Shown: in pieces, positions 1 through 60,945 of the stretch
Position numbering within the stretch: position 1 is the stretch's first letter
Layout of the letters: every line of letters starts with the position of its first letter
IMG/VR virus record: IMGVR_UViG_3300025122_000014
Span: 1-60,945 of that record
Length of the DNA stretch: 60,945 nucleotides
Reading direction: 5' to 3' (one strand)
DNA from: a virus
Notes under the pieces: generated by a model
Database searches by the model: none
What the model was told of the DNA's origin: nothing
The model's input: only the letters and a program-made list of their open reading frames with translations
Position numbers and translations under genes: made by a program

Positions 1-1008
1 AATGAAGATACATATATGTTATCACAAAGTGGGTGGAATTATGGAGCATGTTCTACAGCTCAATATCCAAACGCTTCAGGATGGGGTATATTTAGAACTA
101 GAGGAACAGATGCAGCAAACACTGATTACTACGCTTATTTAGATGCGATTAATACATTCCAAAACCCTGAAGCTGTTAATATAAATGTATTCGCTACACC
201 AGGTATAGACTATATAAATCATAGTAATCTAGTTGAAGAGAGTATAGAAATGATAGAAGCTGATAGAGCAGATTCACTATATGTTACTACTACACCAGAT
301 TATAGTATGAACGCTTCAACATTTAACGCTACTAATATAATACAACCACAAGAAGCGGTAGATAATCTAGACGCTACAGGAATAGACTCTAACTATACAG
401 CAACTTATTATCCATGGGTACAACTTAGAGATAACGATAATAATGTTCAGCTATACCTACCACCAACATACGATGTAATGAGAAATATAGCATTAACTGA
501 TAATATCGCCTTCCCATGGTTCGCATCGGCAGGTTATACAAGAGGTATAGTAAACGCGGTTAAAGCTAGAAAGAAATTAACTTTAGACGATAGAGATATA
601 TTATATAAAGGTAGAATAAATCCAATCGCAACTTATTCTGATGTTGGTACTATAATTTGGGGTAACAAAACTTTACAAGTTAGAGAGTCAGCTTTAGATA
701 GAATTAATGTGAGAAGATTGTTACTACAGGCTAGAAAATTAATATCGGCAGTAGCTGTTAGATTACTATTCGAACAAAATGATGAACAAGTAAGAAATGA
801 ATTCTTAGATTTAGTTAACCCAATTTTAGATTCTATAAGAAGAGAAAGAGGATTAACTGACTTTAGAGTTGTACTTTCAGATGACCCAGCATTGATAGAC
901 CAAAATACCTTACAAGGTAAGATATACATCAAACCAACTAGGTCATTAGAATTTATAGACATAGAATTCTTAATCACACCAACAGGTGCTAACTTTGAAG
1001 ATATATAA
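1..1008 (+). CDS. Tail sheath protein, C-terminal part (5' truncated by window edge)
   Basis: This is the contractile tail sheath subunit, the protein that polymerises around the tail tube and contracts to drive it through the cell envelope. The frame is open from base 1, so the ATG at 16 is internal and the N-terminus lies outside the window. The last ~100 residues have the typical sheath C-terminal fold: a stretch reading INVRRLLLQARKLI, then a helix ending near LVNPILDSIRRERGL, then strands with 'FRVVLSDDP' and 'GKIYIKPTRSLEFIDIEF'. This matches the T4 gp18 / phage sheath C-terminal domain. The gp19-like tube gene lies 3.5 kb downstream, separated by inserted genes. The family call is confident. 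Confidence 0.93.
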   Translation, partial: NEDTYMLSQSGWNYGACSTAQYPNASGWGIFRTRGTDAANTDYYAYLDAINTFQNPEAVNINVFATPGIDYINHSNLVEESIEMIEADRADSLYVTTTPDYSMNASTFNATNIIQPQEAVDNLDATGIDSNYTATYYPWVQLRDNDNNVQLYLPPTYDVMRNIALTDNIAFPWFASAGYTRGIVNAVKARKKLTLDDRDILYKGRINPIATYSDVGTIIWGNKTLQVRESALDRINVRRLLLQARKLISAVAVRLLFEQNDEQVRNEFLDLVNPILDSIRRERGLTDFRVVLSDDPALIDQNTLQGKIYIKPTRSLEFIDIEFLITPTGANFEDI

Positions 1009-1015
1009 AAGAGAG

Positions 1016-1034
1016 TAGGGTCTTGGGCCCTATT
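1016..1034 (+). terminator. Hairpin after the tail sheath gene
   Basis: The arms 1016-1022 and 1026-1032 pair over 7 bp (one G-T wobble) around a 3-nt loop, starting 7 nt after the sheath stop codon. No clean T-run follows, so this may be a weak terminator or an mRNA 3'-end stabilising hairpin after an abundant structural transcript. Confidence 0.5.
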
Positions 1035-1047
1035 CCTTATTAAATTA

Positions 1048-1054
1048 TATTTAT
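1048..1054 (+). promoter_or_regulatory. TATTTAT box, candidate phage promoter
   Basis: TATTTAT lies 20 nt before the ATG at 1075, just after the post-sheath hairpin. It is one of ten such boxes before lead genes in this window. Function is inferred from recurrence only. Confidence 0.45.
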
Positions 1055-1074
1055 TTGTAAATAAAAAAGAAATT

Positions 1075-2268
1075 ATGAAAGATTTTAAGTACTCAAAAGA
1101 GGAAATTGTAGAAAAAACTATTGGAAAATTACAAGAAGGTGAAAAGACCTTCTCTGACCTACCACAAAATATTGTTGTAACAGAATCACAATTCGAAAGA
1201 TTAATGGAACAATGTTTAGGTGGTTCACCTGCAGGATTCGCTAATTTAGAAGGTATAGGAATACAACCTGAAGAAGGTGGAGAAGGTGAAGAAGTAGTTG
1301 ATGACACAATTATTTTAAATCTTGAAGAAGAAGACGAGTTAGAAGAAATAGTAAATGAAGCTTATAGTTTAATTAATGAAGCTATAAAAACTGAAAGAAT
1401 TACACTTTTAGAACAGGGTATGTACAATAGAAATCCTGGTGTTGCAGCTGGAGAAGGGATAGAAAATATAATTAATCATGTTAAAAAAGCATGGAATTAT
1501 ATAAAAGACCCGACTACTAGACAAAAATTAGAAAATAGTATAGTAAAATTATCTAATTTTATGACAAAGACGGCTGAACTTATGGCCGCAGGAAGAGACC
1601 AAAGAGCTCCTCGAGCAGATTCAGCAATTTTAAAAGACATGCCTTATCCTGAACATGAAGAAGGTTATGAATTTACAAGTGAAGATGACTTTACAGATGA
1701 AGAAGAAATTACAGAAACTATGATAGACGATGATTCTGATGAAGAAATGGAAGAAGGTTATGAAAATATTGACCATTCTGATAGAAGTGATGACAGTGAA
1801 GTTGTTGGGGTATACTCTGACATAGATGACCAAAGGATGGATGAATCAGTACAAAAAGAACTTAAATTAATGACTGAAACATGGCAAACAGTAGTTGGAA
1901 ACACATTGGGAACCGCACTTGGTACGGCATTAGCAAGTAAAGCAAGTGAGAAAGTAGGATTAGGTGAAGATGATGAAGGTGAAATGGATGATGAGTCTAT
2001 GGTACCTGGTGAATTTGATGTTACTGAACGAGTTTTAGGAACTGGTATTTCAGATGATGAAGGTGAAGGTATGATGTCAGGGTCTCCAGAAGATGAAGCT
2101 GGCTTAAAAGATGCAGATGATAGCGGAGAATTTTATGAAACAGAATTAGATGCCGAAATTATAGAAGCAGAATTAGAAGATGAAGAAACTGAAGAAGAAG
2201 GAGTAGAAGGAGATGATGATTCAGGAGGAGACGACGGAGCAACAGATAATTCAGGACAAAGAACATAA
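1075..2268 (+). CDS. Highly acidic protein of unknown function between sheath and tube
   Basis: I do not recognise this 397-aa protein. It begins with a lysine/glutamate-rich region (MKDFKYSKEEIVEKTIGKLQ), has a basic-to-neutral middle (roughly residues 95-190), and its second half is dominated by Asp/Glu runs with Gly and Ser, giving a very low predicted pI. No membrane segment or catalytic motif is visible. Its place after the sheath gene, with its own TATTTAT box and a strong terminator behind it, suggests a late gene. Acidic low-complexity phage proteins are often scaffold or core proteins or assembly chaperones, but that role is inference. It resembles the acidic protein at 20312 in composition. 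The ATG follows an A-rich leader without Shine-Dalgarno. Confidence 0.8.
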   Translation: MKDFKYSKEEIVEKTIGKLQEGEKTFSDLPQNIVVTESQFERLMEQCLGGSPAGFANLEGIGIQPEEGGEGEEVVDDTIILNLEEEDELEEIVNEAYSLINEAIKTERITLLEQGMYNRNPGVAAGEGIENIINHVKKAWNYIKDPTTRQKLENSIVKLSNFMTKTAELMAAGRDQRAPRADSAILKDMPYPEHEEGYEFTSEDDFTDEEEITETMIDDDSDEEMEEGYENIDHSDRSDDSEVVGVYSDIDDQRMDESVQKELKLMTETWQTVVGNTLGTALGTALASKASEKVGLGEDDEGEMDDESMVPGEFDVTERVLGTGISDDEGEGMMSGSPEDEAGLKDADDSGEFYETELDAEIIEAELEDEETEEEGVEGDDDSGGDDGATDNSGQRT

Positions 2269-2298
2269 AAATTAAAATGATTATAGAACAAAATAATT

Positions 2299-2327
2299 AA
2301 AAAAGACCCTTATGGGTCTTTTTTTTT
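2299..2327. terminator. Bidirectional intrinsic terminator between convergent genes
   Basis: The arms 2299-2309 and 2314-2324 form an 11-bp stem with GACCC/GGGTC at its head and a 4-nt loop. It is followed by a T-run on the + strand and preceded by an A-run that gives a T-run on the - strand. It sits between the acidic + strand gene ending at 2268 and the - strand gene ending at 2326, so it can stop transcription from both sides. Confidence 0.85.
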
Positions 2328-2616
2328 AGAGAAGCTTTCCGCCGTTATATAGAAACAGGATAAAAATCATTGGAGCTAAGAAGGGAGCTTTTATGAAATG
2401 GATGATTACGTACATATTAAAACCAGATTCGACCTCTCTACACATTCTTTCGTATTTAGAGTTGGTTAAGTTTCCATTCTCTACCTGTTCTAATAATCTA
2501 TTATTATATCTTGTGTTTATATCACACATATCTTGATATAGTTCGCTTTTATTCATTTCAATAAAAACAACCATTAGAATGATTGAGACGATTATGTATC
2601 CTATTAAGTATTCCAT
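2326..2616 (-). CDS. Small two-span membrane protein
   Basis: This is a 96-residue protein with a hydrophobic helix at about residues 3-21 (YLIGYIIVSIILMVVF), a charged linker of about 45 residues (NKSELYQDMCDIN onward), and a second hydrophobic helix at about 68-90 (HFIKAPFLAPMIFILFL). No family is recognised. It lies 60 nt downstream of the reverse-strand secreted-protein gene with no obvious promoter of its own, so the two are probably co-transcribed, ending at the shared bidirectional terminator. Small two-span phage membrane proteins include holins, antiholins and superinfection-immunity proteins such as T4 Imm. Which applies here, if any, cannot be read from sequence. Confidence 0.7.
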   Translation of the reverse strand: MEYLIGYIIVSIILMVVFIEMNKSELYQDMCDINTRYNNRLLEQVENGNLTNSKYERMCREVESGFNMYVIIHFIKAPFLAPMIFILFLYNGGKLL

Positions 2617-2676
2617 TTTTTTTATGTATTAAGGGTTAGTTATTATATTATACGTTAGTGTTTAAGAAAATGTTAC

Positions 2677-3678
2677 TTACATTTTGTAAATCTTCCAAAC
2701 TTTTTCATTTCTTTTTATTATGTACATTCCTTTAGGAAGGTCAAAATAAGAACAGTCATATCTTCTACCTAATAAGTCATGAATAGTTTCCCCTTTAAAA
2801 TAAGTATTTGGGTCATAGGCAGTAGACTTTTCAGATGTTTCTTCTGTTATGTTTGTAATTCCACCGATACCAACAGTAAGACAAAAAGTATCTCTTGTTA
2901 TATATAAGGGAGGAGTAATCATTACTCCATTAGAATCATATATACATGTCCAATCTACATAATTCCCACATGTAATTAGACACACCTCGAAGTAAAGTCC
3001 AGTTGTAGGCCATGTATAGATGTAGGCACCACAACCAACTAAAGGACAACTATCAACTAAAGTACCGTTAATAGGGTCTTTAAAAATCCATATTGGGTCA
3101 CAAGTAGTGTTCATATCCCATTCAGGATTAAGTGTATTAGTTTGATAGGAATCAAATAGAAGGGTATTAGGGGGATAAATACCAGAAGTATCTACCCACC
3201 AATCATAATAAGATTGATATGGTGGTGGAGGACCAGTAGTCATATTATTATATAAAGCAAAATCATATATATCAAAATAAACTGTGTCATTATCAGATAC
3301 AAATAACCCAGGCCAATAGTTGTCATGTGTTATTATTCTGTAATGGGTTAGTCCACTTGTATCTCCACCTAAGTTTGTGAAAACAATAGTATCGTATGTA
3401 AAATTCATCGTGATAGTACCATTAGGGTTTAAAGTACCTAAAGGGCATTCCCCCCAACTAATCCAATTGGAGGAAGAAGGTATCCATTTTTCTAATGTGT
3501 AATGGTATCCCCCACCTCCACCATAAATCGAATAAACGGTAGCTTTACCGTCCATTAAACCAACACATGTAATATTATTTACTAATACTGTGGTTGAAAC
3601 CGGGTCAGGAAAAATTTGTGACTTAACTAAAGTATTAAAGGACAGGATAAAGATAAGTAGGGAGAGTAGTTTTTTCAT
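2677..3678 (-). CDS. Secreted protein with SprB-like N-terminal repeat and putative T9SS C-terminal sorting signal
   Basis: This 333-aa protein starts with a clear Sec signal peptide (MKKLLSLLIFILSFNTLVKS, cleavage probably near QIFPDP). Residues ~30-75 read NNITCVGLMDGKATV... followed by a Gly-rich segment and a YHY strand, resembling SprB-type repeats of Bacteroidota surface proteins. The middle is rich in Cys, Trp, Tyr and Pro (cysteines near TTCDP, SCPLVGCG, CLITCGNYVDWTC), suggesting an extracellular disulphide-bonded domain. The last ~35 residues (HDLLGRRYDCSYFDLPKGMY, then basic KRNEKVWKIYKM) match the pattern of type A T9SS sorting domains (LLGR ... LPKGIYII ... K). It is therefore likely exported by the host type IX secretion system and displayed or released. 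It is encoded opposite to the tail genes with its own promoter, as expected of a moron. Confidence 0.82.
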   Translation of the reverse strand: MKKLLSLLIFILSFNTLVKSQIFPDPVSTTVLVNNITCVGLMDGKATVYSIYGGGGGYHYTLEKWIPSSSNWISWGECPLGTLNPNGTITMNFTYDTIVFTNLGGDTSGLTHYRIITHDNYWPGLFVSDNDTVYFDIYDFALYNNMTTGPPPPYQSYYDWWVDTSGIYPPNTLLFDSYQTNTLNPEWDMNTTCDPIWIFKDPINGTLVDSCPLVGCGAYIYTWPTTGLYFEVCLITCGNYVDWTCIYDSNGVMITPPLYITRDTFCLTVGIGGITNITEETSEKSTAYDPNTYFKGETIHDLLGRRYDCSYFDLPKGMYIIKRNEKVWKIYKM

Positions 3679-3708
3679 ATGATTTTTGATTTTAGTGTGT
3701 TAATACTA

Positions 3709-3739
3709 TAAAGATAATAAAATTTTATTTAACATACAA
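3709..3739 (-). promoter_or_regulatory. Bacteroidota-type promoter for the reverse cassette
   Basis: On the minus strand a TTG (complement of 3737-3739) is followed after 20 nt by TATCTTTA (complement of 3709-3716). This fits the Bacteroidota consensus of a TTTG-like -33 box and TAnnTTTG -7 box at ~19-21 nt spacing, with only the last base of the -7 box differing. It is placed about 30 nt before the start codon at 3678, so transcription would begin in a short A-rich leader. The match suggests use of the host primary sigma factor. Confidence 0.5.
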
Positions 3740-3754
3740 GTTATATTAGATAGA

Positions 3755-3761
3755 TATTTAT
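3755..3761 (+). promoter_or_regulatory. TATTTAT box, candidate phage promoter
   Basis: TATTTAT lies 16 nt before the ATG at 3778 and restarts + strand transcription after the reverse cassette. It is one of the ten recurring boxes. Confidence 0.45.
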
Positions 3762-3777
3762 TAATAACTTATAGACG

Positions 3778-4473
3778 ATGAGAAATATAATAATTAATAA
3801 TAAACAATTATTATTTTTAGTAGAAAATATTAAAAATAAAAGAAATTTAAGTGAAATAGCTTCACTTAATAGACTAATACTATTAGATGTAGACGATACT
3901 TTATTATCCCCACAAGACATTTATATATACAGACAATTACCTACTGATGATGAAGAAATTACTTTAACTCCTCATGAATACTCTAAAGAAAATGTTACAC
4001 CAGAAACTAGACAGTATTATGATTATAGAGATTTTGAAGATACAGACACCATAAAGAACTCAATAATCACAGGAAAACCTATAGTAGCTAATTTAGAAAT
4101 TATGGATGACTTATTGACTAGGGGGTATAAACTAGGGATTTTAACTGCCAGAGGAATGGAAGATACGGTATTTGAGGGGTTAAAGGATTTTTTAATGTAT
4201 AAAAATAAAGCTGGTGATTTAATAAAGATTGGAGACAGACTGTCCAGAGATTTGGTATTTGCTATAAATGATATTGATAGAGTTAAAAATTTAGCTGGAA
4301 CTACTGATTTTGAGAAAAAAGCAGAAGTAATTAAAACACTTTTAGATACATTTGACCAAATAATATTTATAGATGACGACATAAAGAATATAAAAGCGAT
4401 AAAGGAAATGAAGAGACATTTACCTGATGAAGAAAAAAATAAGCTTTATGTTATGTCTGCTAAGGAGAATTAG
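3778..4473 (+). CDS. HAD-superfamily phosphatase-like protein
   Basis: This 231-aa protein carries the four HAD motifs. Motif I is LILLDVDDTLL with the two catalytic aspartates at about 37 and 39. Motif II is the Thr of LTARG near 122-126. Motif III is a lysine in the FEKKAEVIK helix. Motif IV is IFIDDD near 196-201. HAD enzymes hydrolyse phosphomonoesters through an aspartyl-phosphate. Phage members include polynucleotide kinase 3'-phosphatase domains and nucleotidases, but no kinase P-loop is present here. The 30 residues before motif I are hydrophobic and basic. It lies between sheath and tube genes and is not an obvious virion component. The substrate is unknown. Confidence 0.82.
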   Translation: MRNIIINNKQLLFLVENIKNKRNLSEIASLNRLILLDVDDTLLSPQDIYIYRQLPTDDEEITLTPHEYSKENVTPETRQYYDYRDFEDTDTIKNSIITGKPIVANLEIMDDLLTRGYKLGILTARGMEDTVFEGLKDFLMYKNKAGDLIKIGDRLSRDLVFAINDIDRVKNLAGTTDFEKKAEVIKTLLDTFDQIIFIDDDIKNIKAIKEMKRHLPDEEKNKLYVMSAKEN

Positions 4474-4495
4474 TGGAAAAAATAGTATTAATACA

Positions 4496-4502
4496 TATTT
4501 AT
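4496..4502 (+). promoter_or_regulatory. TATTTAT box, candidate phage promoter
   Basis: TATTTAT lies 30 nt before the tube-gene ATG at 4533, in a 59-nt intergenic gap followed by an A-rich leader. It is one of the ten recurring boxes. Confidence 0.45.
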
Positions 4503-4532
4503 AGGTAATAAAAGATTAAAAAAAATTAGACC

Positions 4533-5021
4533 ATGGCCGATTTATTGATGAAAATGCCTATTCCTTACGAACCAAAAAAGAAGAATAGGTTTATAATGAG
4601 ATTCCCATCATCACTTGGTATTAACGAGTGGTACGTTTCTACGACTACTAGACCACAAGTTACTGTTAACGCAGTGGAGATACCTTTCCTTAATACTTCT
4701 ACGTATGTAGGTGGTAGATTCCTCTGGAACACTATAAACGTTACCTTTAGAGACCCAATCGGACCTTCCGCTGCACAAGCTTTAATGGAATGGGTAAGAT
4801 TACACGCTGAATCAGTAACCGGTAGAATGGGTTACGCGGCTGGGTACAAAAAAGATTGTGACTTAGAAATGTTAGACCCGACTGGGGTTGTGGTAGAAAA
4901 ATGGATACTACAAGGAACATTCTTAACTGATGTTAACTTTAACGATTTAGATTATAGTAATGATGGTATTGCTGATATTACAGCAACGTTAAGACCAGAT
5001 AGATGTATATTAGTTTACTAA
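4533..5021 (+). CDS. Tail tube protein (T4 gp19-like)
   Basis: This is the major tail tube subunit, which stacks as hexameric rings to form the channel through which DNA is ejected. At 162 aa it is almost the same length as T4 gp19 (163 aa). It shows the family pattern: an N-terminal arm with FIMRFPSSLG, a central TINVTFRDP strand followed by the helix SAAQALMEWVRLH, then DLEMLDPTG and a C-terminal GTFLTDVNF...ITATLRPD strand pair. The ATG follows a long A-rich leader. It is the first gene of the tube, chaperone, tape-measure series. Confidence 0.93.
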   Translation: MADLLMKMPIPYEPKKKNRFIMRFPSSLGINEWYVSTTTRPQVTVNAVEIPFLNTSTYVGGRFLWNTINVTFRDPIGPSAAQALMEWVRLHAESVTGRMGYAAGYKKDCDLEMLDPTGVVVEKWILQGTFLTDVNFNDLDYSNDGIADITATLRPDRCILVY

Positions 5022-5076
5022 TATATTGTTGACAATTCTCAAACACATAGTATTTTAGTGTTAAACAATGTAATAT

Positions 5077-5832
5077 ATGGATAGCACAATGCCAACATAC
5101 GAACCACAAGTCCCTTATGATGTTGTAGAACTTCCGTCAAGGGGACTTTTCTATGCGAATAATAAAAGTAGCGTTAAGGTTACTTATTTAACCGCATCAG
5201 ATGAAAATATATTAACAAGTCCTAATATTATTAATTCTGGGAGATTAATAGACACCCTAATAAGAAATAAGATAGTTGAAAGAGATATAAACATTGATGA
5301 ATTATTAGAATGTGATAAGGAGGCTATTTTAGTGTTTTTAAGAAATACAGCTTATGGCCCAGAATATGATATTAATTTAATAGACCCACAAACAAAGAAA
5401 GAATTCCCAGCCATAGTAGACTTATCTGCTTTAGACTTTAAAAAGATAGAAGTAAAACCTGATGAAAATGGCGAATTTTCCTTTAGTTTACCAGTTTCTA
5501 ATAAAAATGTAAAATTTAAACTCTTAACTGGTAAAGAAGTAGCAGAACTTGCAGACTTAGAATCGGCATATAAAGGATTAGAATTCGCTCCAGTAAAAAC
5601 TAAATTCTTAGAGCTATCAATTATGGAGATAGACGGTATGAGAGATAAGGAAAAAATATCTACTATAATCCCTTCTATGCCTATTAGAGATTCTCAAGAG
5701 TTAAGAAAATTTATAACAAAGACTGAACCAGGTTTAGATTTAGAAATCCCTGTAAAAACACCGTCCGGTAGTGTGGTAACAACCAAGCTACAGTTTGGTA
5801 CGGCCTTTTTTCGTCCTTTCTTCGGACTATAG
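5077..5832 (+). CDS. T4 gp26-like baseplate/tail assembly protein
   Basis: This 251-aa protein opens with VVELPSRGLFYANN followed by KVTYLTASDENILTSPN. That matches the T4_baseplate family (T4 gp26, baseplate hub assembly), whose members begin with a 'LPS+GlfY' motif. The rest is an alpha/beta protein with no catalytic motif. It lies between the tube and the tape measure, where many tailed phages encode tail assembly chaperones. The end of the gene overlaps a second ORF in the +1 frame. The last codons cross a run of six T followed by CGT, the only CGT arginine codon in a gene otherwise using AGA/AGG, so part of the product could be extended by frameshifting. The ATG at 5077 was chosen; the ATG at 5089 is also possible. 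Confidence 0.8.
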   Translation: MDSTMPTYEPQVPYDVVELPSRGLFYANNKSSVKVTYLTASDENILTSPNIINSGRLIDTLIRNKIVERDINIDELLECDKEAILVFLRNTAYGPEYDINLIDPQTKKEFPAIVDLSALDFKKIEVKPDENGEFSFSLPVSNKNVKFKLLTGKEVAELADLESAYKGLEFAPVKTKFLELSIMEIDGMRDKEKISTIIPSMPIRDSQELRKFITKTEPGLDLEIPVKTPSGSVVTTKLQFGTAFFRPFFGL

Positions 5833-5839
5833 GAGAGGT

Positions 5840-5995
5840 ATGCTCGAAGAGATTTACTATCTCGTTAGACACGCCAATTTTTCCCACAGTGACCTACTTA
5901 AAATGCCAGTCTTCGAAAGAAGATTTTACGTTGAGAAGCTATTAGATGAGTTTACAAAACGCCAAGCCCAAATAGACCAAGCCAAAAACAAATAG
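5840..5995 (+). CDS. Small tail-chaperone-like ORF, possibly expressed by +1 frameshift from the gp26-like gene
   Basis: This is a short ORF in the +1 frame relative to the gp26-like gene, open from 5780 and thus overlapping its last 53 nt. An ATG at 5840 gives 51 aa (MLEEIYYLVRHANFS... MPVFERRFYVEKLLDEF...). It has a rare Shine-Dalgarno-like AGGAGAGG at 5831-5838, although other genes here use A-rich leaders. The helical pattern, with an 'MP..ERRFY' motif and a charged C-terminus, resembles short proteins found beside gp26 in marine T4-like phages. Its position directly before the tape measure matches the second half of frameshifted tail chaperone pairs such as lambda G/GT. It may be translated from 5840, as a fusion, or both. 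Confidence 0.65.
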   Translation: MLEEIYYLVRHANFSHSDLLKMPVFERRFYVEKLLDEFTKRQAQIDQAKNK

Positions 5996-5999
5996 GAAG

Positions 6000-6006
6000 T
6001 ATTTAT
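6000..6006 (+). promoter_or_regulatory. TATTTAT box, candidate phage promoter
   Basis: TATTTAT lies 31 nt before the tape-measure ATG at 6038. The following bases can form a small AT-only hairpin. It is one of the ten recurring boxes. Confidence 0.45.
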
Positions 6007-6037
6007 ATTATATAAACATATAATTTAAAAATTAATT

Positions 6038-8137
6038 ATGGCAGCCAATCCCAACCCATGGAGACTACAACGTGAAAACGAACCAGATAATGAGTATCTA
6101 ATATTTTTGGGTCAGGTAAAAGCGGCAAACTCGGGAATATATAATTCTACAGAGGTAGAAAATCTCGATAAGGCTATTACTAACCTAAATAATAAATTAG
6201 GGGTTACCCAGGAAAAACTAGCAAAAGCAAGTGAGGAACAAAGCAAATTATGGACATTCCTAGAGAGAAATTTCAAAAAAGGTACTGACGCTATAAAAAA
6301 CTACAGGGACGCAGCTCATAAGATGAGAAAAGACCCAGCAGGAGCTATGATGGCTTTAGCCCAAGAAGGTTTAGATTACTTACAAAGAGAAGCTGACGTT
6401 AGAGAACACATTATAGAAACCATTAATAGTACGGAGGTGGCTACAAAAATGATGACCCGTAACTTAATGGAAGCGGAGTTAGAAACCCTAAAATGGGGAG
6501 CTACATCTGAAGACCTAGCAAAAATAATGGGTGCACTCTCTCAAGATATGGGTAGAGCTTTTCAAATATCTCCTGAGGCTATTGTAGCTTTAGACGCGTT
6601 AAGAGTAGGTTTAGATTTATCTTCTTCCGACTTAAGTTCTTTAATCAAACAATTTGATATTATGGGTATCGGAGTTGAGGAGGCTACCGGTGAGATTGAA
6701 GAAATGTCTAAGGTTGCTAGAGGAATGGGCCTTAATGTAAGTAAATTTATGGGTAGTGTTGCTAGTAATCTAAAAATGGCAAACACATTTAAGTTTAGAG
6801 ATGGTGTACAAGGATTTACTAGAATGGCCGCTCAAGCACAAAGATTACATTTTGACATGTCCCAAATAAGTAAAATGGCTACAGATTTATTTGACCCTGA
6901 GGCAGCAATAGATATGGCTGCCAATTTCCAAATTATGGGTGGTGCTATGGGTGACTTAACTGACCCATTTAGATTAATGTACTTAGCCACAAATGATATA
7001 GGTGGGTTACAAGACGCAATAGTAGGTGCTGCAGAAGCTAGTGTGATGTTTAATGAAGAGACAGGTGAGTTCGACATCTCGTCAACCGAATTAAGAAGAA
7101 TGAAAGCAATGGCAGACCAATTAGGTATGAGTCTGGAAGATTTTGTTACAGCAGCGAAGAAATCTAAATCCCATACCATGGCTCTAAAACAAATGGGTGG
7201 CATGGAACTTATTGACCCAAAATCTGGTGAAGATTTAAAAGAGTTTGCTGCCAATATGGCACAAATGAAAGGTGGTAGATTCATGATTGACTTACCAGAA
7301 ATAGGGGAAGTAGCACTTGAAGACATAGATACAAAAACAGAATTAGAGGCTTTAAGGAAATTACAAACACAAGAAGGACTGTCTACAAGAAAAATATCTC
7401 TTAACCAGTTATCTGCACAAGAACGAATTGCGAATGCTACTGAAGCACTGGTAAAAGGTGTTACATTTGAAGCTATGGGTGATGAAAAGGCCCCAATTAG
7501 AAAATATACCGACCAATTCTTGAGTGCTATAGAAAGTACAATAGGAGGTCCAATAATGAAACAAGTAGCAACACAAATAGCAGAATTAGGTGGTGCTATT
7601 GCAGAAGCTGTAGTCACGGGGGAGGAAAAAAACTTAGAACGAATAATTAACAGAACAGCAACCAATTTGGAAAGGTTAGCAACAACTATGGATGAAACAC
7701 TCATGAAAGACTTACCTTTGTTAGGCACATTTTTTCAAGGTTTAATGCATGGAACCCCTGGGGAACAAGGAGAAATGAAAGATTTTATATCTAGACCAGG
7801 ACAGCGAATGGGTAAATTTTCAGGTAAAGACATAGTAGTTGGATTTAAAGAAGAGAATCTTCAAGCGATGCCCTCAATGACCGAAATGAACAGTGCTGTT
7901 AATACATTTAATACCCAAAATCAATACTCAACCACAAGGAGTGGTCCAATAGATATTAATTTGAATATGAATGGTAGAGCGGTATTGGATATGCAAGGAA
8001 TAACTACAGAGGTTACAGCACAGAAACTACAAGAAGTTATGGGTGAAAATCAATTCCAAATGTGGTTAATGTCACAAGTAGGGGAAAGAATAGCGCAAGG
8101 GGGTAATGCCTTCGCAAACTATGGTACCACAACATAA
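6038..8137 (+). CDS. Tape measure protein (putative)
   Basis: This 699-aa, largely helical protein is rich in Ala, Met, Gln and Glu. It begins with a coiled-coil-like region around residues 40-75 (LDKAITNLNNKLGVTQEKL...), followed by helices with repeated AMGDL/MGG patterns (for example AANFQIMGGAMGDL near 290-305) and LGMSLEDFVTAAKKS. These are typical of phage tape measure proteins, which fill the tube lumen, set tail length and help open the membrane during ejection. T4 gp29 is of comparable size (590 aa). The position after tube and gp26/chaperone-like genes strongly supports the call. There is no peptidase or lysozyme domain. The C-terminal ~60 residues are not coiled coil and may contact the hub. 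Confidence 0.8.
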   Translation: MAANPNPWRLQRENEPDNEYLIFLGQVKAANSGIYNSTEVENLDKAITNLNNKLGVTQEKLAKASEEQSKLWTFLERNFKKGTDAIKNYRDAAHKMRKDPAGAMMALAQEGLDYLQREADVREHIIETINSTEVATKMMTRNLMEAELETLKWGATSEDLAKIMGALSQDMGRAFQISPEAIVALDALRVGLDLSSSDLSSLIKQFDIMGIGVEEATGEIEEMSKVARGMGLNVSKFMGSVASNLKMANTFKFRDGVQGFTRMAAQAQRLHFDMSQISKMATDLFDPEAAIDMAANFQIMGGAMGDLTDPFRLMYLATNDIGGLQDAIVGAAEASVMFNEETGEFDISSTELRRMKAMADQLGMSLEDFVTAAKKSKSHTMALKQMGGMELIDPKSGEDLKEFAANMAQMKGGRFMIDLPEIGEVALEDIDTKTELEALRKLQTQEGLSTRKISLNQLSAQERIANATEALVKGVTFEAMGDEKAPIRKYTDQFLSAIESTIGGPIMKQVATQIAELGGAIAEAVVTGEEKNLERIINRTATNLERLATTMDETLMKDLPLLGTFFQGLMHGTPGEQGEMKDFISRPGQRMGKFSGKDIVVGFKEENLQAMPSMTEMNSAVNTFNTQNQYSTTRSGPIDINLNMNGRAVLDMQGITTEVTAQKLQEVMGENQFQMWLMSQVGERIAQGGNAFANYGTTT

Positions 8138-8149
8138 CCTTTATATGCT

Positions 8150-8171
8150 ATAGTTTTCTATACAAAACTAT
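8150..8171 (+). repeat. 8-bp inverted repeat before the 1655-aa gene
   Basis: ATAGTTTT at 8150-8157 and AAAACTAT at 8164-8171 are perfect inverted copies separated by 6 nt. The right arm runs into the TATTTAT box at 8169-8175. It could be a weak post-tape-measure hairpin or an operator-like site. Confidence 0.4.
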
Positions 8172-8175
8172 TTAT
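8169..8175 (+). promoter_or_regulatory. TATTTAT box, candidate phage promoter
   Basis: TATTTAT lies 16 nt before the ATG at 8192, overlapping the right arm of an inverted repeat. It is one of the ten recurring boxes. Confidence 0.45.
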
Positions 8176-8191
8176 GTAAAAAGAAAAAAAT

Positions 8192-11100
8192 ATGGCACCT
8201 GCACCAAAAGACGCTTCATCTTTATCGTTTATAGCAACCAATCAGTTAAGAGAAACACTTTTAACTAAAAACTTGCCTAGCCCATATGAAATTTCCGATA
8301 CCCTACCAGTACAATTTACTGATAATTCATACCGTTTAAGCAAACAAAATGAATATGAAGTAGTAAATCAGCTTTCCGCTGAAGAAATAGCGGAACCTTT
8401 TATAGAAAAAAGGTATTTGGATAACCGGTATGGTCCTCCAGGTGGCTATGATGATAGTATAGATATTAATGTTATTAGATTAGAGGTGGATAAAAGAATG
8501 GCTTATCCGTATTTCTCTGGTTTTTATTGTAATACTTACACTGTTATGGGCATCTTATTAGGTGTAAATTCAGAAGGACAACTAAACACTACTTTATTAC
8601 CTGGCATTGAAGATGATAGTCAATTAGCACAATTAGCAGCAGTTGAGTTAAAAAAAGCTTATAATGCAAGAGTAGCTCAAGAACTTTATGAAGAAACAGT
8701 TGGAAGACTTAATGTATTAGATGCTTTTCAAGACCCATTTGCAGCAGTTAACATATTATCAGGTAGAGAGAGTTTAATAGAGAAACAATGGAAATTAACA
8801 ATGCCAAGAACTTTAGTTGGAAAAGGGTTGGATTTTGTAGCTAGATTACAAGGACTCTATCTTCCAGTTTCAATCATACCAGGACAGTTTTTCGGACAAG
8901 AAGCAAACCCGCAACAAGGAAGAAATGTTAGACCAGAAGCCCAATCACTAATGGGTAAAATTTGGCAAGACGCTACAGCGTTAGTTGGTAATCTTGTAGG
9001 AGTTCAACGAAGACCAGTGGTACCTTTAACTATGAGTGATAGACTTATAGATTATACTGGAAGTGGACAAAAATCAGTTATGTTCCGTAATCTAACATAT
9101 AACAGATATAAACCTGAGTATAGGAAAGAGGCAACTATGGAAGCTTCTACAGCTATTGGTAGGTTAGTACAGGCAGGTGCTGGAGTAGTAAAGTCAGTTT
9201 TAGGAACCCAACCACCACAAGGACAATACTATGTTGGAACTAGAAAGAACGACCCAAAGAATATACCGAGTCCAAACGAGGCTTTACCACAAAATGAATT
9301 TGGGGAATTGGTTAATAGTCCGGTATACGGACCTGACGCGTTATCTAAAGAGTTTGAAAATTTTGATGGAAATGAGGCATGGAGAACCCATAATTTTGGT
9401 TTGGCTGGAAAAGCACTTGCAGATGGGGGAGGTGTAGCTGGAGGTTGGACATGGTATGGTAAAGATAAAAACCCACCACCTGGACAAACAGTAGGACCAA
9501 ATGGTGTAACCGCGGGAGAAGATGTTGATAATAATGTAGATTTTAGAAGTTATAAATTACCTGATGACCAGTACAATAGTTCTAGGTCTGGCACAGATAA
9601 GTTATTTAGACCAGGTACAGTACTAGATGTAGCACAAAGATTAGTAGAAGCTGTTCCGGAGGTGGGAGGAGCCCGCCTGGGACACGTAGGACACGCCATA
9701 GACCAAGTATCTAAAGTTTTTAATGATGGGTATAAGGAATTGACTAAAGGGTCTCAGGTGAGAAAATATGTGGATAGTAATGGGTCGTATAAAGGTGCGG
9801 AGTATTGTAGAATATTTACAAAAGATACACCATTTTATACTTACAATAGATTACAAAAGACACAACAAAATATTAGAAAAGAAAGTTATTCAGTTTTAGA
9901 TAGTCCATATAATTTAAATATTGCTCCTTACAGTGATGAAGACTCCACTAATATCATAAATAATCCACAAGATGGAGGTGTAGCACACGTAAAAAAATAT
10001 ATGTTTTCTTTAGAAAATTTAGCATGGAGAACATCTAATGACCCAGGTTTATCCTATACTGATTTAGCTGTATGTGAAAGAGGACCTAATGGTGGTAGAA
10101 TAATGTGGTTTCCACCTTATGATATTGCCATTGATGATAATAGCTCAATTAGTTGGTCATCTAATAACTTTTTAGGTAGACCAGAACCAATATATACCTA
10201 CAACTACACAGAAAGGATTGGGAATCTTAGGTTTAAGGTTGTTGTTGACCACCCAACGGTGCTGAATAGAATAGTAGATAAAGAATTAGGAGGATTAACA
10301 ACCGAACAAGAAAATGAAGTTCTTAATTCATTCTTTGCTGGGTGTTATGAGTATGATATTTTTGATTTATCTAGAACTTATCCAGATTTCGATAGAACAG
10401 AATTAGAGACCATATTAACAATAATAAACCAACAACCACCCATAAAAGAAGAAATGGAGTTTGTAGCCCTCCAAGAAGGGGAACCAGAAACTTTTATAGA
10501 GGATGGTGGAAGTTCTATACCTGATTTATCAGCTTATGATAATCTTAGTTTTTATTTTGAAAATGATTACCCAGACCCAAATACTCGTAGAACTACATCT
10601 ACAGTACCTTATACTACTTTAGCTGAAGGAGGAGGTTCTAAATGGGGTAACTATATTGGGGATGACCAAACAACAGGAACTCTTAAAGTATATTACCAAA
10701 AACAACCAGTTGTGGAAAAACAGAAAAAACTACAAACATTTTTTGAAGAAGCAACAGAAAATTATAATGTTAAATTTCCTGAGTTAATGGTTAAATTAGA
10801 AGAGATATTGTCTAGTGGTGAATTTACTATAGATATTTCTTTCATTGGAAGTGCTAGTTCACCAAACACTAAAGATTATAACGTAGACTTATCCAAAAGA
10901 AGAATAGATTCTGTTAAAAAGATGATTCTAGCCTATCAACTAGGTGGTAAGTTTCCATTCCAGAACTCCTATGATAAAGCAGATTTAAGATTTCCTGAAT
11001 CACAAGCTTCAGGAGAAGAGATTAATATAAATGGTATTAGTTGTACAGCAGATTTAGATACTCCAGATAACATATACTCTATTAATGCAGCTTATTGTAG

Positions 11101-13159
11101 AAGGGTACATATAGAAACAATTAAAATTGAACGTAAGATAAAAATAACAAAGGTACCAACAAAAAGACCAACCTATAGGCCTACCATTACAAAAGATAGA
11201 GTACCTGGTAACTTACGTAGAAAAATAACTAGACATGTATTAGGGATAGATGAATGTTCTTATTTTAAAATGATAAGGGGTGAAGATGAAATAGCTTTTG
11301 CAAGTATGAAAGAAAAATTAAAATATTTTTCACCAGCATTTCATTCTACAACACCAGAAGGACTAAATTCAAGATTAACATTTTTACAACAATGTTTAAG
11401 ACCAGGTAAAACTATTCCAGTGAAAGGAAGTGATGATAACGTAACTGCAAATCAACAAGCATCTAATACAGCTTTTGGAGCACCACCAGTTTGTGTTCTT
11501 AGAATAGGTGATTTTTACCATAGTAAGATTATTATAGATAATGTGTCAATTAGTTATGACCCACTGGTGTGGGATATAAACCCAGAAGGTATCGGGGTAC
11601 AACCAATGATTGCTAACGTCAGTATGAACTTCAAATATATAGGGGGCCAAGGACTTAAACAACCTGTAGAACAATTACAGAATGCATTATCCTTCAATTA
11701 TTATGCAAATACAGAAACATTTGATGAGAGAGCTCAGTTTACTGTTTTTGATACAGACCCAGATGAAAAAGCATTCTTACAAGACCTATATGATAGTTTA
11801 GGTACTGAAGGTAATGGTTTAGAGGAGCAACAAGAAGCGATAGCGGATGAAGATACTACCCCTAATGATGGACAACCTATAGGTAATAAAACGAATCCAT
11901 CTTTAACTACAAGTGGTGAAACAGGTGATATAGAATACAACTTAGTGTTTAATGATATGGTTACAAAAGCCGGGGCATATATTAGTACTGTTATAAATGA
12001 GATAAAAATGATACAAAGGACTCATGGTTATGGTATGGTTCAGTTGATGTTCGCTCAGAGAGATAATGAAACAGGAACTTATGATTGTATAGATTGTACT
12101 TCTGGTACAGCTTCATTGGTGCCTTTTAATGGTAAATTAATAGGTAAAATTATGGGAGAAGAAAGAGGTAATAATTTATTTGATGAGGTTCTTGACACTA
12201 TAAAGAGTGATGGTACTATAATACAAACTACCTACATCAACAATACAAATCCTAGTAATAGTAAAAAAAGAAAATTAAGACGATTATTAAAAGAACAGGT
12301 AGAAGAGATTAGAGATGGTGTTATTGTTGACTTAGATTCTAGTGCATACAAGATTAATGAGGCACAAATAGAGTACACTAAATTAGTGGACAAAATAAAT
12401 ACTGTTAATAATTTATGTGATGGGTATATTAATGATGGTAAACATACATCATATAAGTTATCTGGAACCACACATGTATTTAGTACAAGTAACCAAACTA
12501 CCACTGATTGTGAACTTGGTTATGATTATAAATTATTAGCTAATCTATTGAATTATTTTACTGATACCTTAAATGGGGTAATAGGGTTATGTTCTGATGA
12601 CCCACCTACATGTTATGCACCAGTAGAATATCTAAAAGAAGGGAATTACCAAAGCCCAACAAGTTGGGTAACTTCACCAGATTTCTATTGGGCGTCTTCA
12701 CTTTCTCAGGTTGGTGGGTTATATCTTACTATAGGAAAAAAATTAGTAGACACAGGGATTACACCTAGTGAGTATTTTGGCGATGATGGAGATTGGGCAG
12801 TAGATATGGATGATAGTGTGTGGGAAGATATAAAAGATGAAGTAGAGTCCGGTAATGTATGGGATAGTCAGATACAGTTATGGTCTACAGAATACCCTAA
12901 ACAAGAAAAATATTGGTTTGACCAATTAGAATTATTTGAAAAGAATTTAAAAGATAGATTTGTGACATCAGACAATAAAGTACCAAATGGGTTAACAACA
13001 CCTGATGAGTCTTCACAATTAGCAAAAATAGCAGAAGACTCTAAACATCAGTTTAAGTATGGGACAACCAGTAGTCCTAATTGTGAAGAATCCATAACTA
13101 ATATATCTGAGGAAAATCAAACTACAGGTGATAATTTTAACTTTAAATATATACCATAA
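8192..13159 (+). CDS. Large baseplate/hub protein with OmpA-like domain
   Basis: This 1655-aa structural protein lies just after the tape measure. Residues ~595-700 (KKYMFSLENLAWRTS, MWFPPYDIAI, ERIGNLRFKVVVDHP) look like a tube- or hub-type beta domain. Residues ~845-990 contain LEEILSSGEFTIDISFIGSA and then YNVDLSKRRIDSVKKMI, with a closing RRVHIETIKIE strand. This is the arrangement of OmpA/MotB-type peptidoglycan-binding domains. Residues ~1100-1180 (VLRIGDFYHSKIIIDNVSIS, VWDINPEGIGVQPMIANVSM) resemble the adaptor domain of hub/LysM baseplate proteins. The C-terminal third is unrecognised. A virion OmpA-like domain could anchor the baseplate to peptidoglycan. The stop codon overlaps the next ATG as TAATG. 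Confidence 0.75.
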   Translation: MAPAPKDASSLSFIATNQLRETLLTKNLPSPYEISDTLPVQFTDNSYRLSKQNEYEVVNQLSAEEIAEPFIEKRYLDNRYGPPGGYDDSIDINVIRLEVDKRMAYPYFSGFYCNTYTVMGILLGVNSEGQLNTTLLPGIEDDSQLAQLAAVELKKAYNARVAQELYEETVGRLNVLDAFQDPFAAVNILSGRESLIEKQWKLTMPRTLVGKGLDFVARLQGLYLPVSIIPGQFFGQEANPQQGRNVRPEAQSLMGKIWQDATALVGNLVGVQRRPVVPLTMSDRLIDYTGSGQKSVMFRNLTYNRYKPEYRKEATMEASTAIGRLVQAGAGVVKSVLGTQPPQGQYYVGTRKNDPKNIPSPNEALPQNEFGELVNSPVYGPDALSKEFENFDGNEAWRTHNFGLAGKALADGGGVAGGWTWYGKDKNPPPGQTVGPNGVTAGEDVDNNVDFRSYKLPDDQYNSSRSGTDKLFRPGTVLDVAQRLVEAVPEVGGARLGHVGHAIDQVSKVFNDGYKELTKGSQVRKYVDSNGSYKGAEYCRIFTKDTPFYTYNRLQKTQQNIRKESYSVLDSPYNLNIAPYSDEDSTNIINNPQDGGVAHVKKYMFSLENLAWRTSNDPGLSYTDLAVCERGPNGGRIMWFPPYDIAIDDNSSISWSSNNFLGRPEPIYTYNYTERIGNLRFKVVVDHPTVLNRIVDKELGGLTTEQENEVLNSFFAGCYEYDIFDLSRTYPDFDRTELETILTIINQQPPIKEEMEFVALQEGEPETFIEDGGSSIPDLSAYDNLSFYFENDYPDPNTRRTTSTVPYTTLAEGGGSKWGNYIGDDQTTGTLKVYYQKQPVVEKQKKLQTFFEEATENYNVKFPELMVKLEEILSSGEFTIDISFIGSASSPNTKDYNVDLSKRRIDSVKKMILAYQLGGKFPFQNSYDKADLRFPESQASGEEININGISCTADLDTPDNIYSINAAYCRRVHIETIKIERKIKITKVPTKRPTYRPTITKDRVPGNLRRKITRHVLGIDECSYFKMIRGEDEIAFASMKEKLKYFSPAFHSTTPEGLNSRLTFLQQCLRPGKTIPVKGSDDNVTANQQASNTAFGAPPVCVLRIGDFYHSKIIIDNVSISYDPLVWDINPEGIGVQPMIANVSMNFKYIGGQGLKQPVEQLQNALSFNYYANTETFDERAQFTVFDTDPDEKAFLQDLYDSLGTEGNGLEEQQEAIADEDTTPNDGQPIGNKTNPSLTTSGETGDIEYNLVFNDMVTKAGAYISTVINEIKMIQRTHGYGMVQLMFAQRDNETGTYDCIDCTSGTASLVPFNGKLIGKIMGEERGNNLFDEVLDTIKSDGTIIQTTYINNTNPSNSKKRKLRRLLKEQVEEIRDGVIVDLDSSAYKINEAQIEYTKLVDKINTVNNLCDGYINDGKHTSYKLSGTTHVFSTSNQTTTDCELGYDYKLLANLLNYFTDTLNGVIGLCSDDPPTCYAPVEYLKEGNYQSPTSWVTSPDFYWASSLSQVGGLYLTIGKKLVDTGITPSEYFGDDGDWAVDMDDSVWEDIKDEVESGNVWDSQIQLWSTEYPKQEKYWFDQLELFEKNLKDRFVTSDNKVPNGLTTPDESSQLAKIAEDSKHQFKYGTTSSPNCEESITNISEENQTTGDNFNFKYIP

Positions 13160-13479
13160 TGGCACAATATTATAATAGATATACACAATTTTCCATCAAT
13201 GGGCAGGCTCAAACTGTACCATTTGTCACCATTCCTTCTAAAACTACCGATAAGAAGGTTATATATAAGTTAGGGAAAAGTAGAATGGATAAATATAGTG
13301 AAGAATATTATAGTTCCCCATATTTTGGTTGGTTGATAATGGCTGCCAACCCCCAATATGGTGGGATGGAGTGGAATATTCCTGACGGCAGAATCTTGAT
13401 TATTCCTTATCCTCTAGTAGCTTCTTTACAAGATTATAAGCAAGCAGTCGAAAACCACTTCTTCTTCTATGGCAGATGA
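13159..13479 (+). CDS. gp53-like baseplate wedge protein (putative)
   Basis: This 106-aa protein has the pattern of the T4 gp53 baseplate wedge family: a short beta start, then the helix KSRMDKYSEEYYSSPYFGWLIMAANPQYGG, then IPDGRILIIPYPL. The family typically reads 'R+D.+A..yYG.p..ww.Ia.aN......i..G..L.IP', often likened to a LysM-type fold. In T4, gp53 joins neighbouring wedges around the hub. Translation is coupled to the 1655-aa gene (TAATG), and its last 11 nt overlap the start of the hub gene, so the three are co-expressed. Confidence 0.75.
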   Translation: MAQYYNRYTQFSINGQAQTVPFVTIPSKTTDKKVIYKLGKSRMDKYSEEYYSSPYFGWLIMAANPQYGGMEWNIPDGRILIIPYPLVASLQDYKQAVENHFFFYGR

Positions 13480-16400
13480 GATAATTAATGCGGAGAACAT
13501 TCTTGTTGAGTTTAATGAGAATAATATATTACTATGTGACCCAAATAAGGTAGTCAAGGATGGTAAGCCTGAAGCGCGCCTTGCTAAACATGAGAATCTT
13601 ATAATATACGCGAATTTAAAAGCTAAGATAGTCCCTAGAAGTAAGATTATTGTGGGTGATGCTGTACAAGCAGAATCATATGTAGATTTATTTGATGGTG
13701 AAGTTAGTTTTTTACGTGAACAAAAAGCGGGAGAACCACGACAACACCTAACTAGTGACTGGACCGAACAATTCACCAACCCAGAAGTTAACCAGCAGAA
13801 AATAGTTAATACCACAGACCCAAATACTCAAGAACAACAACCGAAAGTACAAATTGATAATAAATTAGATACTGGAGCATTTGGTATAGAGAGCATACAG
13901 ATTAGTATGAATTCTGCATGGATACCTACTGTTACTATTAATTTTGTGGATGTTAGAGGTAAAACTTTATTTGAACAAGGAGCCAATTCACCCTACGCTG
14001 TATTTTTTCATATGCCTTATCCTTTATTCTTACTAACAATTAAAGGTTTTTATGGTAAGGCAGTAACTTATCAATTAATGATGCATAAATTTAATGCTAG
14101 CTTTGACCCCTCAACCGGGAATTATAAAGTTGTATGTAATTTTGTTGGTAGGACGTATGCACTTTTATCTGATATCACCGCAGCAGAAATTTTAAATGCT
14201 CCTTATATGTACTCTAGAACATATGATTTTTCATCTGAAGATGATGAAGATAAGAAGAGTATGGTTACCACAAGAGGGTATCAAACAATGAAAGAAATAT
14301 ATCAGATATATAAAAGAAAAGATATAATACCGGATGGTCTACCTGAACTTACAGTATCTGAATTAATGCAAAGAATAGATTCTTTAGAAAAAGCTATAGA
14401 AGAAGGATTGGAGGATGTAGAAATGGATTCATTAGATGATATTAAGTCTTATGAGGCACATATAGAATCATTAAGAGCAAGGATAATAGGTCCAGCTAGT
14501 TGGAAGTATAGAAATATGTCGACTACAGAGCCACCAAACTACTCTAGTCTAGCTACAGGTGCAATATACTACACTTGGAAAGATAAAATAGGTGAAGACC
14601 CACAAAAAAGGAAAGATTCATTAGACGAGTTAAAAACCATTATAAGTGAAGGGGTGGCAAGATTAAAAAACAACACAACTTTTGGTGTAGGTAAAAAAGT
14701 TACTATTAATGGTAAGAAACAAAGTTTAAAAATAGATGTAGACATAAGTTTTGAAGATATATTTCATGATAAAGACACTGTTGAAGGTGCTCCTGAGGGG
14801 GTGGAATATTTTTTATTTAGCACAACCCAAGATAGTTTTGATGAGAAATTAGCTAATATATATGAAGAATTTAATCAAAAAAGACAATCTTTAGAGAAGG
14901 ATATGTCTAAAAGAATAAATGCTATAATAGAGAGTGATAAAGGGTTAGGATTCTCACCAACCATAAGAAATATTTTTGGAATGCTATGTGCATCTGTCGA
15001 TACTTTTCTTAGGTTGTTAGATGATGTTCATACTGATGCAATGGCAGTTAGAGATGATAAGAAAAGGTTAGAGGTAGTTAATAGTATGGGGACTACTAGT
15101 GTAGAGCCTATTTTGCCTAAAGACAATTTTGTTTATCCGTGGCCTAGTTACTATGTTAGACAAGAAAATGAAAATGGTGGACAAGATTTTACTTTAACTT
15201 ATCCAGCTGCTAGAAGTGTTATTAGAACCACTCAAGCTTATAAATTTGAAAAATGGCCAGAAGTAGGATTTGTAGAAGAATATTTAAGAGCCGCTACCCT
15301 AAGAGGCAAAACACCAAACCTAGGGCTCGATGAAGATAGTAATGAAGCTTCAGGTTATGGGCCTGTAACCGCAATAGGGTATGGTTTAGAACAAAATTTT
15401 TACAATAATATAGCACAAGCTCCATTTATGTACGAGATATATGATAGGTCTGTCATGAATTCATTCTTTAGCGGTGTTAATAGTAGACTTGCATCAGACG
15501 CTTCATTGTTAGTGATGAGAGCACTAGGAGGGTTGGAATCGGTCAATATATCTAACCTATCTAATACTAGTTACAGTTTACAAGAAAAATTAAAAAATCA
15601 AAACTTTGAATACCAAACATTTTTAGACTATCTAAAGGAAATATCGCCCCTAACAAATTGGCCTCTATTAGTAAGAAATAACTATAGCACACCTTATATT
15701 AGAGAAGAGATTTTAATAAATAATTTCAGTATAACGTCAATAGAGGATTTTAAAACGTATAGAAATAGGGTAAAAGAAGATGATTCTTTAACATTAATTA
15801 AGAAATATATATCTAAACCTAAAATTAGGAATGATAGACAAATATATGATACATATCCTTTTGTGTACCCTATAGACCCACAAGTAGCTGTAGGAGATTG
15901 GATAAAGAGTAATTTAGCTAATTGTAAAACACAATCAGACGGGATATCCCCAACATATCAACAATTCTATAATATAGATAAAAATATTGATATAGACCTA
16001 GAATTTAGTAAGTATGGTTTTTTTACTGATACACTATTAAAGATAGATGGCACAACAACAAAAAATTCTACATATTACACAGATAATTTCTTTAAAAATT
16101 GGACAAGTCTTATAAGTAGACGTAACAATTTAATAAGTCCAGGGTTATATGCTAATTGGCCAAAATATTATAAAGACACTGTTTGGGGTATGAATTCCGT
16201 AGGTGATACCACTAAAGGTAAAAACCAACTGAGGTTCTTAACTGAAGGGAAAATAACATATAAAATAGGTGCAGGTGACCCAGGAACTGATTCACCAGGG
16301 GAAGAGACAGAATTTTCTAGATTAGGTACACAGATAGCTTCTATGTTGAATACCCCTTATTTTACAAATGCTATAAAAGAAGGTACAATAAATGAAATTA

Positions 16401-16636
16401 ATGATGCACCCTACGCATACAAAAATGCTGCGTTCTTATTTGTAAATTCACTACCGGTACCAACAACAAGAGAAAAATTATTAGAATCAATAGATAATGT
16501 TAATACGGTCGATGGTAGGAAAATTACTTATGGTGATTATGCCTTCGCTAATTTAAATCAACTAGCAGCTGTACATAGAATCCCATATGCATGGATTTTA
16601 ACAACACATAAACTACGGTACAGACCATTTAACTAG
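13469..16636 (+). CDS. Baseplate hub protein, N-terminal part (reading frame broken at 16.6 kb)
   Basis: This 1055-aa ORF contains a tube-like hub domain at about residues 135-250. It reads IESIQISMNSAWIPTVTINF, then VDVRGKTLFEQGANSPYAVF, FHMPYPLFLLTIKGFYGKAV and STGNYKVVCNFVGRTYALLS, a pattern typical of giant hub proteins in large myophages. Residues ~295-340 form a coiled-coil segment (SELMQRIDSLEKAIEEGLED). The ORF ends just after AVHRIPYAWILTTH. The following residues of the family block (a Gly and a VW motif) are found in the +1 frame directly downstream, so the true protein most likely continues into the next ORF. The break is either a one-base indel in the A-run at 16610-16612 or a real frameshift site. 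Confidence 0.8.
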   Translation: MADEIINAENILVEFNENNILLCDPNKVVKDGKPEARLAKHENLIIYANLKAKIVPRSKIIVGDAVQAESYVDLFDGEVSFLREQKAGEPRQHLTSDWTEQFTNPEVNQQKIVNTTDPNTQEQQPKVQIDNKLDTGAFGIESIQISMNSAWIPTVTINFVDVRGKTLFEQGANSPYAVFFHMPYPLFLLTIKGFYGKAVTYQLMMHKFNASFDPSTGNYKVVCNFVGRTYALLSDITAAEILNAPYMYSRTYDFSSEDDEDKKSMVTTRGYQTMKEIYQIYKRKDIIPDGLPELTVSELMQRIDSLEKAIEEGLEDVEMDSLDDIKSYEAHIESLRARIIGPASWKYRNMSTTEPPNYSSLATGAIYYTWKDKIGEDPQKRKDSLDELKTIISEGVARLKNNTTFGVGKKVTINGKKQSLKIDVDISFEDIFHDKDTVEGAPEGVEYFLFSTTQDSFDEKLANIYEEFNQKRQSLEKDMSKRINAIIESDKGLGFSPTIRNIFGMLCASVDTFLRLLDDVHTDAMAVRDDKKRLEVVNSMGTTSVEPILPKDNFVYPWPSYYVRQENENGGQDFTLTYPAARSVIRTTQAYKFEKWPEVGFVEEYLRAATLRGKTPNLGLDEDSNEASGYGPVTAIGYGLEQNFYNNIAQAPFMYEIYDRSVMNSFFSGVNSRLASDASLLVMRALGGLESVNISNLSNTSYSLQEKLKNQNFEYQTFLDYLKEISPLTNWPLLVRNNYSTPYIREEILINNFSITSIEDFKTYRNRVKEDDSLTLIKKYISKPKIRNDRQIYDTYPFVYPIDPQVAVGDWIKSNLANCKTQSDGISPTYQQFYNIDKNIDIDLEFSKYGFFTDTLLKIDGTTTKNSTYYTDNFFKNWTSLISRRNNLISPGLYANWPKYYKDTVWGMNSVGDTTKGKNQLRFLTEGKITYKIGAGDPGTDSPGEETEFSRLGTQIASMLNTPYFTNAIKEGTINEINDAPYAYKNAAFLFVNSLPVPTTREKLLESIDNVNTVDGRKITYGDYAFANLNQLAAVHRIPYAWILTTHKLRYRPFN

Positions 16637-19600
16637 TGTATGGAAAGATTTTGACGCAGCAAAGTCTTTTAATCCTAATAGCCCAAATCCACAGTTATCA
16701 TATCAATACACACTTAATTTAGGTACAGATGGAGTGCCTATACTGTTTAGTTCTGAAATACCTATAGGTGGTAATTTTGAAAAAATAGATTTAGGTTTTT
16801 ATCCAGAAATAATAAACTTATCTAATTACTTCGTAACCGGGTCATTATTATTTAGTACAAACTATACCAGTCCAGAGATAGATTTCTATATTAATAATGA
16901 ATTATTGAATGTTAAAAAGAGTAATGGGACAACCATACTAGCAAATCCAGGTTTTGATGTTAATAATCCACTTAGAAACATGAGTTGTTCATTCTGGTAC
17001 AGTTACTATGATATGGAAAAAGATAGTCTGTATTCAGGATACTCATCATCATATCTACTATTCCCATCAACAGGAGGACTAAAATACGCTCAAACTAAAA
17101 ATGAATTTTTTGATTCTGTTGGTACATTAAAAAAAGAAATATACGGCTCCAAATCTACACATAATGGGGCAACTAGATTCGCGTGGGGGCTATCACCTTA
17201 CGGGTTCTTTGAACATAATAATATGAGTTTTCCACCACCAGACAGATATATTAAGAAAATAGATACTATGAGTAATTCACAAGATGATTTTGATATACTA
17301 TTTTGTGATGGTGATAATGAATGTTATGATACCATAGAAGAGATATTTGACATATTTGATGATAATATTCTAGATAGTTTTGAAGAGTATTTTTTAAATT
17401 TTTCTTCATCTTCGAATAAATTTAATAATAATATGGCTGGACTTAATGCTGGTGACCCAAACAGTGGTACAACGATTACTACACCGTATGGTAACTTTGG
17501 GTCTGGAGATATAAGAAACTTCCAATCACTACTTAGAAGTTTTATGATATTAGAGAAAGATAGGGTAGGCACACCTAGTAACAATAATACAGACTTTGGT
17601 AAACAATTAGCTAATGCACAGACTAAGAAGTTACATGAGAAGTTAAAGTTGTTTCTAGAAATAAATGTCGCTATGAGACTATCAAACCCAAACCAACTTG
17701 ATTTATTAAGTTTACGAACTTTTGTTGGTGAGACTAATTATTATGATTTTGGGACTTATCAATACGATTTACCACCCGATGTTACATTAGCGGTATCTGA
17801 GACTTCACATCCTTTAGAGTATAAAGCTTTAAGAACTAAATTAGGTTTCTTTAGTGATAATTTCTTAAAATATTCAGATACCGGTTCTTATGTTTTTGAC
17901 TTCTTTAGGGTAATGGATGTAGAATTTTCCGTTCCTAATATAGAAAGATTATATACAATTATAAGACAGTACATAACTTACGTTGCTTTAAATGGCCCAA
18001 TCACCCGAACAGCATTTATTGATTATTTAACTAATGGGTTAGATGAATTATATCAGGGGCAAATACAAATGTTAGAAGAAACTTTCTTAAAGATTAAAGA
18101 AGTTTTACCAGATGTACCAGAAGAAAGAGTAGGAGAGTTTCAAAGTATGTTAGAGAGTGACGAACAAAAATTAGAACTGTACCTACAATTCCAAACACTT
18201 AATAATAAATGGATTTCTGGTACAGATGTAGTCAATAAAACTATTTTTGAAGATTTTATGTTTTTAGATAGGGCAAATAGAGATATTGGGTCTACAGCTA
18301 TAATGGATGTGTATGCATTAAAGAAATTTACAAATGTTGATAATGCGGGTGCTTCATTTTATAATTTATTAGGTTCTTTATTAGATAGTAATTATTTCTT
18401 ATTCCTACCACTACCAACATATATTAATTTTTACGGGACCCAAACTGTAAATAATGAAGCAATTTCAAGATTTGGTAGTACCGAGGAAGCTGGTAGTTTA
18501 TTTGGCACACATATGGAAGTTGACACAATTGATACAGGACCTAAGTTCATATGTATGTACGTGGGGGAAAGGTCACAACATCCAGACATGCAAACAGAAC
18601 AATATAGATATAAGACTGATTCTTTCTTATTAGGCCGTACAGCGGACAATCCTTTATTTAATGTATGTGATAATCCAGGGAAATGTAATAAAGTAGTAGC
18701 TTTTGCAGTAGATTTTGGTTTGGAAAATCAAAATATGTTTAAAGGTATAAGTTTAGACCAGGCAGATTTCCAAAATACATCTGAAACTTTTTCACTCACC
18801 CAAGCAATCGCAGATTCTCAAAGTGGTAGAGATATAGCTACTCAAGGAACCAGTTTATTTAATGTATATAGAAGTAGGTCCTATACTTGTAAAGTAGAAG
18901 CAATGGGGAACGCTACCATACAACCAACAATGTATTTTATGTTAAGACACGTACCTATGTTTAATGGACCATACTTAATAACAAAAGTAACTCATAGTAT
19001 TACTCCTAATGATATGAATACTAGTTTTGAAGGTGTAAGGTCACCATTTTATAAATTACCAGATATAGAGAATTTAGTAGCGAGAGTTAATAAGAGTTAT
19101 TTAAATAGAATTAAGAAAAAGAAAGAAATAGAAAAGTCAAAAGGGGGATTCAACCCTGAAGGTACAAAATATACAGACCCGCCTGGATTTAGTAGCTCAA
19201 GTAAGCCAGGACCAAACGGTTCTATTAGAATGATAGTGGTCCATGTTACAGCGGGAGAAGATTATGGAGCAAATCCAGTAATAGAGATAAACAGACAACA
19301 TATAAACAGAGGTTTCTCAGGGATAGGATACCATTACCTAATCTCAAGAGGTACTGGTGGAAGTCAACCAGATGGGGCTATCATGGCAGGAAGACCCGCA
19401 GGTAAGATAGGGGCACATACTACAGGTAAAAATAGTATAAGTTATGGAGTATCGATGGTAGCAAATTGTGCAAAATCTGGGACATATGATTCTACACCGA
19501 CCAGTACAAATCCTTATGCTACAACAGCTCAAAAAGAGTCTTTGGTTAATTTATTAGTTTATCTTTTATTTAAATCTAGAATTTTCCTTGCTATGCATGG

Positions 19601-20072
19601 ACAAAATCTACATCCTGGTGGGACCCACACAGGACAATTAAAAATATTTTTCCCGGATGACACAGAACAAGTTCATAAAGCTGCAGACACAAACCCAATA
19701 CCAATAAGTTATCTCAAGAAAGTAATTTATGGTCATAATCAATTTGCTAGTAAAAGATGTCCGTGTTTTAAAGTACCTTCTGCTTTAGACGGTAATTTTG
19801 GTACTGAATTACAAAATAAAATTATGGAATATATGTCCGATGCTGTTATGTTTAGTCAGCAAGTGGGTGTCGAGCATGTAAAAATAGACGCAAAAGGTAA
19901 TCCATTAGGAGGTGGTGGTACAGCTTTGGAAGCGGAGATATATTATGATTCCCACGGAACTACCTATTATCCATACATAGATGGATGGGAAGGAGGGCCT
20001 CATTCAGGTAGAAAACCGACCATATATAAGGATGGTGATTTTACATGGTCAAATAGAAGAGACATAACTTAA
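16602..20072 (+). CDS. Baseplate hub protein, C-terminal part with T7-lysozyme-type amidase domain
   Basis: The frame is open from 16602, overlapping the end of the previous ORF, but has no ATG there. The first possible start is GTG 16734, and the first in-frame ATG is about 250 nt later. This argues for continuation of the preceding hub gene, giving ~2,200 aa in total. A hub C-terminal adaptor domain lies near 18.8-19.05 kb (MYFMLRHVPMFNGPYLITKV). The last part (~19.2-19.8 kb) is an N-acetylmuramoyl-L-alanine amidase of the Amidase_2/T7 lysozyme family: IVVHVTAG with the first zinc His, GIGYHYLI, AGKIGAHTTG, then HNQFASKRCPC. In that last motif the His, the Lys at +6 and the Cys at +8 reproduce T7 lysozyme H122, K128 and C130. 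It probably cuts peptidoglycan during tail penetration, like T4 gp5 but with a different enzyme. Confidence 0.82.
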   Translation, partial: QHINYGTDHLTSVWKDFDAAKSFNPNSPNPQLSYQYTLNLGTDGVPILFSSEIPIGGNFEKIDLGFYPEIINLSNYFVTGSLLFSTNYTSPEIDFYINNELLNVKKSNGTTILANPGFDVNNPLRNMSCSFWYSYYDMEKDSLYSGYSSSYLLFPSTGGLKYAQTKNEFFDSVGTLKKEIYGSKSTHNGATRFAWGLSPYGFFEHNNMSFPPPDRYIKKIDTMSNSQDDFDILFCDGDNECYDTIEEIFDIFDDNILDSFEEYFLNFSSSSNKFNNNMAGLNAGDPNSGTTITTPYGNFGSGDIRNFQSLLRSFMILEKDRVGTPSNNNTDFGKQLANAQTKKLHEKLKLFLEINVAMRLSNPNQLDLLSLRTFVGETNYYDFGTYQYDLPPDVTLAVSETSHPLEYKALRTKLGFFSDNFLKYSDTGSYVFDFFRVMDVEFSVPNIERLYTIIRQYITYVALNGPITRTAFIDYLTNGLDELYQGQIQMLEETFLKIKEVLPDVPEERVGEFQSMLESDEQKLELYLQFQTLNNKWISGTDVVNKTIFEDFMFLDRANRDIGSTAIMDVYALKKFTNVDNAGASFYNLLGSLLDSNYFLFLPLPTYINFYGTQTVNNEAISRFGSTEEAGSLFGTHMEVDTIDTGPKFICMYVGERSQHPDMQTEQYRYKTDSFLLGRTADNPLFNVCDNPGKCNKVVAFAVDFGLENQNMFKGISLDQADFQNTSETFSLTQAIADSQSGRDIATQGTSLFNVYRSRSYTCKVEAMGNATIQPTMYFMLRHVPMFNGPYLITKVTHSITPNDMNTSFEGVRSPFYKLPDIENLVARVNKSYLNRIKKKKEIEKSKGGFNPEGTKYTDPPGFSSSSKPGPNGSIRMIVVHVTAGEDYGANPVIEINRQHINRGFSGIGYHYLISRGTGGSQPDGAIMAGRPAGKIGAHTTGKNSISYGVSMVANCAKSGTYDSTPTSTNPYATTAQKESLVNLLVYLLFKSRIFLAMHGQNLHPGGTHTGQLKIFFPDDTEQVHKAADTNPIPISYLKKVIYGHNQFASKRCPCFKVPSALDGNFGTELQNKIMEYMSDAVMFSQQVGVEHVKIDAKGNPLGGGGTALEAEIYYDSHGTTYYPYIDGWEGGPHSGRKPTIYKDGDFTWSNRRDIT

Positions 20073-20091
20073 CATTTGTTTAATAACTGTA

Positions 20092-20098
20092 TATTTAT
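20092..20098 (+). promoter_or_regulatory. TATTTAT box, candidate phage promoter
   Basis: TATTTAT lies 14 nt before the ATG at 20113, in the 40-nt gap after the hub-amidase gene. It is one of the ten recurring boxes. Confidence 0.45.
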
Positions 20099-20112
20099 AA
20101 TAAAAAGTGATT

Positions 20113-20319
20113 ATGTCAGAAAAATTAGAAAACACATTAGATAATTTTCTTGGTAAAGAAAAAGGAAAAATTAAAGAAACCAATCTAGGTAATGGATATA
20201 CTGAAGTATGTGATTTAGAGACAGGTGAATGTCATACTATTAAAACTAAAGATGGTTTAGTAGAAAAGGTTAATAAAACAATGATAATAGAAGACGGTAG
20301 AACTCTTTTAAATGGCTAA
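20113..20319 (+). CDS. Small conserved-looking protein of unknown function
   Basis: This 68-aa protein (MSEKLENTLDNFLGKEKGKI...) has a helical N-terminus followed by a beta hairpin containing CDLETGECHTIKTKDG. I do not recognise a family. The ATG at 20113 is preferred over the in-frame GTG at 20107 because it follows the usual A-rich leader. The stop overlaps the next start (ATG at 20312), so it is translationally coupled to the acidic protein downstream. The two-cysteine hairpin could be structural, but no metal site is complete. Confidence 0.65.
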   Translation: MSEKLENTLDNFLGKEKGKIKETNLGNGYTEVCDLETGECHTIKTKDGLVEKVNKTMIIEDGRTLLNG

Positions 20320-21070
20320 TATGGAAATAGATAAAATTTTAACAGAAGAACTTAAAAGACACGGTCAAATTAATTCGTATGTAACTAATATCCTTGAACA
20401 AGATGAAGGAGATGCACCTATAGAAGATATTGATATGGATATACCCGCTGAAGAAGGTGATATAGATATGGCAGCAGTAGAAGGTCCAGGAGCTGAAGGA
20501 GGCGAAGAAGGCGGTGGTGATTCAGAATTTGCAGATGTAGATGCAGAAACAGATGAGGAAACTCCCCCAGCTGAGGGTGAAGAAACGGATACTGATACAA
20601 CTGAAGGAGGTACAGAAGAAATAGACGTTACTGATATTGTAGATACTGCACAGGAAGCCAGTGACAAAGCAGGTAAAGCTGTAGAAGGTATAGATTCACA
20701 AAATCAAAAAATAGATAGTTTAATCTCTAAGTTAGATAATCTAGAATCTAAATTAGGTGAAATGGACCAAGTAATGGCTAATATAGAAGCATTAGAAGGG
20801 AAGATTGAGTCACTAAGACCACCAACTCAAAAGGAAAGACTGGAAATGAGGTCATTAGATAGTGGACCATTCACTCAAACACCATCTGATTTTTTTGATG
20901 AAAAAAAGCCAGAAATGGAAAAATCAGGAAAAAATGAGTATGTTTTAACACAAGCAGATGTAGATAATTATAATGACGCTGAAATAGAAGCAAGTTTAGA
21001 TGGACCAGACAAAGAAGAAACTAATGAAAATGAGGAGGTTTACGAAAGAAAGTTAAAAGTCTTTAGATAA
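20312..21070 (+). CDS. Acidic coiled-coil protein of unknown function
   Basis: This 252-aa protein has three parts: a short N-terminal helix (KILTEELKRHGQINSYVTNI), an extremely acidic low-complexity region of Glu, Asp, Gly and Thr (about residues 30-110), and a coiled coil (about 112-170, DSQNQKIDSLISKLDNLESK ... MANIEALEGKIESL). A mixed C-terminus ends in basic RKLKVFR. No catalytic motif is present. Composition and position suggest a structural, scaffold or assembly factor, similar in style to the acidic protein at 1075, but no specific function is assigned. It ends the hub unit and is followed by a strong terminator. The ATG at 20321 is an alternative start. Confidence 0.75.
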   Translation: MANMEIDKILTEELKRHGQINSYVTNILEQDEGDAPIEDIDMDIPAEEGDIDMAAVEGPGAEGGEEGGGDSEFADVDAETDEETPPAEGEETDTDTTEGGTEEIDVTDIVDTAQEASDKAGKAVEGIDSQNQKIDSLISKLDNLESKLGEMDQVMANIEALEGKIESLRPPTQKERLEMRSLDSGPFTQTPSDFFDEKKPEMEKSGKNEYVLTQADVDNYNDAEIEASLDGPDKEETNENEEVYERKLKVFR

Positions 21071-21105
21071 TATTCTCGATAAAAAAAAATAATTGAAATT
21101 AATTG

Positions 21106-21134
21106 GACGGGGACTTTACCTCGTCTTTTTTTTT
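21106..21134 (+). terminator. Intrinsic terminator separating tail and replication modules
   Basis: The arms 21106-21112 and 21119-21125 pair over 7 bp (one G-T wobble) around a 6-nt loop, followed by nine T at 21126-21134. It stands 35 nt after the acidic gene. The remainder of the gap to 21195 is A/T only and must hold the promoter for the replication genes. The best candidate is TATATTTT at 21138-21145, resembling the Bacteroidota -7 box, but no -33 TTG is visible. Confidence 0.85.
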
Positions 21135-21194
21135 ATCTATATTTTAATAAAAATTCGAATTTTATATTAATTAATTAAAAAAAAAACACACATT

Positions 21195-22058
21195 ATGAGC
21201 AGTTTAGACGCAATACTTAACCAGTATCAAAAAAATCAAAAATCTAATTCCGATAGGAAATTTGTCAGCAATGAAGACAGACTAAAAAAATACTTTGCCG
21301 CCTTCCTACCAAAAGGACAAAAAGAAGGTGAAAAAATAGTAAGAATTTTACCAACACAAGATGGTTCATCACCATTTAAAGAAGTATGGTTCCATGAAAC
21401 CCAAATACAAGGAAGATGGCAAAAATTATACGACCCAGGTAAAAATTCAGATGGGTCACCTACAGGTGAAAGAAGCCCTTTAAATGAAGTTGAAGAGGCT
21501 TTGAAACTTACAGGTAATGAACAAGATAAAGAATTAGCTAGACAATATAGGTCTAGAAAGTTTTACATTGTTAAAGTAGTAGACAGACAAAACGAAGATG
21601 ATGGCGTAAAATTCTGGAGATTTAAACACAATTATAAAGGAGATGGTATTATGGACAAACTTATACCATTATTTCAAAAAAGAGGAGACATAACAGATTT
21701 AAAAGAAGGTAGAGATATTATACTTATTCTTAAACAAGTTAAGTCACCAAACGGCGCAACATATACTTCTGTAAGCACTATAATGACAGAAGACCCATCA
21801 CCACTTAGTACGGATGAATCATCAACGAATGAATGGTTGGGTAATGACGAAGGATGGAAAGATGTATATGCCCAAAAATCAGTAGAGTATTTAGAAGCAA
21901 TCTCAAAAGGGGAAACACCAGAATGGGATAGCGAACTTAAAAAATACGTATACACAGGCTCAGAACAAACAGAGATGAATGCTGATACAAAAGACACAGA
22001 AAAAGATTTTACGGACCCACAAAGCAAATCCCCACAAGATGAGGATTTGCCATTCTAA
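21195..22058 (+). CDS. Single-stranded DNA-binding protein, gp32-like
   Basis: This 287-aa protein coats single-stranded DNA at the replication fork and during recombination. The layout matches T4-type gp32: an N-terminal basic self-assembly region (LDAILNQYQKNQ), an OB-fold core (KIVRILPTQDGSSPFKEVWF, then RKFYIVKVVDRQNEDDGVKF, then GRDIILILKQVKSPNG), and an acidic C-terminal tail. Two features are unusual. There is no cysteine in the protein, so the structural zinc site of T4 gp32 is absent. The tail ends in DEDLPF, nearly identical to the protein-docking tip of bacterial SSB (consensus D-D-D-[IL]-P-F). It leads the replication cassette. Confidence 0.88.
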   Translation: MSSLDAILNQYQKNQKSNSDRKFVSNEDRLKKYFAAFLPKGQKEGEKIVRILPTQDGSSPFKEVWFHETQIQGRWQKLYDPGKNSDGSPTGERSPLNEVEEALKLTGNEQDKELARQYRSRKFYIVKVVDRQNEDDGVKFWRFKHNYKGDGIMDKLIPLFQKRGDITDLKEGRDIILILKQVKSPNGATYTSVSTIMTEDPSPLSTDESSTNEWLGNDEGWKDVYAQKSVEYLEAISKGETPEWDSELKKYVYTGSEQTEMNADTKDTEKDFTDPQSKSPQDEDLPF

Positions 22059-22070
22059 TAAAAGAGAAAT

Positions 22071-23066
22071 ATGGCAATAAAGAAAAAGAATTTTTCAGAA
22101 ATTAAACAAAAATTTTCTAAAAAAGCAACGTACAAAGTAGATAAGTTCTTTGATTTAGGTGAAGCTTTCATAGACGCGACCGGATTACCCGGTCCGGCTA
22201 TGGGACACATTAATATGATGTTAGGCCATAGTGATACTGGAAAAACTACAGCATTAGTTAAAACAGCTGTTGACGCACAGAGAAAAAATATATTACCAGT
22301 TTTCATTATTACAGAACAAAAATGGGATTTTGACCACGCTCAATTAATGGGGTTAGAGTGTGAGAGAAGTGATGACGGTGAATGGGACGGATTCTTTCTT
22401 TTTAATAACGACTTTCAATACATAGAACAGATTGCTGATTATATTAATGAACTTATAGACGCTCAACTTAAAGGTGAGATAGAATATGATTTATTATTTT
22501 TATGGGATTCTGTTGGTTCGGTACCATGTAAGATGACTTTTGATGGAAAAGGTGGAAAAATGCATAACGCTGCCGCATTAGCTGATAAAGTGGGTATGGG
22601 GTTAAATCAAAGAATTTCAGGAAGTAGAAAAGAAAGTTCCAAATACACTAATACATTAGTAGTAGTTAACCAACCTTGGGTAGAATTACCAGACAACCCA
22701 TTCGGTCAACCAAAAATAAAAGCTAAAGGAGGGGAAGCCTTATGGTTAAACTCAACGATAGTTTTCCTATTCGGTAATCAAAAAAATGCTGGTATAGGTA
22801 AAATAACCGCGACAAAAGATAAAAGAAAGATTAAATTTGCTACTCGAAGTAAAATTTCTGTTATGAAAAACCACGTTAACGGACTAGGATACGATGATGG
22901 TAAGATTTTAATAGTAGCACATGGGTTTCTAAAAGGTAGAGACAAAAAAGACGAAAAGGCTGCTATTGACAAGTATAAAGAAGAAAATTCCTCATACTGG
23001 AATAGAATTATAGGTAGTGAAGGGGACTTCAACATCGCTGATGAAGAAACTGGAGAGTTATATTAA
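22071..23066 (+). CDS. uvsX: UvsX/RecA-like recombinase
   Basis: This 331-aa strand-exchange ATPase belongs to the phage UvsX branch of RecA. The Walker A motif GHSDTGKTT is at residues 52-60, preceded by GLPGPAMGHINMMLG. Walker B is YDLLFLWDSVG near 140-150. A DNA-binding loop region follows around SGSRKESSKYTNTLVVVNQ. The short length and lack of a RecA C-terminal domain fit UvsX. It would form filaments on DNA coated by the upstream gp32-like protein and drive recombination-dependent replication. It starts 12 nt after the SSB stop, so the two are co-transcribed. Confidence 0.9.
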   Translation: MAIKKKNFSEIKQKFSKKATYKVDKFFDLGEAFIDATGLPGPAMGHINMMLGHSDTGKTTALVKTAVDAQRKNILPVFIITEQKWDFDHAQLMGLECERSDDGEWDGFFLFNNDFQYIEQIADYINELIDAQLKGEIEYDLLFLWDSVGSVPCKMTFDGKGGKMHNAAALADKVGMGLNQRISGSRKESSKYTNTLVVVNQPWVELPDNPFGQPKIKAKGGEALWLNSTIVFLFGNQKNAGIGKITATKDKRKIKFATRSKISVMKNHVNGLGYDDGKILIVAHGFLKGRDKKDEKAAIDKYKEENSSYWNRIIGSEGDFNIADEETGELY

Positions 23067-23096
23067 AAATATTGTTTAACCTATAAAAAATTACCA

Positions 23097-24104
23097 GTGA
23101 CACACACTCTTATTATTGATGGAAACTCCCTATTTAAAATAGGATTTCATGGCGTAAAAAATTTTTACAATGACGAACAACACGTAGGTGCTATTTTTCA
23201 TTTTGTTAATACCATTAAAAAAGGATTAATAGAAGAAGGATATGATAAAGTTGTTGTTTTTTGGGATGGCCAAGAAAATAAACTAAAAAGAAGAGAGATA
23301 TATCCCCCTTATAAGGTTGGTAGGAAACGAGACTCAATGCGAGAAGACAGTGAGTCTTTTCGATACCAACACAATAGAATTAAAGAATACTTAGAAGATT
23401 TATTTGTACGACAAGGAGAATACAAATATGCTGAAGCTGATGATTGTATAGCGTACTATTGTCACAACTCCCCGAAAGAAAAGAAAACGATATATACCGT
23501 AGATAAAGATTTAACACAATTAATATCGGAAGATGTTAAAGTGTATCTTGCATCTACAAGAACAGAATTAACACATAAAGATAAAATACCTTTAAGACAT
23601 ATTTCTATACCACCAGCTAATATGCCTTTAGTTAAAATTTTGGTAGGTGATAGTTCAGATAATTTTGGCGGTATAGAAAAGTTAGGTGAGAAAACTTTAT
23701 TAAAAATGTTTCCAAAAGTTATAGAAGAAGATATTAATTTTGATTACATTTTTGATATTAGTAGAGAAATTATTAACGATTCCCCAAATAATGTTATAGC
23801 TAATAACATTCTTGATGGCAAGAGTAGAGAAGGTAAATTTGGTTTGGATTTTTATTCTATGGGGACCAAATTAATAGATTTAAAACAACCTATACTAAAA
23901 GAAGAAAATAAAAAAGAAATAGATGAATTGATTAATTCACCACTAGACCCAACAGGAAGACACTGGAAGAACGTTATAAAATTAATGATGGAAGATGGGT
24001 TATTTAGGTTTTTACCAAAGAAAGATGATGGTTGGTCAGAATATCTACAACCCTTTATAAAATTAGGAAGAACAGAAAAGAAAAAATATAAAAAATTAAA
24101 ATAA
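23097..24104 (+). CDS. 5'-3' exonuclease / flap endonuclease (T4 RNase H type)
   Basis: This 335-aa enzyme should remove RNA primers and 5' flaps. It begins MTHTLIIDGNSLF, the conserved N-terminal PIN-like strand with the first metal aspartate. Next come VVVFWDGQENKLKRREIYPP (substrate-handling arch), YAEADDCIAYY (metal acids), YTVDKDLTQLI and VGDSSDNFGGIEKLGEKT, the acidic site leading into the helix-3-turn-helix. Order and spacing match the 5'-3' exonuclease family that includes T4 rnh. The start is a GTG at 23097, chosen because it puts the conserved strand at the N-terminus and no nearby ATG does. Confidence 0.88.
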   Translation: MTHTLIIDGNSLFKIGFHGVKNFYNDEQHVGAIFHFVNTIKKGLIEEGYDKVVVFWDGQENKLKRREIYPPYKVGRKRDSMREDSESFRYQHNRIKEYLEDLFVRQGEYKYAEADDCIAYYCHNSPKEKKTIYTVDKDLTQLISEDVKVYLASTRTELTHKDKIPLRHISIPPANMPLVKILVGDSSDNFGGIEKLGEKTLLKMFPKVIEEDINFDYIFDISREIINDSPNNVIANNILDGKSREGKFGLDFYSMGTKLIDLKQPILKEENKKEIDELINSPLDPTGRHWKNVIKLMMEDGLFRFLPKKDDGWSEYLQPFIKLGRTEKKKYKKLK

Positions 24105-24112
24105 ATAAGGCT

Positions 24113-24571
24113 ATGAAAATTAAGAATGATAATTTAAAAGATGTAACAAAATTTGAGTTTCTATTAACCATTGACGACAATATTATTTGTCAACGATACT
24201 TCAATGTTAGGAAATATAACCCAAAAACAAGGGACTCTATTGATGTATATGACACAATGTCCTACATATCAAGTGAACTAGAAGATAAGCTCGTAAAGAA
24301 GTCTATTGATAAACTTTATGACGAATATAACCCTTATAGGTTTAGAAGAGAATTTGATGACAAATTGACGAATAATGATAAACCTAGTATATGGGATGAA
24401 AAATTTCATCTTATTTTGAAGCTAAATGGAAGTGAGATATATCATAAAATTTTACCTGCAGGGGCATACCCACCCAAGGTAAGATATACTGTGGACATTA
24501 GACCTACCATACCTAGAATCTTGAATGAGTTATCAGACACTTTGTCACGTAAAAAACTTAGCTATTATTAG
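24113..24571 (+). CDS. Hypothetical protein in the replication cassette
   Basis: I do not recognise this 152-aa protein. It has an alternating beta/alpha pattern: FEFLLTIDDNIICQRYFNVR strands, a basic and acidic middle (LYDEYNPYRFRREFDDKL), and FHLILKLNGSEIYHKILPAG followed by a C-terminal helix. No Walker, zinc or catalytic motif is visible. It starts 8 nt after the exonuclease gene and ends 50 nt before the helicase gene. Synteny suggests a replication accessory role, for example helicase loading, but nothing in the sequence demonstrates it. Confidence 0.7.
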   Translation: MKIKNDNLKDVTKFEFLLTIDDNIICQRYFNVRKYNPKTRDSIDVYDTMSYISSELEDKLVKKSIDKLYDEYNPYRFRREFDDKLTNNDKPSIWDEKFHLILKLNGSEIYHKILPAGAYPPKVRYTVDIRPTIPRILNELSDTLSRKKLSYY

Positions 24572-24593
24572 CAGAGAATACACTTAATAAAAC

Positions 24594-24600
24594 TATTTAT
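24594..24600 (+). promoter_or_regulatory. TATTTAT box, candidate phage promoter
   Basis: TATTTAT lies 20 nt before the helicase ATG at 24621. It is the only box of this type inside the replication cassette and one of the ten recurring boxes. Confidence 0.4.
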
Positions 24601-24620
24601 TATTACACTAAAAGAAACAT

Positions 24621-26003
24621 ATGATTACGAATAACGAAAATTTTGGATACCTAGGAAATAATTTTCAATTAAAGCTAATTAATCAAATAATAACCGACAA
24701 AAAATTTGCAGGGCTTATTATTGATGTGATAGAGTCTCGCTACTTTGACAACCAATATTATAGATTAATTATGCAAATGGTAAAAGAGTATTACGAGAAC
24801 TACCAAACCACACCATCATTCGATGCTTTAGACCAGATTACCAGAATAGAAGTAACTTCTGAAATGGCACAAAGGAATATATTTGATATGATGAAGGAGA
24901 TTAAAAAGATATCGTATGAAGACCATCTTTGGGTCCAAGAAAAATCTCTTAAATTCTGTAAACAACAAGAATTAAAAAAGGCTATTAAAAAGGTTAATAA
25001 GATTTTAGAGAAAGGTGATTTTGAATCATATGATAAATGTGAAGAATATATAAGAGACGCTATACAAGTTGGGGAAGATAGTGAGGGGGCATTAGATGTT
25101 TTTTCTAAATTAGAGGAGGCATTACAAGAGGATTTCAGACACCCTATAGCTACCGGTATATCTGGTATAGATAATTTATTAGACGGTGGTTTAGCAAAAG
25201 GAGAAATAGGTGTTTTTCTAGCACCAACAGGTGTCGGTAAAACAACAATATTAAGTAAAATAGCTAATGAGGCTTATAACTCTGATTATAATGTATTACA
25301 GATATTTTTTGAAGATAACCCTAAAATTATACAACGTAAACATATAACATGTTGGACGAAAATTGCATCAAAACAGCAATCTGAAAAGAAGGAAGAAGTA
25401 TTAGAAAAGTTAGCTAAATGTAGAACAAAAGGCAAATTAATATTGGAAAAGTTACCATCAGATAGTATTACTATGACTAATATCAAGAATAAAATAAGAA
25501 AATTGGTATCAGAAGGTAATAAATTTGATATGATAGTTTTAGACTATATAGATTGTGTTATACCTAGTAGAAATTTTGATAATGAATGGAAAGGTGAAGG
25601 TGCAGTAATGAGACAGTTTGAAACTATGTGTACAGAAATGGATTTAGTAGGTTGGACAGCAGCACAGGGAAATCGTTCATCTATAAGTTCAGAGGTTGTA
25701 ACCACAGACCAAATGGGAGGTTCCATTAAAAAGGCACAAGTGGGTCACGTAATAATATCTATTGCAAAGACCTTACAACAAAAAGAATTGGGTTTAGCTA
25801 CTATCGCTATAACTAAATCAAGAATAGGTCAAGATGGTATTGTATTTGAAAATTGTAAATTTGATAATGAAATGTTAGAGATAGATACCGCACAATCACA
25901 AACTTTCCTAGGCATAGAAGAGGGAAGAGAACAAAAAAATAGAGATAGAGTTACGCAAGCTCTACAAAGAAGAGAAAAAATAATTAATAAATCTAAAAGT
26001 TAA
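24621..26003 (+). CDS. Replicative DNA helicase, DnaB/T4 gp41-like
   Basis: This 460-aa hexameric helicase should unwind DNA ahead of the phage polymerase. It has an N-terminal helical domain (about 1-165) and a RecA-like ATPase domain: APTGVGKTT Walker A at 201-209, the DnaB-type approach GISGIDNLLDGGLAKGEIGV, Walker B FDMIVLDYIDC near 300-312, and the AAQGNRSS and SIAKT segments expected in motifs 3 and 4. There is no primase domain, so priming must come from another protein. It lies 5 nt upstream of the ribonucleotide reductase gene, so they share an mRNA. Confidence 0.9.
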   Translation: MITNNENFGYLGNNFQLKLINQIITDKKFAGLIIDVIESRYFDNQYYRLIMQMVKEYYENYQTTPSFDALDQITRIEVTSEMAQRNIFDMMKEIKKISYEDHLWVQEKSLKFCKQQELKKAIKKVNKILEKGDFESYDKCEEYIRDAIQVGEDSEGALDVFSKLEEALQEDFRHPIATGISGIDNLLDGGLAKGEIGVFLAPTGVGKTTILSKIANEAYNSDYNVLQIFFEDNPKIIQRKHITCWTKIASKQQSEKKEEVLEKLAKCRTKGKLILEKLPSDSITMTNIKNKIRKLVSEGNKFDMIVLDYIDCVIPSRNFDNEWKGEGAVMRQFETMCTEMDLVGWTAAQGNRSSISSEVVTTDQMGGSIKKAQVGHVIISIAKTLQQKELGLATIAITKSRIGQDGIVFENCKFDNEMLEIDTAQSQTFLGIEEGREQKNRDRVTQALQRREKIINKSKS

Positions 26004-26008
26004 AATAT

Positions 26009-27937
26009 ATGGAGATTTCAAATAAAATTTTATCAGATATTACAGTTTATATGAAGTATGCAAAATACTTACCAAAACTAAATAGAAGAGAGACATGGGA
26101 AGAGTTAGTAACGCGTAATAAAAATATGCATATAAAGAGATATCCTCATATAATAGAGGATATTGAAGAAAAATATAAATTGGTATATGATAAAAAAGTA
26201 TTACCATCAATGAGAAGCATGCAATTCGGTGGTAAACCAATTGAAATTTCTCCAAACAGAATTTACAATTGTGCTTATTTACCCATTGACCATATTGATT
26301 CATTTAGTGAAACAATGTTTTTGTTGTTAGGTGGAACAGGAGTAGGATATTCAGTTCAAAAACATCATGTCGCGAAACTTCCACCTATACAACACCCTTA
26401 CCCTAAAAGAAAAAAGAGATTCTTAATTGGGGACTCAATAGAAGGGTGGGCTGATTCAGTTAAAGTTTTAATGAAATCATATATGAATGGTGGTGGAAGT
26501 AAAATAGACTTTGATTTCTCAGATATAAGACAAAAAGGAGCAAGATTAGTAACTTCAGGAGGAAAGGCACCAGGACCCCAACCACTTAAAGAATGCTTAG
26601 TTAAAATAGAAGGTGTTTTGTCTAATAAAGAAAATGGGGACCATCTTACAACATTAGAAGTACATGATATTGTTTGTTATATTGCAGATGCAGTTTTGGC
26701 AGGAGGTATCAGACGAGCAGCATTAATTTCTTTATTTAGTGCGGATGATAATCAAATGATTGGTTGTAAGGCTGGTAATTGGTGGGAACTTAATCCACAA
26801 AGAGGTAGAGCTAATAATTCAGCATGTTTAATGAGACATAAAATTACTAAAGAGTTTTTTATGGATATATGGAAAAGAGTTGAACTTTCAGGTGCAGGAG
26901 AACCAGGTATCTATTTGAATAATGATAAAGATTGGGGAACTAATCCATGTTGTGAGATAGCTTTACGTCCATATCAATTTTGTAATTTATGTGAGGTTAA
27001 TGTAAGTAATATAGAATCACAAGAAGACTTAAATGAAAGAGTTAAAACAGCCGCATTTATAGGAACACTTCAAGCAGGATATACGGCTTTTCATTATTTA
27101 AGAGAAGTTTGGCAAGAAACAACTGAAAAAGACGCTTTAATTGGTGTTTCTATGACTGGTATAGGGAGTGGCAAGGTTTTAAAGTATGACACTAAAAAAG
27201 CTGCAAGTTTAGTTAAAAGAGAAAATACGAGAGTATCTAAATTATTAGGAATCAATCAAGCTGCAAGATGTACAACAGTAAAACCCGCAGGAACAACCTC
27301 ATTGGCATTAGGAACGTCATCCGGAATTCATGCATGGCATAATGATTATTATATTAGAAGAATTAGAGTTGGTAAAAATGAAGCAATATACACTTATCTA
27401 AAAGTAAATCACCCAACTCTGATAGAAGATGATTACTTTAGACCACACGATACAGCGGTAATTAGTATTCCACAAAAAGCTCCAAAAGGGTCTATTTTAA
27501 GAACTGAATCCCCATTCCAACTCCTAGAGAGGGTTAAAAAAGTTGCAACTGAATGGGTACGTTCTGGACATAGAAAAGGCTCGAATTCTCACAATGTATC
27601 TGCCACAATATCGTTAAGAGACCATGAATGGGATAAAGTAGGAGAATGGATGTGGGAAAATAGAAAACACTATAATGGACTTTCAGTATTACCTTACGAG
27701 GGTGGAACATACACTCAAGCACCATTTGAAGATATAGTAGAAGCACAATATCATAAAATGATGAAAACTTTAATTGATATAGATTTAACACAAGTAGTAG
27801 AACTAGAAGATAATACAGATTTATCTGGTGAATTAGCGTGTGCAGGTGGTAGCTGTGAAATTGACGTAGATTTGAAAAATTTAAACGGAAATGGGACTAT
27901 TAAAAAGAAAGAAGCAAGTGAAACACAAATTCAGTAA
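26009..27937 (+). CDS. nrdJ: Class II (adenosylcobalamin-dependent) ribonucleotide reductase, monomeric RTPR type
   Basis: This 642-aa enzyme reduces ribonucleotides to deoxyribonucleotides for phage DNA synthesis. NRIYNCAYLPID carries the first active-site cysteine, FLLLGGTGVGYSVQKH is the substrate-loop region, and TNPCCEIALRPYQFCNLCEV carries the NPCxE thiyl-radical motif. TTVKPAGTTSLALGTSSGIH is the conserved PxGT-type phosphate-binding loop. A C-terminal CAGGSC pair would relay electrons from thioredoxin. The NPCCEIxLxPxQFCNLxEVN context is typical of the monomeric class II enzymes also seen in marine phages. No NrdB partner or NrdG activase is visible, consistent with B12 dependence. 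Confidence 0.87.
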   Translation: MEISNKILSDITVYMKYAKYLPKLNRRETWEELVTRNKNMHIKRYPHIIEDIEEKYKLVYDKKVLPSMRSMQFGGKPIEISPNRIYNCAYLPIDHIDSFSETMFLLLGGTGVGYSVQKHHVAKLPPIQHPYPKRKKRFLIGDSIEGWADSVKVLMKSYMNGGGSKIDFDFSDIRQKGARLVTSGGKAPGPQPLKECLVKIEGVLSNKENGDHLTTLEVHDIVCYIADAVLAGGIRRAALISLFSADDNQMIGCKAGNWWELNPQRGRANNSACLMRHKITKEFFMDIWKRVELSGAGEPGIYLNNDKDWGTNPCCEIALRPYQFCNLCEVNVSNIESQEDLNERVKTAAFIGTLQAGYTAFHYLREVWQETTEKDALIGVSMTGIGSGKVLKYDTKKAASLVKRENTRVSKLLGINQAARCTTVKPAGTTSLALGTSSGIHAWHNDYYIRRIRVGKNEAIYTYLKVNHPTLIEDDYFRPHDTAVISIPQKAPKGSILRTESPFQLLERVKKVATEWVRSGHRKGSNSHNVSATISLRDHEWDKVGEWMWENRKHYNGLSVLPYEGGTYTQAPFEDIVEAQYHKMMKTLIDIDLTQVVELEDNTDLSGELACAGGSCEIDVDLKNLNGNGTIKKKEASETQIQ

Positions 27938-28112
27938 AGAAATTTTATACCACTTTAATTGTGGTAAATGTAATAAATGGTGGTCAATTGCTGACTACCA
28001 TTTATTTTATAATAATGTACCAGAAAATGAAGAAATGGTACATAGTTTGATGATATGTCCTTATTGTGGACACAAAGAAACATTAATAGAAGTAAAAAAT
28101 GAGAAGATATAG
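27891..28112 (+). CDS. Small zinc-ribbon protein
   Basis: This 73-aa basic protein has two knuckles, FNCGKCNKWW near residues 23-31 and ICPYCGHKE near 55-63, forming a Cys4 zinc ribbon. Its ATG lies 47 nt inside the end of the ribonucleotide reductase gene in another frame; no later Met gives an intact domain, so the overlap appears real. Such small ribbons occur in phage genomes as nucleic-acid- or protein-binding accessories. Function is unknown. It closes the replication and nucleotide module. Confidence 0.78.
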   Translation: MGLLKRKKQVKHKFSKEILYHFNCGKCNKWWSIADYHLFYNNVPENEEMVHSLMICPYCGHKETLIEVKNEKI

Positions 28113-28145
28113 AATCTTATAAAGATAAAGAATAAAGCTTTAGTG

Positions 28146-28152
28146 TATTTAT
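28146..28152 (+). promoter_or_regulatory. TATTTAT box, candidate phage promoter
   Basis: TATTTAT lies 13 nt before the gp25-like ATG at 28166 and marks the return from replication to structural genes. It is one of the ten recurring boxes. Confidence 0.45.
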
Positions 28153-28165
28153 AGTAAAATAAACT

Positions 28166-28624
28166 ATGGCAACAAACGGCACATTTGGTATAAATTTTCC
28201 TTTTCGTGATAGCTCGAAAGGGTATTACATGGAGATGACAGAATCCCCAGAAGAGGAAATACGAGCTGATTTTATCCATTTATTGTTAACTAGGAAAGGT
28301 ACCAGGTATTTTCTCCCAGATTTCGGAACAAGACTATATCAATTTATTTTTGAACCTATGGATAATCGGACTTTTGACGCTATAGAAGCTGAGATTAGGG
28401 ATGCTGTTAAAAAATATATACCTAATTTAAGAATAGATAAGATAACTATTACTCCTGCGGCAGAAGCGGAAGAGACTGAGGGTACTTTAGTCACTACTAA
28501 CGATGATAGGGTATATAGGGTAGCTGGAGCAGGAACCGATGATTATACGGCAAAGGTATTAATAGAGTTCACAATAACGGATAGTGCTTTTGAAACTAGA
28601 GACTTCGTAATAATAAATTTATAA
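28166..28624 (+). CDS. Baseplate wedge protein, gp25-like
   Basis: This 152-aa member of the GPW/gp25 family is the wedge component that seeds sheath assembly at the baseplate. It reads GINFPFRDSSKGYYMEM, then the helix EEEIRADFIHLLLTRKGTRY, then FLPDFGTRLYQFIFEP, which is the family signature loop (usually 'PdfG..l...lfe'). It ends with a C-terminal IEFTITDSAFETRDFVI strand. The length is close to T4 gp25 (132 aa) with an inserted acidic loop near residues 95-105. It sits 1 nt from the gp6-like gene, forming the wedge operon. Confidence 0.92.
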   Translation: MATNGTFGINFPFRDSSKGYYMEMTESPEEEIRADFIHLLLTRKGTRYFLPDFGTRLYQFIFEPMDNRTFDAIEAEIRDAVKKYIPNLRIDKITITPAAEAEETEGTLVTTNDDRVYRVAGAGTDDYTAKVLIEFTITDSAFETRDFVIINL

Positions 28625-28625
28625 G

Positions 28626-30467
28626 ATGGCCGAGAAAAAAATAGCATACACAGAAAGAGATTTTTTAGGGTTAAGAAATGAATTATTAAGATATACTAAT
28701 GATTATTACCCAGATTTAATCCAGAATGCAAATGACGCTTCATTATTTTCTGTATTTCTAGATTTAAATGCTGCGGTAGCAGATAACTTACACTACCATA
28801 TAGACAGAAGTATGCAAGAGACCGTACTTCAATACGCACAAGAAAGGAGTTCTCTTTATAATATTGCTAGAACTTATGGTCTAAAGATACCAGGTAATAG
28901 ACCTTCAGTATCGGTAGTAGATTTTAGTATAAATGTTCCAGTTAGGGGAGATAAAGAAGATGCTCGTTATTTGGGTATTTTACAAAGAGGTGCACAATGT
29001 AAAGGGGCTGGACAAGTTTTTGAAACAGCGAATGACGTTAATTTTGCGTCCCCATATGACGCAAGTGGATTTCCTAATAGAACAAAAATACCAAACTTTG
29101 ACTCCAATGGTAATATTGTGGACTACACTATAACCAAAAGAGAAGTTGTAGTAAATGGGATTACAAAAGTGTTTAAGAGGGTTATTACAGACTCGGACGT
29201 TAAACCATTCTTAAAAGTTTATTTACCAGAAAGAAATGTACTTGGTGTTGTTAGTGTTATACAAAAAGATGGTAACAATGTACAGGCGTTACCAAACACT
29301 AGTGAATTTATTTCTTCACCAAATAAATGGTATCAAGTGGATGCATTGGTAGACGATAAAGTTTTTATAGTAGATTCTACTAAACCTACAGGTAAAGCTG
29401 GTATAAAAGTGGGTAAACATATAACTACAGATAATCGCTATATCACTGAATATACACCAGAAGGGTTCTTTTATTTAACTTTTGGTGGTGGACTATCTTC
29501 TAATCAATCAACATTAGATGATTTTGTGACTCAAACCGGTTATAATCTAGATTTAAACAAATATATGGACAATATATCTTTAGGACTAGCTCCTAAGGCT
29601 AATACTACTCTTTTTATACAATATAGAGTTGGTGGTGGAAAAAATACTAATTTAGGTAACAATGTTATTAATGTATTAGGATTATATAATTTTGCATTAA
29701 ATGGTCCCAATAACAACATCAATAACTCTGTAGACAATTCTTTAAAGGTTACAAATATAACAGCGGCAATTGGGGGAGCTAATATGCCATCAATTGAAGA
29801 AGTAAGAAATTATGTATCTTTTAACTTTGCTGCACAGAATAGAGCAGTAACTATTAATGATTATATTGCTCAAATAAGAAAGATGCCTAGTGAATTTGGG
29901 GCACCAGCAAAAGTAGGAGTAGTAGAAGAAGAAAATAAGGTGTTAGTTAAATTATTGTCTTATACACCAGAAGGAGCATTAACTTCAAGGGTTCCCAGTA
30001 TTTTATCACAAAATGTAGCAGATTATATGTCTGACTATAGAATGTTAAATGACTATATATCTGTAGGGTCCGCTGAAGTTATAGACCTAAGGCTAGAAAT
30101 TTACCTATATACAGATAAAGGATTTAATCAAGGGCAAATAGTGACTAATGTAATTAATACTACAGCAGAATTCTTCCAACCAACCAAAAGAGAATTAGGT
30201 CAAGATGTTTTTCTTGGTGAATTATCCAAAGAATTGGCACAATTAGATGGTGTAATCAATATAATTGATATAGAGTTATATAATGAATTGGGTGGACAAT
30301 ACTCTGATTCACAGGTTTCACAACCCTATTCTAATAGTGTAACTAGACAAATTAGTCTAATAGACCAAACTATCTTCGCTCAACCAAATCAGACTTTCCA
30401 GGTTAGATATCCAGATAAGGATATAGTGGTTAGATTAAAAAATCCTGACCAAACTAATATATCGTAA
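28626..30467 (+). CDS. Baseplate wedge protein, gp6-like (baseplate J family)
   Basis: This 613-aa wedge protein forms the ring that holds the baseplate together. It starts KIAYTERDFLGLRNELLRYT, then DLIQNANDASLFSVFLDLNA and YHIDRSMQETVLQYAQERSS, the characteristic N-terminal segment of T4 gp6-like proteins. The J-like core includes NMPSIEEVRNYVSFNFAAQN and RAVTINDYIAQIRKMP (usually 'R.vt..Dy...i...') followed by VVEEENKVLVKLLSY. The length matches T4 gp6 (660 aa). It follows gp25 directly, as in many contractile systems. Confidence 0.9.
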   Translation: MAEKKIAYTERDFLGLRNELLRYTNDYYPDLIQNANDASLFSVFLDLNAAVADNLHYHIDRSMQETVLQYAQERSSLYNIARTYGLKIPGNRPSVSVVDFSINVPVRGDKEDARYLGILQRGAQCKGAGQVFETANDVNFASPYDASGFPNRTKIPNFDSNGNIVDYTITKREVVVNGITKVFKRVITDSDVKPFLKVYLPERNVLGVVSVIQKDGNNVQALPNTSEFISSPNKWYQVDALVDDKVFIVDSTKPTGKAGIKVGKHITTDNRYITEYTPEGFFYLTFGGGLSSNQSTLDDFVTQTGYNLDLNKYMDNISLGLAPKANTTLFIQYRVGGGKNTNLGNNVINVLGLYNFALNGPNNNINNSVDNSLKVTNITAAIGGANMPSIEEVRNYVSFNFAAQNRAVTINDYIAQIRKMPSEFGAPAKVGVVEEENKVLVKLLSYTPEGALTSRVPSILSQNVADYMSDYRMLNDYISVGSAEVIDLRLEIYLYTDKGFNQGQIVTNVINTTAEFFQPTKRELGQDVFLGELSKELAQLDGVINIIDIELYNELGGQYSDSQVSQPYSNSVTRQISLIDQTIFAQPNQTFQVRYPDKDIVVRLKNPDQTNIS

Positions 30468-30468
30468 T

Positions 30469-30523
30469 AATAGTTTACATAGAGTAGGATTAATTTAATT
30501 TTGATTCTAAGCCATAAACTATT
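30469..30523 (+). repeat. Spaced 9-bp inverted repeat in the gap after gp6
   Basis: AATAGTTTA at 30469-30477 and TAAACTATT at 30515-30523 are exact inverted copies 37 nt apart. The right arm overlaps the TATTTAT box, as also happens at 8150-8171. A chance AT-rich match cannot be excluded. Confidence 0.3.
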
Positions 30524-30526
30524 TAT
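30520..30526 (+). promoter_or_regulatory. TATTTAT box, candidate phage promoter
   Basis: TATTTAT lies 16 nt before the ATG at 30543 in a 75-nt gap. It is one of the ten recurring boxes. Confidence 0.45.
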
Positions 30527-30542
30527 CAGGTAAAGACTTTGT

Positions 30543-33500
30543 ATGCACAAAAGCTATAGGATTAGAACAACACCTGGTGTTGACAAAAATATAAATGTTA
30601 CATTAGAACAAGACTTCGATTTACTTGAAATCCTTAGTCTTAAACTTACACAGTCTGAAGTATATTCTAGATTATGTGCAGATTTCGGTGTTGTTGTTGG
30701 AAGAGTTCTAGCAAATGGTGGTTATGGGATACCAAATGCTAAAGTTTCTATTTTTATTCCTTTATCGGATGAAGATGACCTTGACCCAGTTATTTCTGAA
30801 TTATATCCTTATAAAGAAACCACCGATAAAAATGAGTTAGGGTATAGATATAATTTACTTAGTTCAGCTAAACAAAATAATTGTCATACCCCGACAGGAA
30901 GTTTCCCTACAGAAGAAGAAGTTCTATTGGACCCTCTATTATTGGAGGTATACGACAAATACTATAAATTTACTGTTAAAACAAATAAGAGTGGTGACTA
31001 CATGATATGGGGGTTACCACTAGGAGTACAAAAAATACATCTATCCGTAGATGTTGGGGATATAGGTTGCCATTCAATGAAACCTATTGATTTTATTGTA
31101 AAAGGAGTATCACCAGATAAATTTAAAAGTTATTCGGAGTTTAAGGCATCATCAAACTTAGATACCTTACCACAGGTTATCATACAAGAAAAGTCTATTG
31201 AGATTACACCTTTCTGGGGAAGTAAAGATTTATGTAATATAGGGATTACTAGAGTAGATTTTGATTTAAGAGACTCTGGAGTGGAAATACAACCTACTTC
31301 TACATTAATGGGAGCTATAATGAGTGATGATAATGCTGCTTCTGTAAATGTAAATGGTTCGGTTAGTAGATATCAAGGTGATATGTGTTCTTTAACCACA
31401 GGACCAGGCACTATAGAAGCGGTAAGATTTACCATTTTTGATAGAGCAGCGGGGGACGGTAAACCACATTTGGAATTTTTTAATTTAGAAGGCACATCTA
31501 AAGTAATAGATGATGGCGGTACTTTTACAGTACAAGTACCAATGAATTTAGATTATATAATAACTAATGAATTTGGTGACGAAATAATATCCTTAGATGA
31601 TTCAGTTGGAATCCCAACTAGAGGGAAATACAGATTTAGAATCGGTCTAGATAGTTCTTCTGTAGGGGGTAGAAGAAAAGCAAAATATTTGGTTCCTAAC
31701 ATTCACGAATATAATTTAGGTGCGGGGAGTGGAACAGGAACCCCATCTGCTAATGTACACCCATGTTCTTATGCATTTAGTGATAACATAGATGATTATT
31801 GTGGTACTCCTGTTGGTGCATGGCAAACTGGGGTAGTAGCTACCGGTAAAGATTATTTTTATGAGTTTTATCCGGATAAAGTATACACAGTTGCTGGTTT
31901 TATAGATAGATGGAGAAGAGGACATGAAGGCGCTGGATGGGGAGGAGCTTTATTTGATAGGAATAGATGGAGATTTTTAGGTATAAAAAGTATAAATCCT
32001 GCGATAGAGTCTAAGTGTTCCGACGCTACAAACGAAATCCCTTCCAATGATGCATTTAGAGGTGGTACTTACTTATTTACCATTACTCAATTCCAGACTA
32101 TAGCACAAGGGATTACAATATTTTTTACCTTTTTTACGATATTCTTTGTTTATTATAATGCTTTTACAGTATACATGAATGATATTTTGACTGGGTTGGC
32201 AAACATTGCAGCTTACGCTGCTGGAACTATTGTTGCTGGTTTAGCGGTCGCTGTTTCTTCTATCATTAACCTTGCATTAATGATTATATGGACAGCACTT
32301 CAATTCGTTATTAATAACTTAAATTTTATCATGATTTCTTCTGTTCTAAATAATACTAGATGGAATTTACCTTTAGTGAACTATCCTGAATGTGAACCGT
32401 GTAGTTGTGGAAATTTTTATGTTTTTAAAACACCTAAAATAATAGGATTTATAACCGATATTGTTTCTTCAATATTTAATCAGGATGGTGAGATGTCGGA
32501 TGAAGAGTTCGAAACAGGTGACGATACTGTAGATGTGCCAGATTGTAGTGGTATTGTTTCTTTACGAAATAATGACCCAGTTATAGACCAAGGTTGGGGA
32601 CAGGACGATAGAAGTTCGTGGATGAACCAGTTTGGTAAAGACGAACACGGGGAACCCCTAGCTGGAAGAGGGTGTTATAGTTTTATGGTTGGTAATGGTC
32701 CTTCACAAATAGTAACAACAATATTCATCTTTCTAATTGTCTGTACTGCATTATCTTTTATTCCGTTTACAGCTGCTCTTGGATGGCAAGCTGCTTATTA
32801 TGGTATCATGGCTGCTAAGATTGTGATGATGATATCATTAATGACTAATTTAACTAGGTTATTCTTTGCTCTTAATGAGTGGAGGGTAAGAAGAAATATA
32901 TATGATGGGTTATGTCAAGGAATACCAAACGGTACACTATCAAATACTTGGTTAAGGGGTAGTTTATATCTTTTTAATTTTAAAAATAATAGATATATGA
33001 ATCAAGGACAACCTACTGAGGAATATTGTGATTCTTTAATATGGAAAGACAGTATAAGTTACGGTGGTTCATTACCTGTATCTGGAGGTACATACTATTA
33101 TCGTTCTTGTCCAACAAATATGACTTCCCAAAATGCACTATTGAACGCACTAAACGGACCGTTCAACGGATTTCAAAAAGAGGTTGGAACTATCACTGAA
33201 TCAAGAATATTATTCCCAACTACAATTATAGAACTAGGACCTTTAACTTTTTGTGAGTCAAATGATTGTTTAGAGTGTTTAACCGGGGAAACAGAATGTT
33301 ATTTATTGGAAGAAATTAGAACTAGCTCACACCAGGATTTTTCTGAAATTATAGAACATACATTTAACTGGAAATTAAATAAACTAGATTTTTGGGAGCT
33401 ACAATTTACTAACATAAATAGATGGTTTGGGCCTTCACCTATATGGGGTGGTTCAGGTAATAATAGAAAAAATAGATTAATGGATGGTGACATAACGCAA

Positions 33501-34004
33501 CTAATAGCACAAAATTGTGAATTTGGTATAGCAGCATTCGAAAATCCCCAAGAAAACCGACTCAACCCATTTTACGCAATAGGTACAACTAGTGGCGTTC
33601 CTTATGGTTTCGACTTAGAAGATAATGCATTTAACCATGTGGTGGAACGAAGGTCAGATTTTAATTTAATACAAGATAATCCAAGCATAAGAGATTGTTT
33701 ATTAGGTCCACCAACAGGACATATAAAATCACAGACTATACCATTTTATAGATGGCATACGGCTGTTGGGGGTTACGGTAATTGGAATAATAATTGGGAT
33801 GTTAGGGATATCCAACTTGATTATAGTCAACCAGGAAAGTGGGGAGTTCTAGCAACTAACCCAGTATATATGGGATATACAGCTAATACAACAACACAAA
33901 ATTATAGATTAAGTCATTTCCACCAGTATTATTTTGGATTAAGAAGGGGGGCAAGCGCTTATGATAACCTAAGAAGCCGTTATTTACCAGTTACCGATGA
34001 ATAG
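30543..34004 (+). CDS. Large baseplate-associated protein with internal membrane segments
   Basis: This 1153-aa protein follows gp6, where T4 encodes gp7. Residues ~50-170 look like a carboxypeptidase-regulatory-type beta sandwich (VVGRVLANGGYGIPNAKVSI, then TNKSGDYMIWGLPLGVQKIH). The middle has two strongly hydrophobic blocks. About residues 509-600 contain several consecutive membrane-length helices (GITIFFTFFTIFFVYYNAFT; AAYAAGTIVAGLAVAVSSII; LALMIIWTALQFVI). About residues 720-776 contain more (VTTIFIFLIVCTALSFIPFT; AAKIVMMISLM). There is no signal peptide, and the remainder is Cys- and Trp-containing soluble sequence. A virion role with membrane insertion during infection is inferred. 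It overlaps the next gene by 8 nt. Confidence 0.8.
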   Translation: MHKSYRIRTTPGVDKNINVTLEQDFDLLEILSLKLTQSEVYSRLCADFGVVVGRVLANGGYGIPNAKVSIFIPLSDEDDLDPVISELYPYKETTDKNELGYRYNLLSSAKQNNCHTPTGSFPTEEEVLLDPLLLEVYDKYYKFTVKTNKSGDYMIWGLPLGVQKIHLSVDVGDIGCHSMKPIDFIVKGVSPDKFKSYSEFKASSNLDTLPQVIIQEKSIEITPFWGSKDLCNIGITRVDFDLRDSGVEIQPTSTLMGAIMSDDNAASVNVNGSVSRYQGDMCSLTTGPGTIEAVRFTIFDRAAGDGKPHLEFFNLEGTSKVIDDGGTFTVQVPMNLDYIITNEFGDEIISLDDSVGIPTRGKYRFRIGLDSSSVGGRRKAKYLVPNIHEYNLGAGSGTGTPSANVHPCSYAFSDNIDDYCGTPVGAWQTGVVATGKDYFYEFYPDKVYTVAGFIDRWRRGHEGAGWGGALFDRNRWRFLGIKSINPAIESKCSDATNEIPSNDAFRGGTYLFTITQFQTIAQGITIFFTFFTIFFVYYNAFTVYMNDILTGLANIAAYAAGTIVAGLAVAVSSIINLALMIIWTALQFVINNLNFIMISSVLNNTRWNLPLVNYPECEPCSCGNFYVFKTPKIIGFITDIVSSIFNQDGEMSDEEFETGDDTVDVPDCSGIVSLRNNDPVIDQGWGQDDRSSWMNQFGKDEHGEPLAGRGCYSFMVGNGPSQIVTTIFIFLIVCTALSFIPFTAALGWQAAYYGIMAAKIVMMISLMTNLTRLFFALNEWRVRRNIYDGLCQGIPNGTLSNTWLRGSLYLFNFKNNRYMNQGQPTEEYCDSLIWKDSISYGGSLPVSGGTYYYRSCPTNMTSQNALLNALNGPFNGFQKEVGTITESRILFPTTIIELGPLTFCESNDCLECLTGETECYLLEEIRTSSHQDFSEIIEHTFNWKLNKLDFWELQFTNINRWFGPSPIWGGSGNNRKNRLMDGDITQLIAQNCEFGIAAFENPQENRLNPFYAIGTTSGVPYGFDLEDNAFNHVVERRSDFNLIQDNPSIRDCLLGPPTGHIKSQTIPFYRWHTAVGGYGNWNNNWDVRDIQLDYSQPGKWGVLATNPVYMGYTANTTTQNYRLSHFHQYYFGLRRGASAYDNLRSRYLPVTDE

Positions 34005-35760
34005 TGATAATTTAAAAATACAAGTAGGTAGTAAAAAATATGTTGGTGCTCAAGATGAGAACGTTAGAGTTAATTCTCCTTTAGAAACCCACTATAGAGA
34101 ATTAATACAGGGAGATAGGACTGTGGATGTGGCTTTATCACAAAGATTTTATTATGAAAGACAATCCACCTCAATATATAGAATATATGGTAAATTTTAT
34201 AGTTTAGTAAATAATACTTATTCTGGTACATCTGACCCAAACCAAACCTCATTATTTCAAGAATTGTATTATAATACCGACCCTATACCAGCATCTCCTT
34301 GGCCTGGATTTCCACAAATTAGGGAATTTGCTTTAGTAAGGGACGATTTAGATGAATTGTACGCTGATAAAACTAATTGGAATGTTCATGTAAGTTATCC
34401 AGATTCTTGTGCTCCAGACGAACCTATGGCTTATCAAATAGATACTAGCGGGAATTTAGTTGGTGATAGCACTCTACATTTTCTAGCTTCCGATGGTATT
34501 CCATTTCATACAGAAAATGTTACTGTGGAAGGTAAAGATTTAATTAGATTTCATTGTGGAGCACCTCATGGATTAAATGAAGGTGAGTTTGTAGAGATAA
34601 ACTTCCATGGGGCATATACCTTTACCACCAATATGGCTCCACAGATACCTGTTTATAGTATAGGTTCAGCCGCTTATAGGTCAGATAAAAATGTCTTTAA
34701 TATTAGTGTTTCTCAAGCATTTACTTCATCTCCTCCCCCAAACGACACCTTAGGTACCTTTGTAAGAATGATAACACCAGGAACCCCAAAGAGCCGTTCC
34801 CAATATTATGTTGTGTGGCATAAAATATTAACTATGGTTGATGACTGTGTTATTAATAGATGTGGGTTCGAAGACCAAGTGTTTAAAACACAACAAAAGG
34901 TAGAACAGATAGTACCTAATGAATATACAAAATGTAGAGTAAGTGTTAAAAATGCTTATCCAGCGTATATATATTCTTTTACTAGAGATATAGATGTGGC
35001 GGAGCTTAGAGATGTGCAATTACAGCCTCTAACTAAATTATATGTTACAGTAAATTTAAGAAATAAGAAGGGATATTTTGATTATCCTCACAATTATGGG
35101 TGGTCATGGAATTTTCCGGACACTTATTTAGACACCACAGTAAATTCTGGGTATGACCCAGCTCCGGTACCTAATAATGTTAATGTCCCATTCACCCAAT
35201 ATACAGCCACACCTTTTATTGGTGGAGACCCACTGGTCATAGGTGATAGATTAAGAGGTGAATTTGTAGAATATAATATTACAGAATTAAAAGAAAGAGA
35301 AATATCTAAAATATACCATAAATTTAATTGGAATCAGAATGCTTTCGCTATAAACCTAGCTAATAATAATATAAGTGACCCTCACAACCAAATGAAAAGA
35401 GGATATACATATTCTCCACATTATGAGGTACCTATTAGAGTTTTTTCTTCTTATATTGAAGAAGGAGACCCTGAAAACATATCCAAAGATGTAAACACAC
35501 ATATAGATAAGGACTCTATACCAGGGTATGCTACATATTTTACAAGAGAAGGGCTATGGAAATGGAGAGACTTATACGATATAGGGTTCTTAGAAGATGG
35601 TACGCTAGGGGTAGATTATCCTTATATGAATGGTGCACATTATCCTAAGACCGATATTAGGTTTTATGTGAAAAGACAGGTAGGTCAAGAAGCTTATGAA
35701 ATGACAACCCTAATAGGGGATAACCCACTAGAAGAATTTACACAAGATGACTGTCAATAG
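33997..35760 (+). CDS. Putative structural (baseplate) protein, family not recognised
   Basis: This 587-aa, beta-rich protein has N-terminal NLKIQVGSKKYVGAQDENVR and SQRFYYERQSTSIYRIYGKF, and a central domain with LHFLASDGIPFHTENVTVEG followed by RFHCGAPHGLNEGEFVEINF. The latter resembles receptor or baseplate beta sandwiches ('HGL..Gd.V.i'). It is encoded with 8-nt and 14-nt overlaps to both neighbours, so it belongs to the baseplate operon. No enzymatic motif is visible. It may be a wedge or periphery protein at the position of T4 gp8-gp10, but this is synteny only. Confidence 0.75.
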   Translation: MNSDNLKIQVGSKKYVGAQDENVRVNSPLETHYRELIQGDRTVDVALSQRFYYERQSTSIYRIYGKFYSLVNNTYSGTSDPNQTSLFQELYYNTDPIPASPWPGFPQIREFALVRDDLDELYADKTNWNVHVSYPDSCAPDEPMAYQIDTSGNLVGDSTLHFLASDGIPFHTENVTVEGKDLIRFHCGAPHGLNEGEFVEINFHGAYTFTTNMAPQIPVYSIGSAAYRSDKNVFNISVSQAFTSSPPPNDTLGTFVRMITPGTPKSRSQYYVVWHKILTMVDDCVINRCGFEDQVFKTQQKVEQIVPNEYTKCRVSVKNAYPAYIYSFTRDIDVAELRDVQLQPLTKLYVTVNLRNKKGYFDYPHNYGWSWNFPDTYLDTTVNSGYDPAPVPNNVNVPFTQYTATPFIGGDPLVIGDRLRGEFVEYNITELKEREISKIYHKFNWNQNAFAINLANNNISDPHNQMKRGYTYSPHYEVPIRVFSSYIEEGDPENISKDVNTHIDKDSIPGYATYFTREGLWKWRDLYDIGFLEDGTLGVDYPYMNGAHYPKTDIRFYVKRQVGQEAYEMTTLIGDNPLEEFTQDDCQ

Positions 35761-36646
35761 ATATAAAATAAGAGTAGACTCGAATGAGCAAAAAATAGTA
35801 TTACCTATAGGTCTAGATTTTGATGATGCTGGAAGAGAAGATTTAATAAAAACTTATGAAGACGATGTACTAAATAAGGTAATTGGGAAAGCTAAAGATT
35901 ATGAGGTCACACGTTATAGACATGCGGACAATACTGACGTATTACTAGGGACACCAGACCCTTCACCACCTGTTTACTATAAGTTTTATTTTCATGACCC
36001 TGGACTAGGAGCACCAACAAATCCAGCTAGTTACTTTACTTTCAATACCGTACCGAATGAGTCTGCTTATGAAACACAAGGGTTTACAAGAATGCAAATG
36101 TATCAAAATGATAAAGCTTTTAAGAAAAGCTTCTTTAAATTAGATTTTTATGATACACCAAATAGAAGTGACCAAACTTTATATATGTCACTAGTATTAA
36201 ACACAACAATGTCTATAAAAAAAGTGATGGATACTGTAGATTTTAATAATGATGGTATACCTGACTCACCAGTAGTAGACCCATTTAACATAAATATAAT
36301 AGTCATTGATACTAGAAGAGATGTTAATATACCCGAATATATGTTAACGACAAGAGATGAGGGATATTATCTACATTGGTTAAAGAGTACTAAGTTATTA
36401 AACATAGATAAATTTTATATGTCTGCTAAATTTTATAATGGATTAACTGGAAAGGTAGTGAAATTTACTAATACGAATCCAGCTCCTTTATTACCCACAA
36501 CACAACCAGCTGCTTCATTCTTTTATGAGGTACCTATAAACACATCAATTTACACCTATGAAGTTCACTTAGGGATGGGACCCTTATCTAGAGTTGGATT
36601 AACACCCGCCTCACCAATTGAATTTTATGAATGGACCACGGCATAA
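35747..36646 (+). CDS. Putative structural protein, family not recognised
   Basis: This 299-aa protein starts with MTVNRYKIRVDSNEQKIVLP and continues with IGLDFDDAGREDLIKTYEDD. Beta strands follow, with YYKFYFHDPG and FFKLDFYDTPNRSDQTLYMS and a C-terminal ASFFYEVPINTSIYTYEVHL. It contains a DFNNDGIPDSP loop resembling a calcium-binding dockerin or thrombospondin-3-type loop (residues ~165-175). Its ATG is 14 nt inside the previous gene, and its stop forms TAATG with the following gene. It probably belongs to the same baseplate complex; function is unknown. Confidence 0.72.
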   Translation: MTVNRYKIRVDSNEQKIVLPIGLDFDDAGREDLIKTYEDDVLNKVIGKAKDYEVTRYRHADNTDVLLGTPDPSPPVYYKFYFHDPGLGAPTNPASYFTFNTVPNESAYETQGFTRMQMYQNDKAFKKSFFKLDFYDTPNRSDQTLYMSLVLNTTMSIKKVMDTVDFNNDGIPDSPVVDPFNINIIVIDTRRDVNIPEYMLTTRDEGYYLHWLKSTKLLNIDKFYMSAKFYNGLTGKVVKFTNTNPAPLLPTTQPAASFFYEVPINTSIYTYEVHLGMGPLSRVGLTPASPIEFYEWTTA

Positions 36647-39600
36647 TGGAAAAGATTAGTATAAAAATAAAAAGAAAACTTTATCCTGGAAGAACAGATG
36701 TTATTCCACCACAATTACCTGTGGAATATAAACCTTATACATCTCAGGGTGTTCCGGCAGGTCAAAAATGTGAGGATTGTTTCTTTTACCAAAATGGATT
36801 TTGTGATTTTTGGAAAGCACCTGTAGAAAAAGATTATTGGTGTAAAACTTGGAGAAATACCGCTCCTGGTAGAGGAGAAGCCATATCATCACCATGTGTT
36901 TCTGGAGCAACAGTAACACTTTGTTTAACTGAAGATTTTAACGATATAGGGGTTTATACACCTTTTGATGGTATGATGTTACAAAGAGATGTTGTGACTA
37001 ACTTCCTATATACTGGAGATGGTTATAGTATAACAGTCTTTAATAGTTCAGATTTCCAATTTAAAAAGTTTTTAGAGTTTTCTGATTATGTCTTAAATTG
37101 GGGTGACGGAAATCCAACAGCTAATCTTTCAATTGGGACACCATCAGCTACTAATACATACGCACCAAATTCTACAGGTTACACAATTACTTTGGAACAA
37201 ATAAATCCATGGGGGACAGTATATGTATCCAAACATATAAGTGTACCATATACAATGAATTATCCCTCAGCGGGTAATATGTTTGGTACTATAGAATTAA
37301 AACCACCAGGGTTTGAGACACCTATAGGGTGTAGCAGTATATTCCAAGATTATATTTTTAGTGGGGATAGTAATCCTGATGTTATGGACCATTTTAGTAG
37401 TGCACAAGGTAATTTTGGTGTATCTATACCTTTTTATATAACAGGAGAAAGTGAAAGTCATTTAACAATATTACAAAATTGGGGACCTAACATGTATGTG
37501 GTAGGTGTAGGAGTAGATTTAAATGGTGATGGTACAGGTGATGGTATTATCCATTATATAACAGATATAGCGACAGGATACACAATTAATGATATATTTT
37601 ATGTCGACACCTCTGGGGGCACAACTTTTAGTGGTTATACCTATGGTTTAGATAGTAGAAGTTTGGACCATATATGTTGTAACTACTCACCAATATCCCC
37701 ATGTCCATGTCCTAATGCTGTAGGAGCATTTATAGGATGGTTTGGGACTTGGCAATCTTCACCACCACCAGCAGCTCTTGCGGTAGGAGACCCTAATGAT
37801 TACGATGAGGGGATGATAGTGGAATTTGACGGGAAATGTTACTGGAGAACAGGACAACAACCAAGTAGTGCTGGTTTTGACCCAATGGCTGGGAGTGGAC
37901 ACTGGGAAATGTGTGCAACTAGTTTAATTGCGCCTGCATTACAACGAAATTCTTCCACTTTTAACACCACACAAACAGACAATAGACATTGGTCACATTT
38001 AATAACAGATAATTACAGCCCAGAAGATTACCTAAGACAGAAAAGATTAGAACAAACAGCAGCTATATCGGAACCTAAACCACAATACCAAAAGCAAATG
38101 GGTAGTGGGCCTAATTACTGTTGTTCCGTTCAAATAGATAAATATGGGTATGCTTTAACAGTAGATATGCAGTTTAATAAGAGAGTAATGCAGGGATGGA
38201 GTAACGACCAATATTATTGTGATTGTAATTATAGTAATGTCCCTAATAACTGGTATACTGGTATTGGTGATAATATAGGGACGAACGCCCCACCAACACA
38301 CGTATTTAGACATCAAAGTACTGGCTGGATTGGTGCAAGTAATACTTCAAGTAGTTCTTGTCAACCAAATGGACCGGTCAATGCAAATTCACCATTTGGA
38401 ACTGCTTGTGGTGGACATCCAGACAATTGGGGTGCATCATATTGGGGCCCAAGTGCTGCAGGATACCAACAAGCTGATGATAATGAGTTATGGCAAAGTG
38501 ATAACTGTTATGATGGTTATTCCTCCACTGGGTGTTACTGGAACCCATGGCCCATTTGTTCAAAAAATAGTTGGACAGCATCATCAGGTAAGCGTCATGC
38601 TTGTGAGCCATATGTTTATGGATGCATGGATAATGGTCTACAGAGTACACAAAACCCTCCTGGAGTGAATGACGTAATGGATTCTTTTATATTTGGACTT
38701 GCAGCAGATAATTTAGGAACAGTTCCCGCAAACTACGGTGATAATTGGCCAAGAAATGCTGGTCCAGCAAATACAGTTAATTATGGTATTAAACCAGACC
38801 ATATTTTTGCAAATTCTTCTTTTGGTGGTTGTGTATACACTATACAAGCATGCTTAGATACAGAGGCATCCAATTATATGCGAGGGGCGTGGGATGATTC
38901 AGGTAATTTCATTGTAGGTTCTTTAGATTTAAATTTAAACGTAATGACAAATCAAGGTAATGCAAGTTGGGTTACAATTAATCCTTGTAATACAGCTGGT
39001 AGTACTGGACCAAGTGGGTTAGGTGATTGTTGTTATTATTCAGCAGGTTGTACATATAATGTTGGAACAGGATTATTTGAAAGTGCATTACCACAACCAC
39101 CAAACACTGCGCTATTTGGAGACCATTTAAATACAGATATTGTTCAAGTAGGTCCATATCTAGCCCCGGGAGGTGCCTCAGTAGCTTACGCGGATATATA
39201 TCCTCCTCTAGCTAGTATGATGCCGCCTATTCCAGGAGGACCACTTATGACATGTCCTCCAAGCCTGGCTCAACCTTATAATCCACCAAATGCAGCACCA
39301 TTCTCTTATATTATAGATGATGGTAGTTGTATTATAGAAATACCAGGTTGTACTGACCCAACACATGCTCTTTATTGTCCATATGCCACATATGAGGCAG
39401 GGTGCCCACCTCCAACGGCGGGATGTATGGACGCTAGTGCATTAAATTATAATCCAGCTGCTAATCTTCCTTGTGACGACCCATCATATTCTCCACCATG
39501 TTCTGTACCATCCCAATACTGTTGTTGTGAATATCCTCTTTTTGGATGTACAGACATTCTAGCAACAAATTATATGTGGGACTGTGCGGGTGTAGACCAT

Positions 39601-40101
39601 TCACCTCTTCACCCAGATGTAGATGATGGGTGTTGTGAATATGCTGGGGTAGGGACAGGATGTCCTGACCCATTAGCACTAAATTATGGTGGACCAACCG
39701 TTTTAGGATGTGGAACCCCACCAAATCCAAACGACACAAGTTGTTGTACTTACCCAGCATATGGATGTACAGACCCTCTTGCAACTAACTATGACCCAGT
39801 AGCTCTTATAGATGACGGAACTTGTATTTACCCTGAAATGGAAGTACCTGTAGGGACAAATCCATACAACCAACATGAGATTGAATTATGTATGTCAGCT
39901 ATCACAAAAGAAGAAGTATTAATAAATATTTGTCAAGAAGTAGAAATTCAGTCAGAACTATTTATTAACAGAGGTAAGCAGTCCGTATTTGAGACTTCCC
40001 AAAGATTAGGTGAAATTGATACTATTGGGGCATTAGAAATATATGGATATGGATTTTACCAAATAAACCAAGAATTAACAAAAAGTACAAAATGGCATTA
40101 G
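36646..40101 (+). CDS. Cysteine-rich tail protein with HiPIP-like Cys4 motif, PKD-like domain and GCTDP repeats
   Basis: The ATG at 36646 (TAATG with the previous stop) gives 1151 aa; an in-frame ATG at 36631 adds five residues. C42-x2-C45-x7-C53-x12-C66 in the segment from QKCEDCFFYQ to DYWCKTW resembles HiPIP iron-sulphur or small zinc modules. Residues ~143-202 look PKD-like (VLNWGDGNPT). A long Gly/Asn/Cys/Trp-rich middle follows. Residues ~900-1065 contain about five GC[TMP]D..A.NY repeats, the last reading GCTDPLATNYDPVALIDDGT. That motif is common in large Bacteroidota secreted and surface proteins. The C-terminus is helical and beta without cysteines. Probably a tail-tip or fibre protein. 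Confidence 0.78.
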   Translation: MEKISIKIKRKLYPGRTDVIPPQLPVEYKPYTSQGVPAGQKCEDCFFYQNGFCDFWKAPVEKDYWCKTWRNTAPGRGEAISSPCVSGATVTLCLTEDFNDIGVYTPFDGMMLQRDVVTNFLYTGDGYSITVFNSSDFQFKKFLEFSDYVLNWGDGNPTANLSIGTPSATNTYAPNSTGYTITLEQINPWGTVYVSKHISVPYTMNYPSAGNMFGTIELKPPGFETPIGCSSIFQDYIFSGDSNPDVMDHFSSAQGNFGVSIPFYITGESESHLTILQNWGPNMYVVGVGVDLNGDGTGDGIIHYITDIATGYTINDIFYVDTSGGTTFSGYTYGLDSRSLDHICCNYSPISPCPCPNAVGAFIGWFGTWQSSPPPAALAVGDPNDYDEGMIVEFDGKCYWRTGQQPSSAGFDPMAGSGHWEMCATSLIAPALQRNSSTFNTTQTDNRHWSHLITDNYSPEDYLRQKRLEQTAAISEPKPQYQKQMGSGPNYCCSVQIDKYGYALTVDMQFNKRVMQGWSNDQYYCDCNYSNVPNNWYTGIGDNIGTNAPPTHVFRHQSTGWIGASNTSSSSCQPNGPVNANSPFGTACGGHPDNWGASYWGPSAAGYQQADDNELWQSDNCYDGYSSTGCYWNPWPICSKNSWTASSGKRHACEPYVYGCMDNGLQSTQNPPGVNDVMDSFIFGLAADNLGTVPANYGDNWPRNAGPANTVNYGIKPDHIFANSSFGGCVYTIQACLDTEASNYMRGAWDDSGNFIVGSLDLNLNVMTNQGNASWVTINPCNTAGSTGPSGLGDCCYYSAGCTYNVGTGLFESALPQPPNTALFGDHLNTDIVQVGPYLAPGGASVAYADIYPPLASMMPPIPGGPLMTCPPSLAQPYNPPNAAPFSYIIDDGSCIIEIPGCTDPTHALYCPYATYEAGCPPPTAGCMDASALNYNPAANLPCDDPSYSPPCSVPSQYCCCEYPLFGCTDILATNYMWDCAGVDHSPLHPDVDDGCCEYAGVGTGCPDPLALNYGGPTVLGCGTPPNPNDTSCCTYPAYGCTDPLATNYDPVALIDDGTCIYPEMEVPVGTNPYNQHEIELCMSAITKEEVLINICQEVEIQSELFINRGKQSVFETSQRLGEIDTIGALEIYGYGFYQINQELTKSTKWH

Positions 40102-40997
40102 GAACATACGGAATTAAAAGACCTTCAGATGTATCACCAGATGATGTGGACATATTGATGGTATACTCTTCTTCAAGAGAAGCTACGGAAGTACCAATTA
40201 TAAGAAAATTGGACGCTTCTTCCATTTTAACCCCTTATTATCATAATACCACTACAGGTGGTAACCCAAATATAGAATTATTAGGTGGGTTATATAATTT
40301 ACAACTACCCGCAACACAGTTTAAAGAGAAAGGGATATATACTTTGTATATTAAACCAGCTGAAATAAGAACTACATTGGCGGATTGTGGGGTGTTATCT
40401 TCTTTGCCAAATGTAAAAGGTATTATATTTGATATTAATAATGTTCCACCACAATATAGGAACAAATTTGTAAATAATGGTCTTGTTGGATTTAGGATAG
40501 AATATTTAAATACAGATGGGACTAAAATACCTAATTTATATAGGATAATCACATCTAATTTCTTCTGTGAGCCGATAACACAAAATATGACTAATAGTAA
40601 TCAAAAAGCTATTAGATACAGGTATATAAATGGGGGTAGTAATTTACTATTCTGTACATTAACCCCTACAACAGCACCAACTAATAAACCTCATGCGTTA
40701 CCATATATAGGGCACCCAAATCAAGAGGTTATAGTAAGTAACACTCAATTTAACCCTATATGTATGGAAATAGAAATGGTTGATTATGACTTAGATAGTT
40801 TAGCAATTGCATTGTATGGCAATCAAACTAAATCTATTACAGATGGAATATATACTCTATATGATAGAGATAATAATATATTTAAACAATATAATTTATT
40901 CGAGAAGAGAGATGAATTTGGTAACCCACTATATGAAGTACGTGAAGATAGGGGAGATAATATAGATTTTAGTAAAGCGTTCAATAATATTGTATAA
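40092..40997 (+). CDS. Putative structural protein, family not recognised
   Basis: This 301-aa beta-rich protein (MALGTYGIKRPSDVSPDDVD..., LLGGLYNLQLPATQFKEKGI, YTLYIKPAEI) begins 10 nt inside the previous gene and ends 3 nt before the 2726-aa gene, so the three are co-translated. A repeated element 'GIYTLY' occurs twice (near residues 85 and 255). No known domain is recognised. Context suggests an adaptor between the baseplate and the fibre or gpI-like protein. Confidence 0.72.
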   Translation: MALGTYGIKRPSDVSPDDVDILMVYSSSREATEVPIIRKLDASSILTPYYHNTTTGGNPNIELLGGLYNLQLPATQFKEKGIYTLYIKPAEIRTTLADCGVLSSLPNVKGIIFDINNVPPQYRNKFVNNGLVGFRIEYLNTDGTKIPNLYRIITSNFFCEPITQNMTNSNQKAIRYRYINGGSNLLFCTLTPTTAPTNKPHALPYIGHPNQEVIVSNTQFNPICMEIEMVDYDLDSLAIALYGNQTKSITDGIYTLYDRDNNIFKQYNLFEKRDEFGNPLYEVREDRGDNIDFSKAFNNIV

Positions 40998-41000
40998 TAT

Positions 41001-44000
41001 ATGGCTAAGGGAGAGAACAATGAATTAAGGCCTGGAAATGGAGCAGGCACATTTAGTGATTATCTAGTAGGTAATCAATATGTGACAGGTACCCCACAAT
41101 TCACATTGGGGAATTTTTCTGTTACTGATTCTGTGCCCACCAAAGACGACCGAGACTTTAATTTAGGTAGTTTCTCCGAACCAATTACTTTAAGTACTCT
41201 TAATATAGAATCTGTAGAAGAATCATTAAAATTAGTTTCCAATAGATTAGAAGTATTTGTAAATTACGATAGGTCTAAAATTACTAATTTTACTCAATTT
41301 GGGTCTCTAAAAGAGAAATTTAGAGTTTCTGTTCTTACCATTCTAAGAAATTTTCCAGCTGTAATACATGTTAATAGAATTGGCCTTAACTTACTTAGTG
41401 GGAACACTAGTAGTGGTTATACTTATGACCCTAATGTTAATGAGGCTAGTTTCAGAGTAGGTTCCGCAAGATTAAATAATCCTTTTAATATAGAGTTTAC
41501 TACAAAAGGAAATTTACCCTCTAATGGTGATAATAGAATTAGTGAATATCGTAACTTAACAAAAAAATATACGGATTATGTTATTTCAGTACAAAGTAAT
41601 AATTACCCAATCCTATCATTTACACCACCAACAGCTTCTACTGACAGTAATTTAAGTTTTATAGTGAAAGGAAACCCATTCAGTGGGGCTAGTAGTGTTA
41701 CCGCTACTACTTTGATAGACTACCAAATAAAACTTTCTGAAACTAGAATAGAAGAAGTATTCAATTCATTGACGGAGGTAGAACAATATCTCTTAAGTAG
41801 AGACACAGTTCCAAAATACACATCAACCTTTCAGATAAAGAAAACTTCCGATGATGGGGACGTTATAGGAGCTACACAATTAGTAACTTGGCCAATGCAG
41901 GACGATTGGAATATTATGATATCCGGAGCTACTTTTGGGGCCTATTTAACTTCTTTATATGATATTGGGGACGCATTAGATAGAGAAAAAACTAATCTTA
42001 TTTCTAGATTTTTAACTACTGCGGCATTAAAGGAATTTGATACACCAGAACATAAAGTAGAAAAGGTATTACAACTTTATGGTAGAAGTTTTGATGAGGT
42101 TAAAAAATATATAGAAGGATTAGCTTACATGAATAATGTAAGTTATAGTAAACAAGATAATGTACCAGACGCTCTACTAAAGAATTTAGCTCAAGTTATT
42201 GGATGGAAAACACCATCCGCAATTAGTGAAGATAATTTCTTAGAATCTGTTTTTGGGTTAGAAGCTAAAAAAGAAGACCCATTATATGCTGGAGAGGTTA
42301 GTAACAAGACTCCAGCAGAGTTAGATATAGATTTATATAGAAGATTGATTTTAAATACCGCCTATCTATTTAAATCTAAAGGTACAAGAAAAGCTATAGA
42401 ATTTATGTTAAGATTTATTGGTGCTCCAGAAGCATTAATAGAATTTAACGAACATGTATATGTTGCAGGACAACGTATTAATATGAGTAACTTTAATACG
42501 ACCTGGGGTAAAATGTCAGGAGGAACATATGTTCAAGAGATACCGGTAAGGATAACAGGATTTACCGCTACACAACCAGGAACTGTAGCACCTTATATAC
42601 CTACAACTATAAGTGGTTATACATTTGGTACAAAATCATTAGTATCGGATATCCCTTATGGTAGAAAAGATTTTCCTGTTGACGACCAAGGATTCCCAAT
42701 TGTACCACAAGTAGGGACAGATAGTTGGTTCCAAGCTGGTGCAGGATGGTTTGAACAAACTTTAGAACATAGAGGGAGAAGAATAACAGATTTTACTAAG
42801 TCTGTATTTACAGGTAATACACCTACAGTTAAAACTAAATTAAATGCATTTACCTACGGTGAACCTTATTTAGAAAGATTTAGAAGATTTCCGTCTATGA
42901 TGGATGGATTTGATATAACTAGAACTGTAGATAATAAAAAATCTTGGGTGGAAGAAAAAGACACATTCCAAACCAGATACTATAGTTTACGTGATAGAGG
43001 AACAAAATATTTTACAGATGACGAGAGATTGGTCATGAATGTTAAGAATGTAGAATTATTCATGAATGTAGGTCAAGGGCTAGAATGGGATGTTTGGAAC
43101 TATTCAAGAAAATACGGTTGCCCATTTGGTCTTACCGCATTAATATCTCCACCATATCCAGGTTTAGGGGGTATAGATGATACGGAAGTTAAAATAAACG
43201 CTTCCACAATGAGTTTCTTTGAATTTGCATCACAATTCTATAAGATTTTAATAAATGTTAAAAATCGTTTAACTATAGATGATGCAAAAGGTGGAGGATA
43301 CCCTACTTTACAAAATGTTTATGATGATTATATAAACAATTATTTGGTGACATGTGGTGTAAAAAGCAGCCAATACACCTACCAAAAAATGATAAATTAT
43401 TGTGAAAAGATTGGTGATTATTGGGTAAGATTGATGGAACAATTTATACCAGCTACTACTATTTGGCAAGGTGGTGTAAGATTTGAAAATTCTATTTTTC
43501 ATAGATATAAATTCCCTTATAAACATGAACCTTTATGTGATGATATACCATGTCTAGGTTCTTGGGTAGAATGTGCAAGACCACCATTATACGATACATT
43601 AGCTAATCATTGTTATATTTGTGAAGATACATTATCAGCTAGTACAGGATACACAAACTGGACCGCTAATATACAAATAAACAATCAAAGTTATACTAGT
43701 GGAGTCTACTATACTAGTACTGGGTGCACAGACCCACCACAAACCAGTTATTGGTTTAGTGCTATGACAGGCATGCTACAAGGAATCCAAGGAAATACCG
43801 CAGACCCAAACTCAGGACTTACATATTATGTTATAGACACCACCACTGACAATACGATTGACCTTGATGGTGATGGCACACCTGACATTTATTTAAATAA
43901 CCCAGATTCTATTCTAATACAAGGTCCTTGTAGTGTGGCAGGGGAAGATTTATGGAATTTTAACAATGGTTCGGACCCTCACACTTATAATAGTTGGCAG

Positions 44001-47000
44001 AATCTTTTTGAAATAGATTGGAATACAACCGGTTCCACAACTGCATATACCGCTATATATAATTTTGCCTTAGATACTGGAAACACACCGACATATACCT
44101 TAGTAAGTGGTTGGGATTTAAGAGCACCAAACGCATCTACCACAAACGATACACCTTTATTCCCACCACCTTCAGTAATAGATGGAGGAGGAATCTCAAC
44201 TTGTTGGAATTGTCCGGGAACAGGAATGACAGAAGGTACCGTTCATTATTGTGTAGATTGGGGATTCACTGGTTGTACTGGTACTACTAGTGCTTATTCA
44301 GCGACTACTAGTTGGTCCGGAATTACCGGAAATACATTTATACAGAGTGCTACCACCTGGAATTGTGGTGAAGATAATAGACCAGATTTATTAGCCAACC
44401 AATACGGTAGTATGTGGGGTTATGACACCACTTTATTCGTTAGTGGCATTACCGTTTCATACAACCAAAACAATGTATCCTTTTCAGGAGCTATGACGGC
44501 AACCTCTATAGTTTATAGTGGTGTTTGTTGTGAGACTAATCATGCTGGTTGTGGTGGTTGGGAAGAAACACTTACAGGAAATACTGTATGTCCATGTAAT
44601 ACAGTCACTGGAACATATCCAGTACAATCTCCACCAGCAACAGCCCCAACAAGTATATCGTCAACTCCTACCCAAGGGGACTTTGTGGATTGGTGGCAGG
44701 AGGGGTATTGGAATAATATATACGACCAAGGATATAATGTATTAATTAATGTAGATTTTGGTAGTCCGGGTCCTATTCCTGGGTGCTACCAACTCACTAC
44801 AGGACTTGGAGCTTTAGGACTTTCAGATGCTCAAATGATATTAACTTATTATTGGAAACAAATACCATGTAGTGCTACGACAACAAATTATACAGTACCT
44901 TTTGACGGAGGTAATAATCTTTGGAAAGCTCAGGATTGTAAAGATACTACTACTATACCTGAAAACCCACCAGCGACTGGTACAACAACAGCAACAACAT
45001 ATCCAGAAATATTTAAGGATGGAATTTCTAATATAGGAGGACAAGCATGTTATCAGGTTTATTATCCTTGTCCTGAGTGGCAAGACCCTTGTGCATGTCC
45101 ACCAGCATCATTTTATTGGGATGATTCACTTCCTAATGGTTGGAACCCGAGGGTTATGGTACACAACCAAGTTATGCCTGGTGAATGTGTAAGTTGTTGG
45201 ACCGGGGACACTAGTATTTCTTTTATTAATACTTCAACTATATATCCATGGGTACTATGGGGGCAACAAACACCTTATTCACCAGGCGGGCCTTTTGGAG
45301 CTATATACACTCCTGGTAGTAATTGTCTCGCGGGTTGTTTTGGACAACATGTGATTCATGACCCAGTAGGAGGACTTGGATTTTGTGATAATGTGGCAGC
45401 AGCTCAAGCTATGACGAATTGTGTAAATAGTTGTTCTAAGTATAATTTGGAGGTATGTGACACACAAATTGCTAAAAATCTTAAGATGGGCCCTAACCAG
45501 GGGGTACCAGCTAAAATCACACAAACTAATCCAAGAGATTCATTCAATCCATGTGACCCTGTCGACCCACCAGGTGAGGAAAGGTGTATATGTGACCCGG
45601 CTACAGCTTTGGGAACTCTTGACCAGACAGCTGAATTAAGTATCAGTTTTAATAGGGTAAGCTCTGGTTTGGTACCAGCTGAAATTATGAATATGCCCGA
45701 TTATGGGCCTAACTCACAAACTATTGGTGGTTCTACCTCAAGGTCAGCTCCAACGTACAAGTATGTCCAAGGTGGGGTACATGACGCAGCTGTTGCAAAA
45801 ATTTCACTATGTTGTTTAGGTCAATATTTTGGATGGCAATCTAGTGCATATAACGCAAATGGTTCTTTTGGTGAAATAGCGACTATATCGGCTAGTTTAA
45901 AAATGGACGAACAGTCATTTGTAGAATTATGGTTAATAGGTGGAACTCAATCGAACATATTTAGTTTAGATTTTAATGATACCCATCCATCAAAGATGAG
46001 GAACCAACTATGGATGCTAGTACCAGATGGTACAATAGATACTATGCAAGTGATAGATTATAATTACTGGGTGCAATGGATGACACACTCTTCAGGGAGT
46101 GCTGGTAATGTAGTTTTAAATCAAAAAATACCTATCAGAATAGGTTCAGTAGACTCCTCATCGGACCTATACCAACTTGATAATAGTTATGAAGGGGTGT
46201 ATGGTATATTTGGAATGTCTAATCATATAGATGTCTTAAATGGTTCAGTGTTTGGTATGCCTACAAACGATATGAGTGAACCTTACTGGTATACCGGTTA
46301 TTATTCAAACGGTGGTTGCGGTGGTTGTGGTGGTTTTCCTGGTAGTTCGAACTATGAACTATTTCACTGTAATAGTGGGAATAATTCCAGTGCAGAAGGA
46401 GCTGCAATTGCACAAATGTATGCTGGTCTAAATGTGGGAGGACCCTATTCTACAGGTAGTGTTTTATGGGAAACCAATAGTGGGCCTGGTAGTGGTTTGG
46501 AACCACCAAATGAAAATTGGGGGAACCCAATGGGAGTAAATCATGGAGGGTATGGTTTAAGGCTATATCCTTGTTGGTATACACGATTTGAAGCTAGTTG
46601 TATTGCACAAGATGATTCATCCCAAGTTAATTTGGGTAATATATTATTTTATCCAATTGATGAAGGAACCCCAACACTTATGACTCAACCAGAAGTAGAT
46701 GCTATTATACCTCAAAGTCCATGTCCTGGTGGTGGAGTTAGTCAACAGATGGCTAGAACTTTACAATCGTATCTTCCACAGGTTTTTGAATCTGCAGAAC
46801 CTTTGGATATAGCTTTAAGTGAAGGTGGAACATTTGAATTTGATTATAAGGTGTTTTTAGAGGATAAAATGCCTTTATATCCTGAAGACGCTTTTGAGAT
46901 AATAAGTTCGGAACCATATATTGTAATGAACAGTAAAAATCTTAATACAGGGACAAAAGATTTAAAATATAATAATCCAGATATTAGAACCAGATTCGGC

Positions 47001-49181
47001 CCAGAAGAGTTCCAAACATTCACCAAAGACGGTAAAATAGAATACCAAGTTGGTTGGAGAAAAGAAATAGTTAACGAAAATAATGCTCAATTTATAAAGT
47101 TTGCAAGTATTAGTCAAAGAGATGATTTTGAAAAATCATTAAAAGAAAAACAAATAGCAGGAATAGAGGCATACACTTTATTCACACATCCAAACGAATA
47201 CCCTATTAAATGGGAATCAGCTTTACAATGGGCAGAAAGAAGTATAGGTAACCCATGGTTTAGTAATTGCACCATACATACCGCTCCTGATGGTAGTTTT
47301 AGTGGTATAACTATTAGACCAGATTCCTTCTATTCTTTGGAAGAAAAAGGTAATGCTTATTATGTACCTATTAATGACCCAGCAACTGAAATAGTCGGTA
47401 CTACTTGGTCGAGTTGGCCACAATTTATAGCGGATAAATCAGGATTTACTCACTCATATACTGGTTATACCGATTATACATTATCTGGTACTGAAACAAC
47501 TCAGATGTTTGATTTATACTTTAGCTATAGTGCATTTACTGGAAATACATTGGTACCTTTAAGTGATAAATCACCACTAGATGGCCAGTTAATGGGTATA
47601 GATGATATTAAAATTAGAGCCGCGATATTCCCAGAATCTCTAGGATGTAATGGTGGACCAACAGACATAAACACTACTGAAGGAGGTATTATATATGCAC
47701 CTACCAGAGACGGCAAGTATAGAATACAATTTAAAGCTGTATTAGATGTAAAATATGAGGATACTTCTTGGTGTGACTATGTTAATAGATTTTATAAAAA
47801 AGAAGGATTAGATTACTCGTACCCTTCAAACGATTATGAATATAAAGAATTAATAAATTCTGCCATAATTCTTAAAGGGGGTAGAGTTTTAAATCCGGTG
47901 ATTGACCCATCATATCCTAAACTCTTAGAAGGTAAAGTATCTGACAAATATACTAATACAAATCCTTATTGGCAAAGTAATCCAGCTTTTGGTTATAATA
48001 TTGGTGGTATTAACGATTTCTATTTTAGAATTTATCTAACAAATAATAGTGGACAATCAGAAACAGTATTAACTGAATATACTGTTACAACAAGTGAATT
48101 AGTTCGTTCTTGGGCAGACGATTTCTTAACTTATGATTTATTGGAGACAGATAAAAAGATTAACACTATGAGTTGTTCTGGTTCCACATCTCAAATACTC
48201 CATAAATCTTTTGACGTTAATTTAGATACTGGACCTATTTTGTTAAGTGGTGATACTGACGTAATAAGGTTAAAATATGAAGCGTACTGGTCTTCTAATA
48301 TAAAAGATACTGGGTCAACAAAAACATGTGCATTTAAAGTTAATTTAGGTAGAAAAGAACCTACAAATTCTGAAGATGCATCTTCTCCATGGATTAGAAT
48401 TACTAGACGACCTTATGATTTACCTATAATTGATAGAGAAATTATTTGGAAAAGAGACGCAAAAGGAAAAACTAATATTATAACTACTCCTAGTGGAGAA
48501 CAAAAAGATATATCGAGTACAGGACAACTTTATATAAATACAGATGAGAAATTACCGGCTTACTCTAACCCTAATGGGTTTATATCTATAACACCAAAAA
48601 ACTTTAATAATCAGACGTTCCTTGACATACCAAATAAGGGATATTCAGGACCTATGGTATTAGAAAAGAAACCAGGAAGAGCTACTAATTTATGGTCTTA
48701 TACTTTATCTAATGAGTATATAAAAAATACACCAAAAATAACTGACTATTATATAAACGCAGGAAAATCTATAGAGTGGAAAGATTTAAAAATAAGATGG
48801 AATTTACCATATCAAGACAAGTCTAAAACAACTGAGAGAAGTGTTTTCCCAAGCACGGATAACTCGTATGTTATAAAAACAACATTTAGGGGTAAATTAC
48901 AAAAAGGTTCTACATTTGACCATTTTATTGTTATGAATTCATCTGAAAATGATTTTACTGATAGAGATAATTTTACTGTGGATATACAACAAAGATTAAG
49001 AGGAAATTATAATAAAACAGTTACGATTGCACAACCTTCACAAGATTGTGATAAGAGGGTATACTTAAGTTCAGAACGCATTGTTATAGATGGTAAATTT
49101 GCTAATATTAGTACTACCGGATATAATTTAAATAAACCCAATAACACACCTATTATAGGTACTAGAAGAAAATTAAAATAG
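41001..49181 (+). CDS. Giant baseplate/tail protein with gpI-like N-terminal region
   Basis: At 2726 aa this is the largest protein in the window. Residues ~340-485 match the phage tail protein I (P2 gpI-like) pattern: VLQLYGRSFDEVKKYIEGL, then LLKNLAQVIGW, then the diagnostic YRRLILNTAYLFKSKGTRKA and IEFMLRFIGAPEALIEFNEH. gpI-type proteins join the wedge to the fibres. Downstream is a region with GYTFG and YGCPFGL segments, then a Cys/Thr/Gly/Trp-rich region (about 840-1560) with many short CxxC-like pairs, then beta-rich domains to the C-terminus with no recognised enzyme. The fusion makes this the likely scaffold on which the adhesins downstream assemble. Confidence 0.8.
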   Translation: MAKGENNELRPGNGAGTFSDYLVGNQYVTGTPQFTLGNFSVTDSVPTKDDRDFNLGSFSEPITLSTLNIESVEESLKLVSNRLEVFVNYDRSKITNFTQFGSLKEKFRVSVLTILRNFPAVIHVNRIGLNLLSGNTSSGYTYDPNVNEASFRVGSARLNNPFNIEFTTKGNLPSNGDNRISEYRNLTKKYTDYVISVQSNNYPILSFTPPTASTDSNLSFIVKGNPFSGASSVTATTLIDYQIKLSETRIEEVFNSLTEVEQYLLSRDTVPKYTSTFQIKKTSDDGDVIGATQLVTWPMQDDWNIMISGATFGAYLTSLYDIGDALDREKTNLISRFLTTAALKEFDTPEHKVEKVLQLYGRSFDEVKKYIEGLAYMNNVSYSKQDNVPDALLKNLAQVIGWKTPSAISEDNFLESVFGLEAKKEDPLYAGEVSNKTPAELDIDLYRRLILNTAYLFKSKGTRKAIEFMLRFIGAPEALIEFNEHVYVAGQRINMSNFNTTWGKMSGGTYVQEIPVRITGFTATQPGTVAPYIPTTISGYTFGTKSLVSDIPYGRKDFPVDDQGFPIVPQVGTDSWFQAGAGWFEQTLEHRGRRITDFTKSVFTGNTPTVKTKLNAFTYGEPYLERFRRFPSMMDGFDITRTVDNKKSWVEEKDTFQTRYYSLRDRGTKYFTDDERLVMNVKNVELFMNVGQGLEWDVWNYSRKYGCPFGLTALISPPYPGLGGIDDTEVKINASTMSFFEFASQFYKILINVKNRLTIDDAKGGGYPTLQNVYDDYINNYLVTCGVKSSQYTYQKMINYCEKIGDYWVRLMEQFIPATTIWQGGVRFENSIFHRYKFPYKHEPLCDDIPCLGSWVECARPPLYDTLANHCYICEDTLSASTGYTNWTANIQINNQSYTSGVYYTSTGCTDPPQTSYWFSAMTGMLQGIQGNTADPNSGLTYYVIDTTTDNTIDLDGDGTPDIYLNNPDSILIQGPCSVAGEDLWNFNNGSDPHTYNSWQNLFEIDWNTTGSTTAYTAIYNFALDTGNTPTYTLVSGWDLRAPNASTTNDTPLFPPPSVIDGGGISTCWNCPGTGMTEGTVHYCVDWGFTGCTGTTSAYSATTSWSGITGNTFIQSATTWNCGEDNRPDLLANQYGSMWGYDTTLFVSGITVSYNQNNVSFSGAMTATSIVYSGVCCETNHAGCGGWEETLTGNTVCPCNTVTGTYPVQSPPATAPTSISSTPTQGDFVDWWQEGYWNNIYDQGYNVLINVDFGSPGPIPGCYQLTTGLGALGLSDAQMILTYYWKQIPCSATTTNYTVPFDGGNNLWKAQDCKDTTTIPENPPATGTTTATTYPEIFKDGISNIGGQACYQVYYPCPEWQDPCACPPASFYWDDSLPNGWNPRVMVHNQVMPGECVSCWTGDTSISFINTSTIYPWVLWGQQTPYSPGGPFGAIYTPGSNCLAGCFGQHVIHDPVGGLGFCDNVAAAQAMTNCVNSCSKYNLEVCDTQIAKNLKMGPNQGVPAKITQTNPRDSFNPCDPVDPPGEERCICDPATALGTLDQTAELSISFNRVSSGLVPAEIMNMPDYGPNSQTIGGSTSRSAPTYKYVQGGVHDAAVAKISLCCLGQYFGWQSSAYNANGSFGEIATISASLKMDEQSFVELWLIGGTQSNIFSLDFNDTHPSKMRNQLWMLVPDGTIDTMQVIDYNYWVQWMTHSSGSAGNVVLNQKIPIRIGSVDSSSDLYQLDNSYEGVYGIFGMSNHIDVLNGSVFGMPTNDMSEPYWYTGYYSNGGCGGCGGFPGSSNYELFHCNSGNNSSAEGAAIAQMYAGLNVGGPYSTGSVLWETNSGPGSGLEPPNENWGNPMGVNHGGYGLRLYPCWYTRFEASCIAQDDSSQVNLGNILFYPIDEGTPTLMTQPEVDAIIPQSPCPGGGVSQQMARTLQSYLPQVFESAEPLDIALSEGGTFEFDYKVFLEDKMPLYPEDAFEIISSEPYIVMNSKNLNTGTKDLKYNNPDIRTRFGPEEFQTFTKDGKIEYQVGWRKEIVNENNAQFIKFASISQRDDFEKSLKEKQIAGIEAYTLFTHPNEYPIKWESALQWAERSIGNPWFSNCTIHTAPDGSFSGITIRPDSFYSLEEKGNAYYVPINDPATEIVGTTWSSWPQFIADKSGFTHSYTGYTDYTLSGTETTQMFDLYFSYSAFTGNTLVPLSDKSPLDGQLMGIDDIKIRAAIFPESLGCNGGPTDINTTEGGIIYAPTRDGKYRIQFKAVLDVKYEDTSWCDYVNRFYKKEGLDYSYPSNDYEYKELINSAIILKGGRVLNPVIDPSYPKLLEGKVSDKYTNTNPYWQSNPAFGYNIGGINDFYFRIYLTNNSGQSETVLTEYTVTTSELVRSWADDFLTYDLLETDKKINTMSCSGSTSQILHKSFDVNLDTGPILLSGDTDVIRLKYEAYWSSNIKDTGSTKTCAFKVNLGRKEPTNSEDASSPWIRITRRPYDLPIIDREIIWKRDAKGKTNIITTPSGEQKDISSTGQLYINTDEKLPAYSNPNGFISITPKNFNNQTFLDIPNKGYSGPMVLEKKPGRATNLWSYTLSNEYIKNTPKITDYYINAGKSIEWKDLKIRWNLPYQDKSKTTERSVFPSTDNSYVIKTTFRGKLQKGSTFDHFIVMNSSENDFTDRDNFTVDIQQRLRGNYNKTVTIAQPSQDCDKRVYLSSERIVIDGKFANISTTGYNLNKPNNTPIIGTRRKLK

Positions 49182-49185
49182 AAAA

Positions 49186-51489
49186 ATGTCGATGTCAACA
49201 CAAAATAGTCCGAACCCATCTTCATTTAGAGGAAGATTTTGGTACCAAACATACGGTAATCCGTTTTTTACCAATTATAGTTATACTCATACACCTAGTT
49301 CAGAATCTAAAGGTAGTATAACTGGTATAGGAGTATCAGGGGGTACACCACCATATACTATAACGTGGGCTAATAATGCAGCAGGAACAACTTATACTGG
49401 TAATAGTTTAGGAAATTTAAGTGCAGGGAGTTATACTGGTGTATGTATGGATAATAATTCGTTATCTGGTAGCGTTATTGTTGTTATTTCAGGTACAACT
49501 GATTTAAGTATAGGAGCTACTTTATCAACCCAAGATTGTTTATTATCTGCAAACACCAAGTGTGCGATTACAGTGGATTCTTTTACTAAACCAGAAACTT
49601 CAGGTGTTTACAAATATCTTTTATATAAAGATGGGGACCTGGATGAAATTTTTGATGGTATAGCGGGGGAAGAAGTACATACTTTTAGTGATATAGATAA
49701 TGCAATTTATTCAGTAGTAGGTGTAGATGATAATAATCCTACTTTTTATGTGAATAATACATTATATTGTGGGGTTACAGGTGGAACAACATTTTATGAT
49801 TCTAGTTATAGTGCAGGAACCAACCCAGTGGGGATAACTTTTGGTTTGCCAGCGGATACTAAAAATTGGTTCCCAGTCACACACTATAGACCTGGACTCA
49901 TATACATTAACGGAAAAAAATATTTAACTGGTTTACAAGATAATGGTTCTATATTAAACACGTCAGACCCAAAAATGTGGTTTTATACTGGAGCCACTAG
50001 TCTAAGAGCAACAGATAGAAGGAAGAATTGGTATAGAGGAGCTCATAATGTATCAGTTTTAGAAGGAGGTATACCTGATACGGCTATAGTTCCTGACACA
50101 CCATTATATTCATTGTCTGGTGCAACATTAGTGATAGAAAATAAAGGGTGTTTCTTTTTGAATACCTTTAATAATAAAATATACATTATTGATGAGGCTC
50201 AAAAGGATACCACCTGTACTTGGTTTACTGTAGACCCAAGAAAAAACCAACAAACAGCAGGAAACCCTACTTCACAATATCAATACACAACCCAAGATTG
50301 GCAACCAGTTGCGGTTGATGATGAATATCAATATACTACAACTGGTGTTACAATGGGGGATACGTGGTATAGTGGATGTAGTAGGGCACGTGGATATCTA
50401 CGAGAAATGGGAGCAGAAGCATTAGGTATTAGGAAGGAAGATTCCGAAGGTTATATTAATACCAGTATGTTGGTAACACCATGCGGGTATAATAATTATG
50501 TGTTTGAAACAACAATAGCAGACTCTGATACATCGAGAACACCATTAAGCCCTATGGGTATAGTTTTAGCACAATTTACTGATGCTGCAGGATACTATGG
50601 TACAAAAGGTGTGACATATGATTTAACTTTTGGTTTAAATAGTTTATCTGCTGACACAATAATAAGTTCTAGTGAACAAGTATTTCCAGGAGCGGCTGTT
50701 GTTTATTATAATGTAAGAGATAGACAAGAGTATGGTTCTGTTACTAGTTTTAGTGATAATAATCAGTTATTTAATGATGTATTATTAAGTCAGAAATATG
50801 GTAATACCCCTATAAATGGTGGGGTTACAGCAGTAACTGGTAATGTTAATAGATATTATTCATTATATGACCATGGATGTATTAGACTTAGAGCGGAAAG
50901 ATATGGCCAATATGGTGAGAAGTTTAAAATAAGAATGACAGACACTTTAGGGAATAATGGTGGAGTCCAAAGTGGAGCTACTTGTGGGTTAGTTAGTGGT
51001 GACTCAAGTTATCAAACAACTTATGATATCCAATTTAATTTATTAAACCCAACCACGTGGACAGGAACATCTAACAATGCCCCAAGTTACGCACAAGGAA
51101 CTGAATTATTAAAATTCTTAGGTAATCAAAGAGTTGGTATATGGGGCATGAATATGGGACCAAATAATATGTGGTATGATTTCTATTTATCTGGTTCACA
51201 AAGTAATATGGTTGTAGATAATTCTTCTTATGTTAAAAATACACTTGTAACCGAAGAAGAGTTAGAAGAGTTAACCAAAACAAACCAAATAATAGATACT
51301 TCCACTGTGAACTCAGCTACAACAAATGTTTCATTTACTACATTTGTTGAAAATGATTATTATAAACAATATGGTGGTGGATTACCGAATATACCATGGA
51401 TAAGGCCCAATGTCCTTATAGATGTACAAGAAATAAAAGATAATGTAGGATTCACAATAACTGGAGGGACAAAAATAAGTGATAGTTAA
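49186..51489 (+). CDS. Tail adhesin with SprB-like repeat
   Basis: This 767-aa protein begins with ~40 Ser/Asn/Tyr-rich residues. Residues ~41-102 form an SprB-type repeat (GIGVSGGTPPYTITWANNAA, then LGNLSAGSYTGVCMDNNSLS), matching the Bacteroidota consensus 'v.GGt.PYty.W......t....L.aG.Y.v.v.D..gc'. The rest is beta-rich with segments such as WFPVTHYRPGLIYINGKKYL and YSLYDHGCIRLRAERYGQYG. No enzyme motif is seen. It follows the gpI-like giant by 4 nt and leads the adhesin series. A role in contacting the host surface is inferred. Two in-frame starts (49186, 49192) differ by two residues. Confidence 0.78.
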   Translation: MSMSTQNSPNPSSFRGRFWYQTYGNPFFTNYSYTHTPSSESKGSITGIGVSGGTPPYTITWANNAAGTTYTGNSLGNLSAGSYTGVCMDNNSLSGSVIVVISGTTDLSIGATLSTQDCLLSANTKCAITVDSFTKPETSGVYKYLLYKDGDLDEIFDGIAGEEVHTFSDIDNAIYSVVGVDDNNPTFYVNNTLYCGVTGGTTFYDSSYSAGTNPVGITFGLPADTKNWFPVTHYRPGLIYINGKKYLTGLQDNGSILNTSDPKMWFYTGATSLRATDRRKNWYRGAHNVSVLEGGIPDTAIVPDTPLYSLSGATLVIENKGCFFLNTFNNKIYIIDEAQKDTTCTWFTVDPRKNQQTAGNPTSQYQYTTQDWQPVAVDDEYQYTTTGVTMGDTWYSGCSRARGYLREMGAEALGIRKEDSEGYINTSMLVTPCGYNNYVFETTIADSDTSRTPLSPMGIVLAQFTDAAGYYGTKGVTYDLTFGLNSLSADTIISSSEQVFPGAAVVYYNVRDRQEYGSVTSFSDNNQLFNDVLLSQKYGNTPINGGVTAVTGNVNRYYSLYDHGCIRLRAERYGQYGEKFKIRMTDTLGNNGGVQSGATCGLVSGDSSYQTTYDIQFNLLNPTTWTGTSNNAPSYAQGTELLKFLGNQRVGIWGMNMGPNNMWYDFYLSGSQSNMVVDNSSYVKNTLVTEEELEELTKTNQIIDTSTVNSATTNVSFTTFVENDYYKQYGGGLPNIPWIRPNVLIDVQEIKDNVGFTITGGTKISDS

Positions 51490-51490
51490 T

Positions 51491-52987
51491 ATGGAAACGG
51501 CAACACCACATATCAATCAGTATATATATAATGTTTCAAACACTAGTGCATTTACACTTTATTGTGAATGGACCAATAATAATAATGAAATAGTTAATAG
51601 AAACGGTATACCTAAAGTAGATGTTTTTGCTTACCTACCAGAAGAAAATAAATTTTTACAACATTCATATATGACAAAGATTTTTGACAATTTTGTTGTA
51701 ATGACAGGGACCACTGGTTATATAGTAAGAGCATCTGATGATATTTTATTAGGCCAATTAGATTCCTTCGATTTTTGGGAATATATGATTAAACCGAGTT
51801 ATCTTTATAGAGATAAGTTGGAAAAAATTGTAAATAAACCTAATGGTATTACTGTAATGAGTGGAGAAAGTAATAGTTGGTTTGATACACTTGACACTAA
51901 TCCTACACCTAATACACAATATGGTTTTTATAATCCAGAAACAGATTATTATTTTGTAGTGATTAGAGACCCTGGTAAACCTGTATTAGAAGCGATAGGA
52001 TTCTCATATCCAGAAAATAATGATTGTAGGTTATACCAACAAAAATTTAATATACAATATTGTAGTTCAGCTGGAACATCTTCTGAGAATTCATTTGGTT
52101 CTACTAGTGATGGTAATTGTTTGGTTTATGGGTCAGCCTATACAGTCGTATTAGACTATAGAAATATAGGGTCAACACAAGTAGCGGTAAATGGTACAAC
52201 ATTAACACCCACTACTCCTTCTGATACTGCTTTTGATAATGGAGATTATTCCACAACTCAGAACACAGTAACATTTGCACCATACACAGTAGAAAGTGGA
52301 GATACGGTTAATATGACATACGCTCCTTTTAGTAGTAGTAGAAGTTACCACATACAAAATGCTAGAGTTCCAAATAATGTGACTAGTGCAACCACGGATA
52401 CTATATTCCATAATGGCTATTATTATTTTATAAATTTAGACTATATGTCTTATGGGAATGTTGGTGTTGTATTTAATGGTTCTATTTTGTCAGATACTGG
52501 AGATTATAGTTTAGTTAATAATACGACTATACAATTAAATGGTGTTAACTATCCTGGAGGTCTTACATCTGGGGATACTTTCAGTGTATTTTATATGACT
52601 TATTTTACTTTAGAAGGTATAGCGACTGTAAAAGAACCAAAAATAGATGTATTAGTAGAGAATTATAATAGAATTGATAGTGATTATGTATTATATGTGT
52701 ATAATGCAAGTGGACAAACAGTAAGTACACAAACAGAAAAAATACCTAAAGGGGTACAATATACCAAACCTATAAGTTTGCCCGCAATAGTTCCAGGGCC
52801 AGGAAGTTACACTTATAAGGTGATTCAAAATGCGTATTACCCCTTAATAAATAATAAAACGATAGTTACCAGTAATAACAGTGACACCATTTCCTTTAGG
52901 ATGGATGCAAGTACATTTTATGCTGCAAAAAGTGATACAAATCTAAATCCTGGTAGGAATTTCGGTTTTAGTGGACCTGGATACTAA
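51491..52987 (+). CDS. Putative tail fibre/adhesin protein with duplicated beta domain
   Basis: The ATG at 51491 gives 498 aa; an in-frame GTG at 51479 would overlap the previous gene. Residues ~200-285 and ~305-378 appear to be two copies of one beta domain. The first reads YTVVLDYRNIGSTQVAVNGT and ends GDTVNMTYAPF. The second reads YYFINLDYMSYGNVGVVFNG and ends GDTFSVFYMTY. An N-terminal region (KVDVFAYLPEENKFLQHSYM) and a C-terminal Ig-like region (NYNRIDSDYVLYVYNASGQT) flank them. No catalytic motif is visible. Position and composition fit a fibre or adhesin segment. Confidence 0.72.
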   Translation: METATPHINQYIYNVSNTSAFTLYCEWTNNNNEIVNRNGIPKVDVFAYLPEENKFLQHSYMTKIFDNFVVMTGTTGYIVRASDDILLGQLDSFDFWEYMIKPSYLYRDKLEKIVNKPNGITVMSGESNSWFDTLDTNPTPNTQYGFYNPETDYYFVVIRDPGKPVLEAIGFSYPENNDCRLYQQKFNIQYCSSAGTSSENSFGSTSDGNCLVYGSAYTVVLDYRNIGSTQVAVNGTTLTPTTPSDTAFDNGDYSTTQNTVTFAPYTVESGDTVNMTYAPFSSSRSYHIQNARVPNNVTSATTDTIFHNGYYYFINLDYMSYGNVGVVFNGSILSDTGDYSLVNNTTIQLNGVNYPGGLTSGDTFSVFYMTYFTLEGIATVKEPKIDVLVENYNRIDSDYVLYVYNASGQTVSTQTEKIPKGVQYTKPISLPAIVPGPGSYTYKVIQNAYYPLINNKTIVTSNNSDTISFRMDASTFYAAKSDTNLNPGRNFGFSGPGY

Positions 52988-53005
52988 AATAACTGATATG
53001 AATAA

Positions 53006-53012
53006 TATTTAT
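53006..53012 (+). promoter_or_regulatory. TATTTAT box, candidate phage promoter
   Basis: TATTTAT lies 17 nt before the ATG at 53030, at the head of the three-gene paralogous cluster. It is one of the ten recurring boxes. Confidence 0.45.
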
Positions 53013-53029
53013 CATAAAATAGATTAAGA

Positions 53030-55519
53030 ATGAGTTACCTAATAAAAAGCACTTCAGGGTTGATAGCCGTTCGATTAACCGATGCGGGCAGAAAGAGATT
53101 GTCACAAGGACAGCTTAATTTTTCATTATTCCAATTAGGGGATAGTGAAATGTGTTATGACTGTTACACTAACAGTTTACCCCAATCCTCAGGAATCAAT
53201 ATACTAAGACCAGAATATAACGCACAGAATATTTCTAATTCTGCGAATGAACGAAATAAAGCACATGTAAAATATCCAGTACCTATTACGGCCCAACAAA
53301 GTGGGTCAACCTATGGGTTACTTACACCCGCACATGCCGAAACAACGGTATATAATAGAGCAAAAACTAGAGGATTTTTTAGTTCTACTACAACTACAGA
53401 AGGTAGTGAATACAGTGCATTTACTAATTCTACTTATGCTCATTCTTCTGATTGGTGTTTTCCAGTTTCCGCGATGACAGGTGGTACATATATTACCCTA
53501 CTAAGTGGGGTAACTAACTGTAATGACTCTAGTACCTATTATCCACAACCTGGTGATTTCTTATTAGTACAATATGATGGTCTATTTTCTGCTAATACCC
53601 CATGTTGGGACAGTATGTTACCATTCGATATAACCCAGGCAAATCCTTATCTATGGTATCAATTTATGTCAGGAGCAACCTCAGCTAATACCGCTAGTCA
53701 GTTTGCTAGTGGTGGTAATTTAACAGGGACTCAAATTTATCTTCCAGTTGGTGATTACCTACCAAATTGGGCATCAACTGCTGGCGGTTCAGGTGTGCAT
53801 CCATACTCAGCGAGTGTAAATTCTATTTTTTGTGTTAATACATTAATAATACCTTCTGGACCAATGAGTAATTATTATGGTGCTACTACACCAGTACCAT
53901 ACTGGTCTCCAGGTTCATTAACATTTGAAAATAATTGTGACATTTCTGTTGCGGATGTTTCCATGTGGAATATGAATATAAACTGGACGGAAACAGTGGC
54001 CGGTGCAGATACTAGTACATATGGTAGTGTAGATACCTATGGTTCAAGTGGTTATTGTGGAACCAAAGAATATCTAGGGTATAATAGTAACTCTGGACAA
54101 TTTGATACCACACAACAACCAGATGATTATTATCCATCAATTATTTCCGGTACATATATTAGAGATTCTTTCAGTAAAGTGAGAGCAGTTCTACCAGAAG
54201 ACCAAAAATGTATAGCAATATTACATTATACCAACCAAACTATATCTAATTTCTATGGTGAGAAATTTGCTATGGAAGTAGCAGGGACTCAGTTAAATGG
54301 ATATGGTGAAGCTAAGAATTTTAAGATTTGTATACCTTGGTTAATGTGGCATAAGAAAATAACCGCTAGTGCGGCTATAAATGCTTCTGTCCCATACGAC
54401 CCTAGCACAGGATTGGGTGACCAATGTGAGATAGGACAATGTTTTTGGGTTGACCCACCAGGATTCAATGTGTTTAATGAAGTAGGGGTACAATATATAC
54501 AATCTAACCCTAATCCGGACATGAATGACCCAGGATTAAGATATTATCACTTATGGGATAATAATCCAGTACAGAATTTAACAGGTGAGAACTCAAAACC
54601 AAACAGAGTAGGTAAAGTTTGGCCAGACTTTAAAATAATTACTTTTGATGATGAGGAAATATGTGCAGCTTTAGATATGAAATCTAGAAGAAATTGGACA
54701 CTCCCAATGCCAAAAGTAGAGTTAATAGAACCAGGAATCAATTGTGTTGGAGGAACCTTAGGTGGTGTAATAACAGACCCACCAATGATAGCAGCACAAA
54801 AACAATTATATGTTACATATCAATTACAAAACTTATCTGGTATGACTACAGGATTACATTGTAATTACTATAACATTATGAGAGGTTTAGATACAACTAT
54901 GGGTAACAGAGACATTTCAGTACAATTTGGTGCAGAATTTCCATATTTAAGACCAATTACAATGACCGCTTGTACCACATCTATGTCAGGTACAGGATGG
55001 CAGGCTCATACTTTAAAGATACTATATCAGATAACAGCCTTAGGAGATAGACCATCACCAGACCAATGGTTGGATGTTGATGTTACAAATCAGATAGGTG
55101 GTACACACACTATCGGTCTTCCTATTGAAGCTAAAAATTTAGTTACAGGTACAGGTAGCTACATACTAGGGGAATGGAATACTAGTGCGGCTACATACTA
55201 TAATTTACATGATTATATAAACATTCCATTAAACAATAGCCAAGAACCAAATCTACTACAGTTTGGTGACGGATACTTTTTCTTCGGCAACTTAAATTCT
55301 GATATAATGGCTACGATATATGAAATGAGATATCATGTTACATTAAATTCTAGTCAATTTGTTACATCTTTAAACCCAACGTGGAGCTCAACAAATAAAG
55401 TTAGAGTTACCGAAATAGGGTTATTTGATAATAACAAAGATTTATTAGCCATAGGAAAACTTAAAAGTCCACAAACAAGAATCGGTTCACAGCAATATGT
55501 TATCAAAGTTGACTTTTAA
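53030..55519 (+). CDS. Tail adhesin 1 of a three-paralogue cluster
   Basis: This 829-aa protein has an N-terminal module (about 1-50) reading LIAVRLTDAGRKRLSQGQLN and then FSLFQLGDSEMCYDCYT. It shares the pattern LTxxG[RK]...F.LGDsxxxY with the next two genes. The rest is Ser/Thr/Tyr/Gly-rich and beta-like with scattered cysteines, followed by a C-terminal domain containing YQLQNLSGMTTGLHCNYYNI and IYEMRYHVTLNSSQ, ending in KVRVTEIGLFDNNKDLLAIG. That end resembles phage fibre proteins in which a 'E.GLFD.....A.G' motif precedes the terminus. A receptor-binding or structural tail role is inferred. It ends 3 nt before the next gene. Confidence 0.77.
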   Translation: MSYLIKSTSGLIAVRLTDAGRKRLSQGQLNFSLFQLGDSEMCYDCYTNSLPQSSGINILRPEYNAQNISNSANERNKAHVKYPVPITAQQSGSTYGLLTPAHAETTVYNRAKTRGFFSSTTTTEGSEYSAFTNSTYAHSSDWCFPVSAMTGGTYITLLSGVTNCNDSSTYYPQPGDFLLVQYDGLFSANTPCWDSMLPFDITQANPYLWYQFMSGATSANTASQFASGGNLTGTQIYLPVGDYLPNWASTAGGSGVHPYSASVNSIFCVNTLIIPSGPMSNYYGATTPVPYWSPGSLTFENNCDISVADVSMWNMNINWTETVAGADTSTYGSVDTYGSSGYCGTKEYLGYNSNSGQFDTTQQPDDYYPSIISGTYIRDSFSKVRAVLPEDQKCIAILHYTNQTISNFYGEKFAMEVAGTQLNGYGEAKNFKICIPWLMWHKKITASAAINASVPYDPSTGLGDQCEIGQCFWVDPPGFNVFNEVGVQYIQSNPNPDMNDPGLRYYHLWDNNPVQNLTGENSKPNRVGKVWPDFKIITFDDEEICAALDMKSRRNWTLPMPKVELIEPGINCVGGTLGGVITDPPMIAAQKQLYVTYQLQNLSGMTTGLHCNYYNIMRGLDTTMGNRDISVQFGAEFPYLRPITMTACTTSMSGTGWQAHTLKILYQITALGDRPSPDQWLDVDVTNQIGGTHTIGLPIEAKNLVTGTGSYILGEWNTSAATYYNLHDYINIPLNNSQEPNLLQFGDGYFFFGNLNSDIMATIYEMRYHVTLNSSQFVTSLNPTWSSTNKVRVTEIGLFDNNKDLLAIGKLKSPQTRIGSQQYVIKVDF

Positions 55520-55522
55520 ATT

Positions 55523-57868
55523 ATGGGGTTTCTTGAATTTCAAGGTGAGTATCAGTTAGAGCTTTTTTTAACCGACAGAGGTAAACAAAAGATGATGGAA
55601 ATGAACGGCAAGGGGTTAGCAGACCTACTTGGCGGTTCAATCCAATCCCCTTCTGGTATACCTAATGGTGATGGGCATTTTTATTTATCTGATAATGATT
55701 TTGATTACGAAACTACACTATACGAACCATGTGAACCTGTAGTGTCACCTTGGATACAAGGAAATCAAGGTTATACGGGGTTAACTGGACCACTAGCTGA
55801 CGCACAATCTACACCATCAAATAGAATGCCTTGTTTCTTTCAAATGCCAGATGTGAGAGGCCAAAGATATTTCACAACTAACCATTGTACGTGGTATACG
55901 GGTGAGACTGCATTGACAGGAATGAGTCTTACTACTAATGTGTATGTTTTTTATGACCAAGTTACGTCATACACGGACTACTACGATATATACAACACAC
56001 CAAAGACTTCACCTCCACACTTAGCTGCACAAGCACACTTTTATTCAGCAGCTACCGCTTGGTTTACAACTTACCAAGCAGCAAATCCTGCCTATCGAGG
56101 GAAGATATATCACTTTGTGATGGACGACGCAAAAGAAGATAATACAATACCTGACACTTATGGAGGACATGGTAGATATTTGAGATGGGCTGCCTTCCCA
56201 GCGTATGGAATATTAGCTGGTGTTAAAAATAGTCCACCACCAGGTAGAGTAGACGCAGCCGGTACGAACTTAGCCTTGGCCGGGTTTTGGCCACCAGGTT
56301 CTAATTGGGTCTCAGGGGACGGAACAGGTATATTAGAAACAACAACACCAGATAATGATATATTTTGTATATTCTTTATGGGTAGTTCAGAAAGTTATGC
56401 GTCAGATGGTTACGGTATTCCGGCACTTGGTGCTCCGTTGGGAGTTGCAACGGATTGGACCGGTTTAGACATGCAAGCAGGATTAGGAAATAATTACCAA
56501 CAAGACTGGGAATATTTTGCAGGAAAGTCAGCAAATAATTGGACAGCTCAACAAACTGAATGGGCACAAGGCAATACATCTTTATATGTTGAAGGTGAAG
56601 GGGCTTTAGATTTTTATAGAAATACACCAACATACTCGCCAAACTCAGCACGAGGAGGATTTATAGGTTTAATATTCCCTATTGCTACTACTGGAGGAAC
56701 AGGGTGTGGCCAATACTCTAGTTTTAATTTACATGTTTATGGAGCACTAGAAGCAGGAAATAGTTCTGGTAATGGAACAGTAACAGCACCAAATACAGAT
56801 AATCCAAATCTATGTGTAGATTATGGTGCTTTAACTATTAGTAATCCGTATTATAGTAATGATTTAGAGGGCCCAGGAAACCTCCCAGGACTTAAAAATT
56901 TAGGGTTTGTAGCAGATTTAACACAATCTTTTTCTACTAATGGTACAGCTTGTAGTCCATCATTTTCAGCACTGACAGGGTCCAATTATACTTTTGGTTT
57001 TGGCGCCTCAACAGTACCACAATTCCTTCCAACTAATCCGTTATCTGCTAATACCCCATTTATAGTAGATACGTTTACTGGGACAAGTAATTTTAATTTC
57101 TTGAATCAAGCTCTTACAGGCTCTACTACCGGTAGAACAACTATGTTCATATCTACCGCTTGTACAATATGTTATTGCTTACCAGCAGTATTTAGACAAA
57201 GTACTTGTCCACCAGTAACTACAGTATCCACCACTATAGGACCACCATGCCCTAATCCACCATGTGACCCAGACCCAGAGATTGTTAGGTTATGTGATGG
57301 TAGTACTTATAGTACCGGAGGACAAATGGCAGCGGGGCCTATACAAGGACCAGTACAACCAGCCGCACCTATGTTACCTCTTGACCCTTTACAGTTACCA
57401 GGATGGGTGTTAGGTTATGAAGATTGTATGGAGTTAGAGATAGTAATGCAAATGATGCCAGTAGCTTATTTATCTCGTAACGTGGGAGCTGAAAGAATAG
57501 ATTATGATATAGAATTAAATGCTATAATCCCTAAGAAAAATCCTAAAGATAGTTTGTCTTATTATTGGTTGATGGAAGAATCACTAGTATATGATTATGA
57601 AATGAAACAATATATAACTAGACCATGTAAGGATTTAAGTATAGGTTATATTATGGCGAATGGAGGTAAAACATTAGATAAAAGATTTTATTTAAATGAC
57701 CTAAGAAAAAAGATAGATGACGAACATTATTGGCAAAGGGATGTGGAAGAATTTTGTTTATATTGTGTTGTCAACTATAATAATCAACAACTTTTAACCA
57801 AAAAAATGAGAATAAGAGTAAGTGGAGATGATGAATATGGATGGAAGTTCAATATAAAAGGAAGTTAA
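55523..57868 (+). CDS. Tail adhesin 2 of a three-paralogue cluster
   Basis: This 781-aa protein opens MGFLEFQGEYQLELFLTDRG and continues with KQKMMEMNGKG; after a ~20-residue insert comes HFYLSDNDFDYETTLYEP. This is the same N-terminal module as its neighbours. The large middle is Gly/Thr/Ser/Asn/Pro-rich, like a surface adhesin. A Pro/Cys-rich linker near residues 565-595 (CPPVTTVSTTIGPPCPNPPC) precedes a C-terminal domain of different character (LEIVMQMMPVAYLSRNVGAE, YWLMEESLVYDYEMK, FNIKGS) that looks compact and charged. No enzyme motif is visible. Confidence 0.76.
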   Translation: MGFLEFQGEYQLELFLTDRGKQKMMEMNGKGLADLLGGSIQSPSGIPNGDGHFYLSDNDFDYETTLYEPCEPVVSPWIQGNQGYTGLTGPLADAQSTPSNRMPCFFQMPDVRGQRYFTTNHCTWYTGETALTGMSLTTNVYVFYDQVTSYTDYYDIYNTPKTSPPHLAAQAHFYSAATAWFTTYQAANPAYRGKIYHFVMDDAKEDNTIPDTYGGHGRYLRWAAFPAYGILAGVKNSPPPGRVDAAGTNLALAGFWPPGSNWVSGDGTGILETTTPDNDIFCIFFMGSSESYASDGYGIPALGAPLGVATDWTGLDMQAGLGNNYQQDWEYFAGKSANNWTAQQTEWAQGNTSLYVEGEGALDFYRNTPTYSPNSARGGFIGLIFPIATTGGTGCGQYSSFNLHVYGALEAGNSSGNGTVTAPNTDNPNLCVDYGALTISNPYYSNDLEGPGNLPGLKNLGFVADLTQSFSTNGTACSPSFSALTGSNYTFGFGASTVPQFLPTNPLSANTPFIVDTFTGTSNFNFLNQALTGSTTGRTTMFISTACTICYCLPAVFRQSTCPPVTTVSTTIGPPCPNPPCDPDPEIVRLCDGSTYSTGGQMAAGPIQGPVQPAAPMLPLDPLQLPGWVLGYEDCMELEIVMQMMPVAYLSRNVGAERIDYDIELNAIIPKKNPKDSLSYYWLMEESLVYDYEMKQYITRPCKDLSIGYIMANGGKTLDKRFYLNDLRKKIDDEHYWQRDVEEFCLYCVVNYNNQQLLTKKMRIRVSGDDEYGWKFNIKGS

Positions 57869-57908
57869 TGTCAATTTAGTGAAATATAATTGGCTAACAA
57901 AATAATTA

Positions 57909-57916
57909 TATAAATA
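57909..57916 (+). promoter_or_regulatory. TATAAATA, T4-late-promoter-like site
   Basis: TATAAATA (the T4 late promoter core) lies 11 nt before the ATG at 57928 in a 59-nt gap. It is the reverse complement of the TATTTATA seen at other lead genes, so it is either a variant or a chance AT-rich match. Confidence 0.3.
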
Positions 57917-57927
57917 AGAAAACGAAT

Positions 57928-59601
57928 ATGGGTTTTATTACAAGTGCAACAACAGTTTATTTAGACTTACATACTACAGAGTATGGTAGGGAATTTTTAT
58001 TGCAAGGAGGTCTAGGTGACAAAATAACAAAGTTCACATTAGGTGATTCAGATACAGATTATAAAAACACTACAAACCCGTTACCTACAGGATATGTTCC
58101 TGATGTAACAGGAGCACATAACGATTGTATATTTGGTGTTAATAATGGTTTTGAGATAAAATATAAATTAGAATATATTACTGGAATGAGCTCAGCTTTA
58201 GACCAAGCTGCAACACAAAGTCATATGATGTTTATGTTCTTAGATAACCAAGGAAGTAAGACGTACAGTAAGGGGGCTAATGTAGAGGTTTATATGCATG
58301 ATTTAATGGTATTGTATAAAGCATTCTCTCATGCACAGGCAAAATATCAGACCTGGAGTGGATTCTCAGCTAAAACTTATGAAGACTGGTTTACAACAAC
58401 TACTGATAGTGAAGGGTTTAGTATAGGTAGAGATATGGCGAGTCTATATTATAAATTAGCTGATATGGGTAGAGATTTCTACTTAGACATTTATGACGGT
58501 ATTGTTTTACAAAGAGGTGGTATGTTTGAACACACCAACATTAAACTTGTACCAGAAACACCTAAAGATTTAGCTATATTTAAAAAATTAACAGGAGCGG
58601 CAGTAATAGAACAAACCGGTCAAGCAGGGAGAGCTGATTTTTATAAAGGTGCAAGAATCGGTTTACAAACTAAGACCACCATTCGTTCACCATATTCTTT
58701 AACAACTTCATCTGCTTATGATGAAAATGGTAGAGTTTTTGCGGGAGCAGGCCCTTTTGGTATAGCATTTGGTTTACAGGAATATGGATATATTGTAGGT
58801 GATGGATTAAACCCACAAGACACAAGTTATACAAACTATGGATTCTCTAATGAAAAAGGAGGGTTCTACCAAGGTATATATGTAGAAAACGATACGAATG
58901 CTAGAAATTTAGGAGAATTTAATAATGTAGTTCCTGCAGCAAGAATAGCTACTGATAATAAATTTGGATATTATTATCCTCTAAATCCTGTTAAACAATT
59001 AAATGTTAGTGTGAAAAAGAATGTGTTTAGAGCAACTCCACAATCACATTTCGATGGAACCACCCTAACCCAATCGTCTTCTGCATTAGAAACTTTCTTA
59101 TCCTTTGCTGCTGGAACAGCGGAGTATAGAATAGGGACACCTAGTGCGGGATACGATAAAACTTTATCTGTGAACTGGGTAGATAGTTCTACAGAACCTT
59201 ATACAATGTTAACACGACATTATGACTATATGGATTCGTTCTTTACCGCTTTAAATAGTGATTCAGATGTAAGTAATTCTATAACTTTAAGTGGTGGAAA
59301 TAACAACTATAACATAAACTTTAAAATGAATTTATTAGCATACTCTACAGACTTTCCAGATGTCACACCAGCAAGAATAAGTGTGACGTTCATTTTTGAT
59401 AAAAATGCTATGAAAGAAAGTGTCGCTTGGGATTACTCCACAAATACCAAAGCAGCACGATGGAGATTATTCGGTAACACCAACGTTAGATTCTATGGTG
59501 AAAACTATAAGGATTTATCTGGTGGCAATTATGCTGTGAGTCCATTAAATAACACAAATGATGCAGGTGGTAGCATCTTTAGAAAAGTTACATTATCATG
59601 A
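57928..59601 (+). CDS. Tail adhesin/fibre protein 3 of a three-paralogue cluster
   Basis: This 557-aa protein opens MGFITSATTVYLDLHTTEYG, then REFLLQGGLGDKITKFTLGD and SDTDYKNTTNPLP. It is the most complete copy of the shared N-terminal module. The body contains a helical part (about 125-190, MHDLMVLYKAFSHAQAKYQT; MASLYYKLADMGRDFYLDIY) and a mixed C-terminus (ARISVTFIFDKNAMKESVAW; WRLFGNTNVRFYGENY). It differs from the other two paralogues in having few cysteines and less low complexity, so it could be a structural adaptor. The stop overlaps the next ATG as ATGA. Confidence 0.76.
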   Translation: MGFITSATTVYLDLHTTEYGREFLLQGGLGDKITKFTLGDSDTDYKNTTNPLPTGYVPDVTGAHNDCIFGVNNGFEIKYKLEYITGMSSALDQAATQSHMMFMFLDNQGSKTYSKGANVEVYMHDLMVLYKAFSHAQAKYQTWSGFSAKTYEDWFTTTTDSEGFSIGRDMASLYYKLADMGRDFYLDIYDGIVLQRGGMFEHTNIKLVPETPKDLAIFKKLTGAAVIEQTGQAGRADFYKGARIGLQTKTTIRSPYSLTTSSAYDENGRVFAGAGPFGIAFGLQEYGYIVGDGLNPQDTSYTNYGFSNEKGGFYQGIYVENDTNARNLGEFNNVVPAARIATDNKFGYYYPLNPVKQLNVSVKKNVFRATPQSHFDGTTLTQSSSALETFLSFAAGTAEYRIGTPSAGYDKTLSVNWVDSSTEPYTMLTRHYDYMDSFFTALNSDSDVSNSITLSGGNNNYNINFKMNLLAYSTDFPDVTPARISVTFIFDKNAMKESVAWDYSTNTKAARWRLFGNTNVRFYGENYKDLSGGNYAVSPLNNTNDAGGSIFRKVTLS

Positions 59602-60077
59602 CACAAGACGTAATTAGAACACTTATAACAGAATTTCCAGATAATCACGGGTCTAAGATATCCAAGATACCTTATTTTGGGGTAAGTCCAATTCCAGATA
59701 CGGAAAAACAGAGACACAGAACTGCGGTATACGATAAAACCCCAGGGGAAGTCATATCAACATATGAACCAGCTAAATATATTTCGGTTGATACTACAAT
59801 TGGTAGAACTGATGTAAAAGGTAAGACTTGGGCTTCATGTTCTAATGCAATTTCGTATAATAATACTAATAAGGCTTTGAACGACCCAAGATACTACTAC
59901 AGGTTTTTCTATCCTTCTAGAGACACGTTAGGGGTGTCAAATAACGGAAATATAGTAGTAGTATCTCTTACTCCTATGAGGTCAACACCACCGACAGCTC
60001 AACAGGCAATCACCCCTACTTCAGCAGGAGGAGGAACGACGAGTTCAGGAGGTATGAGTACGGGAGGAGGCTATTAA
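59598..60077 (+). CDS. Small structural protein with Gly/Ser/Thr-rich tail
   Basis: This 159-aa protein is translationally coupled to the preceding gene (ATGA overlap). The first ~125 residues are basic and mixed (RTLITEFPDNHGSKISKIPY; DKTPGEVISTYEPAKYISVD; YYYRFFYPSRDTLGVSNNGN). The last ~30 are low-complexity Thr/Ala/Pro then Gly/Ser (AGGGTTSSGGMSTGGGY). I do not recognise the family. The flexible Gly-rich end suggests a linker or assembly peptide in the fibre complex. Confidence 0.72.
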   Translation: MTQDVIRTLITEFPDNHGSKISKIPYFGVSPIPDTEKQRHRTAVYDKTPGEVISTYEPAKYISVDTTIGRTDVKGKTWASCSNAISYNNTNKALNDPRYYYRFFYPSRDTLGVSNNGNIVVVSLTPMRSTPPTAQQAITPTSAGGGTTSSGGMSTGGGY

Positions 60078-60102
60078 TTAAAAAGATTAAAAATTAAAAA
60101 AA

Positions 60103-60945
60103 ATGAATTACAAAACAATATATGATAAAAATGTTTACTCTGAAATAGTTCCTTATTCCACACCAAATCCTAATTTGGATGGCTATAATGTTATTAATGG
60201 GAGTACATTAAGATTTACGAGGATACAACGTAGTGCAAGTAATTATAGACCATTTTCACATTTATATTCTTCATTTAATCTGCCTCTAGCAAACTTCCAA
60301 CAAACTAACTGGTCTACTGAGTGGGGCAACACATCTTTATCTGGTTTTAATGTAGATGAGGCTATTGTGGTAGAAATACCTAAGAATCAATATGGTGAAC
60401 TAATAGATGGAAGAACAATAAAATTAACTATCCCTACAGACGGTGCAATTACTAGTGTAGATTGTTATACTAGTTATTTTGATGGGTTAAATGTTTCTTC
60501 TGACCCTAGTATATACGCAGAAGTATTTGGACATACATCCGCTGGAGGTGGTGCAACAGTAGGTTCACCATCAACAAACGTATCTTTCTTATTCTCAGAT
60601 TCTATAAAAGCTCCAACTGACCCTATTATTACTTCTTGGGCTGATAGTTGGACAACCGCTTCACAGCCTTTTGGGTATCCAGATGGAGGCCAATTACAAA
60701 ATTTTGATAATTTAACTTCAGGAGATAAAAAGGCATCAGCTAACCCTATTGGCAATAGTACACAATCACAAGATGAACCGGTTGGTATATGTTATTTAGA
60801 TAAAGGATTTTGTGTTATTACACACCCTACATTAAACAGTAGTTTCCAATATTCAGCAGGTACTAATCTTTATGGTAATACTAGTTATACGGGATATTCT
60901 AGTGGTTTTACTCAAATTTACTTTACTTCTGTGGCAGAATGTTCA
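60103..60945 (+). CDS. Putative tail/fibre protein, N-terminal part (truncated by window edge)
   Basis: The frame is open for 281 codons from ATG 60103, which follows an A-rich leader (AAATTAAAAAAA), to the window end without a stop. The product begins MNYKTIYDKNVYSEIVPYST. It has RIQRSASNYRPFSHLYSSF and AIVVEIPKNQYGELIDGRTI, then Gly/Ser-rich beta sequence with VGICYLDKGFCVITHPTLNS. This last segment resembles 'G.cyld.G..vit' phage structural motifs. Composition matches the adhesin cluster upstream. The function and C-terminus lie beyond the window. Confidence 0.75.
   Translation, partial: MNYKTIYDKNVYSEIVPYSTPNPNLDGYNVINGSTLRFTRIQRSASNYRPFSHLYSSFNLPLANFQQTNWSTEWGNTSLSGFNVDEAIVVEIPKNQYGELIDGRTIKLTIPTDGAITSVDCYTSYFDGLNVSSDPSIYAEVFGHTSAGGGATVGSPSTNVSFLFSDSIKAPTDPIITSWADSWTTASQPFGYPDGGQLQNFDNLTSGDKKASANPIGNSTQSQDEPVGICYLDKGFCVITHPTLNSSFQYSAGTNLYGNTSYTGYSSGFTQIYFTSVAECS

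Follow-up and report, generated by a model that had tools for sequence, protein, structure and literature searches.

A phage gene placed between tail genes encodes a putative cargo of the host type IX secretion system with a minimal C-terminal sorting signal

A reverse-strand gene at positions 2677–3678 of a metagenomic virus record raises the question of whether a phage can address a protein of its own to the type IX secretion system (T9SS) of its host. The record is an IMG/VR entry of 60,945 bases, the whole of which is called the window here, and its source is a large T4-like phage, putatively of Bacteroidota. The initial annotation had proposed that the gene encodes a secreted protein with a type A T9SS sorting signal. 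The gene and its surroundings are as follows:

1–1008, forward strand: tail sheath gene, C-terminal part (PF04984, 33.1 bits)
2299–2324, reverse strand: intrinsic terminator with an 11-bp stem, closing a two-gene reverse-strand unit (from the sequence)
2326–2616, reverse strand: partner gene, for a 96-aa protein with two hydrophobic helices (family kept in relatives, in the same slot)
2677–3678, reverse strand: gene for the 333-aa exported protein, putative host-T9SS cargo (ORF, homologues, dN/dS about 0.19)
3778–4473, forward strand: HAD/polynucleotide-kinase-like gene, the divergent neighbour (phrog_415)
4533–5021, forward strand: tail tube gene, gp19-like (phrog_4542, E 5.6e-28)
5077–5832: T4-type baseplate protein gene (family match)

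The open reading frame runs from an ATG at 3678 to a stop at 2677. Full-length copies are present on four other viral contigs, with 96–97% identity in L001 and L002 and 74% in L005/L110 and L006/L111, and all of them occupy one identical genomic position; only two distinct lineages of the protein are known. Comparison of the window with L005 gives a dN of 0.16 and a dS of 0.84, a ratio of about 0.19. The intact frame, the conserved copies and this ratio indicate that the gene is real, as had been annotated, and under purifying selection. Its slowest-evolving parts are the signal peptide and the last 40 residues, dN in the latter being 0.08 compared with 0.17 for the rest of the protein (window against L005). 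The motif residues of the C-terminus are all retained in both lineages. Every phage record bearing the gene is metagenomic, and searches with the full protein gave nothing meaningful among the genomes of phage isolates. A search of plasmids found nothing.

The N-terminal part of the protein contains two recognizable features:

3619–3678, reverse strand: predicted Sec signal peptide, residues 1–20, with cleavage before Gln21 by the Q-rule (sequence; Gln21 invariant in homologues)
3493–3582, reverse strand: SprB-like Ig unit, residues 33–62 (PF13573, 17.8 bits, below the cut-off of 28)

The predicted signal peptide, MKKLLSLLIFILSFNTLVKS^Q, has a charged n-region, a hydrophobic core (mean 2.4) and Gln at +1, and its cleavage region reads KS^QIF. 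Signal peptides in Bacteroidetes follow a Q-rule, with Gln at the +1 position (PMC5837995), and the features seen here fit that rule, in agreement with the Sec signal peptide first proposed. The SprB-like repeat is present in all four members examined (4/4) and has the C-x-G-x2-D-G-x-A-x-V...GG...Y-x-Y pattern of the SprB repeat. However, it is a single partial copy under the PF13573 gathering cut-off (17.8 bits, E 0.0027, cut-off 28 bits), and we therefore call it SprB-like only. SprB itself has a type B CTD (C-terminal sorting domain), which the 333-aa protein, with its one sub-threshold unit, does not. The description of the ectodomain as Cys-rich needs similar qualification: there are 10 Cys, nine of them invariant, but in 333 residues the enrichment is modest. 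The remainder of the ectodomain is without a family match in Pfam, TIGR or PHROG-type models, and an AlphaFold2 (AF2) model of the whole protein had a pLDDT of 32 and was left aside.

The question of secretion thus turns on the C-terminus, where the following can be placed:

2680–2793, reverse strand: putative short T9SS sorting domain (CTD), residues about 296–333 (short-CTD profiles, 15.3–29.6 bits; blind genome search; AF2)
2761–2784, reverse strand: CTD motif B, IHDLLGRR, residues 299–306 (alignments; motif scheme of PMC11969387)
2716–2739, reverse strand: CTD motif D, LPKGMYII, residues 314–321 (alignments; Gly-Gly spacing of 13)
2683–2715, reverse strand: CTD motif E, terminal basic strand KRNEKVWKIYK, residues 322–332 (alignments)

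The pattern read there initially, IHDLLGRR-x7-LPKGMYII-x7-K, is present. A search pattern made from it post hoc matched none of 314 bacterial non-CTD ORFs, no other phage ORF, and six of 200,000 shuffles. The standard T9SS models gave no match to the 333-aa protein up to E 10 (TIGR04183 and PF18962, with curated cut-offs of 23 and 27 bits), our own long-CTD profile, built from 148 bacterial CTDs, gave 7.0 bits, which is no better than unrelated phage C-termini, and a PDB search with the C-terminus found nothing. The two standard models and our own profile are evidence against a long CTD. A negative TIGR04183 check had been set beforehand as refuting a type A sorting signal, and the check is negative; what is supported is a signal of the short kind. 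The short CTDs published for Prevotella intermedia (PMC11969387) provide this alternative reading, in which the standard models miss the C-terminus because short CTDs are outside the coverage of TIGR04183. One other TIGR04183 match in the window (52658–52831, 16.6 bits) was rejected as noise, being internal to a 502-aa protein and not terminal.

Short CTDs in P. intermedia are 43–55 aa long, with 1–6 aa instead of 10–17 between motifs B and D and three strands instead of seven; they are cleaved and glycosylated as the long ones are, and carry a cleavage-site motif PT/GI 6–11 aa before motif B (PMC11969387). P. intermedia is the only species stated there as reported to have both long and short CTDs. 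The phage C-terminus resembles them in its length of less than 60 aa, in the short spacers between its motifs B, D and E, in its three predicted strands, and in the basic residue after motif B and the basic C-terminus. It differs from them in being phage-encoded, in having His for Tyr in motif B, in its longer terminal hairpin, and in the lack of a clear Gly-Ile cleavage-site motif; no clear PT/GI precedes motif B, the candidates being GE at 296–297 or GIT at 273. With the TIGR04183 and PF18962 families it shares motif B, motif D (GxY) and the terminal basic residue, but it is without the YPNP start and has about half the strands. The distance from the Gly of motif B to the Gly of motif D is 13, which is the most frequent distance among 16 short CTDs of bacteria (range 9–19), whereas in 147 long CTDs it is 19–30, with a median of 26.

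The last 45 residues of the protein were used as a blind query against 395 Bacteroidia genomes, and the best 30 loci were taken. Seventeen of these lie in ORFs of at least 150 aa, of which 13 end in a CTD (more than 10 bits with an independently built type A long-CTD profile), with the match at the extreme C-terminus. The reversed query, used as a control on the same genomes, also gave 17 ORFs of at least 150 aa, none of them (0/17) matched at a CTD end. Two of the blind-query matches (L316 and L320) are short CTDs, and L320 used as query gave more in their two genomes. A held-out profile was then made from 14 bacterial sequences, without the two found directly by the 333-aa protein; the bacterial set comes from two genomes and descends from the query L320, which was itself found by the 333-aa protein and was excluded from the profile. 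The held-out profile gave 15.3 bits on the 333-aa protein, a score equalled by one in 100,000 shuffles, compared with 6.6 bits for the best unrelated phage ORF and 3.2 bits for the best bacterial non-CTD ORF. When two phage CTDs were added the score was 23.3 bits, equalled by none of 100,000 shuffles. The 74% homologue scored 8.7 bits with the held-out bacterial profile, below the window's protein. A profile of the short CTDs of other phages, with the 333-aa protein excluded, found just one place with E <1e-4 in the 395 Bacteroidia genomes, which is the C-terminal end of a bacterial protein of 1443 aa with a short CTD. AF2 modelling of the last 61 residues predicts three strands, at 298–300, 319–323 and 328–332, with pLDDT of 65–76 there, suggesting with moderate confidence a single three-stranded sheet of the short-CTD kind. 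Several independent lines of sequence evidence thus support the reading of the C-terminus as a T9SS sorting signal.

Comparable signals are found in related phages. The sister phage G001 (IMGVR_UViG_3300027771_001853; 297,623 bases) bears a 74% copy of the gene. At 30–50 kb (L338) it also encodes two exported proteins that end in short CTDs, a thioredoxin-like one of 432 aa and another of 172 aa, for which the held-out profile gives 20.4 and 24.6 bits. A lipoprotein and a 1321-aa protein with a complete TIGR04183 domain (40.3 bits) are encoded there as well. The same region contains an 801-aa TonB-dependent receptor with Plug and barrel (L338:2100-4505, reverse strand; phrog_5687), which is closest to heme/hemoglobin receptors (TIGR01785, 212 bits, under that subfamily's own cut-off). 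At 290 kb (L339) lies a gene for a type B protein of 176 aa, which exceeds the TIGR04131 cut-off with 40.3 bits. The genes around these cargo proteins are phage genes, including a tail fibre (phrog_9942), phrog_624, phrog_850 and a DNA ligase (phrog_114). Because G001 carries both TIGR04183 and TIGR04131 cargo over the cut-offs, a T9SS in its host is very likely. BLASTP of the 333-aa protein against the 432-aa protein of G001 gave a meaningful alignment of the C-termini only (17/34 identical, 50%, E 2e-6). As these proteins are otherwise unrelated, the alignment indicates that the terminal tag is movable, and common to two unrelated exported proteins of one kind of phage.

A 231-kb phage (G410, L344) encodes a 434-aa and a 263-aa short-CTD protein in tandem, together with a TIGR04183 protein (51.9 bits). 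The family of the 263-aa protein is found on 17 viral contigs including its own, some of them near-identical to each other. Each member starts with a signal peptide and terminates in a sequence of the kind KIYDLMGREL-x2-IPTGKMYIRNQKLYIK; scores are 11–20 bits with the held-out short-CTD profile and below 8 with the long-CTD one. In the wider group, G007 has type B cargo, and G011 has long type A cargo beside a 927-aa TonB-dependent receptor with Plug and barrel (L340:5803-8586, reverse strand). TonB-receptor matches in GenBank phage records were not used, being partial and in mostly unannotated faecal contigs that are possibly bacterial. Two further observations were made in L339 of G001. A complete phosphoenolpyruvate synthase (7141-9654, forward strand; 837 aa; TIGR01418, 1149 bits) sits between the gene for the phage DNA ligase and the cluster of type B T9SS cargo, and two adjoining genes (892-1491 and 1440-2006, forward strand) encode exported proteins, of which the first weakly matches a CAP domain (SCP-like).

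The initial annotation placed the gene inside a tail operon. It does lie in the tail block, but on the strand opposite to the forward tail genes, in a two-gene reverse-strand insert between them. The partner gene is downstream of it and encodes a protein with hydrophobic stretches near both ends. In relatives collected via the tail tube, the gap between sheath and tube often bears a reverse-strand gene for this same small membrane protein (alignment of 11 sequences), either alone or beside exported proteins of other kinds. These are lipoproteins of about 190 aa (L017, L018, L027, L033 and L034) and signal-peptide proteins of 139–155 aa (L018, L027, L028 and L034). Since relatives carry other exported proteins and lipoproteins there, this slot is a site of exchangeable exported proteins, of which the 333-aa gene is one. 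The two-helix membrane protein, of 78–96 aa (window 2326–2616, reverse strand), is the element of this cargo slot that stays constant among relatives. In another relative the gap before the tail tube holds a gene for a 541-aa protein (L012:993-2618, reverse strand), by its look an insert of the homing-endonuclease type.

The protein might also be explained in three other ways. It may be a Sec-exported periplasmic or outer-membrane protein with a CTD-like end inherited from a T9SS cargo and no longer working as a signal, as could be suggested by the same-slot proteins that have no CTD at all, by the divergence of the region before motif B, where the cleavage site would be, and by the failure of the standard models. 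We regard this as unlikely, because a dead tag should decay, whereas here the last 40 residues change more slowly than the rest and the motif residues are kept. It is very improbable that the protein is a virion component, such as a tail-associated adhesin using the SprB-like unit as an Ig-like tail module. The gene does sit among tail genes, and a 708-aa phage protein without a signal peptide (G009, L099:562-2688, reverse strand) appears to be built of SprB-like repeats and is possibly a tail fibre composed of a host-surface repeat. However, the 333-aa protein has a signal peptide and no tail family match. Its gene lies on the strand opposite to the tail genes, in a unit with a separate terminator, and most relatives lack it although their tail genes are otherwise the same. 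Least probable of all is a passenger gene from the host without function in infection: the 530-aa cargo of G011 is clearly host-derived (58–66% identity to Flavobacteriales proteins), but the 333-aa protein has no cellular relative in 84,980 species genomes, and its gene is under purifying selection between two phage lineages at a fixed position.

We therefore consider it probable that the 333-aa protein is phage-borne cargo for the host T9SS, carrying a minimal short type A-like CTD and made from its own reverse-strand unit. It would be transcribed from this unit jointly with the small two-helix inner-membrane protein, and carried over the inner membrane by Sec, with removal of the signal peptide before Gln21. 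The host T9SS would then take it through the outer membrane, recognising a CTD of about 38–45 residues, in which one strand and the motif B loop are followed by the motif D/E hairpin. Type A cargo use PorV (PMC12618676), and by analogy we infer that a PorV shuttle would bring the protein to the sortase, which would remove the CTD and leave the SprB-like, Cys-containing ectodomain anchored on the surface or released.

Exclusion of other phages, or some other change at the surface, is consistent with the membrane protein encoded alongside, with the exchange of exported neighbours in the slot and with a surface destination. The leading candidate for a role, which we put forward tentatively and as less than an even bet, is an altered surface of the infected cell, for example one at which the protein, together with the membrane protein, would keep further phages from adsorbing or entering. 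The SprB-like unit may alternatively serve in adhesion. The superinfection-exclusion pair of T4, Imm and Sp, consists of a small two-helix membrane protein beside an exported protein; the likeness to the 96-aa and 333-aa pair is in layout only. Given an exported protein with a short tag, and many such tags in related phages that standard searches miss, these phages probably redecorate the surface of infected cells.

The original claim of a novel route to cell remodelling goes too far for the category as a whole. Three Cryophage genes with T9SS type A domains were described in 2020, with superinfection exclusion suggested (PMC7468147), and T9SS domains adjoin crAss-BACON genes (PMC6949934). The Cryophage genes are similar in providing phage cargo for the host T9SS with a proposed surface change or phage exclusion, but their type A domains are on enzymes and a PA14 protein and were found by standard annotation, whereas the 333-aa protein has a minimal CTD, a different ectodomain and a T4-like tail-gene slot. 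The open-access journal papers searched contain no mention of phage-encoded short CTDs, which is not proof of priority. Since phage T9SS cargo has already been reported, it is the minimal-signal variant that appears to be new.

If the reading is correct, phages put their own proteins outside infected Bacteroidota cells via the host secretion machine, using signals short enough for annotation to overlook. At slightly less than even confidence, we suggest more broadly that large T4-like phages of Bacteroidota run a T9SS surface-remodelling programme. In this programme, a minimal virus-adapted signal of 30–45 aa missed by standard models would serve together with long signals of types A and B, with lipoproteins and with phage-encoded TonB-dependent receptors, and fixed cargo slots, of which the sheath–tube gap is an example, would be the sites of exchange. 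If the reading holds, the short-CTD profile provides a concrete search tool for many further phage genes of this kind, the signal itself is a small natural one from which the minimum requirement of the T9SS might be learned, and the proteins are candidates on which superinfection exclusion in Bacteroidota can be tested.

Two other features of these phages were observed. Many of their proteins have an amphipathic N-terminal stretch, for example K-L-T-E-x-E-L-V-x-L-I-E-K-V-x-K-E, which recalls the capsid-targeting propeptide of T4; examples are at window 3778–3850 (forward strand), L338:15229-15651, L339:397-810 and L341:14874-15698. Finally, the window contains a 2726-aa ORF (41001–49181, forward strand), which has a weak FG-GAP repeat as its sole family match and is probably a large tail or fibre protein.

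Follow-up and report, generated by a model that had tools for sequence, protein, structure and literature searches.

Three adjacent genes of an uncultured marine phage, referred to here as slots 1, 2 and 3 (Table 1), begin with a common N-terminal unit of about 50 residues, and comparison of their sequences indicates that the three copies are homologous. The genes lie in the window, the whole stretch of 60,945 nucleotides that was analysed. The reading we favour, and hold to be fairly probable, is that the trio comprises ancient paralogues of a large phage with a contractile tail, where they would contribute to the baseplate rim or the network of tail fibres. On this reading, the shared module is one half, the first, of an attachment domain of the type found at the N-terminus of P2 gpH (Phage_tail_fib, DUF3751). 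Slot 1 would carry both halves of this domain, slots 2 and 3 the first half only, and slot 5 the second half only. Because slot 1 has the second half at its extreme C-terminal end, the 700-residue body of this protein may be viewed as an insertion between the docking halves, held out from one docking site.

Table 1. Tail and baseplate features of the window (window coordinates)
Feature	Position	Strand	Description
gp25-like baseplate wedge protein	28166..28624	+	PHROG 261, E 8.1e-19
gp6-like baseplate wedge protein	28626..30467	+	PHROG 6, E 5.1e-19
Slot 1	53030..55519	+	829 aa; half-modules at both ends, conserved body in between
Slot 1 N-terminal half-module	53030..53170	+	aa 1-47
Slot 1 C-terminal half-module	55262..55516	+	aa 745-829; ...TEIGLFDNNKDLLAIGKLKSP...
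Slot 2	55523..57868	+	781 aa; starts with a half-module, followed by a short neck common to long and short forms and a clade-dependent body type
Slot 2 half-module	55523..55717	+	aa 1-65, insertion included
Slot 2 neck to PDVRG-like motif	55718..55867	+	aa 66-115
Slot 3	57928..59601	+	557 aa; half-module, then a body that clade profiles (30 rows) show to be homologous
Slot 3 half-module	57928..58077	+	aa 1-50
Slot 4	59598..60077	+	159 aa; small ORF, same place in the relatives listed
Slot 5	60103..60945	+	truncated by window end; orthologues end in C-terminal half-module alone

A hidden Markov model (HMM) of the module, built from 37 rows, none of them from the window or from L003, its sister contig, matched slots 1, 2 and 3 with E-values of 4.9e-18, 2.1e-7 and 4.5e-19, respectively, and returned nothing better than E 2 among the rest of the 714 ORFs of at least 30 aa in the window; the half-module HMM likewise gave no match to slot 4. 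Shuffled decoys, 14,280 in number, scored at most 8.3 bits, versus 26-64 bits for the trio. Profile-profile alignments between slots covered only residues 1 to about 50, with E 3.5e-6 for slot 1 against slot 3, and E 5.7e-14 and 4.9e-9 for slot 3 against two slot-2 profiles. Direct comparison of the slot-1 and slot-2 profiles was weak (E 0.0015 and 0.035), and the matches listed for an HMM of slot 1 alone lacked the slot-2 protein of the window; the homology of slots 1 and 2 is thus linked through slot 3. Beyond the module, the bodies appear unrelated, with E of at least 0.27 in all five between-slot comparisons. An earlier note, made from the sequence of the window, had proposed precisely this combination of one N-terminal module and unrelated bodies, and the HMM and profile comparisons bear it out. 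Its description of the module fared less evenly: the motif LT[DE]xG[RK] is literal in two of the three proteins by regular expression, but slot 3 reads TTEYGR, and the Gly-rich turn corresponds to an insertion seen only in two slot-2 proteins, those of the window and of L003.

Remote similarity to the gpH-type domain (PF12571) was detected for both halves. The first half, in which the pattern LT..G...L..A...G...IT..AVGDG is present, aligns to residues 5-38 of a gpH-type alignment of nine rows (E 1.6e-4), and the second half, marked by REIGLFD..G.LIAVAN, aligns to residues 80-108 of the same alignment (E 3.7e-7). The second-half pattern occurs in slots 1 and 5 only, and a search of the C-termini of slots 2 and 3 did not find it. 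None of 10 records searched with PF12571 reached its curated cut-off of 23 bits; four matches below the cut-off (10.6-13.7 bits) were obtained, belonging, by frame length, to one slot-1 protein, two slot-5 proteins and one second-half protein of Microcystis phage Mel-JY01. The trio also differs from P2 gpH and the R-pyocin fibres, in which this is an N-terminal attachment domain, in that the two halves of slot 1 are found at opposite ends of the protein, some 700 residues apart, rather than as one contiguous N-terminal domain as in PF12571 fibres; the other proteins considered here yielded one half only. Phage_tail_fib is described as an anchor of tail fibres in two papers (PMC6363177, PMC7882524). 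This similarity, together with a T4-like baseplate operon upstream of the trio, lends weight to the earlier suggestion of an attachment module; the module would then bind the baseplate, and the trio proteins would be constituents of the virion.

In T4, the rim proteins gp7-gp12 come after genes 25 and 6, and here the tail genes likewise follow gp25- and gp6-like genes. Unlike this order, the sequences offer no parallel, as the trio has no reported sequence match to any of gp7-gp12, and searches of seven window proteins (49186-60945) with PHROGs and Pfam found no convincing family. An AlphaFold2 model of slot 1, of modest confidence (pLDDT 65.9), aligned to chains from solved structures of tails, necks and baseplates over ranges that start at residue 1-28 and end at 829, where a range denotes the first and last aligned residue only. 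The Z-scores, at 6-9 near the background stated for the tool, were 9.2 for the HFTV1 tail, 7.0 for the Sf14 neck, 6.9 for the Bas63 connector, 6.6 for the phiKZ outer baseplate and 6.1 for chain BJ of the T4 baseplate (5iv5), to which the ends of slot 1 align weakly. Chain BJ, with 1004 residues, fits gp7 (1032 aa), which is present in 5iv5. No gpH structure was among the rows, and Foldseek found nothing in the PDB at E <= 0.001. The slot-3 model (pLDDT 76.9) gave no useful Foldseek match in the PDB and none in BFVD at E <= 0.001; with VIA-align, 53 chains out of 991 had a Z of at least 2 and none reached 5. Residues 1-95 of this model were mostly below pLDDT 50.

Both halves recur in other phages. 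The N-terminal half was found in Flavobacterium phage immuto, Mel-JY01 and Rhodothermus phage RM378 (E 6.4e-11, 1.5e-12 and 1.5e-8, respectively), as was the C-terminal half, and in immuto the half-module genes come after the baseplate genes. In contrast to slot 1, the halves lie in separate genes in the stretches examined, and the protein with the first half is short, at 205-219 aa. Slot 1 itself retrieved nothing from INPHARED by tblastn at E 1e-5; in GTDB genome contigs, its profile gave 31 pattern stretches and the single protein one, none of which was confirmed. Literature searches listed no paper on these contigs.

The separation of the halves suggests that docking might be split in trans, with first halves completed by the second halves of neighbouring proteins and two gene products making up each domain, a possibility to which we assign a low probability. 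Lone halves do occur in adjacent genes, namely slots 2 and 3 versus slot 5, and all 41 immuto-like loci with at least 6 kb downstream contain one first-half ORF and two second-half ORFs in a fixed order, with both halves never in one ORF (0 of 80 loci). The lone first half of slot 3 is also modelled mostly at pLDDT below 50; this, however, may reflect a thin alignment, and the second-half proteins may themselves contain a first half that has diverged. Pairing in trans is an extension of the paralogue reading, not its opposite.

It is less likely still that the shared residues form a generic assembly or trimerisation cap, resembling gpH through convergence or because a beta-alpha-beta arrangement is common. 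Taken by itself, the first half is short, and its gpH-type match is a single comparison; most of residues 6-95 of the slot-3 model fall below pLDDT 50, leaving the module fold at low confidence; and sequence searches reached no solved structure (best E 0.12 for the module against PDB sequences, judged to be chance, and none for slot 1). Against such a cap, each half matches the expected part of the gpH-type domain and their order is correct, none of 150 column shuffles reached the score of either, and all four PF12571 matches sit on the second half (profile positions 81-124).

The paralogue reading also draws on the relatives of the window phage, where gene order of the trio is identical in 36 related contigs. 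The earlier note had advised looking for further copies of the module; a profile scan of 20 records (2.46 Mb), comprising the window's own and those of 19 relatives, revealed exactly three copies in 15 and one copy in five, with none beyond the trio. For the slot sets, L001, L052 (a fragment) and L054 (a duplicate of L003) were left out, and removal of near-copies gave alignments of 39 rows for slot 1, 30 for slot 3, and 20 and 12 for slot 2. Bodies are conserved along their length in slot 1 (50 relatives) and in slot 3, where those of different clades are homologous at E 6.8e-50 (30 rows), and body identities in slots 3 and 2 covary with that of slot 1 (rho 0.79 and 0.80, respectively). In a module tree with few columns and long branches, the copies group by slot: the slot-3 label alone needs two changes, and all three labels jointly need two, the minimum possible. 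Module shuffling between slots was rejected on this clustering. Body type in slot 2 varies by clade, with lengths of 425-1145 aa in a single clade and 258-337 aa in the others, and this variation amounts to one change on the slot-1-body tree (37 sets); slots 1 and 3 show no body replacement in these sets.

These patterns bear on the earlier proposal of a modular multi-fibre system for host-range switching, in which a single docking piece carries freely exchanged receptor-binding bodies. An attachment-type module is indeed present on three unlike bodies, the modules are more conserved than the bodies in all three slots, and clades differ in their slot-2 body. Such an architecture is known from other phages, for example the branched tailspike complex of Ackermannviridae (CBA120 TSP1-4), where several tail proteins combine conserved N-terminal assembly domains with unlike bodies (PMC11414711, PMC8825819), much as the trio shares its N-terminal module. 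Those spikes, however, are described as using gp10-like XD and TD domains and exchanging receptor-binding parts, whereas the trio has no XD or TD domain over the Pfam or PHROGs threshold, at which distant folds could escape, and body exchange is rare, with one slot-2 replacement in 37 sets. The interchangeability of the bodies is not supported. Free exchange was rejected given the conservation of the slot-1 and slot-3 bodies, the covarying identities and the lone slot-2 switch; modules never moved between slots; and the slot-2 break falls at about residue 85-115, past a neck that is the last stretch common to long and short slot-2 proteins, instead of just after the module, where the note had suggested looking for breakpoints. 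The evidence points to vertical descent of the parts with the phage. A host-range system of this kind is thus improbable, on a par with the cap, and the trio, judged by its sequences, is an ancient triplication followed by vertical descent rather than a host-range cassette.

In clade B, which does not include the window, the slot-2 C-termini match Dockerin_1 (PF00404) over the curated cut-off in six of 11 records searched, and 14 of 20 short slot-2 proteins match at E <= 0.1 (best 2.7e-12); the slot-2 body of this clade is, by profile matching, a dockerin-like EF-hand pair. In a departure from the known family, it is borne on a phage tail-type protein with no cohesin over the cut-off in 10 phage records, and a phage-borne cohesin was rejected accordingly, the one sub-cut-off match being in the contig of L003. 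The window itself has no Dockerin_1 match, a Pfam search of 12 long slot-2 proteins found no family, and an IMG/VR search with the window's slot 2 returned nothing, missing even the sister L003.

Previously unannotated tail proteins of a widespread environmental phage group can now be linked to a known attachment domain, whose two halves occupy distinct neighbouring genes in a constant pattern. The trio also cautions against reading host-range switching from nothing more than a common N-terminus on unlike bodies. More speculatively, and with little probability attached, pairing of half-domains in trans might determine which proteins dock at the baseplate and their ratio, with slot 1 being self-sufficient and the first-half protein of one clade displaying its dockerin-like EF-hand pair outward. 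If the halves do pair between proteins, a tail rim of several components could be built by a simple rule.

In the window, a run of large plus-strand ORFs continues from gp25- and gp6-like baseplate genes and closes with three tail-type genes, referred to as slots 1, 2, and 3.

Positions of the baseplate and slot genes in the window
Feature	Position or length	Strand	Remark
Window, IMG/VR virus record	60,945 bases
gp25-like baseplate gene	28166		upstream of slots 1-3
gp6-like baseplate gene	28626		upstream of slots 1-3
Slot 1	53030	+
Slot 2	55523	+
Slot 3	57928	+
Slot 4	59598		3' of slot 3
Slot 5	60103		truncated by window end

A 2726-aa ORF at 41001-49181 has no PHROGs match over its first 1433 residues, and SSB-, UvsX-, exonuclease-, DnaB-, and ribonucleotide-reductase-like replication and nucleotide genes lie beside the tail genes (21195-27937).

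The earlier note proposed that the three genes share one N-terminal module, and this was confirmed by profile comparisons and a pooled HMM. An HMM built from slot 1 only and run against 2,834 ORFs matched the N-termini of slots 2 and 3 in many relatives; in the window itself, it matched slot 3 (E 9.6e-4) and missed slot 2. Profile-profile similarity among the slots, which ends at about residue 50, was detected between slot 3 and both the short (E 5.7e-14) and long (E 4.9e-9) types of slot 2, as well as between slots 1 and 3 (E 3.5e-6), and was weak between slots 1 and 2 (E 0.0015 and 0.035). The pooled module HMM, from which the window and its sister contig L003 were left out, picked slots 1-3 and no other gene in the window. 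Slot 1 was found in 51 IMG/VR loci, one of which, a fragment, was dropped. Slots 2 and 3 lie immediately 3' of it in 36 of the 50 loci considered and are absent from that position in 14 (L037-L050), where the gene directly downstream (~200 aa) is putatively RuvC-like, judged from a motif by eye. A scan of 20 records (2.46 Mb; largest 297 kb), any of which may be a fragment, gave three module copies per record in 15 and a single copy in five, with none at other places in the same records. Slot labels mapped onto a 101-module tree require two changes, the minimum possible. Slots 1-3 are a fixed trio.

The bodies behind the module had been read as exchangeable parts of a host-range cassette, a proposal that is not supported: they are conserved or co-varying, and a single slot-2 change is placed on the tree. 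Slot-1 proteins share 41-57% identity with that of the window; for L003, the figure is 93%. Between clade A and clades B and C, the slot-3 bodies are homologous (491 columns, E 6.8e-50); slot-2 bodies are homologous between clades B and C (E 1.7e-6), and profile comparison of clade A with B/C detected no homology (E 0.55). Pairwise identities of slot-1 bodies correlate with those of slot-3 (rho 0.79) and slot-2 bodies (rho 0.80), each over 666 non-independent pairs. Because clades A, B, C, and D each form one group on the slot-1-body tree, one change suffices for the slot-2 type. A break just after the module had also been expected; homology between long and short slot 2 instead runs beyond the module, up to a PD[VxS]RG-like motif at about residue 85-115, and the break is therefore not at the module edge. 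Judged by sequence, slot bodies pass down by inheritance, with no trading.

In L011:4704-5978, slot 2 has 425 aa, versus 1032 aa in the close relative L030; both body ends are retained and the centre is gone, through either natural deletion or an assembly artefact. Slot 2 of clade B (L017, L053, and others; e.g., L053:12415-13194) carries two C-terminal EF-hand repeats that match Dockerin_1 (best E 2.7e-12), and no cohesin over the cut-off was found in the ten records searched. Such a dockerin-like pair is unusual on a phage tail-type protein; for a coliphage spike, a structural resemblance has been reported (PMC5967307).

Slot 1 bears a second conserved motif at its C-terminus (TEIGLFDNNKDLLAIGKLKSP in the window), an HMM of which matches 35 slot-5 ORFs in relatives. 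This HMM also matches two proteins of Flavobacterium phage immuto, five of Microcystis phage Mel-JY01, and one of Rhodothermus phage RM378 (plus one weakly, E 0.015), while the N-terminal module occurs on one other protein each in immuto and Mel-JY01 and on two, one weak, in RM378. Against a nine-row alignment of the P2 gpH-type domain, the module matched residues 5-38 (E 1.6e-4), the C-terminal motif residues 80-108 (E 3.7e-7), and the two side by side 7-113 (E 6.4e-5); none of the reversed or column-shuffled targets (0/150 each) reached these scores. PF12571 gave only sub-cut-off matches (four, every one on the second half); the module is thus considered similar to this family, yet is not filed as a member. 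The docking module is now tied to a known domain, and a docking role is plausible. In Mel-JY01 (L058:18139-27085), five tandem proteins of 352-954 aa each carry the second half-module at their end.

The AlphaFold2 model of slot 1 has a mean pLDDT of 65.9; in that of slot 3, the module region is at low confidence. VIA-align matched the slot-1 model to HFTV1 tail chain 9h4p_BD (Z 9.2 over 115 residues, rmsd 3.0), the Sf14 neck (Z 7.0), the Bas63 connector (Z 6.9), and the phiKZ (Z 6.6) and T4 (Z 6.1) baseplates. Since the ranges of the best rows cover both ends of the chain, these ends are predicted to make one domain. The available portions of the HFTV1 and Sf14 sources give no protein mapping for the aligned chain letters (PMC12494034, PMC11821841).

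A query with one immuto protein returned at least 596 IMG/VR stretches, 80 of which were kept (L069-L148). All 41 immuto-like loci whose downstream sequence reaches 6 kb or more contain one first-half and two second-half ORFs (e.g., L069:7986-10754), the second-half pair lying directly 3' of the first-half ORF in at least six of these; both halves fall within one ORF in 0 of the 80. Because these loci and slots 2, 3, and 5 carry the halves apart, the arrangement suggests that half-domains on separate proteins may complete one another. Two studies present DUF3751 as the fibre anchor at the baseplate (PMC6363177, PMC7882524), and T4 rim proteins, including gp7, are described in another (PMC3004832). 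By analogy with the DUF3751 anchor, the module would attach the slot proteins at the baseplate rim.
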